Below, piece by piece: positions 1 through 51,252 of a stretch of 51,252 nucleotides of DNA. Within the stretch, counting starts at the first letter, position 1. Each line of letters starts with the position of its first letter. A model generated the notes under the pieces. It saw only the letters and a list, made by a program, of their open reading frames with translations. It ran no database searches and was not told where the DNA came from. The position numbers were made by a program, and so were the translations under genes. Source of the stretch: an uncultured bacterium (lineage in GTDB: Bacteria; Chloroflexota; Anaerolineae; J036; Brachytrichaceae). The DNA lies in contig CAIXPS010000533.1 in assembly GCA_903921365.1 (NCBI GenBank), positions 1 through 51,252 of the forward strand. The letters run 5' to 3'.

Positions 1-2
1 GG

Positions 3-656
3 CAAAGCACGCGTTGGGGTGTGTTGTTCCGCTCTGACAAACTCGACCGGCTTACGTCGTTGGGCGTAAAAGAGTTGAGAAATCTGCATGTGCAGACGAT
101 CATCGATTTGCGCTATACACCAGAAGTTGATGTGAATCCAGATGTCATTGCTGACACAGACCTGTTTGGCTACCGACACCTGCCCTTATATGAACTCTCT
201 GGCGAGCACAGCCTTCCGACTATCCCAGATAGCGCCCTCGACCTTTATATTAAGGTCCTTGATCACCGTCAACAGCAGATCAAGACTCTGTTTGACCACC
301 TGACCGCGCCCACTTCCTTCCCTGCCCTGATTCACTGCACCGCGGGTAAGGACCGCACAGGCGTAGTTGTCGCCTTGATTCTTGGAGCGATTGGCGTCCC
401 CTATGAAACTATCATTGCGGATTACGCGTTGACCGCCGTCTATATCGACTCACTGCTCGATGATCTGCGCGTCATGGCGCAAGTGAACGGCTGGGACACC
501 GCATGGTATGAGCGACTGCTGTCTTGCGACCCATCTAACATGCGCGCGACACTCCTGCACCTTGATCGCGCCTATGGAGGTGTTCAACCCTATCTGTTGA
601 GCACAGGGGTCACGATGGAACAGATCGATAAGTTACGCGGCTGTTTGCTGGATTAA
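3..656 (+). CDS. Tyrosine-protein phosphatase, 5' end outside window
   Basis: Protein-tyrosine/serine phosphatase of the Y_phosphatase3 (LipA/PtpB-like) type, a cytosolic phosphomonoesterase. The P-loop signature HCTAGKDRTG is complete, with the nucleophilic Cys at residue 106 counted from GTG 21 and the Arg six residues on. The segment LFRSDKLDRL near the N-terminus matches the family's conserved RSxxL element. That element normally follows an N-terminal NFRDLGG region which is missing here, and the frame stays open upstream of GTG 21 to the window edge with QSTRWGV, so GTG 21 is probably not the true start. A DUF2252 gene follows 28 nt later in the same direction. The substrate is unknown. 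Confidence 0.85.
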   Translation, partial: QSTRWGVLFRSDKLDRLTSLGVKELRNLHVQTIIDLRYTPEVDVNPDVIADTDLFGYRHLPLYELSGEHSLPTIPDSALDLYIKVLDHRQQQIKTLFDHLTAPTSFPALIHCTAGKDRTGVVVALILGAIGVPYETIIADYALTAVYIDSLLDDLRVMAQVNGWDTAWYERLLSCDPSNMRATLLHLDRAYGGVQPYLLSTGVTMEQIDKLRGCLLD

Positions 657-684
657 CCGCCGCAATCACATCCTGGATACACCT

Positions 685-1788
685 ATGTCGCCAATAAATC
701 AGTCGGAACGGGTGGCTATTCGAGCAGTCACAAAAGACTATGAAGCGTGGATCGGCCAGCGCATGCCGGTGGTTTTGGCTGACCTGGAGTCAAAGCATAT
801 CCAGATGGCTCAATCTGCCCTTGGCTTTTTCAGGGCCACATACTATCGATGGGCACAGGTTTGGCCTGCGATATGCGCAGATGAGACGAATGCGCCCATT
901 GGCCTGTGCATCGGAGACATTCATACGGACAACTTCGGCACATGGCGCGACGCCGAAGGGCGGCTCACATGGGGCGTCAATGACTTTGACGAAGCCTATC
1001 CCTTGCCATACACCAACGACCTGATAAGACTTACCGCAAGTGTGTTGATGGCGGCAAAGGAGAATACGTTCGCAATCAACGCAGAACGCGCAGCCTCTGC
1101 CATTCTGGACGGCTATACGGCGTCTATTACCAGCGGTGGGACGGCGTTTATCCTTGCTGAAGAGAACCCTGAGTTGCGCGCTATGACATTGGCACAGGCA
1201 GGCGACCCGGCGCACTTCTGGAAGAAACTAACGGCTCTCGAAGCTCCTGCGATGCCGATACCCGCATCAGTGAAGGTGTTACTGGCACAGGCAATGCCGG
1301 AACACGGCCTGGAATTCCGAATAGTTCATCGCCGATCAGGTCTGGGGAGTCTTGGGCGCCAGCGCTTTGTGGCTCTGGCAAGATGGAACAACGGACTGAT
1401 CGCGCGTGAAGCCAAGGAGCTTGCGCCGTCAGCGCATGTCTGGCTGAATAATCCGCAGTCAGATGCCGGGTTCTATTACCAGACCCTCATGGATCATGCA
1501 GTGCGGAGCGCCGACCCGTATGTATCACTTAATGAGCAATGGTTACTGCGACGCCTGGCGCCAGATTGTCGTCGCATCAGCCTGGACAAACTGTCCAGCG
1601 TTAAGGATGAGGAGCAACTACTGCATGCCATGGGGTTCGAGATTGGAAATATCCACCTCGGCAGCAAGGGTTTCGGCGAACAGATACAAGTCGACTTGAA
1701 GAAGCGGCCGGCGCGATGGCTGCTCAAAGCGGCCAAAGCAATGACCGACTCACTCTATCCAGACTACGATGAGTGGCGCAATGGTTAA
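685..1788 (+). CDS. DUF2252 family protein
   Basis: A 367-residue protein of the DUF2252 family, which has a protein-kinase-like/aminoglycoside-phosphotransferase-like fold but no settled biochemical role. The central GDIHTDNFG followed about 20 residues later by NDFDEA is the family hallmark and resembles the catalytic HxDxxxxN and metal-binding D loops of APH-type kinases. No signal peptide or membrane segment is seen, so it should be cytosolic. Its 3' end overlaps the next gene by about 20 nt (or 8 nt if that gene starts at ATG 1781), so the two are probably co-transcribed. The family assignment is good; a kinase activity is inference. Confidence 0.85.
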   Translation: MSPINQSERVAIRAVTKDYEAWIGQRMPVVLADLESKHIQMAQSALGFFRATYYRWAQVWPAICADETNAPIGLCIGDIHTDNFGTWRDAEGRLTWGVNDFDEAYPLPYTNDLIRLTASVLMAAKENTFAINAERAASAILDGYTASITSGGTAFILAEENPELRAMTLAQAGDPAHFWKKLTALEAPAMPIPASVKVLLAQAMPEHGLEFRIVHRRSGLGSLGRQRFVALARWNNGLIAREAKELAPSAHVWLNNPQSDAGFYYQTLMDHAVRSADPYVSLNEQWLLRRLAPDCRRISLDKLSSVKDEEQLLHAMGFEIGNIHLGSKGFGEQIQVDLKKRPARWLLKAAKAMTDSLYPDYDEWRNG

Positions 1789-2752
1789 TGTGGAGTCAAC
1801 CTATCTGTTCGATCAGATCCGCGCGTCCTGTGCGCGCGTAACGGAAACTGCGCGATTTGTCACTATCAATCCATCGGCAATCGCCCAATATGCAGCGACT
1901 TTACCGCTCGAGCTGATCCAGCAACCCGAACATGACGCGGCGAGTCATTACCTGGGACATGGGGCAGATACCGCAAGCTTCTTCGTAATCCTGGACTCGA
2001 TCAACTTTGGTTCGGGATATTTCCCACACCTGCGTAAGCGTCCGGGAATGTCCGGATACTTCACGATGGCCTCGTCACTAAACGACCACTTTCGCAGTCG
2101 CGGCGCGATGACTGCCGAAACTCTGATCGATATAACGCCAGCGTTCTGTGTCAATGTCTTCGGACAGGATCACGCCAACAGAGTAGTGGGCGAGTTGATG
2201 ACATTGTTCGCGAACGCGCTCAACGCCCTCGGTCGTCTTCTTCTCTCAGAGTACCAGGGCAGTTTCGTCAATTTGATCGAGGCCGCAAATAAATCCGCCG
2301 AAACGCTTGCGCGCCTGCTCAGCGCGATGCCCTACTTCCGCGACGTTGAGCGATACGGGGACTACGATGTGTCGTTTTACAAGCGTGCCCAACTGATGTC
2401 CGCCGATCTGGCGCTCGCGTTCGGACATGCGGGATATGGTGAATTCTCCGATCTTGACGAACTGACAATCTTTGCCGATAACCTCGTGCCTCACGTCCTG
2501 CGCATGGACGGCATCCTCAAGTACGACAATGACCTCGCAGCGAGGATCGATGCCGAGGCGCTGATCCCGCCAGGCTCTCCCGAGGAAATCGAGATTCGCG
2601 CCAGCGCGCTACACACGGTTGAGTTACTTACGAGGCAACTGGGCCGCAAGGTGTCCGCAATGCAGTTGGACTATCTACTATGGAATCGCGGGCAACAACC
2701 CTATTACAAGAAAACAAAACCGCGACACCGCGCCAGAACGGTGTTCTACTAG
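1769..2752 (+). CDS. Queuosine salvage protein (Qng1/DUF2419-like)
   Basis: Likely queuosine 5'-phosphate N-glycosidase, which frees queuine from salvaged queuosine nucleotides so it can be put into tRNA wobble positions. The 327-residue protein carries the block ILDSINFGSGYFPHLRKRPG, which I recognise from DUF2419 proteins of Chloroflexota such as Herpetosiphon and Sphaerobacter. The late FADNLVPHVLR block also fits the family; the C-terminal tail is basic. Two starts are possible, ATG 1769 and ATG 1781; neither has a clear ribosome-binding site and the second gives a more typical N-terminus. It overlaps the DUF2252 gene. Identification is by motif memory, not by a database search. Confidence 0.8.
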   Translation: MSGAMVNVESTYLFDQIRASCARVTETARFVTINPSAIAQYAATLPLELIQQPEHDAASHYLGHGADTASFFVILDSINFGSGYFPHLRKRPGMSGYFTMASSLNDHFRSRGAMTAETLIDITPAFCVNVFGQDHANRVVGELMTLFANALNALGRLLLSEYQGSFVNLIEAANKSAETLARLLSAMPYFRDVERYGDYDVSFYKRAQLMSADLALAFGHAGYGEFSDLDELTIFADNLVPHVLRMDGILKYDNDLAARIDAEALIPPGSPEEIEIRASALHTVELLTRQLGRKVSAMQLDYLLWNRGQQPYYKKTKPRHRARTVFY

Positions 2753-2810
2753 ACATTATCGGGGATAGCTGAATGCGAACGCACACTGAAAGCCCGCATC
2801 TTCTTATCCG

Positions 2811-3083
2811 TCAGCGGTAGACATCGCTGTAGACATCGCTTCGGTGTTCAATGTGAACCACTGTCACGATCCGCGCCTCATCGTCGATGGTATAAACGAT
2901 TTGGTAGTTGCCTACGCGAGTACGGTACGAGTCCTCTGCGATAAGTTTAATTGTGTCTGTACCACGCGGGTTCTCAGCCAGGCTACGCAATTTCCGGGCG
3001 ATGCGTTGGAGCATGGCTACACGCCGGGCGAGTCCGGCCAGGTCCTTTTGTGCGCTCCTGAGAATGATGACCTGGTAATTCAT
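2811..3083 (-). CDS. RelE/ParE-family toxin
   Basis: A 90-residue type II toxin of the RelE/ParE superfamily, which typically cleaves ribosome-bound mRNA (RelE) or poisons gyrase (ParE). The C-terminal half has the family pattern YRTRVGNYQIVYTIDD followed by a V-x-V-x-H-I-xHRSDVY strand, and the N-terminus starts with the usual helix-rich K-LxxL segment. The start codon overlaps the stop of the antitoxin gene by 4 nt (ATGA), so the pair is translationally coupled. Which target it has cannot be read from sequence. Confidence 0.85.
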   Translation of the reverse strand: MNYQVIILRSAQKDLAGLARRVAMLQRIARKLRSLAENPRGTDTIKLIAEDSYRTRVGNYQIVYTIDDEARIVTVVHIEHRSDVYSDVYR

Positions 3084-3328
3084 TCGATGCCCAGTTCGAG
3101 TAATACTTCCTCAAGCGGTCTGCCTGGTTCGCCACGTGATGCGTCGATGGCAACCTGGTCAATCCGGTTGCGCCGTTCGAGTTCCGCTGCAGAAATTCCC
3201 TCATCACCCCAGTTGGGGTCATCGTCCATGGTCTTTATCAGTTCGGCAAGATGGATGATTCGTTCATCCGGCATACGCAGAATGCGCTCGATTAGTTGCT
3301 CACGTTCAGATAGTCGAATGACGCTCAT
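3080..3328 (-). CDS. Putative antitoxin partner of RelE-like toxin
   Basis: An 82-residue acidic protein immediately upstream of the RelE-like toxin with a 4-nt overlap, the standard antitoxin-toxin gene order. Its N-terminus (SVIRLSEREQLIERI) is helical and could hold a DNA-binding or dimerisation unit. The C-terminal half is acidic and contains GRPLEEVLLELGIE, the kind of tail that wraps a RelE toxin. A GAAGG ribosome-binding site lies upstream of ATG 3328. I cannot assign a named antitoxin family; the role rests on position and size. Confidence 0.7.
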   Translation of the reverse strand: MSVIRLSEREQLIERILRMPDERIIHLAELIKTMDDDPNWGDEGISAAELERRNRIDQVAIDASRGEPGRPLEEVLLELGIE

Positions 3329-3387
3329 AGATTCACCTTCACTTAATGATACCGCGCTCTGCGCCAGGGCCGTGTTCCATTAGCGAC

Positions 3388-3645
3388 TTATTCGCATTTG
3401 TTGTCAGAAGATATCGGTGTTTCCTCCAACCATGCTTGCAGTTTGGCGCGAAACACATCTGGGTCGAGTTTGTAAACTTGCGCAACATCGGTCAGCGAGT
3501 GAAAAGAAGCGATATCGCAGCCAACGCATAACATGCGCATGCGGACGAATAACTCTCCCAGATGCGGAAATGAAGTCAGTATTTCATCCACAGGCGTCTC
3601 AAGATCGATCATCATGCTCACCTTGTCTACATTCATAGCATCCAT
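3388..3645 (-). CDS. DUF1858 domain protein
   Basis: An 85-residue protein matching the DUF1858 fold: a start close to MIDLETPVDEIL, then FPHLGELFVRMRMLCVGCD and a helical C-terminus. The CVGC pair is the characteristic cysteine motif, suggesting a redox or metal role. Such small proteins are often found with hybrid-cluster proteins and Crp/Fnr regulators in anaerobic or nitrosative-stress settings; that link is general family knowledge. Here the gene is divergent from a Crp/Fnr gene across a 130-bp promoter region. Three nearby ATG codons make the exact start uncertain. Confidence 0.8.
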   Translation of the reverse strand: MDAMNVDKVSMMIDLETPVDEILTSFPHLGELFVRMRMLCVGCDIASFHSLTDVAQVYKLDPDVFRAKLQAWLEETPISSDNKCE

Positions 3646-3660
3646 AGCTCAATAACGCAA

Positions 3661-3686
3661 TGCGCGCTTGCGCGCTTGCGCGCTTC
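3661..3686. repeat. Short GC-rich tandem repeat
   Basis: Three consecutive copies of an 8-bp unit (GCGCGCTT), the last slightly changed, lie between the divergent DUF1858 and Crp/Fnr genes, just upstream of the Crp/Fnr promoter. The unit is self-complementary over GCGC, so it could form small alternative hairpins or expand by slippage. Confidence 0.75.
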
Positions 3687-3690
3687 GCGG

Positions 3691-3720
3691 TTAACTATAA
3701 CGCCCATAACTCGTTATAAT
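3691..3720 (+). promoter_or_regulatory. Crp/Fnr gene promoter with overlapping inverted repeat
   Basis: A good sigma-70-type promoter: -35 TTAACT at 3691-3696, 18-nt spacer, -10 TATAAT at 3715-3720, about 55 nt before the regulator's start. An inverted repeat with 7-bp arms (TATAACG at 3696-3702, CGTTATA at 3712-3718) covers the spacer and most of the -10. A protein bound there would block transcription, so autoregulation by the Crp/Fnr product or control by another dimeric regulator is plausible. Confidence 0.65.
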
Positions 3721-3775
3721 GCAAAGCGTAACCCATCTTGTGGACAAACACCTTGCTGCAACGCAATAAAGTAGT

Positions 3776-4486
3776 ATGAACCCTGCTGTAATCACGCGCA
3801 AAACGATCGCCCGGATTGCCCTTCTGGCGGATTTGCCTGACCCACTGATTGAGTTGTTAATCCGAAGCTGCACCGTGCGCGAGTTTCAGCGCGACGCAAT
3901 GCTGTTCACGCAGGGCGAAAAGGCGGAAGTCGTCTATGCAGTGCTATCAGGACAGTTTCGTCTGATCCAACACACCCTTGATGGTCAGGATGTCGCGCTA
4001 AGCATCTTTGCCGCCGGCGACCTGATTGGAATGGTGGCTGTCATCGGCGACGAGGAATATCCGGGCAGTTGCCAGACTGCGGATGACGCTGTCGTGCTCG
4101 CAATGCCTGGGACGACCATCCGCGCTTTAATCTATCAGCACCCTCAATTCGCGGTCAAAGTGGTGCACTTACTTGCCGAGCGTCTGCATGAAGCGCATGA
4201 CCACATCCGCGAGCTTACGGCGGAGCGCGTTGAACGCCGGCTAGCGCGCGCGGTGTTGCGACTCGCCAAAAAGGTTGGCATTAAAACCGCTCAAGGGATC
4301 CGGCTGGACATGCCGTTATCGCGCCAGGACCTGGCAGAACTATGCGGCACGACGCTGTACACAGTCAGTCGCATCCTGAGCGAGTGGCAGCGTGACGGCC
4401 TGGTTGAAATTGGTCGCGAAGCGGTCACGCTCAATCGTCCGCATAGTCTTGTGCTCATCGCAGAAGATATGCACGATTCGAGTTGA
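3776..4486 (+). CDS. Crp/Fnr-family transcriptional regulator
   Basis: A 236-residue DNA-binding regulator. Residues about 20-140 form the cyclic-nucleotide-like effector domain (LFTQGEKAEVVYAVLSGQFRL...IFAAGDLIG). A long dimerisation helix follows, and a C-terminal winged helix holds the recognition element LSRQDLAELCGTTLYTVSRIL at about 181-201. The N-terminal four-cysteine cluster of true oxygen-sensing FNR is absent, and the three scattered Cys do not form it. The ligand is therefore unknown; a DNR/NnrR-like or CooA-like sensor is possible. It is transcribed toward the corrinoid methyltransferase island, whose first gene starts 129 nt downstream, which makes it the obvious candidate regulator. 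Confidence 0.88.
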   Translation: MNPAVITRKTIARIALLADLPDPLIELLIRSCTVREFQRDAMLFTQGEKAEVVYAVLSGQFRLIQHTLDGQDVALSIFAAGDLIGMVAVIGDEEYPGSCQTADDAVVLAMPGTTIRALIYQHPQFAVKVVHLLAERLHEAHDHIRELTAERVERRLARAVLRLAKKVGIKTAQGIRLDMPLSRQDLAELCGTTLYTVSRILSEWQRDGLVEIGREAVTLNRPHSLVLIAEDMHDSS

Positions 4487-4508
4487 AATCTCAGGGTTCA
4501 CACCCGAC

Positions 4509-4538
4509 TTGACAATCTACAAAGCGATGGTTTACTAG
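4509..4538 (+). promoter_or_regulatory. Candidate promoter of corrinoid protein gene
   Basis: A perfect -35 hexamer TTGACA at 4509-4514 is followed after 18 nt by TACTAG, a weak -10 match at 4533-4538, about 78 nt before the corrinoid protein start. An AGGAGG ribosome-binding site is at 4596-4601, 14 nt before ATG 4616. No FNR-type TTGAT-N4-ATCAA site was found in this gap. The -10 is poor, so the call is tentative. Confidence 0.35.
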
Positions 4539-4615
4539 GGCAGACTTAATATGCCGTTATACGCACTTACAGACACTTACACTACAACCTTTTTCAGGAG
4601 GATCATTTCGCTATT

Positions 4616-5257
4616 ATGGAAGATCTAAAAGAGTTATTTGAGGCAATCGTAGATGGAAACGCCGGCAAGTCCAAGGCCTTGACCGCCAAGGCGCTTACCG
4701 AAGGCGTCGATCCGCAGGAGATACTGAATAAGTACATGATCCCCGCGATGGACGAAGTTGGACGCCGCTTCGAGACAAACGAGTACTTTGTCCCGGAGTT
4801 GCTCATTGCTGCCCGCGCCATGAAGGGATCGCTTGAATTGATCAAGCCCCGCCTTGTCGCCAGCGGCGCCAAACCCATTGGCAAGGTGGCGATTGGCACG
4901 GTTAAGGGCGATCTGCACGACATCGGCAAAAATCTTGTGGCTGCCATGCTTGAGGGCGGCGGTTTTGAGATCATCGACCTCGGCGTCGATGTGACGCCTG
5001 ATAAGTTCGTCAAAGCCGTGAAGGAAAAAGGCGCCAGCATCATTGCGCTCTCGGCGCTGCTCACCACCACGATGCCCTCGATGAAGACCACGATCGAAGG
5101 GTTGAAGGAAGCCGGTGTGCGCAACCAGGTAAAAGTGATCATTGGCGGCGCGCCGGTGACCCAGAAATATGCGGACGAGATCGGCGCGGATGGCTACAGC
5201 GACAACGCCAGCAGCGCAGTAGCGCTCGCTCGCAAGCTGTCTGTTGGCGATAACTAA
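4616..5257 (+). CDS. Corrinoid (B12-binding) methyltransferase protein
   Basis: A 213-residue corrinoid protein of the MtaC/MtbC/MttC type, the small methyl carrier of corrinoid-dependent methyltransferase systems. Residues 1-85 form the helical methyltransferase-cap domain. The B12-binding domain follows, with DLHDIGKN placing the lower cobalt ligand at His101, then SALLTTTMPSM and GGAPV loops that bracket the cobalamin tail. The length is normal for the family. In known systems it takes a methyl group from a substrate-specific methyltransferase and hands it to a second enzyme. It is the only corrinoid protein in the window, so all the UroD-like proteins downstream presumably share it. A terminator-like hairpin follows directly, which would let it be made in excess over the distal genes. 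Confidence 0.95.
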   Translation: MEDLKELFEAIVDGNAGKSKALTAKALTEGVDPQEILNKYMIPAMDEVGRRFETNEYFVPELLIAARAMKGSLELIKPRLVASGAKPIGKVAIGTVKGDLHDIGKNLVAAMLEGGGFEIIDLGVDVTPDKFVKAVKEKGASIIALSALLTTTMPSMKTTIEGLKEAGVRNQVKVIIGGAPVTQKYADEIGADGYSDNASSAVALARKLSVGDN

Positions 5258-5268
5258 TATCGCATCTC

Positions 5269-5297
5269 CCCTCCCGCACAAAGACAGTGCGGGAGGG
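5269..5297 (+). terminator. Hairpin terminator/attenuator after corrinoid gene
   Basis: A perfect 11-bp stem (arms 5269-5279 and 5287-5297) with a 7-nt loop, GC-rich, starting 12 nt after the corrinoid gene stop. It is followed by TTGTTCATT, a weak T-tract, so partial termination or mRNA 3'-end protection is likely rather than full termination. Confidence 0.7.
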
Positions 5298-5305
5298 TTG
5301 TTCAT

Positions 5306-5346
5306 TCCTAAAGGATTCAAGGCAACCCTAAAAAGTTCAAAGCAGT
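5306..5346 (-). repeat. Two copies of dispersed 21-bp element
   Basis: Two adjacent, diverged copies of the window's 21-bp element in minus orientation, offset by about 20 nt. Both read TGC-TTGAA-TTTAGG on the minus strand and differ from each other only by transitions at about seven positions. They fill the gap between the hairpin and the start of the homocysteine methyltransferase gene. Confidence 0.55.
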
Positions 5347-5351
5347 AAGCT

Positions 5352-6242
5352 ATGAAGGCATTGCTAATCGAATTACTCTCAGCCGGCGCCGTGCTCACTG
5401 ATGGCTCGTGGGGCGTCCACATGCAATCTCTCGGCCTGCAACCTGGTGAAAGCCCGGACGTATGGAACCTGACACACCCGGATCTTGTGGCGAAGGTTGC
5501 CGGCGCTTACGTTGAGGCCGGCAGTCGCGTCATCCTGACGAACACGTTCGGCGCCAGCCGCATCATGCTCGCCAGGCATGGCTATGGCGACCAGGCCACG
5601 GCCATCAACCGCGCAGGGGCTCGCATATCCAAAGAAGCAGCGGGCGACAGAGCGCGCGTATTTGCATCTATCGGGCCAAGCGGCGCCATGTTGATGATGG
5701 GCGATGTTACGGAGCAGGACCTGAGCAATGCCTTTATCGAACAAGCTCAAGCGCTCGCAGAGGGCGGCGCCGATGGCATCGTTATCGAGACCATGAGCGA
5801 TCTGGAAGAGACAAAGCTGGCAGTAGCCGCGGCGCGCGCCACAGGGCTTCCTGTCGTCGCCAGCATGACGTTCGATTCGGGCAAGAACAAAGATCGCACG
5901 ATGATGGGCGTCACCCCCGAACAAGCGGCCGTTGAACTGACCGAAGCCGGCGCGGACGTCATCGGCGCGAATTGCGGTCAAGGCATTGAGAGTTACGTGA
6001 CGATTTGCTCGCGATTACATGCGGCCACCACGCTGCCCATTTGGATCAAACCCAACGCGGGATTGCCCGAAATGGTGGATGGACAGGCTGTCTACCACAC
6101 GACACCCGAGGCGTTTGCATCTTATGCCCCAACACTTTCGGCTTCCGGCGCCAGTTTCATCGGGGGATGCTGTGGAAGTAATCCTGAGTTTATCCGGCGC
6201 CTCAAGGACGCACTCCGTGTGGCAGGAAATCAGGATTCATAA
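5352..6242 (+). CDS. Homocysteine S-methyltransferase family protein
   Basis: A 296-residue zinc methyltransferase of the BHMT/MetH N-terminal family (TIM barrel). The three thiolate zinc ligands are visible: Cys208 in ANCGQG, and Cys273-Cys274 in GGCCG. The N-terminal TDGSWG and TNTFGAS blocks also match. Known relatives transfer a methyl group to homocysteine to make methionine. Placed directly after the corrinoid protein, this one most likely uses methyl-corrinoid as donor and homocysteine as acceptor, the role MtrH/AcsE-like or MtbA-like enzymes play elsewhere. The acceptor is inferred from the family; another thiol is possible. It is separated from the corrinoid gene by a hairpin and followed after 44 nt by DUF1638. 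Confidence 0.9.
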   Translation: MKALLIELLSAGAVLTDGSWGVHMQSLGLQPGESPDVWNLTHPDLVAKVAGAYVEAGSRVILTNTFGASRIMLARHGYGDQATAINRAGARISKEAAGDRARVFASIGPSGAMLMMGDVTEQDLSNAFIEQAQALAEGGADGIVIETMSDLEETKLAVAAARATGLPVVASMTFDSGKNKDRTMMGVTPEQAAVELTEAGADVIGANCGQGIESYVTICSRLHAATTLPIWIKPNAGLPEMVDGQAVYHTTPEAFASYAPTLSASGASFIGGCCGSNPEFIRRLKDALRVAGNQDS

Positions 6243-6270
6243 TTCCTAATTTCTAATTCATAATTTCTTA
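6243..6270. repeat. A+T-rich dispersed tract, copy 1
   Basis: An A+T-rich stretch in the 44-bp gap before the DUF1638 gene. It shares an exact 16-bp word (TAATTTCTAATTCATA at 6247-6262) with the gap at 31855-31870, and similar words with 35850-35880. It stands out strongly from the GC-rich surroundings. Confidence 0.6.
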
Positions 6271-6286
6271 TTGAAGGAGTCACAGG

Positions 6287-7033
6287 GTGCGTTTGAAACT
6301 GATCAGTTGCGAGATTTTCTACCGTGAAATGTGCTACGCCGTCTCTCAGTCGCCCAACCTGATTGAGATTGAGTTTCTGCCCAAGGGCTTGCACGACATT
6401 GGAAGCGCCGGCATGCTCCAGCGCGTGCAGGAGGTGCTCGATAAAGTAGATGAAACGCGCTATGACGCCGTCATCTTCGGTTATGGGTTATGCAACAACG
6501 GGCTTGCCGGCTTAAGAGCCCGGACGCTCCCAGTCGTCCTTCCGCGCGCGCACGACTGCATCACACTCTTCCTTGGCAGCAAGGAACGCTACTTGGACTA
6601 TTTCAACAGCCACCTTGGCACCTATTTCAAGACCTCCGGCTGGATCGAACGCGGAACATCATCGTCTGGTGAGTTAAATCAGTTGTCCATCCAGCGTCAG
6701 ATTGGCATGGACAAGAGCTACGATGAACTCGTCGAGAAATATGGCGAGGAGAACGCGCAGTTCCTTTACGAAACGCTCTACGGCTATAAGAACTATAGCC
6801 AGTTCACCTATATCGAGATGGGCATCGAGCCTGGCGATATGTTTGAACAACTCACGCGCAACGAGGCGGCCGAGAAGGGCTGGGAATTCGAGAAAGTCAA
6901 AGGCGATATGTCGATGATTCAACGGCTGGTCAATGGCGTCTGGGACAATAAGGAGTTCCTGGTTCTACCGCCCGGACAACGCATGGTCACAACATTCGGG
7001 CCAGACATTATCAAGGCCGAGATGATCAAGTAA
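6287..7033 (+). CDS. DUF1638 family protein
   Basis: A 248-residue cytosolic protein matching DUF1638: the N-terminus LISCEIFYRE, the central VIFGYGLCNNGLAGL and the PRAHDCITLFLGS block. The family has no established reaction, but its genes commonly sit beside corrinoid proteins and methyltransferases in methylotrophic methanogens and bacteria, as here. The conserved Cys residues (in ISCE, LCNN and HDC) could bind metal or corrinoid. The start is GTG 6287, backed by GAAGGAG 8 nt upstream. A role in corrinoid loading or as a methyltransferase accessory is inference from position. Confidence 0.85.
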   Translation: MRLKLISCEIFYREMCYAVSQSPNLIEIEFLPKGLHDIGSAGMLQRVQEVLDKVDETRYDAVIFGYGLCNNGLAGLRARTLPVVLPRAHDCITLFLGSKERYLDYFNSHLGTYFKTSGWIERGTSSSGELNQLSIQRQIGMDKSYDELVEKYGEENAQFLYETLYGYKNYSQFTYIEMGIEPGDMFEQLTRNEAAEKGWEFEKVKGDMSMIQRLVNGVWDNKEFLVLPPGQRMVTTFGPDIIKAEMIK

Positions 7034-7094
7034 CCAGATATATCTTCATCAAATCAGTTGCGCACACTGCTTGTGTAAACACAGGAATGACATC

Positions 7095-8174
7095 ATGAAC
7101 AGCAGAGAACGCGTCGTTACCGCATTGCGACACAAACCAACTGACCGCGTGCCGTTTGACTTTGCACTCGGTTTCTCTCCCTATCAACTCGCGCAGTTTA
7201 AGGCACACACTGGTCAGGAAGACCCCAATGACTACTTCGGCGCGGACGTGCGCGGCACAAGCATTGGGCCTACCCGCCTGAAGACGGATTACTCTCGCTA
7301 TATCGATCCTGCGTCGCTGCCTGCCCACGCCTACATCGATGAATGGGGGCAAGGACACATACCGACCGAAAGCAACGATCAATACCACTCGCACCTGGAA
7401 GGGTATGTGTATCCCATGTTAGGGCTGCATAGCGCCAAGGATGCATTGGATTACCCCCTACCGGATATCGAGGCAAAGTACCGCTACGATCAGGTTGCCC
7501 TTGATATTGCCAGGCACCACGAGCGCGGCCTTGCAGTAATGGCCGGCATGGCGTGCACGATCTTCGAAGTAGCCTGGTATATGCGCAGCATGGAACTGCT
7601 GCTGATGGACTTCGTTGATAACCAGGAGTTTGCCGAAGTGCTTCTGGATCGGATCACCGAAAAGCGCATCATCCAGGCGCAGCGGTACGCCGCACTGGCG
7701 CCAGACGTGATCATGTTCGGCGACGACGTGGCGACACAACGCGGCATGTTGATGAGCGTTGGTATGTGGCGCAAATGGCTGAAGGGACGACTTGCGCGCG
7801 TGATCGCCGCCGCGAGGCAAACCAATCCCGACGTCATCATTTTCTATCACAGCGATGGCGACGCCACTGCAATCGTGCCAGACCTGATCGAGATTGGCGT
7901 CGATGTCTTGAACCCGATACAGCCAGAATGCATGGATTTATTCGCCCTGAAGCGCAAATATGGCGACCAGATTTCTTTCTGGGGCACGCTTGGAACGCAG
8001 TCAACACTGCCATTCGGCACGCCACAGGATGTCGCGCAGGATATTCAGGAGCGCTGCGAGATAGCAGCGGATAACGGTGGATTGTTGATCGCTCCCACCC
8101 ACATGGTCGAACCAGAAGTGCCCTGGGAGAACATCCTCGCGTTCGTTGAATCAGTCAAGAAGTTCCACAGGTAG
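7095..8174 (+). CDS. UroD/MtaA-like methyltransferase 1 (HxDG type)
   Basis: A 359-residue member of the uroporphyrinogen decarboxylase superfamily, the fold used by MtaA/MtbA/CmuA corrinoid methyltransferases. It opens with NSRERVVTALRHKPTDRVP, the standard MtaA-like N-terminus, and has IEIGVDVLNPIQPE near the C-terminus. At the site where MtaA has H-x-C-G it has His252-Ser-Asp254-Gly, and the second zinc Cys near the C-terminus is missing, so metal binding must differ. ATG 7095 is chosen over TTG 7071 because it begins the conserved region and has AGGA 9 nt upstream. HemE is unlikely because the PxWxMRQAGR motif is absent. The methyl substrate is unknown. Confidence 0.85.
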   Translation: MNSRERVVTALRHKPTDRVPFDFALGFSPYQLAQFKAHTGQEDPNDYFGADVRGTSIGPTRLKTDYSRYIDPASLPAHAYIDEWGQGHIPTESNDQYHSHLEGYVYPMLGLHSAKDALDYPLPDIEAKYRYDQVALDIARHHERGLAVMAGMACTIFEVAWYMRSMELLLMDFVDNQEFAEVLLDRITEKRIIQAQRYAALAPDVIMFGDDVATQRGMLMSVGMWRKWLKGRLARVIAAARQTNPDVIIFYHSDGDATAIVPDLIEIGVDVLNPIQPECMDLFALKRKYGDQISFWGTLGTQSTLPFGTPQDVAQDIQERCEIAADNGGLLIAPTHMVEPEVPWENILAFVESVKKFHR

Positions 8175-8180
8175 GTCCGC

Positions 8181-9257
8181 ATGAGCCACAAGCCACTAAC
8201 AACTCACGAACGTTTCACCCGCATGTTTGCGCATCAGGATGCTGATCGCATCCCCGTGCTGGATAGCCCGTGGGAAGCCACGATTGAACGCTGGCACAAC
8301 GAAGGAATGCCCGCGGATACGGACTTCTCCGATTATCTCGACCTGGACAAGATACAGGTCATCAGCGTGGACAGCAGCCCGCGCTATCCCGTGGAAACGA
8401 TCGAGCAAACGCCTGAGTATCGCGTCCACACGACCGCCTGGGGCGCAACACTCAAAGACTGGAGACACGCCGGCGGTGTTCCTCAGTTTCTGGATTTCGA
8501 GATTAAAAACCCCGACATCTGGTCGCAAGCCAAAGCGCGCATGACGCCATCGCGAGATCGCATCAACTGGAATCATCTGGCGCGCAACTACAGCCGCTGG
8601 CGCGCAAACGGCGATTGGATTCAGGGGCTGCTGTGGTTTGGCTTCGATGTCACACACTCGTGGACGCTCGGGACAGAACGCGTCCTCTATGCGCTGGTCG
8701 AGCAACCCGAATGGCTGGTGGATGTGTTCAACACGATGCTCGATGTAAACATCGCGCTTCTTGAGATGGTCTGGGACGAGGGCTACACGTTTGACAGCAT
8801 CATGTGGTATGACGACATGGGCTACAAACACAACCAGTTCTTCTCGCTGCGAACCTATCGCAACCTGCTCAAACCCGTCCACAAGCGCGCTGTTGACTGG
8901 GCGCACAGCAAAGGGATCAAAGCTCACCTTCATTCGTGCGGCGACATCCGTCCGTTCGTGCCTGAGCTTGTTGAGATCGGCGTCGATGCGCTGAACCCGC
9001 TTGAAGTCAAGGCGGGCATGGATCCAACATTGTTGAAACAACAATTTGGCAAGGATCTGGTATTCCATGGCGGGATTAACGCGGTGCTCTATAACGATAT
9101 GGAGGCGCTCGAAGCCGAGATGCGCCGGGTGATCCCAATCATGAAACAACAGGGTGGGTACATTTTCTCGTCTGATCACTCTGTGCCGTCGAGTGTCAGT
9201 CTTGCAGACTTCAAGCAAATCATTCGCCTGGCCAAGGAATTAGGCGCCTATGAATAG
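8181..9257 (+). CDS. UroD/MtaA-like methyltransferase 2 (HxCG type)
   Basis: A 358-residue UroD-superfamily protein starting 6 nt after the previous one. The metal-site motif is His251-Ser-Cys253-Gly (LHSCGDIRPFVPELVEIGVDALNPLEVK), as in authentic cobalamin methyltransferases. The usual second Cys near the C-terminus is replaced by a SSDHSVP segment, so a third ligand could be Asp or His. The long WYDDMGYKHN segment before it matches relatives often annotated uroporphyrinogen-III decarboxylase-like. It overlaps the next gene by 8 nt and is therefore translationally coupled. The substrate cannot be named. Confidence 0.85.
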   Translation: MSHKPLTTHERFTRMFAHQDADRIPVLDSPWEATIERWHNEGMPADTDFSDYLDLDKIQVISVDSSPRYPVETIEQTPEYRVHTTAWGATLKDWRHAGGVPQFLDFEIKNPDIWSQAKARMTPSRDRINWNHLARNYSRWRANGDWIQGLLWFGFDVTHSWTLGTERVLYALVEQPEWLVDVFNTMLDVNIALLEMVWDEGYTFDSIMWYDDMGYKHNQFFSLRTYRNLLKPVHKRAVDWAHSKGIKAHLHSCGDIRPFVPELVEIGVDALNPLEVKAGMDPTLLKQQFGKDLVFHGGINAVLYNDMEALEAEMRRVIPIMKQQGGYIFSSDHSVPSSVSLADFKQIIRLAKELGAYE

Positions 9258-10257
9258 TCGTGAGCGCGCGCGGGCAATGCTGGACGGCGAACCAGTGGAT
9301 CATCTCCCGAATATGGCGATCACCATGATGTTTGCTGCCGACCAGATTGGGGCGCCCTATTACGACTACGCGACCGACTACCGCGTGCTGGTTGATGGTC
9401 AACTTGCGACATCGGAGCGTTTTGGAATCGACCATGTCAGCGTGATCTCAGATCCAGCGATCGAGGCGGCGGACTGCGGCGCAACGGTCAAGTTTTATCC
9501 AAATCAGCCGCCTGCGATTGACGAGACTGCCGCCCTATTGCTTGATAAGTCGCGTCTGAATGCACTGCAAACACACCCCATGGGTCTTGGCGCGCGCATG
9601 ACTAACCGTGTCGAGGGCGTCGCACTACTCAAGGAACGAACCCATGGCGATCGGTGGGTTGAGGGTTGGGTTGAGGGCCCCTGCGCCGAAGCCTCAGACC
9701 TGCGCGGCATCAACAACCTGATGCTCGACTTTACGGATGATCCAGAGTTTGTTGCCGATCTGTTCGGGTTTGTGATCGGGATGGAACTCGAATTTGCGAA
9801 GGCGCAGATACAGGCCGGCGCAGATATTATCGGGATCGGCGACGCGGCGGCGTCGCTGGTTGGGCCGCGCATCTACAAACAGATGGTGCTCCCTTATGAA
9901 AAACGCCTTGTGGATGGCATCCATGCGCTGGGAGGACGCGTCCGCCTGCACATTTGCGGAAACACGCGCCAGATACTGGATGGCATTGCTCAACTGGGTT
10001 GCGACATGGTCGACCTGGATTATTTCACCCCTGTTGGTGAAGGACGCCAGCGGTTAGGGCCAAACCAGGTAATCCTCGGCAACATCGACCCGGTGCGGGC
10101 GCTTCGCGACGGCACACCAGAGTCGGTATATCAGGCGATCGCAAACTGCCACTCACAGGCTGGCAATCGCTATATCGTTGGCGCCGGCTGCGAAGTGCCG
10201 CGCGACACTCCGCCGGCCAACCTGCTCGCATTGGCGCATTATGCCGAAGCGCATTAA
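9250..10257 (+). CDS. MtaA/MtbA-like cobalamin methyltransferase 3
   Basis: A 335-residue protein, the most MtaA/MtbA-like of the set. It has the full zinc motif: His234-Ile-Cys236-Gly and, 78 residues later, Cys314 in GAGCEVPRDTP. The N-terminus (NSRERARAMLDGEPVDHLP) and GADIIGIGDAAASLVGP also fit MtaA-type methyltransferases, which move a methyl group between corrinoid protein and a thiol such as coenzyme M. Bacteria generally lack coenzyme M, so its partner here may be homocysteine, another thiol or a methylated substrate. It overlaps the preceding gene by 8 nt; the activase gene follows after 45 nt. Confidence 0.9.
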   Translation: MNSRERARAMLDGEPVDHLPNMAITMMFAADQIGAPYYDYATDYRVLVDGQLATSERFGIDHVSVISDPAIEAADCGATVKFYPNQPPAIDETAALLLDKSRLNALQTHPMGLGARMTNRVEGVALLKERTHGDRWVEGWVEGPCAEASDLRGINNLMLDFTDDPEFVADLFGFVIGMELEFAKAQIQAGADIIGIGDAAASLVGPRIYKQMVLPYEKRLVDGIHALGGRVRLHICGNTRQILDGIAQLGCDMVDLDYFTPVGEGRQRLGPNQVILGNIDPVRALRDGTPESVYQAIANCHSQAGNRYIVGAGCEVPRDTPPANLLALAHYAEAH

Positions 10258-10273
10258 CATCAGTGATCACATT

Positions 10274-10295
10274 AGTGTTTTGAATCCTTCCGGAC
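10274..10295 (+). repeat. Dispersed 21-bp element copy
   Basis: An intergenic copy (core TTTTGAATCCTTCCGGAC) of the dispersed 21-bp element, ending 8 nt before the GTG start of the corrinoid activase gene. Confidence 0.55.
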
Positions 10296-10302
10296 TGAGG
10301 TT

Positions 10303-11847
10303 GTGACAGTGACCGAAGCACAAAAACGAAAAATTGTATTAAAGCCGACAAACGTTGAGTTGATCGCCGATGCCGGGACGCCTTTGCGCGACCTTCTGTT
10401 TGAGCAGGGGGTTGAATTCCCCTGTGGCGGGCACGGGCGGTGTAGAGGGTGTAAGGTGCGCGTTCTCGAAGGCAAAGTCGCGGTGAACGAGGCGCAACTA
10501 CATCATTTAAAACCACAGGAAATCGAGAACGGCTGGCGGCTGGCTTGCCAGTGCACACTTGATGACAACCTGGTCATCGAATTGCGCCAATGGGATGCGG
10601 CCATCCTCAGCAATGATACGGCTTTCGAGTTCTCCCCGCGCCCCGGGCTCGGCGTCGCTGTGGACCTCGGCACCACCACGCTCGTGGCTCAACTGCTTGA
10701 CCTGAGCACCAGCCATGTGCTGGCAGTGCGGACGGCGCTCAATGGTCAGGCGCGTTATGGGGCCGATGTAATGAGCCGCGTGGGCTTCTCCGTCGCGGAA
10801 AAAGGCCAGAAGAAACTTGAGGAGATCATCCGCTCGCAGATCGGCAAGCTGATCAACGACCTGATTTTCGCGGCACAAGTCAATGCGGCAGAGATTGTCG
10901 ATGTCGCCATTGTGGGCAACACGGTCATGTATCACATCTTTTGTGGCATCGACCTCGAACCGATGTCGCACTATCCATTTGTGCCCGTCCAGGATGGGAT
11001 GCAGGTTTTCAATGCCGCCGATCTGGGCTGGTCGATCAACCCGCAAGCGGTTGTGCATTTCCTGCCATGCCTGGGCAGCTTCGTCGGCAGCGACATCACC
11101 GCTGGCGTCGTTGCGACGGGAATACATGAGAGCGCGGAACTCGTCGGGCTGGTCGACCTCGGAACGAATGGCGAAATCGTCATCGGCAATCGCGATCGCA
11201 TGCTGTGCACCTCGACCGCAGCCGGCCCCGCGTTCGAAGGCGCCCGCATCTCGATGGGCATGCGCGCATCGACCGGCGCAATCTCCGAAGTGTTCCTTCA
11301 GGACGGCGCCGTGCAATGTCGCGTCCTTGGCAACACCGAGCCTCGGGGAATCTGTGGAAGCGGGCTCGTGGACGCCGTCGCCGTCGGCCTTGATATGGGC
11401 ACGATCCGGATGACGGGTCGCCTGAATGCCGATGACAAATCAAGCAGCGGCGAAAGGGCCTGGATGTTGTGCGCGCCTGTCGCACTTTCACAAACGGATA
11501 TTCGTGAACTTCAACTGGCGAAAGGGGCGATTGCGGCCGGCATCCACCTGCTGCTGCAGCAATGGGGCGCAACCGAAAACGACCTGACCAAGCTTTATCT
11601 GGCGGGCGCCTTCGGGAACTACATCAGTCGCAACAGCGCCAAGCGGATCGGCTTGCTCAAGTTCCCGCTGGAAATAGTACAGGCTGCGGGGAACACGGCG
11701 CTTTTGGGAGCCAAGCTCGGTCTGTTCATCAACGATGAATCCATCTATGCGCGGATTCGCTCCAAAATGACGCATGTCGGATTAAATGAGGACCCGAACT
11801 TCCAGGATGCGTTTGTCGACGAAATGACCTTCCCGGAACCCGATTAG
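10303..11847 (+). CDS. Corrinoid activation protein (2Fe-2S + ASKHA)
   Basis: A 514-residue reductive activase of the RACo/RamA-like DUF4445 family. The N-terminal ferredoxin domain (residues about 10-100) carries Cys41, Cys47, Cys50 and Cys82 or Cys84, arranged C-x5-C-x2-C...C for a plant-type [2Fe-2S] cluster. The rest is the ASKHA ATPase: AVDLGTTTLVAQLLDL, then VGNTVMYHIFCG, VDLGTNGEIVIGN and YLAGAFGNYI. Known members use ATP to drive the uphill reduction of accidentally oxidised Co(II) corrinoid to Co(I), restoring methyl-transfer activity. The start is GTG 10303. Its place among the UroD-like genes is strong evidence that the island is a working corrinoid system rather than haem synthesis. 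Confidence 0.93.
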   Translation: MTVTEAQKRKIVLKPTNVELIADAGTPLRDLLFEQGVEFPCGGHGRCRGCKVRVLEGKVAVNEAQLHHLKPQEIENGWRLACQCTLDDNLVIELRQWDAAILSNDTAFEFSPRPGLGVAVDLGTTTLVAQLLDLSTSHVLAVRTALNGQARYGADVMSRVGFSVAEKGQKKLEEIIRSQIGKLINDLIFAAQVNAAEIVDVAIVGNTVMYHIFCGIDLEPMSHYPFVPVQDGMQVFNAADLGWSINPQAVVHFLPCLGSFVGSDITAGVVATGIHESAELVGLVDLGTNGEIVIGNRDRMLCTSTAAGPAFEGARISMGMRASTGAISEVFLQDGAVQCRVLGNTEPRGICGSGLVDAVAVGLDMGTIRMTGRLNADDKSSSGERAWMLCAPVALSQTDIRELQLAKGAIAAGIHLLLQQWGATENDLTKLYLAGAFGNYISRNSAKRIGLLKFPLEIVQAAGNTALLGAKLGLFINDESIYARIRSKMTHVGLNEDPNFQDAFVDEMTFPEPD

Positions 11848-11858
11848 AGATAAAAACA

Positions 11859-12992
11859 ATGAGCCGTCCAACTGATCATCGCAATCTCGACCTGTGGAAT
11901 CTCAATCTTGATGTGTGCTACGGGCGCGCCAATGGAAAGGTAATCTGGCAGCCGCGCATCCTGGCGTGGTTCACCGATCGGTATTTCAGCAACACGCCCC
12001 TGCCGGACCGGTATAACGGAATGACCGAACCGGAGATATACCGTGACCTGGGGTGCTCCAACCGGCTGTACTTTTACAACGACTGCTTCCGGGCGGTAGA
12101 TCCGCCGAGCGTCAAACGCATGGATGTGCCAAGTGGAACTGACCACATTACCCATGTCATCGAAACGCCCAAAGGCACGCTGACTGAAGAAGTGCGCGTC
12201 ACCCCGAACAGTTGGTATCGCATTGAGGAAAAACGTTGGATCGAATCGCCCGAGGAGATGCGCATCTTCACATGGCTGCTCGACAATTCCACATGGGAGT
12301 GGAATCAACGCACTTATGACCACATGCTCACGGAATGGGGGCGACTGGGCGCTCCGACTATGTTCATGCCGCGCGTGAATGTGCAGGATCTGTACATCAA
12401 CACGATGGGAGTTGAACGCGGCGTCTACGCGATTTACGAATGGGGTAGCGTCATCGACGACTACTTCCGAGCGCTCCACGGCAACCATATGCGCATGATC
12501 GATGTCCTTAATGCCTCGCCCATCATGCTGATCAACTTTGGCGACAACATTCACTGTTCCACTTTATCGCCAAAGCTATACGAAGAGTTTGTGCTGCCTG
12601 CGTATATCGAGCGAACGTCAAAGCTGCACCAGGCGGGCAAGTGGGTGTTCTCACACTGGGATGGGAACGTTCGCGCGCTTCTGCCCTATGCGCGCATTTC
12701 CGGGTTAGACGGCATCGAGGCGATCACACCCCAACCCCAGGGCGATGTCACGCTCGAAGAAGTGAAGGACGCTCTTGGCGATCAGATCTATCTGCTGGAT
12801 GGCATTCCGGCTATTTACTTCGACACGACATTCAGCGAGGAAGTGCTCGCTGAATGCACCGAGAAAGTGATCAAGTTATTTGCCCCGCGCCTGGTTCTCG
12901 GCGTCTCAGATGAAATGTCATCACAGGGCGAAATCGAACGCATCAGGCTTGTAGGGGAAATTGTCGACAACTACAACGCATCATTACCCTGA
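11859..12992 (+). CDS. UroD-like methyltransferase 4 (HxDG type)
   Basis: A 377-residue UroD-superfamily protein, more divergent at its N-terminus (NLDLWNLNLDVCYGRANGKVI) than its neighbours. The metal-site equivalent is His266-Trp-Asp268-Gly (FSHWDGN), and no C-terminal zinc Cys is seen where MtaA has one (GVSDEMSSQGE instead). The long WNQRTYDHMLTEWGRLGAP segment is typical of uncharacterised UroD-like proteins of soil and gut bacteria. It lies 11 nt after the activase gene and 38 nt before the next paralogue. Its role as a substrate-specific methyltransferase is inferred from fold and operon. Confidence 0.8.
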   Translation: MSRPTDHRNLDLWNLNLDVCYGRANGKVIWQPRILAWFTDRYFSNTPLPDRYNGMTEPEIYRDLGCSNRLYFYNDCFRAVDPPSVKRMDVPSGTDHITHVIETPKGTLTEEVRVTPNSWYRIEEKRWIESPEEMRIFTWLLDNSTWEWNQRTYDHMLTEWGRLGAPTMFMPRVNVQDLYINTMGVERGVYAIYEWGSVIDDYFRALHGNHMRMIDVLNASPIMLINFGDNIHCSTLSPKLYEEFVLPAYIERTSKLHQAGKWVFSHWDGNVRALLPYARISGLDGIEAITPQPQGDVTLEEVKDALGDQIYLLDGIPAIYFDTTFSEEVLAECTEKVIKLFAPRLVLGVSDEMSSQGEIERIRLVGEIVDNYNASLP

Positions 12993-13030
12993 AACACGCA
13001 GGCACATCTCTAATCCGACAGGAAACCCAT

Positions 13031-14047
13031 ATGGCATCAACTTCACGCGAACTGATTTACCAGACACTCAATTTCCAGAATCCGGCGCGCGCGCCACGCG
13101 ACCTGTGGGTGCTCCCACTCGCCATGTGGACATACCCGGCCGAATACCGCGCCCTGCTGGAAAGATACCCCAGCGATATCGGCGGGCCAAACGGATATGA
13201 GACGGAACGCGCTATCACCACAGGCGACCAGTACGGCATCGGCGAATTCACCGATGAATGGGGCTGCAAGTTCACGAATATCCAGGCAGGCGTTATCGGC
13301 GAAGTGAAGGACGCGCCAATCAAGAACTGGGACACGGACATCCCAAACGTCCATTTTCCACGCGAATGGCTTACGATGCAACCCACCCCTGTTAACGCGG
13401 AGTGCGGCGCGTCGGACAAATTCATGCTTGCCGGAGCATGCCCACGACCCTTCGAGCAACTCCAGTTTTTGAGGGGCACAGTAGATCTATACATGGATTT
13501 GCTTGATCCGCCCGCCTCGATGCTGGCATTCATGCAGGAGATGCACCACTTCTACACCGACTTACTGGTGGCATGGGCAAAGACCGATGTGGATGGGCTG
13601 AAGTTTATGGATGACTGGGGATCGCAACGCATCCTGCTCATCAAGCCAGCGTTATGGCGCGAATACTTCAAGCCAATGTATGCGGAGTACGCGCAGATTG
13701 CGCATAGCTATGGAAAAAAGCTGTTCATGCATTCGGATGGCCATATCCTCGATATCTACCCGGATCTCGTGGAGATCGGCGTAGATGCGGTGAACTCGCA
13801 GGTGTTCTGCATGGGGACTAAGAACCTCGAACCCTTTGCGGGCAAAATCACCTTCTGGGGTGAGATTGACAGGCAGAATCTGCTGCCTTCCGGGACGACG
13901 GTCGACATCGACAACGCCGTTCGCGATGTCTATAAACGGCTGTGGCGCAACGGCGGGTGTTTTGCACAATGTGAATTCGGCGCCGGCGCCAGGCCAGAAA
14001 ACGTGAAACAGGTGTTTGCAAGCTGGGATGAGGTGACAAAACAATGA
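13031..14047 (+). CDS. UroD-like methyltransferase 5 (HxDG type)
   Basis: A 338-residue UroD-superfamily protein. The metal-site motif is His234-Ser-Asp236-Gly (FMHSDGH) in the usual context DLVEIGVDAVNSQ. Close to the C-terminus AQCEFGAGARPENV contains a Cys that could supply the second thiolate. An ACAGGAAA ribosome-binding site precedes ATG 13031. Its last codons overlap the next gene by 4 nt (ATGA). The N-terminal half (ASTSRELIYQTLNFQNPARAPRDLW) differs clearly from genes 1-4, so it is not a recent duplicate. Confidence 0.82.
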   Translation: MASTSRELIYQTLNFQNPARAPRDLWVLPLAMWTYPAEYRALLERYPSDIGGPNGYETERAITTGDQYGIGEFTDEWGCKFTNIQAGVIGEVKDAPIKNWDTDIPNVHFPREWLTMQPTPVNAECGASDKFMLAGACPRPFEQLQFLRGTVDLYMDLLDPPASMLAFMQEMHHFYTDLLVAWAKTDVDGLKFMDDWGSQRILLIKPALWREYFKPMYAEYAQIAHSYGKKLFMHSDGHILDIYPDLVEIGVDAVNSQVFCMGTKNLEPFAGKITFWGEIDRQNLLPSGTTVDIDNAVRDVYKRLWRNGGCFAQCEFGAGARPENVKQVFASWDEVTKQ

Positions 14048-15000
14048 CGCCACGCGAACAATTTATCAATGCTTTGGAACGTCAAACGCCCTCTGGGCGT
14101 GTGCCGCATTTTGAACTCGTCTTCTTTCTGACGATGGAAGCTTTTGGCAAGGTGCACCCCTCGCATCGCTACTACGCACAATGGGATCAGATGGAGGAAA
14201 AGGAGCGCCGTCTACACCGCGAGGATATGGCAGACCTGTATATCAAGACCGCCGAACGTTTCGAGCACAGTGCGATCTTCATCCACGACAATCCCGGCAC
14301 GCCTGAAGAGTGCCTGAAGATTGTCGACGCCATCCGCGAGAAGAGCGGCGACAAATACTTCCTGATGCGCCATGGCGACGCCACCTTCAGCATCCCGGAC
14401 GGAATTGCGATGTATGACTTCTCATACCGCATCGCCGATGAACCCGAGAAACTGCACGCTGAGGCGGCAAAGATGGTTGACGATGCGGTGCAGCGCGCAG
14501 AAGCGATGGCAAAGCACGGCGGGCTGGATGGATTCGCGCTATGCGCCGATTACTGCCTGAACACGGGGCCATTCCTCAGCCCGAGACTTTTCAGCGAGTT
14601 TGTGACGCCCTATCTGGCGAAACTGATCAAGGCTTATCGCGACATGGGCTTCTACGTCATCAAACACACCGACGGCAACATCATGCCGATCATCGACCAG
14701 CTCGTGCAAACGCAGCCCCATGCCCTGCATTCGATTGATCCACAGGCCGGCGTTGACATTGCCTATGTCAAGAAAACCTATGGCGACCAGATCTGCATCA
14801 TCGGCAATGTGAACTGCGGTTTACTCGACACTGGCACAGAGGAACAAGTCACCGACAACGTGCGCTACGCCCTACGCAGCGGCATGCCGGGCGGTGGTTA
14901 TATCTTCTCGACAAGCAACTGCGTCTATACCGGAATGCGACTGTCGCGCTACGAGATGATGCTCGATATCTGGCGACGAGAGGGCAACTACCCCGCGTGA
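14044..15000 (+). CDS. UroD-like methyltransferase 6 (HxDG + Cys)
   Basis: A 318-residue UroD-superfamily protein, the shortest of the group. The metal site reads His208-Thr-Asp210-Gly (IKHTDGN), and the C-terminal FSTSNCVYTGM supplies Cys293, giving an H-x-D...C pattern intermediate between the classic and the HxDG forms. FDPR-type decarboxylase residues of HemE are absent. The gene is coupled to both neighbours by 4-nt overlaps (ATGA upstream, GTGA downstream). The substrate is unknown. Confidence 0.83.
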   Translation: MTPREQFINALERQTPSGRVPHFELVFFLTMEAFGKVHPSHRYYAQWDQMEEKERRLHREDMADLYIKTAERFEHSAIFIHDNPGTPEECLKIVDAIREKSGDKYFLMRHGDATFSIPDGIAMYDFSYRIADEPEKLHAEAAKMVDDAVQRAEAMAKHGGLDGFALCADYCLNTGPFLSPRLFSEFVTPYLAKLIKAYRDMGFYVIKHTDGNIMPIIDQLVQTQPHALHSIDPQAGVDIAYVKKTYGDQICIIGNVNCGLLDTGTEEQVTDNVRYALRSGMPGGGYIFSTSNCVYTGMRLSRYEMMLDIWRREGNYPA

Positions 15001-16172
15001 ATACGCCATTTGACTACGCGCGGCACAACGACGAAGTCAGGCAGGTATGGGACGCATACAACGCCGGAAAACCATTCCGCGCGCCGATCCAATTCAGCAT
15101 GAATGCCCGCATGATCCTGCAGAATCATGAGCTGAACACCTGGGGCTACACCTGGCAGCAATACTTCGAGAATCCCGATGTTCGCTGGACGGTCGAATTG
15201 GCTTTTCAGAAATGGGCAAGGTTGAATGTCGTTCAGGACAGTGAGATGGGGTTGCCCACAAAGGAGTGGGCCGGGATTGGCGTTTACTACCAGAATTGTG
15301 ATGAGGCCGCCTGGTTTGGATGCCCGTTCTACTTTCCTGCCAATGACATGCCGTTTATTGAGCCCATTCTCAAGCTCGAGGGCGACAAACACAAGTTATA
15401 CAACATGGCGATTCCCGATCCGCTACGGGGCGGCATCATGCAGCGCGCCATGGAGCATTACGAGTACCTTGATGACAAACGCAAGCGCGAGGACTTTGAA
15501 GGCATCCCGGTTGGAAAATCATGGGTGTTCGGCGGCGGCACCGATGGGCCACTGACGGTGGCCTGCAACCTTCGAGGCGCCAGCGAGATCGCGCAGGACT
15601 TCTACGAAGACCCGCAGTACGTGCATGATCTGTTTGGCTTTATCACCGACGCGGTCATCGCGCGCATCAAAGCAATCAGCGCGTTTAACGGCGCTTCCCT
15701 GCCCACGCCTGGCTGGTTCTTTGCCGATGACAGCATCGAACTGATATCCACGCCAATGTACAAGGAGTTCGTCCTGCCCTACCACCGCAAACTGCTCGCG
15801 GCATTTTCGCAGGGCGGGCCGAACGGCATTCACCTGTGCGGCAAGGTGCAGCGCCACCTCAGCTTCCTCAAGGACGAGCTTAACATCAAGACTTTTGATC
15901 TTGGCTTCCCCACCAATATGGGCAAGGCGCGCGAAGATCTCGGTGACGATGTAACGCTCATCGGCAACATCGCCCCTCACCTGTTGCACCTCGGCCCTGT
16001 TGAAAGCATCCGTGAACAGGTGAAAAAACTGTGTGCTTCAGGCGTCATGAAGGGCGGGAAGTTCATTCTGCACGACGGCAACAACTGCGCGCCGGGGACG
16101 TCCCTGGAACATTTCCAAGCGATGGTTGACGCCGGCAAAGCGCACGGGCGATATCCGCCGGCGGACATGTAA
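14997..16172 (+). CDS. UroD/MtaA-like methyltransferase 7 (HxC...C type)
   Basis: A 391-residue UroD-superfamily protein with a complete classic metal motif: His279-Leu-Cys281-Gly (GIHLCGKVQRHLSFLKDEL) and Cys364 in DGNNCAPGTSLEH. It begins with GTG overlapping the previous stop by 4 nt. The large N-terminal region (NTPFDYARHNDEVRQVWDAY) is shared with UroD-like proteins annotated only as hypothetical. It is the last methyltransferase homologue of the run and is followed 15 nt later by a gene of unknown family. Confidence 0.85.
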   Translation: MNTPFDYARHNDEVRQVWDAYNAGKPFRAPIQFSMNARMILQNHELNTWGYTWQQYFENPDVRWTVELAFQKWARLNVVQDSEMGLPTKEWAGIGVYYQNCDEAAWFGCPFYFPANDMPFIEPILKLEGDKHKLYNMAIPDPLRGGIMQRAMEHYEYLDDKRKREDFEGIPVGKSWVFGGGTDGPLTVACNLRGASEIAQDFYEDPQYVHDLFGFITDAVIARIKAISAFNGASLPTPGWFFADDSIELISTPMYKEFVLPYHRKLLAAFSQGGPNGIHLCGKVQRHLSFLKDELNIKTFDLGFPTNMGKAREDLGDDVTLIGNIAPHLLHLGPVESIREQVKKLCASGVMKGGKFILHDGNNCAPGTSLEHFQAMVDAGKAHGRYPPADM

Positions 16173-16187
16173 CTGTATATTTGAGCG

Positions 16188-17114
16188 ATGAGTCCGTTAC
16201 CCATATCACCCCGTGTTGTAGCGCTTATACACAACCCTGTCTTTGAAAAGCAGGGAGGACGCAAGCTCCATGAGTTGATGGGTTGGAATAACCCCGACAA
16301 TCTGGCGCAGGAATACATCCGCGATGTGGCGGAAGCCAGCCACGGGCTCGTGCAATACCGGATCGTGGAGCGACACGAGATCGATGGGTTTCCGCGCCTG
16401 GCCGATGGTTACACGTACAACGACGAGACATTCCTTCGCTGCTGGCGCGCGCGATCTGGATTCCACAAACCTGACGGCGCCGATTACCTCGATCTGCTCA
16501 GGACGGTTGACTTCATGTCAAAGGCACAGCTGAATCTGGCCGATGAGCTGTGGTTATTCGGTTTCCCCTATGCCGGCTATTACGAATCTGCCATGGGCGG
16601 CCGGGGCGCCTTCTGGTGCAACGCCCCGCCGATCGACGGCACGCAGCATATCCCGCGGCGTTTTGTGGTGATGGGCTTTAACTATGAGCGCGACGTCGGC
16701 TGCATGCTCGAAGACCTGGGACACCGCGCCGAGAGCATCATGGAGGAAGTCTTCCGCAATACATCCGCTTCGGCGAACCTGTGGCGCCAGTTTACACGAT
16801 ACGATCAAACTTCGCCCGGTCAGGCAGCCTGCGGCAATGTGCATTTCGCGCCAAATAGCGACCGCGACTATGACTGGGGCAATCGCGGCATGGTGCGCAG
16901 CACTTGTGACGATTGGTTGCAGTATCCCGCGTTAAGTGGGAAGTCACGCCTGGTCAATTGCGCTGAATGGGGAAATGGCGACATGCGAGCACATCACATC
17001 TGGTGGATGCAACGCTTCCCGCATAGCGATGGGACGACGCCTGCCGGGATTCGCAATAACTGGTGGAGCTACATCCACCTCGATCACCTCGATAGCATCA
17101 CGAATTTCCGATAG
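16188..17114 (+). CDS. Conserved protein of unknown function
   Basis: A 308-residue protein I cannot assign to a characterised family. The middle is strikingly specific: DELWLFGFPYAGYYESAMGG, GAFWCNAPP, RRFVVMGFNYERDVGCMLEDLGHRAESIM, and later CGNVHFAPNSDRDYDWGNRG and MRAHHIWWMQRFPH. It is rich in His, Trp, Asp and Glu, as in metal-dependent enzymes, and has neither a signal peptide nor membrane segments. I have an impression of similar blocks in secreted or cytosolic hypothetical proteins of Chloroflexota and Actinobacteria. It is the last gene of the methyltransferase operon (15 nt spacing) and overlaps the convergent epimerase gene by 17 nt. Confidence 0.75.
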   Translation: MSPLPISPRVVALIHNPVFEKQGGRKLHELMGWNNPDNLAQEYIRDVAEASHGLVQYRIVERHEIDGFPRLADGYTYNDETFLRCWRARSGFHKPDGADYLDLLRTVDFMSKAQLNLADELWLFGFPYAGYYESAMGGRGAFWCNAPPIDGTQHIPRRFVVMGFNYERDVGCMLEDLGHRAESIMEEVFRNTSASANLWRQFTRYDQTSPGQAACGNVHFAPNSDRDYDWGNRGMVRSTCDDWLQYPALSGKSRLVNCAEWGNGDMRAHHIWWMQRFPHSDGTTPAGIRNNWWSYIHLDHLDSITNFR

Positions 17115-17760
17115 TGGCAAGCCACGCGCGCATCTGGGCCGGATTTTCTTTGAACATCAATGACCCGGGGACAATGTAGTCAGCGCCGGCGGCCGCAATC
17201 AGTGGAACCGTTTCACGCCGAATACCGCCATCGGCCAGAATCTCTGTGTTCAACCCGCGCCGCGCGCGCCGCGCGTCACACGCCTGTGTGATCCGAGCAG
17301 GAACCGAGGGGTCCATCGAGGCGCCCTTGATTCCCATGGCTGTGCCCAGTATCGTGACCGTGTCCAGGTGCTCCCACAAAGGCTCAAGCAATGAGAGGGG
17401 TTCCGTCAGCAGCAGCGACACGCCCGCCTTCTTGCCGAGCGCATGGATCGCATCAAGCGCGCGGCGCGCTTCACCTTCACCAGGAACGGAATCCATGCAA
17501 ATGATGAATCCATCGACGCCTGCGCTCGCAAATGGCTCCAGCCAATCCAATGGATGAGTCGTCATCAGATGCGCTTCAAATGGAAGGCGGGTGTGTTTTC
17601 GGATAGCTTGCACCAGGTCGGGGAAAAAGAGCAGATTTTTAACGTAGTGACCATCGGCAACATCGAGATGGAATCGTTCAGAGTAGGGTTCGACCCGTTT
17701 GATGTCGGATTCGAGATTGGCAAGGTCGGCAGACCAGAGCGACGTGGAACACTTTAGCAT
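17098..17760 (-). CDS. Ribulose-phosphate 3-epimerase family protein
   Basis: A 220-residue TIM-barrel epimerase, normally converting ribulose-5-phosphate and xylulose-5-phosphate. The metal and catalytic residues are all visible: Ser8 in STSLWSADL, His31 and Asp33 in HLDVADGHY, His64 in EAHLMTTHP, and Asp177 in ILADGGIR. The stretch GVDGFIICMDS replaces the usual G-A-x-x-I-x-x-H-x-E of canonical Rpe, which lacks the His here, so a related epimerase (for example for allulose-6-phosphate or another ketose phosphate) is possible. It is divergent from nadD across 37 nt. Confidence 0.82.
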   Translation of the reverse strand: MLKCSTSLWSADLANLESDIKRVEPYSERFHLDVADGHYVKNLLFFPDLVQAIRKHTRLPFEAHLMTTHPLDWLEPFASAGVDGFIICMDSVPGEGEARRALDAIHALGKKAGVSLLLTEPLSLLEPLWEHLDTVTILGTAMGIKGASMDPSVPARITQACDARRARRGLNTEILADGGIRRETVPLIAAAGADYIVPGSLMFKENPAQMRAWLATIGNS

Positions 17761-17797
17761 CTGGCGGATTTTAGCATGTCCGTTACACTACGGGCTA

Positions 17798-18391
17798 ATG
17801 AAAATCGGCATTCTGGGTGGGACGTTTGACCCGCCACACATCGGTCACCTCGTTATCGCCGACCAGGCGTTTACACAACTGCGCCTGGATAAGGTTTGGT
17901 TTGCCCCTGTCGGGCAGCCCCCGCACAAAGACCTGAAGCGCGTCACTGCAACACAGCGCCGGGTAGAAATGACGCGCCTGGCCATACAGGACAATCCAAA
18001 CTTCGAGCTAACGGAAGCGGATGTGCATCGCCCCACCCCGCATTACATTACGACGCTGTTCGAACTGCTCTGCAAGCAGCATCCTGACTGGGAGTGGTAT
18101 CTGATCGTTGGCGGCGACTCGCTCATGGAGTTGCCGCACTGGCATGAACCCATGCGCCTGTTAGAACTCACCCGGCTGGTTGTCGCGTTGCGCCCGGGCT
18201 TCAAACCAGACATGGCGACATTGGAACAAGCTCTGCCAGGCATCAGCGCGCGCATCGAGTGGATAGACAGTCCGTTGATTGACCTCGCGTCGCGCGACTT
18301 GCAACGCCGCGCGCGTGAAGGCCTGTCCCTGCGCTACGTAGTGAGTCGCGAAGTCGTGGAATACATCGTCACGCACCAGCTTTACAAGTAA
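17798..18391 (+). CDS. nadD: Nicotinate-nucleotide adenylyltransferase
   Basis: A 197-residue NadD that makes nicotinic acid adenine dinucleotide from NaMN and ATP, a late step of NAD synthesis. The nucleotidyltransferase signature GGTFDPPHIGHL lies at residues 6-17, the IVGGDSLMELPHW block follows, and LRYVVSREVVEYI sits at the C-terminus in place of the usual ISSTxIR. ATG 17798 is chosen because the conserved N-terminus MKIGILGG begins there; the frame is open further upstream but not conserved. The size is typical. Confidence 0.93.
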   Translation: MKIGILGGTFDPPHIGHLVIADQAFTQLRLDKVWFAPVGQPPHKDLKRVTATQRRVEMTRLAIQDNPNFELTEADVHRPTPHYITTLFELLCKQHPDWEWYLIVGGDSLMELPHWHEPMRLLELTRLVVALRPGFKPDMATLEQALPGISARIEWIDSPLIDLASRDLQRRAREGLSLRYVVSREVVEYIVTHQLYK

Positions 18392-18422
18392 CACCAACCT
18401 GACCACGTCTAGTCTGAACAAA

Positions 18423-19718
18423 TCACTTGACACACCTGAACCCGACATCAGGATGGTAGGTCGTCGAGAAGTTGTATATCCTGCGCGCCACACGCAGATC
18501 TGTTGGCGAGTTGTTGAAGCCGCCGCCGCGAATACTTTTCTGGTCGGATTTTTTAGCTGGATGCGGGTTGTTCAGATCGCTGGCGCGATAGTACAGGGGA
18601 TCAAACCAATCGTCGGTCCACTCCCACACGTTGCCAGACATGTCGTATACGCCGAACGGGCTGACGCCTGAAGTGAAAAATCCCACAGGTGCTGTATCTC
18701 CGGCGGGAACTCTGAGCGGATCAAAGTCATTGCCCCATGGGTATCGACGGAAGTCTGTCCCGCGCGCCGCATACTCCCATTGCGCCTCCGTTGGCAACAT
18801 CTTACCCTGCGCCCGGCAGTAATGATCGGCGTCATACCATGAGACAAAGCGCACCGGGTGCTCCCAGCGATTTGGATCATCGTCGATATGCCAGGTGCGC
18901 GTGATCGGTTCTTTGCCGCCAGGAGTCTCGGCCGTCGTCTTATAGCTGCTGAGTGCGACCCAGGCCCGAAACTGGCCCACCGTTACCGGGTAGGCGTCAA
19001 TCTGGAAACCGGAAACATGGACATCGTGAACCGGTTTCTCTTCCTCTGCGCCGTCGTCGCTCCCCATACGAAAAGTGCCTTCGGGCACTAAGGCGACCGA
19101 CCCAATCTCTGGTGGAGTCACTCCTCCAACAGCATCTATCCCGCCACGAACTGGTTGTGCGACTGCGGTGGATTGCATCACCACACCGGCGGAATCTATC
19201 GCGCGCGCCTGGAAACGATAATCGCCGTTCATGTCCGTCTGCCATGCGTAAACCAGGTTGTACTCTGTTTCCCCCCGCGCGTCTTCACTCACCACCACCT
19301 GGTCATTGAGGATCAGCTCTACACGCTGGAGCCCAGCCGGCGATAACGCGTTCACGGCAAAATACAACGCAGTGCGCGCGCGTATGGGAGCGAATGAGAT
19401 CGGCGACATGATCTGCACGCCCGCAGGTCGTGGCGTGAGTGCTGGAGCAGGAGTCGGGCTAGACGCCGGTGACACGGCGCCTGCGCTTGCGGCGGCAGTC
19501 GGTTTCGGTGTAACCGTCCCAATGAGACTCAGCGCAGTACTCGTCGCCAATATCGCAGTGGCGCCTTGCGTCGGTTCACTTCTCTTAACGGTGGGGAGGC
19601 TTTGCAGGGTTGGCAGAACGGTCACACCGGATACCGGCGCAGGCGTCGCAGCAGTCCCCACGCATGCCGTTGCTAATAGCACTGAGATGAGAGGAAGGAA
19701 AAACTGTCTAAAACTCAC
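18423..19718 (-). CDS. Lipoprotein with FGE-sulfatase-like domain
   Basis: A 431-residue surface lipoprotein. A lipoprotein signal peptide ends in LLATA-C (lipid-bearing Cys19); a Pro/Thr/Ala-rich linker follows (to about 100), then an Ig-like domain on induced-fit contacts (MSPISFAPIRARTALYF...GDYRFQARAID). A C-terminal formylglycine-generating-enzyme-like domain spans about 205-431 (EGTFRMGSDDG, PVTVGQFRAW, PWGNDFDP, DMSGNVWEWTDDWF, GFRCVK). The active-site Cys pair of true FGE is not present (RGGGFNNSPTDLRVARR there), so sulfatase maturation is unlikely. Such proteins in Chloroflexota are usually of unknown role. It lies 39 nt downstream of ruvB on the same strand. Confidence 0.85.
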   Translation of the reverse strand: MSFRQFFLPLISVLLATACVGTAATPAPVSGVTVLPTLQSLPTVKRSEPTQGATAILATSTALSLIGTVTPKPTAAASAGAVSPASSPTPAPALTPRPAGVQIMSPISFAPIRARTALYFAVNALSPAGLQRVELILNDQVVVSEDARGETEYNLVYAWQTDMNGDYRFQARAIDSAGVVMQSTAVAQPVRGGIDAVGGVTPPEIGSVALVPEGTFRMGSDDGAEEEKPVHDVHVSGFQIDAYPVTVGQFRAWVALSSYKTTAETPGGKEPITRTWHIDDDPNRWEHPVRFVSWYDADHYCRAQGKMLPTEAQWEYAARGTDFRRYPWGNDFDPLRVPAGDTAPVGFFTSGVSPFGVYDMSGNVWEWTDDWFDPLYYRASDLNNPHPAKKSDQKSIRGGGFNNSPTDLRVARRIYNFSTTYHPDVGFRCVK

Positions 19719-19742
19719 AAAAACACCTGCGTTCTATCGGTC

Positions 19743-19764
19743 ATTGCTTTGAATCCTTTAGGAC
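19743..19764 (+). repeat. Dispersed 21-bp element overlapping ruvB stop
   Basis: A near-consensus copy (TGCTTTGAATCCTTTAGGAC) of the dispersed element. The stop codon of the minus-strand ruvB gene (19758-19760) lies inside it, and the rest occupies the short gap before the FGE-like lipoprotein gene. Confidence 0.6.
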
Positions 19765-20795
19765 AGCAACCCTGGTTGCATTGGCTGGGTATAGGGGATA
19801 TGTAAATGCTCATACGCTCGTTGAGTCGCCGTCCGTCCGCGTTGTGTGCGATCGAGAAATCCCAGTTGCAGCAGGTAAGGTTCAACCACATCCATGATCG
19901 TGTCTGACTCTTCGCTGATGCTGGCCGCGATTGTCTCCAATCCTACCGGCCCGCCGTTAAACTTCTCAATGATCGTCTTGAGCACCCGGCGATCCAGGTC
20001 ATCCAACCCCAGTGGATCAATATCCATCAGGGACAATGCCTCGCGAGCCAACTCGGGTGTGATTCGTCCGTCGGCTTTGACCTGCGCATAATCCCGCACC
20101 CGTTTCAACAATCGTATCGCCACGCGCGGAGTGCCGCGAGCCCGTTGTGCGACATCCGTCAAGGCGGACGGCTCAATCGGGGTCTTCAGCAAGCGCGCCG
20201 CCCGACTGACGATGAGTTCCATCGCATCAATCGGGTAGAAGTCAACCCGATACTGTGCGCCGAAACGAGCGCGCAATGGGGCCGTGATAAGCGCCAGGCG
20301 TGTAGTGGCGCCGATAATCGTTATCGGGGGCAGTTTTAGCCGCACGATGCGCGCGCTTGGTCCTTTGCCGATGACAATATCAAGCGCATAATCCTCCATC
20401 GCCGGGTACAGCACTTCTTCTACCGCTCGATTCAAGCGGTGAATCTCATCGATAAACAGAATATCGTTCTTGCGCAAGTTGGTCAGAATCGCCGCGAGAT
20501 CCCCAGGCCGCTCGATTGCCGGCCCCGATGTCACGCGCACATTCGCGCCCATTTCATTGCCAATTACGTGCGACAATGTGGTCTTGCCCAACCCAGGCGG
20601 GCCATAAATCAAAACATGATCGAGCGCCTCACCGCGCGCGCGGGTGGCTTGGATTAAAATACGCAGATTGTCGCGGATCTTGTCCTGACCAATCAAGTCA
20701 TCCAGAGTTTTAGGTCGAAGAGCACGATCCAATGCGCCGTCGTCTTCCGGTTGATCGTGACCAGACACCATGCGGGTATCTTTGTCTTGTGCCAT
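19758..20795 (-). CDS. ruvB: Holliday junction helicase RuvB
   Basis: A 345-residue AAA+ motor that drives branch migration of Holliday junctions with RuvA and feeds RuvC. Walker [10 protein letters not shown] has its Lys at residue 71; Walker B is FIDEIHRL, sensor [20 protein letters not shown] (with the arginine finger region), and the C-terminal winged helix has [15 protein letters not shown] and the closing [15 protein letters not shown] 20795 is preferred to the in-frame 20846 because the upstream 17 residues are not conserved. ruvA and ruvC are not in the window. Its 3' end runs into a copy of the dispersed element, so its last residues (QPGLLS) are partly encoded by it. Confidence 0.96.
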
Positions 20796-20865
20796 ACGTG
20801 TTATTACCTTCAAAGGCGCGTCGCACTCAGCGGTTCCCGCGCACATGAATTATAGGTGATCAAGA

Positions 20866-21450
20866 ATGCCGTTATTGATTGATGGACACAACTTAATCGG
20901 TCAGATGCACGACCTTTCATTGAGCGATCCCGATGACGAAGAAAAACTCATCAGCCGATTGCGCTATCTGGCCGAACGCTCTGAGAAACGCATGACCATT
21001 GTGTTCGATCCTGCTCCAAATGACACTCGGATACACATTGGAAGCGGCCAGAGCCAGCATGGCGCTAAATTGACCGTTATCTACGCCCATTCTGGCAGGA
21101 AAGCCGACGACGTCATCCGGAGTATTGTTGGCGAAGTCAAAGACAGGCAAGGGCTGATCGTCGTCACCTCTGATGCCGCCGTCGCTGACTTTACGCGCCG
21201 GTGTGGCGTGCGCACACAATCCTCGCAGGACTTCATCCGATGGATGAACGCGCAGACATCCGCCAAACCCAACATCGATGCCAAACCCATAGGCAGCGCC
21301 AAGGAAGTAATCAACTGGTCTGATGTGTTCAAGGAACCCAGCCCTCCTCCCAAGTCCGGAAAAAAACCTGCTCCTCCTCCAGAAAAGAAAGGGCAGCGAC
21401 GATCAGAACAACTCAAGACCCAGGTAAAGAAAACACGGGGGCTGTTTTAA
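20866..21450 (+). CDS. NYN/YacP-like PIN-domain protein
   Basis: A 194-residue protein of the NYN (YacP/Rae1-like) family, PIN-fold nucleases acting on RNA. The N-terminal LLIDGHNLIGQM, the SRLRYLAERS helix, IVFDPAP and later ADDVIRSIV and VVTSDAAVADFTRR contain the acidic residues (Asp6, Asp46 region, Asp80-81, Asp105 region) expected to bind metal. The C-terminal 50 residues are Pro/Lys-rich and disordered, ending in KKTRGLF. AGGTGA precedes ATG 20866. It starts 70 nt from divergent ruvB. Confidence 0.85.
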   Translation: MPLLIDGHNLIGQMHDLSLSDPDDEEKLISRLRYLAERSEKRMTIVFDPAPNDTRIHIGSGQSQHGAKLTVIYAHSGRKADDVIRSIVGEVKDRQGLIVVTSDAAVADFTRRCGVRTQSSQDFIRWMNAQTSAKPNIDAKPIGSAKEVINWSDVFKEPSPPPKSGKKPAPPPEKKGQRRSEQLKTQVKKTRGLF

Positions 21451-21491
21451 GAGCAAAGCGCCGATCGCCCTGGAACACTGCTATCCTGCAA

Positions 21492-21519
21492 ATTGATTCA
21501 ATCAATCGTGCATTAAAAT
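21492..21519 (+). promoter_or_regulatory. Palindrome in pckG promoter region
   Basis: A perfect 15-bp palindrome with one central base (7-bp arms, TTGATT-C-AATCAA core, 21492-21506), followed by a plausible -10 TAAAAT at 21514-21519. Its half-sites TTGAT/ATCAA equal those of FNR-family proteins, but the spacing is one base shorter than the classical site. It sits about 110 nt upstream of pckG, a gene often under catabolic control. A binding site for the window's Crp/Fnr protein is possible but unproven. Confidence 0.45.
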
Positions 21520-21627
21520 ACATGCGTAACCTGGGGTTGCCTGCACGATCATGCCGCTATACCCAGTGTTTGTCCGCATAACCCAAAACCAGCAATCTGC
21601 CAGAACAGCGAGGAGATTACATAGTTT

Positions 21628-23421
21628 ATGTCGTATGAAGTGAAACACGCCGCACTGTTAAAGTGGGTTCACGAAACAGCAGAACTGACGCAGCCAGACG
21701 CGATTCACTGGTGTGATGGAAGTCAGGCTGAGTATGACCAATTGATGGCTCAGATGGTTGAAATTGGAATGGCCACCGCTCTCAAAAAGCGCCCGAATTC
21801 GTTTCTATTCCGGTCGGATCCGAGCGATGTGGCGCGCGTGGAAGCGCGCACGTTCATCAGCACCACCAATAAGGCGGACGCTGGCCCAACCAACAACTGG
21901 ATCGCGCCGGACTTGTTGAAAGCCACCATGACAGACCTTTACTGGGGCTGCATGAAAGGCCGCACGATGTACGTGATTCCTTTCTCGATGGGCCCCCTGG
22001 ATTCCCCAATTGCCGCCATCGGCGTGGAACTGAGCGACAGCCCTTATGTCGTGTGCAATATGCGCATCATGACGCGCATGGGCAAGACAGTCATCGAGAA
22101 ACTCGGTGATACCGGCCGGTTCTTCCCCGCTGTGCACTCCATCGGTTCTCCGTGCGATGACACCACGATTAACCAGGTATGGCCCTGCGCCGAAATTGAT
22201 CACAAGTACATCAGCCACTTTCCCGAGGAAGGCTTGATCTGGTCCTATGGTTCCGGTTACGGCGGTAACGCGCTGCTCGGTAAAAAGTGCCTGGCGTTAC
22301 GCATCGCCTCCGCAACAGGCAAGCGTGAAGGTTGGATGGCCGAACACATGCTGATCCTGCGCCTGACCAACCCGGCCGGTCGGCAGTATCACATCGCCGC
22401 GGCCTTTCCCTCTGCCTGCGGCAAAACGAACCTGGCAATGATCACCCCCACAATCCCGGGCTGGAAGGCAGAATGCATTGGCGACGACATTGCATGGATG
22501 AAACCCGGCCCGGATGGACGCCTGTATGCCATCAATCCTGAAGCAGGCTTCTTCGGTGTAGCGCCAGGCACCTCCTACGCAACGAATCCAATGGCTATGG
22601 AGACGATGAAAGAAAACTCAATTTTCACGAACACCGCGCTTACTGATGATGGCGATGTGTGGTGGGAAGGAATAGATGGCGCGCCGCCAGCGCATGTAAT
22701 CGACTGGAAAGGGCGCGACTGGACGCCTGCGTCAAAAGACCTGGCCGCCCATGCCAATTCTCGTTTCACCGCGCCGGCGACACAGTGTCCGATCATCGCG
22801 CGCGATTGGGAAAATCCGCTGGGCGTCCCAATCGACATCTTCATCTTTGGCGGCCGGCGCGCCAGCGTCGTGCCTCTGGTCACTGAGTCGTTCAACTGGG
22901 ATCATGGCGTCTTCATGGGCGCCACAGCCGCATCTGAGACAACCGCCGCCAACATTGGCGCCGTGGGCAACCTGCGCCGCGATCCATTCGCCATGATGCC
23001 GTTCTGCGGTTACAACATGGGCGACTATTTTCAACATTGGTTTGACATGGGCGACACACTCGGCAGCAATGCCCCTAAGGTGTTCTACGTCAACTGGTTC
23101 CGCAAGAATACCGCCGGTAAATGGCTATGGCCTGGCTACGGCGAGAACAGTCGCGTATTGAAGTGGATGTGCGAACGTCTGGACGGAACAGCAGGCGCGG
23201 TCGAGACGCCGATTGGCTTTGTGCCCACCGAAGCAGATATCGATCTGAATGGGCTGGATTGGCCAATAGATCGCCTGCAGGAAGTGCTCAAGGTCGATGC
23301 GCCAGCCTGGCTGCCAGAAGTCCCCGACATCGCCAAGTTCTTCTCGCAATTTGGCGACCGCTTGCCCGCGCGCCTCACGGCGCAACTCGATGCGCTTGCG
23401 GCCCGACTGAAAGCGTCATAA
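21628..23421 (+). CDS. pckG: Phosphoenolpyruvate carboxykinase (GTP)
   Basis: A 597-residue GTP-dependent PEPCK converting oxaloacetate and GTP to phosphoenolpyruvate and CO2, the gateway of gluconeogenesis. The kinase loop [12 protein letters not shown] contains the reactive Cys264 and Lys266. The metal and substrate residues appear in [19 protein letters not shown] and [12 protein letters not shown], and the C-terminal [12 protein letters not shown] and NWFRKN blocks are typical of the GTP type. The length is normal. An AGGAGA ribosome-binding site is upstream. An RDD protein gene follows after 6 nt. Confidence 0.97.
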
Positions 23422-23427
23422 CGCACT

Positions 23428-24237
23428 ATGGATGACCGCTCTGAGTCCCGTTGGGAAAGTTATAGCGTTGCAACACCGGAAAACATCTCGTTCAGTTACG
23501 ATGTAGCGGGAATCGGATCTCGTTTCATCGCAGCCCTGATCGACTTTGTGATCTATATCCTGGCCGCCATTGCGCTGGCGATACTTAGATCCGAGATACA
23601 ACGCTATATCAGCGACGCGACCTTGATGGCAACGATTACAGCCATCTATATCGCGTTCTCCTTCCTGTTCTACTGGGGTTACTACATCCTCTTCGAGTTG
23701 ATCTGGGCAGGGCAGTCGCCCGGCAAGCGGATTGCCCGTATCCGCGTAGTGCGGCTCGACGGCACACCGGCGTCCCCAGGTCAGATCGTGATCCGCAATG
23801 TGGGGCGACTGGTTGATCTGTTCCCCGGCTTCTATGCCGTCGGCGTGATCACTATGCTGTTGAATGACCAGGCGCGACGTTTAGGGGATTTCGCTGCGGG
23901 AACACTGGTAGTGCGCGAGGTGGCGCAAGTATCTCTCAGTCAGGTTGTGAATGAAACCGGCGATTCGCCGGTTGCGCCGGGTGCGCCGATGGTGAACGAG
24001 CGCGCTCAAGCCGAAGCTGCAACGCTCCCAGTGAATCGCTTAAGCAAAGAACAACGCCAAATCGCGCGTGAGTTTTTGGCGCGAAGGGCAGAAATGAATG
24101 AATCTCTACGCGCCAGGCTCGCGTTGCAAATCGGCGCATCCGCAGCCCGTCAGATGGATTTCGTTGTGCCTGTCCATCCCGCGCAAGCCGAGTACCTGTT
24201 GGAACTGATCGCGATCGCACTCGGACAGAAAAACTAA
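23428..24237 (+). CDS. RDD family membrane protein
   Basis: A 269-residue inner-membrane protein with an RDD domain at about 20-165. The family's Arg-Asp pattern shows as GSRFIAALIDFVIYILAAIAL, and two further hydrophobic segments follow (ATITAIYIAFSFLFYWGYYILF and the region near GFYAVGVITMLL). GQSPGKRIARIRVVRLDG is the conserved cytoplasmic loop. The C-terminal 100 residues are soluble and helical. Relatives have been linked to ion transport but the role is not settled. It overlaps a copy of the 21-bp dispersed element at its N-terminus, encoding DRSESRWES. Confidence 0.85.
   Translation: MDDRSESRWESYSVATPENISFSYDVAGIGSRFIAALIDFVIYILAAIALAILRSEIQRYISDATLMATITAIYIAFSFLFYWGYYILFELIWAGQSPGKRIARIRVVRLDGTPASPGQIVIRNVGRLVDLFPGFYAVGVITMLLNDQARRLGDFAAGTLVVREVAQVSLSQVVNETGDSPVAPGAPMVNERAQAEAATLPVNRLSKEQRQIAREFLARRAEMNESLRARLALQIGASAARQMDFVVPVHPAQAEYLLELIAIALGQKN
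23436..23456 (+). repeat. Dispersed 21-bp element, in coding sequence
   Basis: A copy of the dispersed element (GCTCTGAGTCCCGTTGGGA core) lying in frame at codons 4-10 of the RDD gene, which places its TCCC/GGGA palindrome inside the translated leader. Confidence 0.6.
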
Positions 24238-24238
24238 A

Positions 24239-24264
24239 CAGGGATCAGTTCAGACTGACCCCTG
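24239..24264. terminator. Bidirectional hairpin between convergent genes
   Basis: An 11-bp stem with one mismatch and a 4-nt loop (arms 24239-24249 and 24254-24264) in the 45-bp gap between the convergent RDD and ahcY genes. It could end transcription from both sides, although T-tracts are short. Confidence 0.6.
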
Positions 24265-24282
24265 TCCCCTGCTCCATTCAGA

Positions 24283-25557
<1,275 letters not shown>

Positions 25558-25577
25558 TCAAATAACATTTGGTAACA

Positions 25578-25598
25578 GTCTTAAAGGATTCGAAGCAC
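25578..25598 (-). repeat. Dispersed 21-bp element in ahcY leader
   Basis: A minus-orientation copy (TGCTTCGAATCCTTTAAGAC) about 33 nt upstream of the ahcY start, so it is transcribed as part of the leader. Confidence 0.55.
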
Positions 25599-25606
25599 TA
25601 ACAAGC

Positions 25607-25634
25607 CGTTGCCTCTATAGATTCGCTGGCAACG
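25607..25634 (-). other. Inverted repeat downstream of pfkB gene
   Basis: Arms CGTTGCC (25607-25613) and GGCAACG (25628-25634), 14-nt loop, 10 nt after the pfkB stop and about 60 nt before the ahcY start. No T-tract follows on the minus strand, so it may stabilise or process the mRNA rather than terminate it. Confidence 0.45.
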
Positions 25635-25643
25635 ACAACCTTC

Positions 25644-26585
25644 TCAGCTCGGCATGGATAATGCGCCGAAGTTTGCCTCATAACGCGCCTTAAATGCATG
25701 CCAAGTATACGTGTGACTCATGCCACCAACGTGTTCCAAAGCATATGTCGCGGCAACACTGCCCAGACGCCCGCACGTTTGCCAATCCGCTCCGTTGGCC
25801 AGACCCTTCATGAATCCCCCGCGATACGCATCGCCTACGCCTGTCGGATCGATGATGCGATCTTCAGGCACTGCCGGAACATCAATCACTCTGTCGCGCA
25901 ACACGATGGATGATCCCTGTGCGCCGCGCGTGATGACCAGCGCCTCAGACTGAGACAACACATCCGCTTCGCTCAAACCCGTCTTGGTGCGAATAAGTTC
26001 GAATTCGTAGTCGTTGCAGATCAGGATGTTTGCGCCGACGATGCCCTGCTTCAGCTCTTCACCGCTTGCGCGGGCGCACTGCTGACCAGGATCAAAGATA
26101 AACCGTATTCCTAGTTCTCGGCATTCGCTGGCGTAACGCACCATCGCCACCGGGTCATTGGGTGAGATGGTCACAAGATCGGGCTTGGGGGTGTCGTGAA
26201 ACGACAGTTCCCGCGCCCTGCTCATTGCTCCGGCATAAAAGGTGGCAATCTGGCTGTTATGCAGGTCGGTGTTGCAGAAAAACGACGATGTGAACTGATC
26301 CGGGACTTGGCGAATGAGGGACGTGTCGACGCCCACCCCTTCCAGCCACGCGCGGTACTCATCAAAGTCGATGCCCGCCGTCCCCATGATGACTGGCTTT
26401 TCACCCAGTAACGCGAGGTTATAGGCGATATTGGGGGCGCAACCGCCGCGCCGTTTCTCCATGCTGTCGACCAGAAAACTCAGGCTCACATGCGACAACT
26501 GATCCGGTAGCAGGTGATCTGTGAACGAACCGGGGTATGTCATCAAATAGTCATAAGCAATCGAGCCGGTCACAATCATTTTCAT
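25644..26585 (-). CDS. PfkB-family sugar kinase, probably adenosine kinase
   Basis: A 313-residue ribokinase-fold kinase. It has the N-terminal GSIAYDYLMTYPG and GGCAPNIAYNLALLG substrate motif and the C-terminal anion-hole motif DPTGVGDAYRGGF with the catalytic Asp in GVGD. The overall pattern (RRGGCAPNIAYNL, TAGIDFDEYRAWLE) and position next to ahcY point to adenosine kinase, turning the adenosine freed by AhcY into AMP. The substrate is not proven; other PfkB sugar kinases would look similar. It is about 100 nt upstream of ahcY on the same strand. Confidence 0.85.
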   Translation of the reverse strand: MKMIVTGSIAYDYLMTYPGSFTDHLLPDQLSHVSLSFLVDSMEKRRGGCAPNIAYNLALLGEKPVIMGTAGIDFDEYRAWLEGVGVDTSLIRQVPDQFTSSFFCNTDLHNSQIATFYAGAMSRARELSFHDTPKPDLVTISPNDPVAMVRYASECRELGIRFIFDPGQQCARASGEELKQGIVGANILICNDYEFELIRTKTGLSEADVLSQSEALVITRGAQGSSIVLRDRVIDVPAVPEDRIIDPTGVGDAYRGGFMKGLANGADWQTCGRLGSVAATYALEHVGGMSHTYTWHAFKARYEANFGALSMPS

Positions 26586-26612
26586 ATTCGCGTCTATCCT
26601 CGTTATTCTGCA

Positions 26613-27326
26613 TCAGGCTTTGCGTGTCTTTGGGTTCTCAAAACGGTAGCCCTGCCGACGCACCGTGCGCAAGTATACAGGGTCGGTGGGATCATCCTCA
26701 ATCGCCTCGCGCAGCCAACGGATATGAACATCCAGCGTGCGCGTGTCGCCGAGATAACTGGTGTCCCAGACCTGCTGCATCAAAAACTTCCGCGTCAGGA
26801 CTTCACCGGGCTGCTGCATGAAAAGCTGTAATAGTTTGGACAGCTTAGGGTTCAGATAGCGCTCCTCGCCCTTCTTTCTCAGGATGCCGTCTGTAGGGCG
26901 AAAAATCAGGTCGCCACAGCGGAGCTCGATGGCTTGACCTTCCGGCATGAGCTTATCGACGCGCGCCAATAACCGGCGCAGCGAGAGCGGGCGCGGCAAA
27001 TAAGCGTCTGCGCAATTGCCGGATAAGGCGCTAACAGTCTGCGCGATGCTTGTGCCAGCCACCGCTCCGGTTGACTCAGGGCCGAGCATGATCACGGGCG
27101 CCTCGCGGATGCGTTTGATATTCTGACACAGGCGATCAGCGCTTACGCGCAATGTCGGGACGTCAATAATCACCAGCGCCGGGGAATCCTTCTCTAAAAA
27201 CGCCAGCGCGTTCTTGGCAGTGCGAACCCAGGCGACGCGATAGCCGTGCTGTTCCAGCACGGGACCTACCGAGTCCCCCAGACCGCCCTGCACCAGCAGG
27301 ATTTTCTTGGTGGCTGTCCTCTTCAT
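26613..27326 (-). CDS. Winged-helix response regulator, degenerate receiver
   Basis: A 237-residue OmpR/PhoB-type regulator. The receiver spans about 7-120, the winged helix about 135-230 (RYLNPKLSKLLQLFMQQPGEVLTRKFLMQQVW...DVHIRWLREAIEDDP). The phosphoacceptor Asp55 is kept, but the acidic pair expected at residues 13-14 is Gly-Gly/Gln-Gly (LLVQGG) and the conserved Lys is Arg112, so normal phosphorylation and Mg binding are doubtful. ATG 27326 is used because the homologous start (MKRTATKK) is there; the frame is open further out. It is divergent from the YfhO-flippase gene across a 207-bp region with three TTTAAGGT repeats. Confidence 0.85.
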   Translation of the reverse strand: MKRTATKKILLVQGGLGDSVGPVLEQHGYRVAWVRTAKNALAFLEKDSPALVIIDVPTLRVSADRLCQNIKRIREAPVIMLGPESTGAVAGTSIAQTVSALSGNCADAYLPRPLSLRRLLARVDKLMPEGQAIELRCGDLIFRPTDGILRKKGEERYLNPKLSKLLQLFMQQPGEVLTRKFLMQQVWDTSYLGDTRTLDVHIRWLREAIEDDPTDPVYLRTVRRQGYRFENPKTRKA

Positions 27327-27383
27327 TATTTTTTGCGGCAAGGCTGCCCTTGAATTGCTTTGTGCTCCTGCATCTTCAGGATA

Positions 27384-27404
27384 CTGCTCTGAGTCCCTTT
27401 GGGA
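27384..27404 (+). repeat. Dispersed 21-bp element, consensus copy
   Basis: The copy closest to consensus (TGCTCTGAGTCCCTTTGGGA), in the intergenic region 58 nt upstream of the response regulator start. It contains the perfect small palindrome TCCC-TTT-GGGA. Confidence 0.65.
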
Positions 27405-27468
27405 GCGATTCTGTGGTCTGCCATGCATCAGGATTATACATCTCGATGCGTCAGGCGCGCCGGTTGTT

Positions 27469-27522
27469 TTTAAGGTTACCACGATCTCTTTAAGGTTGTC
27501 GGCAAATGTTGTATTTAAGGTA
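27469..27522 (+). promoter_or_regulatory. Triple direct repeat, candidate regulator site
   Basis: Three copies of TTTAAGGT(T/A) at 27469-27477, 27489-27497 and 27514-27522, spaced 20 and 25 nt, immediately upstream of the YfhO-flippase start at 27534. Winged-helix regulators of the OmpR/PhoB type bind direct repeats, and such a regulator is encoded divergently here, so these may be its operators. The last copy overlaps a possible -10 (TAAGAT), which would make the transcript nearly leaderless. Confidence 0.5.
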
Positions 27523-27533
27523 AGATTTGAGGA

Positions 27534-30500
27534 ATGTTACGCCGCCAACGCGTCCCGACGCTTCTCTGTATCCTGTTTTTGTTTGCCTTGCCATTGGCAT
27601 TATTCCTCTCAGTGACTGTTGGCAACGCGACGCTTCTCCCTGCCGACAACCTGTTTAGCTGGGAGCCATTTCGATCTCTGTCCAGTGCATGGGGCGTAAC
27701 CGTGCCACAAAACCATCTGCTTTCAGACCTGATTCTCGAAAACTATGCCTGGAAGCAGTTCATTCTCCAGTCGATCCAGCTACGCGAATTGCCATTATGG
27801 AATCCGTACCTGTTCGGCGGCGTGCCGTTCCTGGCCGCCGGCCAGCATTCCGCGTTCTACCCGCTGAGCCTGCTCTATTACCTTCTCCCGCTGGATAAGG
27901 CTTATGGCTGGTTCACTGTCGCAAACCTTGGGCTGGCGGGTGTATTCATGTTTATCTATATGCGGACGATCGGGATACGCCGGGCAGGGGCTACTCTGGC
28001 AGGCGTCGCATACCAGCTCAGCGGTTTCATGATCGTGTCCGTCGTCTTCCCAATGATTGTCGCGTCGGCCGCGTGGCTGCCCTTGATCCTCACGATGGTG
28101 GAAAAAGTCTTGCGCCAATCCAATGGATTACGGGGGCGCCGCGCTACCGCGCCGTGGGTCGTGCTTGGCGCCCTGGCGATTGCCATGCATATCTTCGCGG
28201 GTCACATCGAGATCACAGTCTATACGGCGTTGATCACTGCCTTTTATTGTCTGTGGCGGCTTGCGACACTGTGGCGCATTAGAAGACAGGCCAACTTGCT
28301 GTTGCGTCCCGTGATCTGGTTGGTTGCCATGGCAATCATAGGCGCAGGTATCGGCGCAGTGCAGCTTGTGCCGCTCTTCGAGATTGTCCAGACCAGCTTC
28401 AGGGCAGCGCGATCATCACTGCAGGAAGTAATGGGATACGGTTTCCCATTGCGGCATATTCTGTTGTGGCTAATGCCGAATTTCTACGGCAACCCCGCCC
28501 ATCACACCTACTTCGACTTATTCACTGCATCGACTCAGGCAATCACCACGCCAAATGGACACACGGATTGGGGCATCAAAAACTACGTCGAAGGCGGCGC
28601 GTATGTAGGCATCATCACCTTGGTTCTAGCTGGGATTGCCATCACGGCATACTTCCGAAACCTCATGCAACGTCGTCGCGCGGCACTGAGTCCCTCTGGG
28701 ACGGTCGAAGTGCTACAAGATACCCAACTTGCGCTAATACAGTCCAAACCCACTGGCTTTTTTATCGTTCTGGGTCTGCTTTCAATCGGGTTCATCTTCG
28801 GCACCCCGCTCTATGCGGTGCTGTATTACGGTCTGCCGGGGATCAATCAGCTTAACTCGCCGTTCAGATGGGTATTCGCCCTTACCGCCTGCCTGACGGT
28901 GCTCGCAGGCATCGGTCTTGATCACGTCCTGGAACTCAGAGCAGCGGGCAAAACGACTGCTCTGAGTTCCCTTGGAAACGAGCAGACTGTCGCTCGCGGG
29001 AATCTCGCGGATCGCGCGGATCGTCTGGGATGGATAGGGATTGCGGTCGGCGGTTTCCTGTTGCTAGGAATTCTGGTTGTCCGCCTCGCGTGGCCTGCCG
29101 TTGAGCCTCTGATAAACAGGGTGTTCCAGGGCATGGCAAAGGCCACGGAAGGATTTCAGTCCGCCCAGGCATTCTTCAGCTACGAAGCGCGCAATGTCGC
29201 GATTCTGGCTGTGCTGATCATTGGCGCCAGCATGCTATTTCTGGCTAAACCGCGTATCCGACAAAAGTGGTGGTGGAGCGCTGCCCTCATTCTCCTGCTC
29301 GCATGCGACCTCAACCTGGCATGGGCAGGGTTTAACCCTTCTGTAAACCCGCAATTACTCACTGTGAAACCCGAAGCGCTGAAATTCCTGCAGGCGCAGC
29401 CCGGACAATGGCGCATGACAACATACGATCCACACGGCGAGAAACCGCTTAACGCCAACTCGGCCTGGTTATATAACTTGCAGGACATCCGGGGATATGA
29501 CTCGATTATTCCCAGGCAGTATGTAGACTACATGAAACTGATCGAGCCGCAGGGTGAACTACTGTATAACCGGATCGCACCGTTGAGCCAACCGTCCAGT
29601 CTGGAGTCACCTTTGCTCGACCTGCTTGATGTCAAGTATGTGTTAACCCCCATCGATACACCGATAGAGAGTCCGGGTTATACGCAGGTGTTCACTGATG
29701 CCAGCGTCAGGATTTATGAAAATCTGAACGTCATGCCTCGCGCGTTCGTCTTGCCTGCCTCCAGCGCCCTTTTGACCAAAAATTTCGCGCAATCGGTACA
29801 GTCAAACGACCCGCGCAAGTATGTCATGATCGATTCATCCTGCGGCATTACGGACACGGGTTGCGTCATCCCCCGCGCCGCTGCCTACACGCCCGCAACC
29901 ATTACGGTCTACAAGAATAGCGAAGTATGGGTCGATGCCGCCGTCACACAGACCAGTTGGCTCATCCTGGCCGACAGTTACGCTCCTGGCTGGCGCGCCT
30001 TTGTCCGGCCGCTGGGCGGCAGCGACAAAGATGAACATGAAGTCCAGATCGGGCTTGCGAATGGCAACTTCCGCGCGGTCAAGCTTGACGCTGCACCGAG
30101 TCCCACTGGGATCGCACCGTCAGCCGCGCCGACCAGCACATTGAATCAATCGCTGCTTGATGCGAAGCCCGTCGGCGCTTCACTTTCCCCACAAAAGCCG
30201 GTAGCGTATACGATCCGCTTCAAGTACTCGCCCGACTCGTTGCGAATCGGCGCTTTCATCACGTTCCTGGCTGTGTCCGTCCTCATTCTGATGGTGGGGA
30301 TCTACCTGTGGAGGTCATTTTACAAGGAAGGATCAGCATCGTCGCCCGTTCAGCGGGTTGCCAAGAACAGCCTGGTGTTGACCGGATTCAACCTGGCAGG
30401 CAGGCTCATCGACTTCGCCTTCGCGATCCTGATGCTGCGGGTGCTCGGGCCAGAGGGCGCCGGCAAGTTCGCGTTTGCGATCGTCATCATTGGATGGCTT

Positions 30501-31808
30501 GATATCCTGATGAATTTCGGCCTGAACACCTTTCTCACGCGCGAGGTGGCGCGCGACCGCGCACACGCAAACAAGTATCTTTACAACACATCGATACTGC
30601 GCCTGTTGCTTGGCTTCGGCTCCGGCCCACTCGTTATCGTGATCATCCTCTTCTGGCGATCTGCGTTTGATCTCGCGACGGATACCGCCACGGTCATCAT
30701 CATGCTCGCTGTAAGCCAGTTGATCAGCAGCATGGCAACTGGATTAAGCGCCCTCTTCTTCGCCTACGAAAAAGCCGAGTTCCCAGCCACGCTCACCATC
30801 GTCAGCGCATTGATCTCAGTCAGCTTAAGAGCGGCAGCCCTGCTTGCCGGGTTTGGGATCATCGGTCTCGCCGGCGCGTCCATCCTGACAAATCTTGCAA
30901 CATTCGCTATTCTGCTTGTGTCAACAATACGAATGTTCTTCGTTCCCCGACGTGAAGGCGATCCCGCGTTGCGCCGATCCATGCTGCGGGAATCATTCCC
31001 GCTCATGCTCAATCACCTGCTCGCCACCCTGTTCTTCAAAGTGGACGTGCCGATGCTTGAGGCGATCAAGTCGCCGATCGTCGTGGGGTGGTACAGCACC
31101 GCATACAAGTTCATCGACGCGTTTAACATCATCCCGGCGTTCTTCACCCAGTCGATCTTTCCCGTGATGTCGCGCATGGCGAAGCAGGACGACAACGCCA
31201 TGGCGCGTTCATATGTGCTTGCCCTCAAACTGCTTGTCATGACCGCCATGCCGTTGGCTGTGGCGACCTCGTTTATGGCGCCCTACATGATCGGATTACT
31301 CGGCGGCGCCGAGTACCTGCCTCACGGGGCCATTGCGCTCATGATCATGGTGTGGAGTATCCCGTTCGGCTGGATAAACAGCATCACAAACTATGCCTTG
31401 ATTGCGGTCAATCAGCAAAAAGCCCTGACGCGCGCATTTATCATCGGGTTGTCATTCAACATCATTGCGAATTTGATCTTTATCCCGATGTTCTCGTATC
31501 AGGCTGCAGCCGTGATCACCATTTTGTCCGAGATCATCGAGGGCGCCGCCTTCTACTTCTATGTGCACCGCCATATCGTTCACGTCCCATGGCACAAAGT
31601 CATCTTAAGTCCCACTCTGGCGGCTATCGCCATGGCAGGTCTCATCTACGCCTCAAGCACCGTGTCACTTCTCATTCCAGGGATGGCATTAGGATTGATC
31701 GCTTATCTGGTGGTGCTGGTTATGACGCGCAGTCTCACCCCGGTTGACCTCGCCATGCTCGCGCCGTTGATCCCTGGACGCCTCCGGGCGCGGATTCAAA
31801 GCAACTAA
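27534..31808 (+). CDS. YfhO-like protein fused to polysaccharide flippase
   Basis: A 1424-residue membrane protein made of two usually separate parts. Residues 1 to about 920 are YfhO/GT-C-like: a string of transmembrane helices (FLFALPLALFLSVTVG, FPMIVASAAWLPLILTMVEK and more), the motif RELPLWNPYLFGGVPFLA, and a large extracytoplasmic region at about 590-900. Residues about 935-1424 are an oligosaccharide flippase of the Wzx/MurJ superfamily, beginning VQRVAKNSLVLTGFNLAGRL with about a dozen more helices. YfhO proteins are linked to decoration of cell-wall polymers, flippases to lipid-linked sugar export; joining them suggests coupled transfer and export. Two copies of the 21-bp element form a 14-bp inverted repeat inside it (28931-28970) and further copies lie at 28681 and 30091. 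Confidence 0.87.
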   Translation: MLRRQRVPTLLCILFLFALPLALFLSVTVGNATLLPADNLFSWEPFRSLSSAWGVTVPQNHLLSDLILENYAWKQFILQSIQLRELPLWNPYLFGGVPFLAAGQHSAFYPLSLLYYLLPLDKAYGWFTVANLGLAGVFMFIYMRTIGIRRAGATLAGVAYQLSGFMIVSVVFPMIVASAAWLPLILTMVEKVLRQSNGLRGRRATAPWVVLGALAIAMHIFAGHIEITVYTALITAFYCLWRLATLWRIRRQANLLLRPVIWLVAMAIIGAGIGAVQLVPLFEIVQTSFRAARSSLQEVMGYGFPLRHILLWLMPNFYGNPAHHTYFDLFTASTQAITTPNGHTDWGIKNYVEGGAYVGIITLVLAGIAITAYFRNLMQRRRAALSPSGTVEVLQDTQLALIQSKPTGFFIVLGLLSIGFIFGTPLYAVLYYGLPGINQLNSPFRWVFALTACLTVLAGIGLDHVLELRAAGKTTALSSLGNEQTVARGNLADRADRLGWIGIAVGGFLLLGILVVRLAWPAVEPLINRVFQGMAKATEGFQSAQAFFSYEARNVAILAVLIIGASMLFLAKPRIRQKWWWSAALILLLACDLNLAWAGFNPSVNPQLLTVKPEALKFLQAQPGQWRMTTYDPHGEKPLNANSAWLYNLQDIRGYDSIIPRQYVDYMKLIEPQGELLYNRIAPLSQPSSLESPLLDLLDVKYVLTPIDTPIESPGYTQVFTDASVRIYENLNVMPRAFVLPASSALLTKNFAQSVQSNDPRKYVMIDSSCGITDTGCVIPRAAAYTPATITVYKNSEVWVDAAVTQTSWLILADSYAPGWRAFVRPLGGSDKDEHEVQIGLANGNFRAVKLDAAPSPTGIAPSAAPTSTLNQSLLDAKPVGASLSPQKPVAYTIRFKYSPDSLRIGAFITFLAVSVLILMVGIYLWRSFYKEGSASSPVQRVAKNSLVLTGFNLAGRLIDFAFAILMLRVLGPEGAGKFAFAIVIIGWLDILMNFGLNTFLTREVARDRAHANKYLYNTSILRLLLGFGSGPLVIVIILFWRSAFDLATDTATVIIMLAVSQLISSMATGLSALFFAYEKAEFPATLTIVSALISVSLRAAALLAGFGIIGLAGASILTNLATFAILLVSTIRMFFVPRREGDPALRRSMLRESFPLMLNHLLATLFFKVDVPMLEAIKSPIVVGWYSTAYKFIDAFNIIPAFFTQSIFPVMSRMAKQDDNAMARSYVLALKLLVMTAMPLAVATSFMAPYMIGLLGGAEYLPHGAIALMIMVWSIPFGWINSITNYALIAVNQQKALTRAFIIGLSFNIIANLIFIPMFSYQAAAVITILSEIIEGAAFYFYVHRHIVHVPWHKVILSPTLAAIAMAGLIYASSTVSLLIPGMALGLIAYLVVLVMTRSLTPVDLAMLAPLIPGRLRARIQSN
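28681..28701 (+). repeat. Dispersed 21-bp element, in coding sequence
   Basis: A copy (CACTGAGTCCCTCTGGGA core) in frame inside the YfhO-flippase gene, encoding ALSPSGTV in a loop between membrane helices. Confidence 0.55.
28931..28977. repeat. Inverted pair of 21-bp elements, perfect 14-bp arms
   Basis: GGAACTCAGAGCAG (28931-28944) and its exact complement CTGCTCTGAGTTCC (28957-28970), 12-nt loop; the right arm runs on to complete a full element to 28977. It lies inside the YfhO-flippase coding region and encodes LELRAAGKTTALSSLG in a soluble loop. Confidence 0.75.
30091..30111 (+). repeat. Dispersed 21-bp element, in coding sequence
   Basis: A copy (CACCGAGTCCCACTGGGA core) in frame in the extracytoplasmic part of the YfhO region, encoding AAPSPTGI, in the same reading frame relative to the element as the other copies in this gene. 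Confidence 0.5.
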
Positions 31809-31844
31809 TTCAGAAGTGTGAATTGTGTATTATGAAACTGACCG

Positions 31845-31905
31845 TCATACGTCATAATTTCTAATTCATACTTTCTACTTCATAATTCCTACTTCTTTCT
31901 TCATA
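31845..31905. repeat. A+T-rich dispersed tract, copy 2
   Basis: An A+T-rich tract filling the gap between the YfhO-flippase gene and the aldo/keto reductase. It shares the exact word TAATTTCTAATTCATA (31855-31870) with 6247-6262 and CTTCATAATTC with 35868-35880. Confidence 0.6.
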
Positions 31906-31919
31906 TAGAATAACGCCAC

Positions 31920-32873
31920 ATGGAATATCGACGACTTGGCAATACAGGGCTCAAAGTCAGCGAATTGTGCCTTGGCACGATGACCTTTCAATGGACTGCG
32001 GACGAACCCACTTCGTTTGCTATCTTGACGGAGTTTGCCGCTGCCGGCGGCAATTTCATCGACACCGCAGACGTCTATTCCCGTTGGGCGCCGAATAACC
32101 CGGGCGGCACTGCGGAAACCATCATCGGCAAATGGCTGGCCGCAGGCAACGCGCGACGCGACCAGATGGTGCTGGCGACAAAAGGGCGCGGGGCGATGGG
32201 CGATGGGCCAAACGACAGCAGTGCCTCGCGTGTGCACCTGATGAATGCATTGCACGCCAGCCTGAAGCGCATGCAGACAGACTATATCGACCTCTATCAG
32301 CTTCATTGGGCTGACTTGGAGACGCCTGTTGAGGAAACGCTGCGCACACTCAACGATATGGTGACTGCCGGCAAGGTCAGATATATCGGTGTCAGTAACT
32401 ACCCCGCCTGGTTCCTGATGAAGTCGCTCTGGATCAGCGACGCGCGCAACCTGGTGCGTTTCGAGAGCCTGCAACCGCACTACAACCTGATGCATCGGAG
32501 CGAGTTCGAGCAGGAACTACTGCCTTTGTGTGTAGACCAGAAACTGGGAGTCATCCCCTATAGCCCACTGGCTGGCGGTTTCCTGACTGGCAAGTATCGC
32601 AAAGGGCAACCCGTTCCTGCGGGCTCGCGCGGCGAGAACAATGAGCGCATCCGCAAGTATGCCGAGAGCGACCTTGGGCAGAAAACCCTTGGCGCACTTG
32701 AGGAAATTGGGCATGCCCATGAGAAATCAATCGGGCAGACAGCACTTGCATGGCTACTCTCGATTCCAGTCATCACGGCCCCGATTGTGGGCGCCAGCAG
32801 TGTGAAGCAACTACAGGATTCACTGGGTGCAGTGGGTTACCGGTTAAGCGCCGATGAAATGAAAGCGCTATAA
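31920..32873 (+). CDS. Aldo/keto reductase
   Basis: A 317-residue NADPH-dependent aldo/keto reductase (TIM barrel). The catalytic tetrad is readable: Asp in FIDTADVYSRW, Tyr in the same block, Lys in VLATKGRG, and His in YIDLYQLHWAD. The N-terminus MEYRRLGNTGLKVSELCLGTM and the C-terminal PIVGASSVKQLQDSLGAV (cofactor 2'-phosphate side) are the classic tyrosine-auxotrophy-suppressor/YhdN type. Substrate unknown, probably small aldehydes or sugars. A small membrane protein gene follows after 11 nt. Confidence 0.92.
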   Translation: MEYRRLGNTGLKVSELCLGTMTFQWTADEPTSFAILTEFAAAGGNFIDTADVYSRWAPNNPGGTAETIIGKWLAAGNARRDQMVLATKGRGAMGDGPNDSSASRVHLMNALHASLKRMQTDYIDLYQLHWADLETPVEETLRTLNDMVTAGKVRYIGVSNYPAWFLMKSLWISDARNLVRFESLQPHYNLMHRSEFEQELLPLCVDQKLGVIPYSPLAGGFLTGKYRKGQPVPAGSRGENNERIRKYAESDLGQKTLGALEEIGHAHEKSIGQTALAWLLSIPVITAPIVGASSVKQLQDSLGAVGYRLSADEMKAL

Positions 32874-32884
32874 GGAGTTGTTAC

Positions 32885-33073
32885 GTGAAAATACTCAATA
32901 GTCAATGGCCGATCATGGTCTTTGTTCTGATGTTCGTCGTGTTGCCTTTCGCCACTATACCGGGGTTGTTTGACCCGATTTTCATCGTTCTTGGGATATT
33001 CACAGTCGTCATCATCGGGCTGATCATTGCGTCGCTCGTCACCGCGCGATCCAAAGCAGCCAAGGGTGAATAA
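32885..33073 (+). CDS. Small two-helix membrane protein
   Basis: A 62-residue protein starting at GTG 32885 with AAGGAG 8 nt upstream. It has two hydrophobic segments (IMVFVLMFVVLPFATIPGLF and IFIVLGIFTVVIIGLIIASL) with a short loop and a basic tail (TARSKAAKGE). No family recognised. It lies between an aldo/keto reductase and ubiX in the same direction. Confidence 0.65.
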   Translation: MKILNSQWPIMVFVLMFVVLPFATIPGLFDPIFIVLGIFTVVIIGLIIASLVTARSKAAKGE

Positions 33074-33074
33074 C

Positions 33075-33698
33075 GTGCGCGAAGACGGGAGCGAGTCCGG
33101 GCAGGTTCAGAATCCGGGGAGGCTCATTGTCGCCATCAGCGGCGCCAGCGGCGCAATCCTGGGCGTGCGGTTGCTTCAAGTGTTGCAGAACACGCCTATC
33201 CAAACCCACCTGGTAGTCAGTCCAGCCGCCGTGCAGACCCTGGCAAGCGAGACCGACTTCACAATAAGTCAGGTGGAGTCCCTCGCTCACACAATTTATC
33301 CCCACCGCGATATCGGCGCTGCGATCGCCAGCGGCTCCTTTAAAACCATGGGGATGATCATTGCGCCATGCTCGGTAAAAACGCTGTCGAGCATCACCTA
33401 TGGAATTACCGACGATCTGATCTCGCGCGCGGCAGATGTGTGCCTGAAAGAAGGTAGACCCGTGATCGCTGTGTTTCGCGAAACCCCCTTGCACGTCGGG
33501 CATTTACGCGCGCTGACGCAGTTTGCCGAAATGGGCGGCATCGTTTTCCCGCCAGTTCCTGCGTTTTATGCGCGGCCAACCACAATTGACGATATGGTGA
33601 CCCAGACCGTTGGGCGCATTCTCGACCGTATCGGCATCGACAACCAACTCGTCAGGCGTTGGGCTGGACTAAAGGACGAACTCAAGCGTAAAACCTGA
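33075..33698 (+). CDS. ubiX: Flavin prenyltransferase UbiX
   Basis: UbiX/Pad1-type flavin prenyltransferase, making prenylated FMN for UbiD-type decarboxylases. The N-terminal flavin loop AISGASGAILGVRLL, the LVVSPAAVQTLASET strand and MGMIIAPCSVKTLSSITYGITDDLISRAADVCLKEGRPVI with its characteristic Cys-Ser and Arg residues are all present, as is VFRETPLHVGHLRALTQ. GTG 33075 is chosen as start (AAGG upstream; the earlier frame overlaps the preceding gene). No ubiD lies nearby, so its client is elsewhere. About 207 residues. The next gene starts 4 nt later. Confidence 0.9.
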   Translation: MREDGSESGQVQNPGRLIVAISGASGAILGVRLLQVLQNTPIQTHLVVSPAAVQTLASETDFTISQVESLAHTIYPHRDIGAAIASGSFKTMGMIIAPCSVKTLSSITYGITDDLISRAADVCLKEGRPVIAVFRETPLHVGHLRALTQFAEMGGIVFPPVPAFYARPTTIDDMVTQTVGRILDRIGIDNQLVRRWAGLKDELKRKT

Positions 33699-33702
33699 AG
33701 CC

Positions 33703-34173
33703 ATGAGCGCCACAAACGACCCGCTCCGATCTGAGCTTTACTCGTTCCTTAACGGTCACCACGTGCTCAACCTGGCTTATAGTGATGCCGGCGAGCCCGC
33801 GTGTTGCGCGGTCTGGTTCGCTGCAGCGGCAGACTTAACATTATATTATGTTACGAGCTATAAGACACACCACGGGACTGTGCTCCGGCCAGGAGGACAG
33901 GTTGCCTTCACGGTACAGAAGGATGAGCAGGACTGGCGATCGATTCAGGGCGTGCAAGGCAAAGGGTATTGCACTCCCGTGACGCCTGACCAACGGGATA
34001 CCGCATGGCAGACGTACAGCAAGCGTTTCCCCTTCGTCATACAACCATTTGCAGACTTGGCGCAAGCGTTATCCGCTATTACGTTATGGTCAATACTGCC
34101 AGGTTGGATGCGTCTGATAGACAATACCAAGGGATTTGGCCATAAGGAGGAACTGCTCCTATCCAGTAAATGA
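33703..34173 (+). CDS. Pyridoxamine 5'-phosphate oxidase family protein
   Basis: A 156-residue split-barrel flavoprotein of the PNPOx-like family (YhbP/F420- or FMN-binding). The pattern LNLAYSDAGEPACCAVWFAAAADLTLYYVTSYKTHHGTVL followed by GGQVAFTVQKDEQDWRSIQGVQGKGYC is standard for heme/flavin split barrels. It starts 4 nt after ubiX and may share its transcript. The substrate and cofactor cannot be told from sequence. Confidence 0.82.
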   Translation: MSATNDPLRSELYSFLNGHHVLNLAYSDAGEPACCAVWFAAAADLTLYYVTSYKTHHGTVLRPGGQVAFTVQKDEQDWRSIQGVQGKGYCTPVTPDQRDTAWQTYSKRFPFVIQPFADLAQALSAITLWSILPGWMRLIDNTKGFGHKEELLLSSK

Positions 34174-34226
34174 AACCCTATTTGATAAGACGGTAAAATA
34201 AACACTAAAGGAGAGTTATTTCACAG

Positions 34227-35789
34227 ATGAAGTCTCAGTTATTTCGCACGTCGCTAGCGGCAGCCGCGATGACACTCATGCTCGCTCAGGGAGCCCTTCC
34301 CCAGGTCGTCACTGCCTCGACCAATCAGCGAACTATGGTCTCCGCAGGATCAGAGGTAACGGTTACCGTGCCTACTGGAGATCCGTTGAACGTCCGTTCG
34401 GCGCCTAGCCTGCAGGGTGACATCATTGGCACACTGGCAAACGGAACGAAAATCACAACTGCCGGGCAATCGGATGACGGCGCCTGGTGGAAAATCAGCT
34501 ATGGCGGCAAAGACGCGTACATTTATGCCGCATACGCTGTCGCCGGCGGCGCTGCCGCAGCACCCGCATCCGCATCAGCACCGGGAGCGGTGACAGTCAC
34601 GTATGAGTACTTGAACGTTCGCGCCGGACCTGGCACAGATCAGTCCATTATTGGTGGCCTTAAAGCAGGCGACAGCGTCGTGCCAACCGGTAAGTCTTCA
34701 GATAGTCAGTGGTGGCAGATTGCCTATAGCGGGCAAACTGCCTATATCTATGCCGCCGCCACAAGTATGGGTGGCACGGGCACTGCCGCGGTGGCCGCCG
34801 TGGCAGCGGCAGCACCCGCTAGCGCGCCTGCTGTTGCAGCAGCTGCGCCTGGTGTAAATGCCGGCGGGTTTGGAATAGGCGGACATATTCACACGTTCGA
34901 CTATCTCGGCAAGATGAAAGACATTGGAATGACCTGGGTTAAGTTCCAGGCTGTTCTCCCAGGCGACCTGGGTGGCGCGCAGAACGTCATCAATACGGCG
35001 CATGCTCAGGGCATGAAGGCGCTCATCGGGGCAAAGGGCGATTTGAGCCGCGCCGGTGATGCCAACTACCACAATGAGTTTGCCGGATATCTGGCAACAC
35101 TGGCTAAGGGCGGCGCAGATGCCATTGAGGTTTGGAATGAGCCCAACCTCGACCGCGAATATGGCGGCAGCGGCCATGGTCAGGTCAATCCTGAGAACTA
35201 TGTGGACATGTTGCAGAAGGCCTACACTGCTATTCGCGCCGCCAACGGCGGGACGATGGTTGTCGGCGGCGCCAATGCGCCGACCGGTTACTTCGGCGGT
35301 AACTGCAGTTCGAATGGGTGCGACGACGATCAGTTCCTTGCCCGGATGGCAGCCGCTGGCGCCGCCAACTACATGGACTGTATGGGCGCGCACCACAACG
35401 GCAGCATGGTCGGCCCGGACACAACCAGCGGGGCACCCACCGGTAACCACTATTCCTGGTACTTCTGGGGCACCCTGGGCATGACTTACAACTCATTCGG
35501 CGGTAAGGTGCCGATCTGCTGGACCGAGCTGGGTTACGTCACAGGTGAAGGCATCGGCGCATTGCCAGGCGGCTTCTCATGGGGCAGCGCAACAACCCTT
35601 GACAACCAGGCGCAATGGCTCGCGCGGGCTGTGCAGCTGTCCCGCGATAGCGGCAAAGTGAAGATGATGATTGTCTGGAACATCGACTTCCGCCAGTTCA
35701 ACGATGATCCACAATCTGCTTTCTCAATTTTCCGGCCAAATGGCGAGTGTCGCGCCTGCGGCCCGATCAAGGCGGCCATGGGAAAGTAA
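34227..35789 (+). CDS. Secreted SH3-domain glycoside hydrolase
   Basis: A 520-residue exported enzyme. A signal peptide (residues 1-30) precedes two bacterial SH3 domains (about 45-108 and 122-180, each with NVR(S/A)xP and a WWxIxYxG...AYIYAA end), then an Ala/Pro linker and a TIM-barrel catalytic domain from about 212. The barrel has the clan GH-A hallmarks: EVWNEPNLD with acid/base Glu305 and the strand PICWTELGY with probable nucleophile Glu434. SH3 domains suggest binding to cell-wall or polysaccharide; substrate is unknown. AAGGAGAG is its ribosome-binding site. The gene is followed by a strong inverted repeat. Confidence 0.88.
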   Translation: MKSQLFRTSLAAAAMTLMLAQGALPQVVTASTNQRTMVSAGSEVTVTVPTGDPLNVRSAPSLQGDIIGTLANGTKITTAGQSDDGAWWKISYGGKDAYIYAAYAVAGGAAAAPASASAPGAVTVTYEYLNVRAGPGTDQSIIGGLKAGDSVVPTGKSSDSQWWQIAYSGQTAYIYAAATSMGGTGTAAVAAVAAAAPASAPAVAAAAPGVNAGGFGIGGHIHTFDYLGKMKDIGMTWVKFQAVLPGDLGGAQNVINTAHAQGMKALIGAKGDLSRAGDANYHNEFAGYLATLAKGGADAIEVWNEPNLDREYGGSGHGQVNPENYVDMLQKAYTAIRAANGGTMVVGGANAPTGYFGGNCSSNGCDDDQFLARMAAAGAANYMDCMGAHHNGSMVGPDTTSGAPTGNHYSWYFWGTLGMTYNSFGGKVPICWTELGYVTGEGIGALPGGFSWGSATTLDNQAQWLARAVQLSRDSGKVKMMIVWNIDFRQFNDDPQSAFSIFRPNGECRACGPIKAAMGK

Positions 35790-35814
35790 GCCCATTACGC
35801 GCCTGAGCTAAACT

Positions 35815-35900
35815 AAACAGGTCACAGAGAAGTATGAAGTATGAAAGTCACTGCAGGTTCATAATTCATACTTCATAATTCTGCCCTCTGTGACCTGTTT
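35815..35900. terminator. Long inverted repeat, terminator-like
   Basis: Perfect 15-bp outer arms (35815-35829 and 35886-35900) with the sequence AAACAGGTCACAGAG and its complement. Inside, GAAGTATGAAGTATGAA and TTCATACTTCATAATTC partly pair, so the whole 86 bp can fold as one long hairpin, followed by TTATTA. It lies between the glycoside hydrolase and glmS. It may end transcription, or be a small mobile palindromic element; the inner part is the A+T-rich dispersed tract. Confidence 0.65.
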
Positions 35901-35915
35901 TATTACGCGGCAAAG

Positions 35916-35936
35916 TTGCTCAGAATCCTGTAAGAC
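35916..35936 (+). repeat. Dispersed 21-bp element upstream of glmS
   Basis: A copy (TGCTCAGAATCCTGTAAGAC) ending just before the GGAGG ribosome-binding site (35937-35941 region) of glmS, so it lies in the 5' leader. Confidence 0.55.
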
Positions 35937-35951
35937 GGAGGCATAGACACC

Positions 35952-37838
35952 ATGTGTGGGATCGTCGGCTATATCGGGGTGCGTGATGCAGCGCCAATCA
36001 TTCTCGGGGGACTAAAAAAACTCGAATACCGTGGATATGACTCCGCGGGAATTGCTTTGCTGGACGGCGCCCGAATCCACGTCGAACGCGCAGTTGGCAA
36101 GCTCAGTAATCTGGAATCACGCATCGCGACAGCCGCCTCAAGCCCTCTGGCAGGCCACAACCTCGGCGGCATTCAACTTGGCGTCGGGCACACCCGCTGG
36201 GCAACCCATGGGCGGCCAAGCGTGCTTAATGCTCACCCCCATATAAGCATGGACGGCGCCATCGCGGTCGTGCACAACGGCATTGTTGAAAACTACGCTG
36301 AACTCAAGAATGAGTTACTCGCCGAAGGGGTGATCTTCAGCAGCGACACGGACACTGAGGTCATCGTGCACATGGTGGATCGTTACCTGCGCGCCGGCAT
36401 GAGCCTTGAGCGCGCCGCACACTGCACGATCAAACAGTTGCGCGGTTCGCAGGCCATCGTTCTCATCAGCGCGCATGAACCCGACAAGCTCATCGCTGCG
36501 CGCATCGGAAATGCTGGCGGCATATCAATCGGGATTGGTCAAAACGAAATGTTCGTCGCCTCTGACATCCCTGGAATTCTCGAACACACCCGCCGTATCG
36601 TCTTCCTTGAGAGTCAGGAAGTCGCCGTTGTCGGGCAGAATTCCCTGCAAGTGCGCAAACTGGCTGGCGATCCCAACCAGACAGTTGCCAAGGAAGTGCA
36701 CACCATCGCATGGGATCCGGTTTCCGCTGAAAAGGGCGAATATCGCCATTTCATGCAAAAGGAAATCTTCGAACAAGCGCGCGCCATCACGGACACGATT
36801 CGCGGGCGCGTGGACTTCTCCAATGGTGAAGTCACACTGGAAAATTTGCGCATCACGCCAGAAACAGCGCGCGCATTGAAACGCCTCTACACGGCTGCCT
36901 GCGGCACATCGGCACATTCCGGATTGGTCGGCAAGTTCATGATCGAGGGCATCGCGCGCGTCCCAACGGAGGTCGATTACGGTTCGGAATTCCGTTATCG
37001 CGATCCCCTGGTTGGGCCAAACATGGCGGTCCTCGGCATAACACAATCCGGTGAAACCGCTGACACGCTTGCCGCAATGCAGGAGGCGCATGACAAAGGC
37101 GCTATCGTGTGGAGCATCGTGAACGCGATTGGCTCGCAGGCGGAGCGCGTATCCGACGGAACTATCGCGATGCGAGCTGGCCCTGAAATCGGCGTCGCCA
37201 GCACAAAAGCATTCACGACATCCATCGTCGACCAGTACCTGTTGGCGTGCTATCTTGCACAACATACCGTCGCCGATATCCCGGCGCTGGCAGATCGCGC
37301 AGCAGCCTGTGCGAAAGATCTGGCGCGCCTGCCCAGTCTCGTCGGCCAGACGCTTGAGCCACAACCTATTTACGATGTCCTGGCCAATCAGTTCCACGAC
37401 CGTGAACATTTCCTGTATCTGGGTCGCGGCATCAACTATCCGCTTGCGCTTGAAGGAGCATTAAAGCTTAAGGAAATATCCTATATCCACGCAGAAGGAT
37501 ATCCCGCCGGTGAGATGAAACACGGCCCCATCGCGTTGATCGATGAAGAGATGCCGGTTTTGTGTATCGCGATCCGTGACAATGTCTACGAGAAGATGGT
37601 CTCTCAAATTGAACAGGTCAAGGCGCGCAATGGGATCGTCATTGCGATTGCCACTGAAGGCGATACGATGATCGAAAAGAAAGCCGACTATGTCATCTGG
37701 GTGCCTGATGCCCCACCCTTGCTGACTCCCGTGCTTACGGCGATTCCGCTGCAACGGTTGGCCTATCAGTTGGCCGTCAGGCGCGGCTGTGATGTAGATC
37801 AGCCACGCAACCTGGCCAAGAGTGTGACCGTTGAGTAA
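35952..37838 (+). CDS. glmS: Glutamine-fructose-6-phosphate aminotransferase
   Basis: A 628-residue GlmS making glucosamine-6-phosphate, entry to peptidoglycan and amino-sugar synthesis. The catalytic Cys follows the initiator Met (CGIVGYIG) as in all class II glutaminases; HTRWATHGRPS, NAHPH and GSQAIV are further glutaminase blocks. Two SIS domains follow (ACGTSAHSG...ITQSGETADTLAA; LGRGINYPLALEGALKLKE), and the tail NLAKSVTVE is canonical. GGAGG 11 nt upstream of ATG 35952. No glmS ribozyme structure is obvious upstream. Its stop overlaps a possible start of the sugar-kinase gene. Confidence 0.97.
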   Translation: MCGIVGYIGVRDAAPIILGGLKKLEYRGYDSAGIALLDGARIHVERAVGKLSNLESRIATAASSPLAGHNLGGIQLGVGHTRWATHGRPSVLNAHPHISMDGAIAVVHNGIVENYAELKNELLAEGVIFSSDTDTEVIVHMVDRYLRAGMSLERAAHCTIKQLRGSQAIVLISAHEPDKLIAARIGNAGGISIGIGQNEMFVASDIPGILEHTRRIVFLESQEVAVVGQNSLQVRKLAGDPNQTVAKEVHTIAWDPVSAEKGEYRHFMQKEIFEQARAITDTIRGRVDFSNGEVTLENLRITPETARALKRLYTAACGTSAHSGLVGKFMIEGIARVPTEVDYGSEFRYRDPLVGPNMAVLGITQSGETADTLAAMQEAHDKGAIVWSIVNAIGSQAERVSDGTIAMRAGPEIGVASTKAFTTSIVDQYLLACYLAQHTVADIPALADRAAACAKDLARLPSLVGQTLEPQPIYDVLANQFHDREHFLYLGRGINYPLALEGALKLKEISYIHAEGYPAGEMKHGPIALIDEEMPVLCIAIRDNVYEKMVSQIEQVKARNGIVIAIATEGDTMIEKKADYVIWVPDAPPLLTPVLTAIPLQRLAYQLAVRRGCDVDQPRNLAKSVTVE

Positions 37839-37839
37839 T

Positions 37840-39396
37840 ATGCATCAGAAGTTTATCGGCATCGATCTTGGGACGACCTTCCTCAAAGGCGCCGTGCTTG
37901 ATCTCGATGACGTCACACTTGCGCCAGGCCTGGCGAAGCGTGTGCCGTTTCCGGGTTTCATTACTGGCTTGCCAGCGTCTCACCGTGAAGTCAGCCCCGA
38001 CGCCATAATGAATGCAGTGCGCGAATTAATCGCGCATCTCCTGCATGAATGTGGCGAGTGCTCGGGGATCGTGCTGTGCACCCAGATGCACGGGCTGGTT
38101 CTGTGTGATGCGCATGGCAACGCGCATAGCAATGCGATAACCTGGCAGGATCATCGCTTACTCGACCCTGTCATCCCTGGCGGTGAAACAACCTATGAAC
38201 GCCCGCAGACAGAGCAACCGCAAGGGATTGCCCCTACACAGCCTGTCACCGCCGGCGGTGAAACAACCTATGAACGCATGATGGCATTGGTCACCGCGCA
38301 GGACAGGCTCGATCTTGGCAACGACCTGTTGCCGGGGCGGCCGCTTGGCTTGCTTTACTGGCTGCAGCAGCACTGCTCGGAGTCCATTTGGGACTGCTCA
38401 GAGTCCATTTGGAAAGGCGCCGGCCTTAACGCCTCGCACTCCCTTTATCCGTGCTCGCTGCCCGACTTTGTGATATCGAACCTTTGCCATTCGGAACCAT
38501 GCACTGACGTCACCAACGCGGCAGCACACGGGGCGCTGAACCTGAAGACGGCCGCCTGGCATCACGACTTGATCGGCAGGTTAAACCTGCCGCCGCTGAC
38601 CTGGCCGCGCATTGTGCCACATGGCGCCATCGCAGGATATCTCGATACTGCTCGGAGTCTATCTGGGGCGGAAAGACAGCACATCCCTTGCTATGTCCCC
38701 ATTGGCGACCACCAGTGTGCATTACTCGGTTCGTTGTTGCGCGACGACGAGTTGTCAATCAATGCTTCAACCGGATCGCAAGTGGGTCTTTTGACATCAA
38801 CGCCCGAAGTCAGCCTCAATTACCAGACACGCCCCTACTTCGACGGCAGATATCTCAAAGCCGTAATCCATATTCCGGCAGGCCGCGCCCTGGCTGCCCT
38901 GGTAAGAGTTCTATCAGAGCTGGCTGAAGCTCAGGGCGTCACTCTGACCGACCCATGGGACTACATCGAGCGAGTCACAGCAGCTCATCAAAGCATTGCT
39001 CGAAATTCCTTTGGAACCAACTTGCGCGTCAACCTCGCCTTTTATGACAGTTCGTGTGGAGATCGCGGCGCGATTGAAAACATCCGGGAGGAAAACCTCA
39101 CGATTGCTGATCTGTTCACGGCGGCGTTTGAGAACATGGCAGACAACTACGCCGAATGTGTGCGCAGGATCACCCCCGATCGGAACTGGCATCGCACTGT
39201 GTTTGCGGGCGGCTTGCTGCAAAAGCTGAGTGGTCTGCGCCGGGCAACGCTAGAGCGATTTCCAGAAGAACATCGATTTGCCCCCACGAGCGAAGACACA
39301 TTGCTTGGCCTGACTGTCATGGCGCTGCTGTGCAGTGGCAGGGCGCGCTCAATCGCCGGCGCAACGGACATCGCCGCAGATTTATGGCTACGGTGA
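37840..39396 (+). CDS. FGGY-family carbohydrate kinase
   Basis: A sugar kinase of the FGGY family, about 518 residues. It begins with the phosphate-1 motif FIGIDLGTTFLKGAVLDL and has the substrate loop ICTQMHGLVL/AITWQDHRL and the INASTGSQVG adenosine loop; the late GGLLQKLSGLRR matches the C-terminal FGGY-C block. Sedoheptulose, xylulose or a related ketose is likely, not proven. It is longer than usual because of insertions: a 24-bp exact direct repeat 75 nt apart (38179 and 38254) and four copies of the 21-bp element. TTG 37831 is an alternative start overlapping glmS. Confidence 0.85.
   Translation: MHQKFIGIDLGTTFLKGAVLDLDDVTLAPGLAKRVPFPGFITGLPASHREVSPDAIMNAVRELIAHLLHECGECSGIVLCTQMHGLVLCDAHGNAHSNAITWQDHRLLDPVIPGGETTYERPQTEQPQGIAPTQPVTAGGETTYERMMALVTAQDRLDLGNDLLPGRPLGLLYWLQQHCSESIWDCSESIWKGAGLNASHSLYPCSLPDFVISNLCHSEPCTDVTNAAAHGALNLKTAAWHHDLIGRLNLPPLTWPRIVPHGAIAGYLDTARSLSGAERQHIPCYVPIGDHQCALLGSLLRDDELSINASTGSQVGLLTSTPEVSLNYQTRPYFDGRYLKAVIHIPAGRALAALVRVLSELAEAQGVTLTDPWDYIERVTAAHQSIARNSFGTNLRVNLAFYDSSCGDRGAIENIREENLTIADLFTAAFENMADNYAECVRRITPDRNWHRTVFAGGLLQKLSGLRRATLERFPEEHRFAPTSEDTLLGLTVMALLCSGRARSIAGATDIAADLWLR
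38179..38277 (+). repeat. Imperfect direct repeat inside FGGY kinase gene
   Basis: An exact 24-bp word (beginning GGCGGTGAAACAACCTATGA) at 38179-38202 and 38254-38277, in frame, 75 nt apart, inside a slightly longer similar stretch of about 36 nt. It encodes GGETTYER twice and looks like a partial tandem duplication. Confidence 0.75.
38373..38414 (+). repeat. Tandem pair of 21-bp elements, in coding sequence
   Basis: Two back-to-back copies of the dispersed element (38373-38393 and 38394-38414, period exactly 21 bp, two base differences), encoding CSESIWDCSESIWK in frame in the FGGY kinase. Confidence 0.75.
38648..38668 (+). repeat. Dispersed 21-bp element, in coding sequence
   Basis: A copy (TGCTCGGAGTCTATCTGGGG) inside the FGGY kinase, read in a different frame (ARSLSG) from the tandem pair at 38373. 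Confidence 0.5.
38996..39016 (+). repeat. Dispersed 21-bp element, diverged, in coding sequence
   Basis: A weaker copy (TGCTCGAAATTCCTTTGGAA) inside the FGGY kinase, encoding ARNSFGT. Confidence 0.4.
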
Positions 39397-40379
39397 TTCG
39401 CGGGGCCCAATCCGCCCTGATCCTCACGACTTTATTGGCATGCCTCTGCATTTTTCCAACGAGCGCTAAGGCTGATGTTGATCCTGGCGATAACTACTGG
39501 CTACGGCAATTGCGCATTCATCCGTCAGCGACCCAGGAACCAGCCATCGAACAGGCTACTGCTATTAAGACTTCAGCCAGCACGCCGACGCCAGAAGCGC
39601 CTGTTCCCGCCATACAAGTTGCATCGGTGTTTCCGTCCTGGATACCGGCGCTCAGCCCTGCAGCCCGAATTCTGTTACGTAAAAGTATCGCCGTGGGACA
39701 TGACCCGCACCTCTTTACGATTGCCGGCGACAGCAATTCGAATCCGCTCCGATATCTTGGACGGGTGACCAGCGGCGCTTTCAACCTGACCAGGTATCCG
39801 GAACTAGGGCCAATCGTGACCTATTATGCGCCTGCGTTCAGCCACGTCAGCGTTGCCATTGGCGGCGGCTTTAGGGCGGCCGATATGGCTGACGCTTCTC
39901 ATATCACGGGTTTTGACGCATGCCACAAAGATGAAGGGATGTTTGCATGCGAGTTGCGAACGTCCAATGCGAGCATTGTGTTTATCGAGCTTGGCACGGG
40001 CGACAAATTCATGTGGCGTGAATTCGAACACAACTACCGAGTAATGATTGACTACGCGATTGCGAATAGTGTTCTACCTGTCCTGGTTACAAAAGCTGAT
40101 GACATCGAGTCACTTCAAGGCGGGGCAAGCTTTGGTTACATCAACGGCGTCATCCGCGTCCTGGCTGCAGAATACCAGTTGCCACTGCTCGACATGTACG
40201 CCGCCACGCGCGATCTGCCCGTGATTCCCAATCCCCAACTCCCCAAACGCCCATTCACGCAATTCGGTTTACAGGACGAATGGGGCTACTACTTCCACCT
40301 GAACGATATCGGACAGGACCGCCACGTCCTGATCACGCTGCAAACACTGGCGGCCATTCTAACGGCCAGTGGCTATTGA
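39384..40379 (+). CDS. Secreted SGNH/GDSL-type hydrolase-like protein
   Basis: A 331-residue exported protein. ATG 39384 is chosen because a clear signal peptide follows (ALILTTLLACLCIFPTSAKA cleaved near residue 30); the gene then overlaps the FGGY stop. The mature part has a Thr/Pro linker and a domain with HLFTIAGDSNSNP, which resembles the GDSL Ser motif, VFIELGTGDKFMWREFEHNYRVMIDYA, and LPLLDMY with a late YYFHLNDIGQDRHV that could hold the catalytic Asp-x-x-His. This is an SGNH esterase-like fold by motif; the substrate may be an acylated glycan. Confidence 0.65.
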   Translation: MATVIRGAQSALILTTLLACLCIFPTSAKADVDPGDNYWLRQLRIHPSATQEPAIEQATAIKTSASTPTPEAPVPAIQVASVFPSWIPALSPAARILLRKSIAVGHDPHLFTIAGDSNSNPLRYLGRVTSGAFNLTRYPELGPIVTYYAPAFSHVSVAIGGGFRAADMADASHITGFDACHKDEGMFACELRTSNASIVFIELGTGDKFMWREFEHNYRVMIDYAIANSVLPVLVTKADDIESLQGGASFGYINGVIRVLAAEYQLPLLDMYAATRDLPVIPNPQLPKRPFTQFGLQDEWGYYFHLNDIGQDRHVLITLQTLAAILTASGY

Positions 40380-40415
40380 CCGCACTACCTCAGACAAGGA
40401 ACACTCTAAACAATT

Positions 40416-42176
40416 ATGAGAATGAGCAAGAGCTTCAGCCAGACGTTGCGTGAGGCGCCGGCCAACGCTGATGTCGTCAGTCATCAGCTATTGCTGCGCG
40501 CTGGATACATTCGACAACTTGGCGCCGGCATCTTCAGCTACCTGCCGCTCGCACAAAGAGCCATGACCAAAATCGAGAATATCATGCGCGCGGAGATCAA
40601 CGCGATCGGTGGTCAGGAAATCAAGATGCCCGTCGTGCATCCGGCGGATGTCTGGAAGGAAACAGGGCGCTGGTTTCAGATTGGCTCTGAGATGGGGCGC
40701 TTCCTGGACAAATCAGGGCATGACATGGTTCTGGCGATGACGCATGAAGAAGTCATTGGAGACTTGACGCGCCAGGAAATCCGCTCCTATCGCCAGTTGC
40801 CGCAGCTCATTTATCACCTTCAGACAAAGTGGCGCGATGATCCACGACCACGCGCCGGGTTGATTCGCGTGCGCGAGTTTACGATGCTCGATAGTTACAG
40901 CCTGGACACCAACCGGGTTGGCCTGGATCGCCAGTATCGCAACCACTACCAGGCATACAACAACATCTTCACCCGCTGCGGACTTGATGCTGTTGCGGTG
41001 AAGGCGGATGTCGGGATGATGGGCGGGCAGCTTGCGCACGAATTCATGTGCCTGACACCCATTGGCGAGGATACGCTATTGCTGTGCGATGGTTGCGGGT
41101 ACACTGCCAACCGCCAGGTCGCCACTTTCAGTAAGCCACCAGCGCAGGCAGAGGAGCCGAAGCCGATCGAGAAAGTGGCTACACCGGATACCACGACGAT
41201 CGATTCTCTCGCCGCGCTACTCGGTGTCAACACGGCAAAAACGGCAAAGGCGGTCTTTATGGTTGCCGCTATTGCAATTGGCGCCTCTATCACTTCCAGG
41301 TTTGTCTTTGCTGTCATCCGTGGTGATATGGAAGTCAACGAGACGAAGCTTGCCAACGTAACAAAAGCCCGCGAATTGCGCCCGGCGACCATCGAGGAAA
41401 TCCGCGCGATTGGCGCCGTGCCCGGTTATGGATCGCCCATCGGCGTCCACGATGCACTTGTCGTTGTCGACGAAGCAGTCGTATCCTCCCCCAACCTCGT
41501 GGCCGGCGCGAACGAAGAGGGGTATCACCTGCTGAACACGAACTGCGGCAGAGACTACACTGCTGACATCGTCGCGGACATAGCCTCAGCCGAAGCCGGG
41601 GCTGGATGCCCCCAATGTGGCGCCCCCATGCGCGCCTCGCGTGGTGTGGAGATCGGCAACATCTTTCAACTTGGCACGCGTTATAGCGATGCGATGGGCT
41701 GCCAATACCTCGACGCGGATGGAAAATCACAACCGGTCGTCATGGGTTCTTATGGTATTGGCGTAGGCCGGCTGCTGGCGTGTGTGGCCGAAGAACACCA
41801 CGACGAAATGGGGCTGGCGTGGCCGATCACCATCGCCCCGTACCAGGTCTATCTTGTGCTGTTGGGCAGCGACGCCGCAACGGTTGCAATTGCCGACAAA
41901 CTGGACAAGGATCTGCAGGCAGCCGGGGTCGAGGTGCTTTACGATGATCGTGAGGTCAGGCCTGGCGTCAAATTCATGGATGCCGATCTGATTGGCATTC
42001 CGATCCGGCTGACCATCGGCGACCGCGCCCTAAAGCGTGGCGGCGTCGAACTCAAGCACCGCCAGTTAAAGGATATCACACTCGTCCCGCTCGACAATGT
42101 AATCGCCCGTGTGCTGGATGAGATACAGCAATTGCATAGCCAGATAACCGTAAACTTAAAGCCGGTTACGTATTAG
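40416..42176 (+). CDS. proS: Prolyl-tRNA synthetase
   Basis: A 586-residue class II synthetase of the bacterial type. Motif 1 and the N-terminal SQTLREAPANADVVSHQLLLRAGYIRQLGAGIFSYLPL, motif 2 (RVREFTMLDSYSLD), and motif 3 (GSYGIGVGRLLACVAEEHHDE) are all present. Between motifs 2 and 3, residues about 235-385 carry the YbaK-like editing insertion (TIDSLAALLGVNTAKTAKAV) that removes mis-charged alanine. The C-terminal anticodon-binding domain has PYQVYLVLLG and YDDREVRPGVKFMDADLIGIP. AAGGAA upstream of the ATG. Confidence 0.97.
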   Translation: MRMSKSFSQTLREAPANADVVSHQLLLRAGYIRQLGAGIFSYLPLAQRAMTKIENIMRAEINAIGGQEIKMPVVHPADVWKETGRWFQIGSEMGRFLDKSGHDMVLAMTHEEVIGDLTRQEIRSYRQLPQLIYHLQTKWRDDPRPRAGLIRVREFTMLDSYSLDTNRVGLDRQYRNHYQAYNNIFTRCGLDAVAVKADVGMMGGQLAHEFMCLTPIGEDTLLLCDGCGYTANRQVATFSKPPAQAEEPKPIEKVATPDTTTIDSLAALLGVNTAKTAKAVFMVAAIAIGASITSRFVFAVIRGDMEVNETKLANVTKARELRPATIEEIRAIGAVPGYGSPIGVHDALVVVDEAVVSSPNLVAGANEEGYHLLNTNCGRDYTADIVADIASAEAGAGCPQCGAPMRASRGVEIGNIFQLGTRYSDAMGCQYLDADGKSQPVVMGSYGIGVGRLLACVAEEHHDEMGLAWPITIAPYQVYLVLLGSDAATVAIADKLDKDLQAAGVEVLYDDREVRPGVKFMDADLIGIPIRLTIGDRALKRGGVELKHRQLKDITLVPLDNVIARVLDEIQQLHSQITVNLKPVTY

Positions 42177-42203
42177 CCAAAAGCCGGAGGGGGAGAAACT
42201 ACT

Positions 42204-42557
42204 ATGAGCATCGGGAATATTCCAGCCGACCGTCTGTTGATCGGCTTAGGCGCGCTGCTGCTTGGGCTGCTGGTGACGTTTGGCTTGCCCGTGAGTCCGC
42301 GCCGGGTCAACCAGACAATCCCAACCATCCTGGCAATCGTCCTGTTTTTTACATCGGCCATCGCCCTGCTCGACTGGCCAACGTGGTTGATCGCAGGGGC
42401 GGTAGCTACAATAGTAGCGATCCTCTATCGGGACATCGCCCGTTTTATCAAGCATGTCTACTACGGCGTCACAAAGTATTCACGCCGCGACTACTGGTAT
42501 CGTCGCGTCGGGGAAGCAATCATCGGCAATAAGCGCACACGAAAACGCAAGCTCTGA
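42204..42557 (+). CDS. Small membrane protein, unknown
   Basis: A 117-residue protein with two or three hydrophobic segments at about 10-30 (LLIGLGALLLGLLVTFGLPV) and 38-75 (ILAIVLFFTSAIALLDW, WLIAGAVATIVAILY), then a positively charged cytoplasmic tail ending KRTRKRKL. A GGAGGGGGAG ribosome-binding site precedes ATG 42204. No family recognised. It lies between proS and the aldo/keto reductase at 42578. Confidence 0.65.
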   Translation: MSIGNIPADRLLIGLGALLLGLLVTFGLPVSPRRVNQTIPTILAIVLFFTSAIALLDWPTWLIAGAVATIVAILYRDIARFIKHVYYGVTKYSRRDYWYRRVGEAIIGNKRTRKRKL

Positions 42558-42577
42558 ACGAGAGAATAAGGAAATTA

Positions 42578-43516
42578 ATGGGTAATAACACAAGTCTGTC
42601 GCGGCGCAAAGTCGGGCGCACTGGCATTGAGGTAACGACAATTGGTCTGGGCGGCGCATGGCTGGGCTACGATCATGTCGCCGGGAAAAGGGACAAGGAC
42701 TTAGGCGCTGCCACGGTCCTCCACGCGCTCGATCGCGGCATAAACCTCATCGATACTTCGCCGCTCTATGGCGAGAGTGAGGAAATCATCGGTTACGCGT
42801 TGAAAGAGTATTTCCGGCGCGGAGGCAAACGCAGCGACTTTGTCCTGTCTACGAAGACCGGGACGCGGACGAGACCCAAGGACTACTCGTATGCGGGCAC
42901 GCTGCGAAGCGTTGATCTCAGTCTCGAAAAGCTCGGCCTGGACTACGTTGACTTCGCGCTGGTGCATGATCCTGATAACCTTGCCCCAGTGTTTGCGCCG
43001 GACGGGGCGCTGGACGCGCTGCTCAAGCTCAAGGCAGATGGCAAAATCCGCGCGATCGGTCTCGGTGCGCGACCACACGACATGCATCGCGCCTGCATCG
43101 AGAACGGGAACTTTGACCTCTCGCTGACGTTTGGAGACTACAACCTGCTGAACCAGAGCGCCAGCCAGACAATCCTTCCTCTAGCCGCTGCACATGGTGT
43201 GGGCGTGTTCAACGCGATGGTTGTGGAATACGGACTATTGACAGGCCAGGACCCGCATGAGGTGGCAAAGGAGCGAAGGTGGAACGCGAACCAGGTCAAA
43301 GTCGAACACGCATATAAACTATGGAACTGGGCGAAAGCCGAGAACTATGACTTGCTGGCGCTTGCCCTGCAATACAGCGCCCGCGACCCGCGTGTCAGCG
43401 CCATCCTCGTCGGAGCAAGTCAACCCAGCGAGATCGATGTCGATCTGCAAGCGTATACCCAGCCGTTTGCCGATAGTGTATGGACGGCGCTGCAGAGCCA
43501 GTTTCACACGGCGTAA
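42578..43516 (+). CDS. Aldo/keto reductase (D-threo-aldose dehydrogenase type)
   Basis: A 312-residue aldo/keto reductase. Asp/Tyr of the tetrad are in NLIDTSPLYGES, Lys in FVLSTKTG, and His in DYVDFALVHDPD. The N-terminus SRRKVGRTGIEVTTIGLGGAWLG and the RDPRVSAILVGASQPSEID tail resemble D-threo-aldose 1-dehydrogenase/L-fucose dehydrogenase-like enzymes, which oxidise sugars to lactones. AAGGAAA precedes the ATG. It is the first gene of a block with ceramidase-like, DUF4838 and UroD-like genes, so a sugar-oxidation role is plausible. Confidence 0.88.
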   Translation: MGNNTSLSRRKVGRTGIEVTTIGLGGAWLGYDHVAGKRDKDLGAATVLHALDRGINLIDTSPLYGESEEIIGYALKEYFRRGGKRSDFVLSTKTGTRTRPKDYSYAGTLRSVDLSLEKLGLDYVDFALVHDPDNLAPVFAPDGALDALLKLKADGKIRAIGLGARPHDMHRACIENGNFDLSLTFGDYNLLNQSASQTILPLAAAHGVGVFNAMVVEYGLLTGQDPHEVAKERRWNANQVKVEHAYKLWNWAKAENYDLLALALQYSARDPRVSAILVGASQPSEIDVDLQAYTQPFADSVWTALQSQFHTA

Positions 43517-43553
43517 TTTGAGATTTTGAGACTTTTAGAACGGAGAACAACGC

Positions 43554-44786
43554 ATGCTCCTCGGAACAGCACAGGCTATCATCACACCGCCAGTGGGCAC
43601 ACCGCTAGCCGGCTTCGGATTCAGGGATCATGGCTCTGAATCCGTGCTCGATGACCTGGAGCTACGCGTGTTCTGGATGCAGCACGATACAGATGCCACG
43701 CGCGCAGCCTGCATCGTCTGCGCCGACATCATCGGGTTTGATGCCGCGCTTACAACCCAACTAAAAGAGCGTCTGATAAAAGATCATCCGCTAAGCTCTG
43801 CCAGCATCCTGCTGTGCGCCAGTCACACCCATTCAGGCCCGCAGACCTGTTCGAACATGATCGGTGTCGGCGCGCTCATTCCAGCGGTTGTTACGAACTT
43901 ACGTGATGCTGTTCTTGCTGCCGTCAAGTCTGCCCGCATCAAGTTACATCCTGTCGAACTCAAGCTAGTGCACGGGCGACTTGATGGCTACAGCATCAAC
44001 CGGCGAGTCGTCACCGAGGGGCATGCAACGAGCGGTCCAAATCCAGACGGCATTCGCGATGACGAAGTCAGCACGATCGTTTTCAGTGATACTGCAACCG
44101 GCGACATCCGCGCGCTCCTGTATCACTTCACGTGCCATCCAACCACGCTGGGTTCCTATGCGATCAGTTCCGAGTATCCAGGCGCCGCGCGCAGAATTAT
44201 CGAGAAGAGCCTCGGTTTTCGAGCCGTTGACGGCAGCCCCCAGCCAATCGCCGGCTTTCTGCCCGGTTGTTTTGGCGATGTCAGACCCAACTGCACCTAT
44301 ATCGGCGGTAAACAGTTCCGCCGTGGGCAACCCGAAGATGTTGCAGCGTTTGGGAGCGCATTAGGCGAGGTGGTAATCCGTAGCCTTTCGTCCATTAACG
44401 TGGCGGATCAGCGCCAGACGACCGCGTCACTGCGCGGTAGAGAAACCATCGTTAACCTGCCGCATGCACAGGCGCCATCGCTCAATAGTCCACTGACACT
44501 GCAGCGTCTGGACCTGACTGATGAAATCACGTTGCTAGCCATGGGCGGCGAGGTGTGCTGTGGATACGGCCGCACAATCAAGCAACTCCCATGCACAGGC
44601 GCCACACGCAAAGTTGTGCCGCTGGGTTACACCAATGGCATTACGGGCTACATCCCCACCGCAGAAATGTTTAGCGAAGGCGGGTATGAGGTAGATGACT
44701 CGGTGGTTTACTTTAGTCTCCCTGCGCCCTTCAGCCCTGCAATCGATGCAATTATTAAGTCCGCCATCCACGGGCTTATGGCTTAA
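43554..44786 (+). CDS. Neutral ceramidase N-terminal-like protein
   Basis: A 410-residue protein matching the N-terminal domain of neutral/alkaline ceramidases, zinc amidohydrolases. ITPPVGTPLAGFGFRDHGSESV, the zinc-binding CASHTHSGPQT and TCHPTTLG with SSEYPGAARRIIEK, GFLPGCFGDVRPN and GGEVCCGYGRTI are the family blocks; metal ligands would be the His of HTHSG, the His of CHPT and a later Glu/Tyr. No signal peptide is seen, unlike the secreted ceramidases, so it is probably cytosolic and cleaves a different substrate. Genes of this class recur with DUF4838 and UroD-like genes in glycan-degrading bacteria. CGGAGAA upstream. Confidence 0.85.
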   Translation: MLLGTAQAIITPPVGTPLAGFGFRDHGSESVLDDLELRVFWMQHDTDATRAACIVCADIIGFDAALTTQLKERLIKDHPLSSASILLCASHTHSGPQTCSNMIGVGALIPAVVTNLRDAVLAAVKSARIKLHPVELKLVHGRLDGYSINRRVVTEGHATSGPNPDGIRDDEVSTIVFSDTATGDIRALLYHFTCHPTTLGSYAISSEYPGAARRIIEKSLGFRAVDGSPQPIAGFLPGCFGDVRPNCTYIGGKQFRRGQPEDVAAFGSALGEVVIRSLSSINVADQRQTTASLRGRETIVNLPHAQAPSLNSPLTLQRLDLTDEITLLAMGGEVCCGYGRTIKQLPCTGATRKVVPLGYTNGITGYIPTAEMFSEGGYEVDDSVVYFSLPAPFSPAIDAIIKSAIHGLMA

Positions 44787-44834
44787 GGGCTTAAGGTGCA
44801 TGAACGTGCAAACCCGCAGGCTGACATATACTAG

Positions 44835-46775
44835 ATGGAAATTCATTTTGTCTCAGCCAGAGGCGCTTTCATGACCATCCTATACAAACTGAGCGACGAA
44901 CCAGAAATTAACTTTGCCTCACTTGAACTCGCCAGGCACATCAAGAAAATTACTGGTCACGGTGTGCCCATCAGACAATTAAAGAAGTATGATCCTGCAA
45001 AGGCCGGGATATGGATTGGGGTTGTCACCAGTTTTGGCGCGGCCGCCCCATCAGCGCTGACTCCTTCGTATTGGGATGACGGCTATACGCTCACGCAGGA
45101 TGGCGCCCAACTGCGCATCATGGGAACAAACGGCCGCAGCGTGCTCTTCGGCGTCTATGACTATCTCGAACGTCTCGGTGTGCGCTGGGTGCGTCCCGGC
45201 AAAAGTGGCGAAATCATCCCGGCGCTGGATGCGCTGCCCACTATTCCACTGGAGGTGCAGGAGATTGCGTCGTATCGCCATAGAGGCGTCTGTATCGAGG
45301 GGTCGCCGTCACTCGAACATGCTTTGAATATGGTCGACTGGATGGCAAAGCACCGCATGAATAGCTTCTTCCTGCAGTTCCGCCATTCTGGCGTCTTCTG
45401 GGAGCGGTGGAACGCACACTCGGATAACGCTCAATCTGGCGCCGCGCCGCAGTTGAGTGTTGAGCAGTTTATTGCGAACGACCAGGCTGTCATCGCCGCG
45501 ATAAAACAGCGCGGCATGCTTCTGCATCAGGTGGGACATGGGTGGACGGCTGCGACGCTCGATATGCCGTGCAATAGCTGGCAAAAAACCGATCAGGCTG
45601 TGCCTGCGGAAAAGAAGCGCTGGCTTGCCAAAGTAAATGGCAGACGGACGTTGTTTCACCACATCCCGATTAATACTGAGTTGTGCTACTCTCACCGACC
45701 CGCATTTCAAGCTCTAGTTGCCAACATTACTACCTATGCGAAAGGTCACCCGGAAATCGATGTCCTGCACGTGTGGCTTTCAGATGCCATGAACAATAAG
45801 TGCGAGTGTGCCGATTGCCGCGTGATGTCGCCCGCTGACTGGTACGTCAAACTGGTAAACGCCCTGGCTGAAGAACTGTATCAAGTCAATCCGCTGCTCC
45901 GGTTTGTCTTTCTCAGTTACTTCGAGAGTTGGTGGGCGCCTCAGAAACTGGTCGTGGATGCTACCCGTGGCAACGCTATCCTTATGTTTGCGCCAATATC
46001 ACGGTGTTTCCGGCACGCCTTGACCGACAGCGCATGTTCAACTCCCGAAGCGCCCGCGCGCCCACAGTTAAACGCCGCTCACATGCCTCGATCAAACCAG
46101 GAACTGGTGAATCTACTGGATGAGTGGTGGAATGCCTATTCAGGCGACAGCTTCCTGTTTGACTATTACTTGTGGTCGGGTCTCCATATGGAAGCATCGG
46201 ATGTCGAGTTAGCCCATATTATCCACAAGGATATGCGTTCATTACAAGGGTTGGGACTAAATGGCTTGATCAGTTGTCAGGTATTGCGCAGCTTCTGGCC
46301 CACCGGGCTTCCGATGTTCGCCATGGCCGAAACCTTGTGGAATCGCCGAGTGCAGTGGAAAGCGCTTAAAAGTCGCCATCTGGAAGCTGCCTTTGGAGCA
46401 GAGTATGCGTGGGTGGATCAATACCTGCAAAAGATCGAGAAAATGCTGCTTGGCCGTCCCAACCACGACTCCCGGTATCCACTTGCCGCCAGGCTGCCAA
46501 AGCAGTTGCGGGCGTTCGAAGAATTTCTTACTGTAAATCACATCGAGCTTTATGCCCGCGCAGAAAACGCTCAGGCGCCTGCGCAGCAAGAGAGCTACAG
46601 GATACTGGCACACCACAACCAGTTTCTTCTGATGCAATGTCAGGTCGCACTGGGTAAATTAACGCCGGATGAACTAAAGACATGGCTTCTGCGCAGCGAA
46701 AAAGAGATACATCCGCACCTCGACATCCCTGCCTTAATATCCATGCAACTCAGCACACATCACCAGACCGCATAA
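44835..46775 (+). CDS. DUF4838 domain protein
   Basis: A 646-residue protein of the DUF4838 group with an alpha-glucuronidase-like N-terminal domain (LARHIKKITGHGVPIR... ADGTNGRSVLFGVYDYLERLGVRWVRPGKSGEIIP) and a glycoside-hydrolase-like barrel (RHRGVCIEGSPSLEHALNMVDWMAKHRMNSFFLQFR). The C-x-C-x2-C stretch NKCECADCR after HVWLSD is typical of DUF4838. No signal peptide, so it may act on imported oligosaccharides. ATG 44835 and ATG 44871 are both possible; the second has GAGGCG 7 nt upstream and starts at the first conserved residues. It precedes a UroD-like gene by 26 nt. Confidence 0.83.
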   Translation: MEIHFVSARGAFMTILYKLSDEPEINFASLELARHIKKITGHGVPIRQLKKYDPAKAGIWIGVVTSFGAAAPSALTPSYWDDGYTLTQDGAQLRIMGTNGRSVLFGVYDYLERLGVRWVRPGKSGEIIPALDALPTIPLEVQEIASYRHRGVCIEGSPSLEHALNMVDWMAKHRMNSFFLQFRHSGVFWERWNAHSDNAQSGAAPQLSVEQFIANDQAVIAAIKQRGMLLHQVGHGWTAATLDMPCNSWQKTDQAVPAEKKRWLAKVNGRRTLFHHIPINTELCYSHRPAFQALVANITTYAKGHPEIDVLHVWLSDAMNNKCECADCRVMSPADWYVKLVNALAEELYQVNPLLRFVFLSYFESWWAPQKLVVDATRGNAILMFAPISRCFRHALTDSACSTPEAPARPQLNAAHMPRSNQELVNLLDEWWNAYSGDSFLFDYYLWSGLHMEASDVELAHIIHKDMRSLQGLGLNGLISCQVLRSFWPTGLPMFAMAETLWNRRVQWKALKSRHLEAAFGAEYAWVDQYLQKIEKMLLGRPNHDSRYPLAARLPKQLRAFEEFLTVNHIELYARAENAQAPAQQESYRILAHHNQFLLMQCQVALGKLTPDELKTWLLRSEKEIHPHLDIPALISMQLSTHHQTA

Positions 46776-46801
46776 AACATCACCACTAACGAGGCAAACA
46801 G

Positions 46802-47842
46802 ATGAGTCACAAAATCGGTATGCAAGCAATGAGACTGGAATCGCCCGAGCGCCTGGCGCACACGGAGTATGTCAGCAACTACGCGCTCGTTCGCGCAGTA
46901 ACCCACCGCGACCCGCTGACGGATGACGGAGCGATGCGCGCGTTCAATGACGCCTGGGACATGGACTTTCTATGGGGGACAAACGATGGCCCGGTAGATT
47001 GGGAAAAGCGCGGGCGCGTCACGGATATGGGGCATGCCGAGTTTCTCGAAGGCGGCACAGATCGCCGCGACACAGTTCAATGCCCTTTTGAGGATGTTGA
47101 GGATGTGTTGATGTTCGACGCCGTCAAGGAATATGGGCTGCCAGACATCGATGAACTCACAGCCTACTACGAGCGCGCGCACTGTGAGAATCAAAAGGCC
47201 AATCCGGAGCAGGTTTGCACGGGTGGTTACTACAAGACTGTTGTCTCTGGCGCGATCCAGGCATTCGGCTGGGATATGTTCCTATGCGCAGCCGCTGACC
47301 GGAAACGATTCGCAAAGGTGCTTGAAGGCTTTGCCGAGTTATCACTGCACCACGTTAAAGCATGGGCAAAGACATCCATCCAGGTGTATATCCAGCACGA
47401 TGATATGGTCTGGTCTGAAGGGGCGTTCATGCATCCTGGCTTTTATCGAAGCGCCATCTTCCCGCATTACAAGCGTATGTGGGACGTGCTGCACGACGCC
47501 GGAAAGGCAGTATTGTTCTGCTCAGATGCGAACTTCACGGACTTTGTGGACGATATTGCCCAGGCAGGCGCAGATGGCTTTATCTTCGAACCGATGACCA
47601 GTTTAGATTATGTGGTCTCGAAATATGGTCAGAGCAAGGTGATCATCAGCAGCAAACTAGACTGCCGCACGCTTACGTTTGGGACAAAAAGCGATATTAA
47701 GTTTGAGATTGACGAGACATTAAAGGTTGCGAAAAAGTGTCCGGGCTTTGTCTTTGCGGTAGGCAATCACGTCCCAAGCAATATCCCAATAGAAAACGCA
47801 TTGTATTTTTACGACTATCTAAGCAGCAACTGGAGACGCTAA
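46802..47842 (+). CDS. UroD-like protein 8, altered metal site
   Basis: A 346-residue UroD-superfamily protein, the eighth in the window. The position that is H-x-(C/D)-G in the others is Cys240-Ser-Asp242-Ala (LFCSDAN), so the His is replaced by Cys. YIQHDDMVWSEGAFMHPGFYRSAIFPHYKRMWDVLHDAGK is the family's central block. Its neighbours (aldo/keto reductase, ceramidase-like, DUF4838) are glycan-related rather than corrinoid genes, so it may act on a methylated sugar or have left methyl transfer altogether. GAGG upstream of the ATG. It is followed by a small inverted repeat at 47848-47873. Confidence 0.83.
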   Translation: MSHKIGMQAMRLESPERLAHTEYVSNYALVRAVTHRDPLTDDGAMRAFNDAWDMDFLWGTNDGPVDWEKRGRVTDMGHAEFLEGGTDRRDTVQCPFEDVEDVLMFDAVKEYGLPDIDELTAYYERAHCENQKANPEQVCTGGYYKTVVSGAIQAFGWDMFLCAAADRKRFAKVLEGFAELSLHHVKAWAKTSIQVYIQHDDMVWSEGAFMHPGFYRSAIFPHYKRMWDVLHDAGKAVLFCSDANFTDFVDDIAQAGADGFIFEPMTSLDYVVSKYGQSKVIISSKLDCRTLTFGTKSDIKFEIDETLKVAKKCPGFVFAVGNHVPSNIPIENALYFYDYLSSNWRR

Positions 47843-47847
47843 GACAT

Positions 47848-47873
47848 TAACGGTAACGGCCAGCAGACCGTTA
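47848..47873. other. Inverted repeat after UroD-like gene 8
   Basis: 7-bp arms TAACGGT (47848-47854) and ACCGTTA (47867-47873), 12-nt loop, just after the UroD-like gene stop. GAAAAGA follows, with no T-tract, so termination is uncertain. Confidence 0.4.
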
Positions 47874-47896
47874 GAAAAGATACGTTGTTTTGCATA

Positions 47897-47924
47897 TTGA
47901 TAGTTTCTTGTCATCTCGTATAAT
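47897..47924 (+). promoter_or_regulatory. Strong promoter of ECF sigma gene
   Basis: -35 TTGATA (47897-47902), 16-nt spacer, perfect -10 TATAAT (47919-47924), just upstream of the ECF sigma gene and its likely start at 47946. It is the best sigma-70 promoter in the right half of the window. Confidence 0.75.
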
Positions 47925-47945
47925 GGTTTTAGCAATGAGTCGTTT

Positions 47946-48587
47946 GTGAATCCATCGCTACAAAAACATGACGTTGAACAATCCTTGCTCCGAATGTCTA
48001 CAGGCGCTGAGATGACAGACTTGGTTGAGTCAACGGATGAAGCACTGGTTTTAGCATGCCGCTTGGGTGACGATGCGGCATGGGAAGAGATGGTTAAGCG
48101 TTATCAGCGCCTGGTGTTCAGCATCCCGCGACGAGCGGGACTCGACGAGGCTGTCTCAGCAGACGTATTTCAACACGTATTTTCAACGCTACTAAATAAA
48201 CTCGATCAGATTAAGGATCCGTCAAAAGTGCGTTCATGGCTGATTACCACCGCCAAACGGGAGACCTGGCGCGTGAGCCGGCAGCAAACCGCAACGATAT
48301 CAATCGAACTTGATGATCAGGATGAAAACGGGATCGACCTGCCTGACGAAAAGCCGTTGCCAGATGAGGTCATTCAACGCCTCGAAGACCAGCAACTTGT
48401 GCGTATCGCACTCGCAGAACTTGGGGATCCATGTCGACAGTTACTCGAGATGCTTTTTTACACGCCGGTGGCGCAAAGTTATGACAGTATTGCGGAACAA
48501 CTCCGCATCCCTGTAGGGAGTATCGGGCCAATGAGAATACGGTGCTTGCAGAAACTGCGCATCGTGCTCGGTCGAATGGGATATTAA
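47946..48587 (+). CDS. ECF-type RNA polymerase sigma factor
   Basis: A 213-residue sigma-70-family factor of the ECF class. Region 2 shows as DEALVLACRLGDDAAWEEMVKRYQRLVFSIPRRAGLDEAVSADVFQHVF with the usual helices and the PSKVRSWLITTAKRETWR follow-up; region 4 is the HTH in SYDSIAEQLRIPVGSIGPMRIRCLQKLR. No anti-sigma gene is adjacent. GTG 47946 follows the promoter closely; internal ATGs at 47997 or 48012 are also possible starts. It precedes a polysaccharide-type gene pair, suggesting control of exopolysaccharide or a housekeeping envelope response. Confidence 0.87.
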   Translation: MNPSLQKHDVEQSLLRMSTGAEMTDLVESTDEALVLACRLGDDAAWEEMVKRYQRLVFSIPRRAGLDEAVSADVFQHVFSTLLNKLDQIKDPSKVRSWLITTAKRETWRVSRQQTATISIELDDQDENGIDLPDEKPLPDEVIQRLEDQQLVRIALAELGDPCRQLLEMLFYTPVAQSYDSIAEQLRIPVGSIGPMRIRCLQKLRIVLGRMGY

Positions 48588-48606
48588 GTCCCAAGTTGTA
48601 GCTTGA

Positions 48607-50901
48607 ATGACTGTATCAACCAGTAATGTAACCGTTGTGATCTGTGCTTATACAGAAAGACGCTGGGATGACCTGGCGGCTGCTGTGCGATCAGTGCAGG
48701 CACAATCGCTGCATCCTTTAGAACTTATTCTTGTCATCGATCACAACCCGCAACTCGCCATTCGGTCAAGAGCAGCGTTTCCTGACGTGACGGTTCTGGA
48801 AAACACAGAAGCGCGCGGCCTATCAGGGGCGCGCAACACCGCGATTGCCACGGCGCATGGCGACATTCTGGCATTTATGGACGAGGACGCGGTGGCTGAG
48901 CCACACTGGCTGGAACGCCTAGTCGCCGGATATGTCGATGAAAGTGTCGTCGGAGTTGGCGGTTCAATCATCCCGGACTGGCTTGTGTCCAAACCCGCCT
49001 GGTTTCCTGCGGAGTTTCTCTGGGTGGTCGGTTGCACCTATCTGGGCATGCCTGAGTCCGTGAAGTCTGTTCGCAACCTGATCGGTTGCAACATGTCGTT
49101 TCGCGCTGCTCTTTTTCAGAGTGTAGGGGGCTTCCGTAACGATATCGGGCGCGTCGGCACACGGCCAGTGGGCTGTGAGGAGACTGAATTGTGCATCCGG
49201 GCCAGACAAAACCTGCCTGGTAAGACGCTTATCTATGAGCCGCTGGCAGTCGTACACCACCGCGTGCCAGCCAATCGCTGCACCTGGGCCTATTTCCTGT
49301 CTCGATGCTATTCAGAGGGGCTCTCGAAAGCGCTTGTGTCGCTCTATGTCGGGTCAAAAGACGGTCTCGCATCCGAACGCGCGCACGCTACCAAAACGCT
49401 TCCGGACGGTGTAATTCGCGGCATTAAGGACACGTTCTCGGGGCGAGAGCGGCGCGGATTCGGCAGATCATTCGCTATTTTTCTCGGTTTGCTCTACACC
49501 GCTATCGGTTTTATCACGGGTTCGATTACCTTGAGCCTCAGCGGCGCCAGAAAACGTATGGCGACGCCGCTTGACAACAAAGTGCGTGACGCCCGGAAGT
49601 TTCTACCTGTCAGAGTGATGGAGATCGAACTCAGTGAGCCGTTGCCATCTGTGCCTCACATGGACGTGGAAACCGGCCAGGAGTATGGTAAAGCGCTAGT
49701 GTTGGCGCGATTGCATAGCCAGCCGCTGGGGAATGTGTCTATCGCGTTCAATGGTTTGCCGGTAAGCGCCGCTCAGGTCGGCGAGCACATCTGGACATCC
49801 CTGAGCGAGCGAATCGTTGAGCACATGAGCCGCGACGGAATCACTATAAACGGTCTTGGGGCTGCCGGATTGACGAGCACTTCACGACCGCGCTGCCTGG
49901 AACAAAGAGCGGAATTTCTTGCCCGCGCGCCGTTCATTTCTGTGGTTATCGCCACACACAATCGCGCCGCCAGCCTGGCAAGAACGCTCGATTCACTGGC
50001 GAGGTTGGAGTACCCGTCGTTTGAAGTGATCGTTGTCGATAACGCGCCGGGCGATGATACAACCAGAGAACTCATCACTTCGAAATATCCCCATGTCCGC
50101 TATGTGCGCGAAGATCAGGCCGGCCTCGCCACCGCGCATAACTGCGGACTCCAGGCGGTTACGGCGCCATTCGTCGCATTTACAGATGATGACGTCGAGG
50201 TTGACAGGCACTGGTTGACGACTATCGCAGAAGCATTTGACCTCGGCCCTGCTGTGGCCTGCGTTACCGGGATGATCCTGCCGGCAGAACTGCAGACGCC
50301 TGCGCAACTCATAATTGAGGAATATGGATACAGCAAGGGCTTTAACCGGCGGGTATTCGATCTGAAAGCCAACCGGCCTGCCGGTATTCTATATCCCTAC
50401 ACGGCAGGAGTCTTCGGTTCCGGCGCAAACATGGCGTTCAGGACATCGGCAGTCAAAGCGATCGGCGGTTTCGATCCAGCGCTGGGCGCAGGCAGCCTGG
50501 CCAAGGGTGGAGATGACCTGTCCGGCTTCTTTAACATTGTCACGGCAGGTTATCAACTCGTCTATCAACCCGCCTCCATCCTGCGGCATTGGCACCGCCG
50601 TGAGTATGATGCGTTGCTGCGCCAGGCGTATGGATATGGCGTCGGGCTGACTGCTTATTTAGCCAGCGTTGTGGTTCATCAGCCTCTGAGGCTCTTTGAC
50701 ATGGCGCTGCGCGCGCCGTTTGGAATGTTACACGCGCTTCGCCTGCGCACGGCCAGCGCAGAACAACGCGCCGCCTACCCGTTGGAGCTAGCGCGCACCG
50801 AACGACGCGGCATGCTTACGGGGCCTGCCTTATATATTCGCAGCGCGCGCCAATGCGCTCAGATTAAACGCGCCAGGTCAGCAAAGTCAGGTTCTGTATG
50901 A
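48607..50901 (+). CDS. Two-domain GT2 glycosyltransferase
   Basis: A 764-residue protein holding two GT-A family-2 glycosyltransferase modules. Module 1 (about 5-235) has VTVVICAYTERRWDDL, DED near 97 and the closing GCEETELCIR/RVPANRCTWAYF; a hydrophobic stretch follows at about 285-310 (FAIFLGLLYTAIGFITGSI). Module 2 (about 440-680) has ISVVIATHNRAASLARTLDSL, the metal-binding FTDDDVEVD and GGDDLSGFF with RHWHRREYD. Each can make a sugar transfer; two in one chain suggests making a repeating or alternating unit. It follows the ECF sigma gene and precedes a polysaccharide deacetylase. Confidence 0.9.
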   Translation: MTVSTSNVTVVICAYTERRWDDLAAAVRSVQAQSLHPLELILVIDHNPQLAIRSRAAFPDVTVLENTEARGLSGARNTAIATAHGDILAFMDEDAVAEPHWLERLVAGYVDESVVGVGGSIIPDWLVSKPAWFPAEFLWVVGCTYLGMPESVKSVRNLIGCNMSFRAALFQSVGGFRNDIGRVGTRPVGCEETELCIRARQNLPGKTLIYEPLAVVHHRVPANRCTWAYFLSRCYSEGLSKALVSLYVGSKDGLASERAHATKTLPDGVIRGIKDTFSGRERRGFGRSFAIFLGLLYTAIGFITGSITLSLSGARKRMATPLDNKVRDARKFLPVRVMEIELSEPLPSVPHMDVETGQEYGKALVLARLHSQPLGNVSIAFNGLPVSAAQVGEHIWTSLSERIVEHMSRDGITINGLGAAGLTSTSRPRCLEQRAEFLARAPFISVVIATHNRAASLARTLDSLARLEYPSFEVIVVDNAPGDDTTRELITSKYPHVRYVREDQAGLATAHNCGLQAVTAPFVAFTDDDVEVDRHWLTTIAEAFDLGPAVACVTGMILPAELQTPAQLIIEEYGYSKGFNRRVFDLKANRPAGILYPYTAGVFGSGANMAFRTSAVKAIGGFDPALGAGSLAKGGDDLSGFFNIVTAGYQLVYQPASILRHWHRREYDALLRQAYGYGVGLTAYLASVVVHQPLRLFDMALRAPFGMLHALRLRTASAEQRAAYPLELARTERRGMLTGPALYIRSARQCAQIKRARSAKSGSV

Positions 50902-50931
50902 CCTGGAAGTAAATACGATGGGGTTGCATCT

Positions 50932-51252
50932 GTGATCAAACCTATACCCATACTTCTCTACCACAGCATTTCGGATGAGTCGGCGCCAAAGTTCAAATAC
51001 TGGAGGGTGTCCGTTGCTGCATTCAAAGAACAAATGGCGTTGCTGGCTTCGAAGAATTACACGACCCTGACTGTTTCCGAATTGGTCGCCCATCTTTCCA
51101 ATCCCGGCGAAACTCTCCCTGAGAAAACCGTTGTTCTCACTTTCGACGATGCACTCTGTGATTTCTATCAGCTTGCCTATCCTTCACTGCTTAAATACCA
51201 CATTCCTGCAACGCTGTATGTGCCCACCGGTTATATCGGCCATACCAGTCAA
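50932..51252 (+). CDS. Polysaccharide deacetylase, 3' end outside window
   Basis: The first 107 residues of a NodB-homology-family polysaccharide deacetylase. The start is GTG 50932, the only start codon after an in-frame stop at 50899. It begins PIPILLYHSISDESAPKF, then an N-terminal helical segment, KTVVLTFDDALCDFY with the metal-binding Asp pair and PATLYVPTGYIG; the later His-rich motif is beyond the edge. It would remove acetyl groups from an exported polysaccharide. Position right after the double-GT2 gene supports an exopolysaccharide locus. Confidence 0.85.
   Translation, partial: MIKPIPILLYHSISDESAPKFKYWRVSVAAFKEQMALLASKNYTTLTVSELVAHLSNPGETLPEKTVVLTFDDALCDFYQLAYPSLLKYHIPATLYVPTGYIGHTSQ

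Follow-up and report, generated by a model that had tools for sequence, protein, structure and literature searches.

A YfhO-type protein with a predicted GT-C fold joined to a MOP-superfamily flippase in one Chloroflexota polypeptide

One gene in the window analysed here (the whole stretch of 51,252 nucleotides) encodes, in a single polypeptide, a protein of the YfhO family predicted to fold as a GT-C glycosyltransferase (residues 1-929) and a complete MOP (Wzx/MurJ-like) flippase (residues 938-1424). This fusion is an old architecture, widely kept and common to many Chloroflexota families, and because the joining is so old and so widely shared, it suggests physical coupling of two steps that are usually separate. 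That flipping and transfer are directly coupled is the reading with the best support, and it can reasonably be inferred from the wide retention of the fusion, the short tether between its halves, and the GT2 protein resembling polyprenyl-phosphate-sugar synthases that is often encoded directly upstream. The gene was read as one intact frame of 1424 codons, from ATG to stop with no internal stop, and its parts are as follows.

27534..31808, + strand: whole fused gene, 1424 aa plus stop (frame reading and Pfam)
27534..29333, + strand: multi-helix GT-C membrane part of the YfhO-type half, residues 1-600 (AlphaFold2 model, Foldseek, VIA-align)
27726..27728, + strand: codon of Asp65, the likely GT-C catalytic Asp, a putative role (invariant in 47 fused and 11/11 unfused YfhO proteins)
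29334..30227, + strand: soluble, mostly beta domain, residues 601-898, placed outside the cell by predicted topology (secondary structure of the model)
30234..30320, + strand: final transmembrane helix of the YfhO half, residues 901-929 (helix in both models; relic-helix test)
30321..30344, + strand: short linker, residues 930-937, probably cytoplasmic from topology and charge (model, alignment)
30345..31805, + strand: MOP-superfamily flippase (Polysacc_synt/Wzx-like, MurJ fold), residues 938-1424 (Pfam, Foldseek)

A sequence-only reading had described the frame as a YfhO-like N-terminal part followed by a complete Wzx/MurJ-like flippase, and this description held: both parts exceed their Pfam gathering scores, and the AlphaFold2 models of the halves match GT-C enzymes and MurJ/WzxE, respectively. 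YfhO (PF09586) matched residues 106-294 with 34.0 bits (cut-off 28.5), the best stretch spanning only profile positions 74-247 of 835, and Polysacc_synt (PF01943) matched residues 942-1215 with 103.3 bits (cut-off 28.2). Curated equivalogs scored far below their cut-offs with the flippase half (MurJ, TIGR01695, 27.8 bits against 235.55; Wzx_EPS, NF041871, 52.6 bits against 800; SpoVB likewise), so that only broad families can be named. In sequence searches of the PDB, the N-half profile gave two chance-level matches (E 0.31 and 0.77), and the C-part profile had no match at E <= 0.01.

The halves were modelled separately (N half, residues 1-935; C part, residues 888-1424) on alignments of the window protein with 16 and 13 relatives, respectively. 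Mean pLDDT was 80.6 for the N half (pTM 0.84) and 84.1 for the C part (pTM 0.80). The top Foldseek match of the N half was ArnT (E 3.4e-6), and AglB and AftA were also matched; these matches had E-values of 3e-6 to 8e-4 with TM-scores of only 0.23-0.51, and query TM was low (0.23-0.35) in the six best matches. VIA-align aligned the N half with AftD at a Z of 20.4 over 599 residues (rmsd 5.8), and with OST, AglB and PglB at Z of about 14-20. Since the Foldseek TM-scores are low, the assignment of the GT-C fold rests on the E-values and the second aligner; it is a predicted fold, and transfer from a lipid-phosphate donor is a putative activity. The C part matched MurJ and WzxE with best E-values of about 1e-9 (MurJ query TM 0.57-0.73, WzxE target TM 0.75-0.81).

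The MurJ fold of the flippase half would fit a role as the cell's lipid II flippase, with the fusion coupling peptidoglycan to another glycan. We rejected this identity, which we regard as very improbable, on the TIGR01695 score far below its cut-off and on two separate genes of the same genome that exceed that cut-off, at 303 and 286 bits. With these two other genes present, the fused flippase is free for another job.

In an alignment of 47 fused proteins (the window protein and 46 homologues), D65, N60, N70, W73, P87, H224, E226, E353 and R445 were invariant in the GT-C half, and N945, R969, R1003, R1023 and E1333 in the flippase half. The loci L029, L123, L125 and L129 were excluded from this alignment as the same genes as L126, L031, L026 and L030, as were four loci cut by contig ends (L036, L039, L041 and L116) and two that are frame-broken (L038 and L042). 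D65, P87, Q104, H224, P435, R445 and W820 were identical in 37/37 fused and 11/11 unfused YfhO rows. Judged from this sequence conservation, D65 is the likely catalytic Asp of the GT-C half.

The last helix of the YfhO half ends at residue 929, and in the C-part model the first long flippase helix begins at residue 938, giving a tether of about 8 residues. The linker that the earlier reading had put near residue 925 is thus placed at residues 930-937 (30321-30344), close to where it was expected. Residues 926-945 hold four Lys/Arg and one Asp/Glu, a charge that fits a cytoplasmic position of the linker. The spacing from Gly906 to Asn945 is 37-43 residues in 45 of the 47 fused proteins, and 46 or 51 in the remaining two. 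A stop codon or frameshift missed at 30300-30345 had been considered, and is excluded by the 46 homologues (29-78% local identity to the window protein per half), which read through the same junction as the window protein does. That two genes were joined by an artefact of assembly or frame is therefore ruled out as barely conceivable: the homologues come from other genomes, and nothing was found in its favour. At two further loci (L038, 5935-9955; L042, 5896-9913), the fused gene is split into two overlapping frames within the YfhO half and not at the junction.

Absence of the fusion from close relatives would have spoken against it as a real architecture; instead, 22 of the 28 genomes of the window's order encode both halves in a single open frame. 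Four genomes of the order hold fragments only (G004, G005, G019 and G020), and two, which are 75% and 82% complete, only distant matches; the stop reported for G001 and G003 was judged by its coordinates to be the gene's own. Among 301 sampled Chloroflexota genomes, each at least 85% complete, 145 had some match at E <= 1e-30 and 156 had none, and a single frame of 1300 codons or more spans both halves in at least 30 genomes, which belong to 20 coded families. To look for the fusion beyond Chloroflexota, one scan of genome contigs was seeded with the window protein; reaching only fairly close relatives, it returned 18 of them, including ones named Chloroflexi or Anaerolineae; the other names (Thermoflexales, Roseilinea, Aggregatilineales, Anaerolineales and Aquidulcis) we take to be Chloroflexota groups. 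Only 17 of 72,556 plasmid records matched, all to the flippase half and none over 80% of the query, and phage records gave no match.

The history of the fusion was approached through trees of both halves, with ten fused rows excluded from each. The fused N halves form one side of a branch with 98% SH-aLRT support (37 fused against 11 unfused rows). A single clade of the 37 fused flippase halves was rejected (AU p 0.002), on a tree that also omitted three outgroup flippases with long branches and three stand-alone ones that are near-duplicates; stand-alone flippases sit among the fused ones. The best flippase tree implies seven changes of state, and supported branches force two. The stand-alone flippase L074 pairs with the fused L111 (99%), and the genomes of both belong to the same coded family (f16).

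Many stand-alone flippases carry an additional helix. By a criterion that we set (mean Kyte-Doolittle value over 19 residues above 1.6, and an upstream start codon), a hydrophobic helix with a usable start precedes the flippase's own first helix at 21 of 33 stand-alone loci, which include three pairs of near-duplicates; with L085 taken out as a short fused form, 20 of 32 stand-alone flippases have the extra helix. L079 fails the criterion narrowly, L072 and L076 have the helix without a start codon, and the helix of L084 fails to align with the profile. None of nine outgroup flippases passed, two further MurJ genes that the profile did not match being outside this count. After the helix, L082, L090, L163 and L165 continue with WRRFYR, YRRFYR or WRRWYR, comparable to the WRxFYR of many fused proteins. 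Unfused YfhO proteins likewise have a P.(S/A/D)...G stretch and then a hydrophobic segment at their end (10/10 valid rows listed), and the relic helix can on this ground be attributed to YfhO; in sequence it resembles a remnant of the final YfhO helix. As stand-alone flippases nest among fused ones and keep this helix, the fusion appears ancestral and the GT-C half later lost. One ancient fusion, followed by repeated loss of the GT-C half with its last helix left behind, looks to be the simplest story; repeated fusion onto a flippase that already had 15 helices is an alternative history for which strictly some room is left.

The short form L085 (5930-8581, in G296) is an 884-aa protein with a YfhO half of about 395 aa, in which several conserved GT-C residues are missing, and a flippase half that matches in full. 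G042, which carries the fusion, also encodes an unfused YfhO protein of 828 aa (L152, 1076-3559) that scored 561 bits against fused N halves, compared with 194-230 bits for seven other unfused YfhO proteins scored alongside.

Split orthologues lying side by side, which the sequence-only reading had suggested looking for, did not appear: a six-frame profile search found no YfhO-like gene next to any of the 33 stand-alone flippases, although L072 has one distant YfhO paralogue on the opposite strand, at a distance of about 5 kb. Some YfhO-like match at E <= 1e-10 was present in 21 of 29 genomes with a stand-alone flippase, the best being 35% identical over part of the half. Four of these YfhO proteins were examined and scored 238-345 bits with the profile of fused N halves, against at least 801.6 bits for the fused proteins, which built that profile. 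These results bear on whether the fusion merely secures co-production or co-insertion of two proteins that are not functionally coupled. The probable loss of the GT-C half on several occasions, with the flippase kept, is in keeping with such an arrangement, and indicates that the flippase can work alone; the missing adjacent pairs and the distance of the paralogues in stand-alone genomes speak against it, and we consider it unlikely.

A GT2 gene lies directly upstream of the fusion on the same strand at 13 of 48 fused loci, its last sense codon falling -55 to +17 nt from the start of the fusion. Five of the 13 built the search profile; the 48 loci count L036 as well as one gene entered twice, as L029 and L126, and none of these three belongs to the 13. 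No adjacent GT2 was found at the 33 stand-alone loci, where L072 carries one on the opposite strand at a distance of about 2.5 kb (Fisher p 0.0006, uncorrected for relatedness), and in the window's order GT2 was adjacent at no locus examined. PF00535 was matched by six of ten neighbours scanned, and by 12 of 86 in a wider set. The GT2 of L097 matches dolichol-phosphate mannose synthase (5mlz, E 4.3e-32), ArnC (E 2e-16) and also sll0501, and ten GT2s, including that of L113, which lies 1.4 kb from the fusion, match AglJ, ArnC or PpgS models, all below the cut-offs. By sequence, then, the upstream GT2 resembles polyprenyl-phosphate-sugar synthases.

Of the 28 genomes of the window's order, 24 contain a similar GT2 somewhere. 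Scored with a profile built from 12 fusion-adjacent GT2s, close relatives in G320, G251 and G223 reached 383-409 bits; G320 and G223 hold a second GT2 at 276 and 268 bits, and the best matches of all other genomes, stand-alone ones included, scored 164-357 bits. The candidate in the window's genome (C9:2870-3571; 281 bits) scores like GT2s also found in genomes without the fusion and, as its score falls within the range of the other genomes, is only a generic DPM1-like candidate; at 49% identity it had been considered an orthologue of the fusion-adjacent GT2, which this score makes doubtful. A GT2 at E <= 1e-45 was present in 19/19 fused and 16/29 stand-alone genomes (Fisher p 0.0005), and because supported branches yield only two independent pairs, this co-occurrence is not significant once relatedness is counted.

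The window's genome (6.88 Mb in 603 contigs) contains two further YfhO-like genes, of which the C272 copy was matched only in sub-cut-off pieces, as well as at least one more related flippase and one GtrA-family gene. Within about 6 kb of the fusion lie, as one group, genes for PEPCK, an RDD protein, AdoHcyase, PfkB and a response regulator and, as another, genes for an aldo/keto reductase, a flavoprotein, an SH3 protein and a GlmS-like SIS/GATase protein. The last of these (35952-37838, about 4 kb downstream of the fusion) has two SIS domains and a GATase domain. GlmS makes a precursor of amino sugars, and a link of this gene to the fusion is possible. Elsewhere in the window, URO-D-family genes (8181-9257, 13031-14047 and 14997-16172) stand with genes for a RACo-type protein (10303-11847) and a DUF1638 protein (6287-7033), a group at 6287-16172 that is presumably like a corrinoid-dependent methyltransferase cluster. 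A ceramidase N-terminal-like protein, a DUF4838/GH67N protein and another URO-D gene follow in a row at 43554-47842, and 48607-50901 encodes a 764-aa protein with a GT2 domain at residues 445-617 and a second GT2-like stretch.

Neither the genes within about 6 kb nor the other window genes scanned showed a polysaccharide or oligosaccharide assembly cluster. This bears on the nature of the cargo, since the flippase might move a polyprenyl-diphosphate oligosaccharide that the GT-C half either transfers en bloc, as PglB/AglB do, or modifies with a sugar that a different flippase has brought across. The Polysacc_synt/Wzx match and the WzxE/MurJ fold point to carriers of diphosphate-linked oligosaccharides, the GT-C half has OST, AglB and PglB among its best matches, and the genome's GtrA-family protein could deliver a monosaccharide lipid. 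Against this, the recurrent neighbour is a single GT2 resembling polyprenyl-phosphate-sugar synthases, and the window genes scanned hold no assembly cluster; we judge an oligosaccharide cargo rather unlikely.

We think it probable that the fused protein forms the membrane core of a system for transmembrane glycosylation made up of a GT2, a flippase and a GT-C enzyme, the last two as one polypeptide. A cytoplasmic GT2 would load a sugar onto a polyprenyl-phosphate carrier, the C-terminal MOP flippase would bring the lipid-linked sugar to the outer leaflet, and the N-terminal YfhO-type GT-C half would pass the sugar to an acceptor outside, probably with help from its extracellular domain in binding that acceptor. 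The fusion would hold the exit of the flippase and the active site of the transferase side by side, so that the lipid-linked sugar could be handed over with little escape. Here we infer the activity of both halves, the substrate, the hand-over and the acceptor, which may be a surface polymer, an S-layer or another glycoprotein. More specifically, and as a tentative proposal, the protein could be a self-contained flip-and-transfer machine, in which a MOP flippase carries polyprenyl-phosphate monosaccharides straight to the GT-C site of the same polypeptide, ancestral in a large part of the Chloroflexota, from which stand-alone flippases arose when the transferase was lost. The cargo of known MOP flippases is mostly diphosphate-linked oligosaccharide, which counts against the reading as a glycosylation system; so do the lineages that kept the flippase alone and the 156 sampled genomes with no match at E <= 1e-30. 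ArnT is a GT-C enzyme that uses Und-P-sugars. YfhO is described as another (PMC8035078). A Chloroflexota archaellum, described as likely O-glycosylated, and monoderm envelopes described as bearing an S-layer (PMC12488501) are possible acceptors of the transferred sugar.

With the parts encoded by separate genes, it is difficult to establish which flippase serves which glycosyltransferase, and whether the lipid-linked sugar is handed over or diffuses. A fusion that many families have retained identifies the flippase and its likely transferase partner outright, and a single protein allows coupling to be probed through its structure, by reconstitution and by severing the linker. The fusion is also a pointer to a pathway of envelope or protein glycosylation in Chloroflexota. 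In our literature search, which most subscription journals lay outside, nothing was found on a YfhO-flippase fusion or on YfhO with Chloroflexi or Chloroflexota.

A GT2 that makes a polyprenyl-phosphate sugar, a flippase and a GT-C enzyme are the parts list of multi-component transmembrane glycosylation, in which YfhO is named as the GT-C of the CsbB/GtcA/YfhO systems; the components are separate there, and the words 'fused' and 'fusion' do not occur in the main text of that article (PMC8035078). In the CsbB/GtcA/YfhO systems of Bacillus, Listeria and Staphylococcus, as proposed here, a GT-A enzyme makes a C55-P-sugar, a flippase moves it and a YfhO-type GT-C enzyme transfers the sugar outside. 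CsbB and YfhO of B. subtilis have neighbouring locus tags (BSU08600 and BSU08610; PMC8035078), comparable to the GT2 beside the fusion at 13 of 48 loci. Their flippase, however, is the separate GtrA-type GtcA with four helices (PMC7389260), whereas the YfhO half described here carries a fused MOP flippase. Glycosylation of Listeria LTA is reported to need GtcA and not the Wzx homologue Lmo0215 (PMC7389260), and the pairing of a MOP flippase with YfhO is thus a different choice. The GacI/GacK/GacL system of Streptococcus pyogenes is alike in that a proposed Wzx-type flippase, GacK, works with a GT-C enzyme, GacL, that adds GlcNAc to a cell-wall polysaccharide; unlike the fusion, its proteins are separate, and GacL is listed as PMT-2-type and not as YfhO (PMC8035078). 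The Arn pathway also combines an Und-P-sugar synthase (ArnC), a flippase (ArnE-ArnF) and a GT-C enzyme (ArnT), ArnT being the top Foldseek match of the N half and ArnC a match of the L097 GT2. ArnE and ArnF differ from the fused MOP flippase in being small, unfused EamA-type proteins. MprF, like the protein described here, joins an enzyme to a flippase, in its case a lipid-modifying enzyme to its own flippase, and differs in handling lysyl-phosphatidylglycerol instead of sugars and in having unrelated folds.
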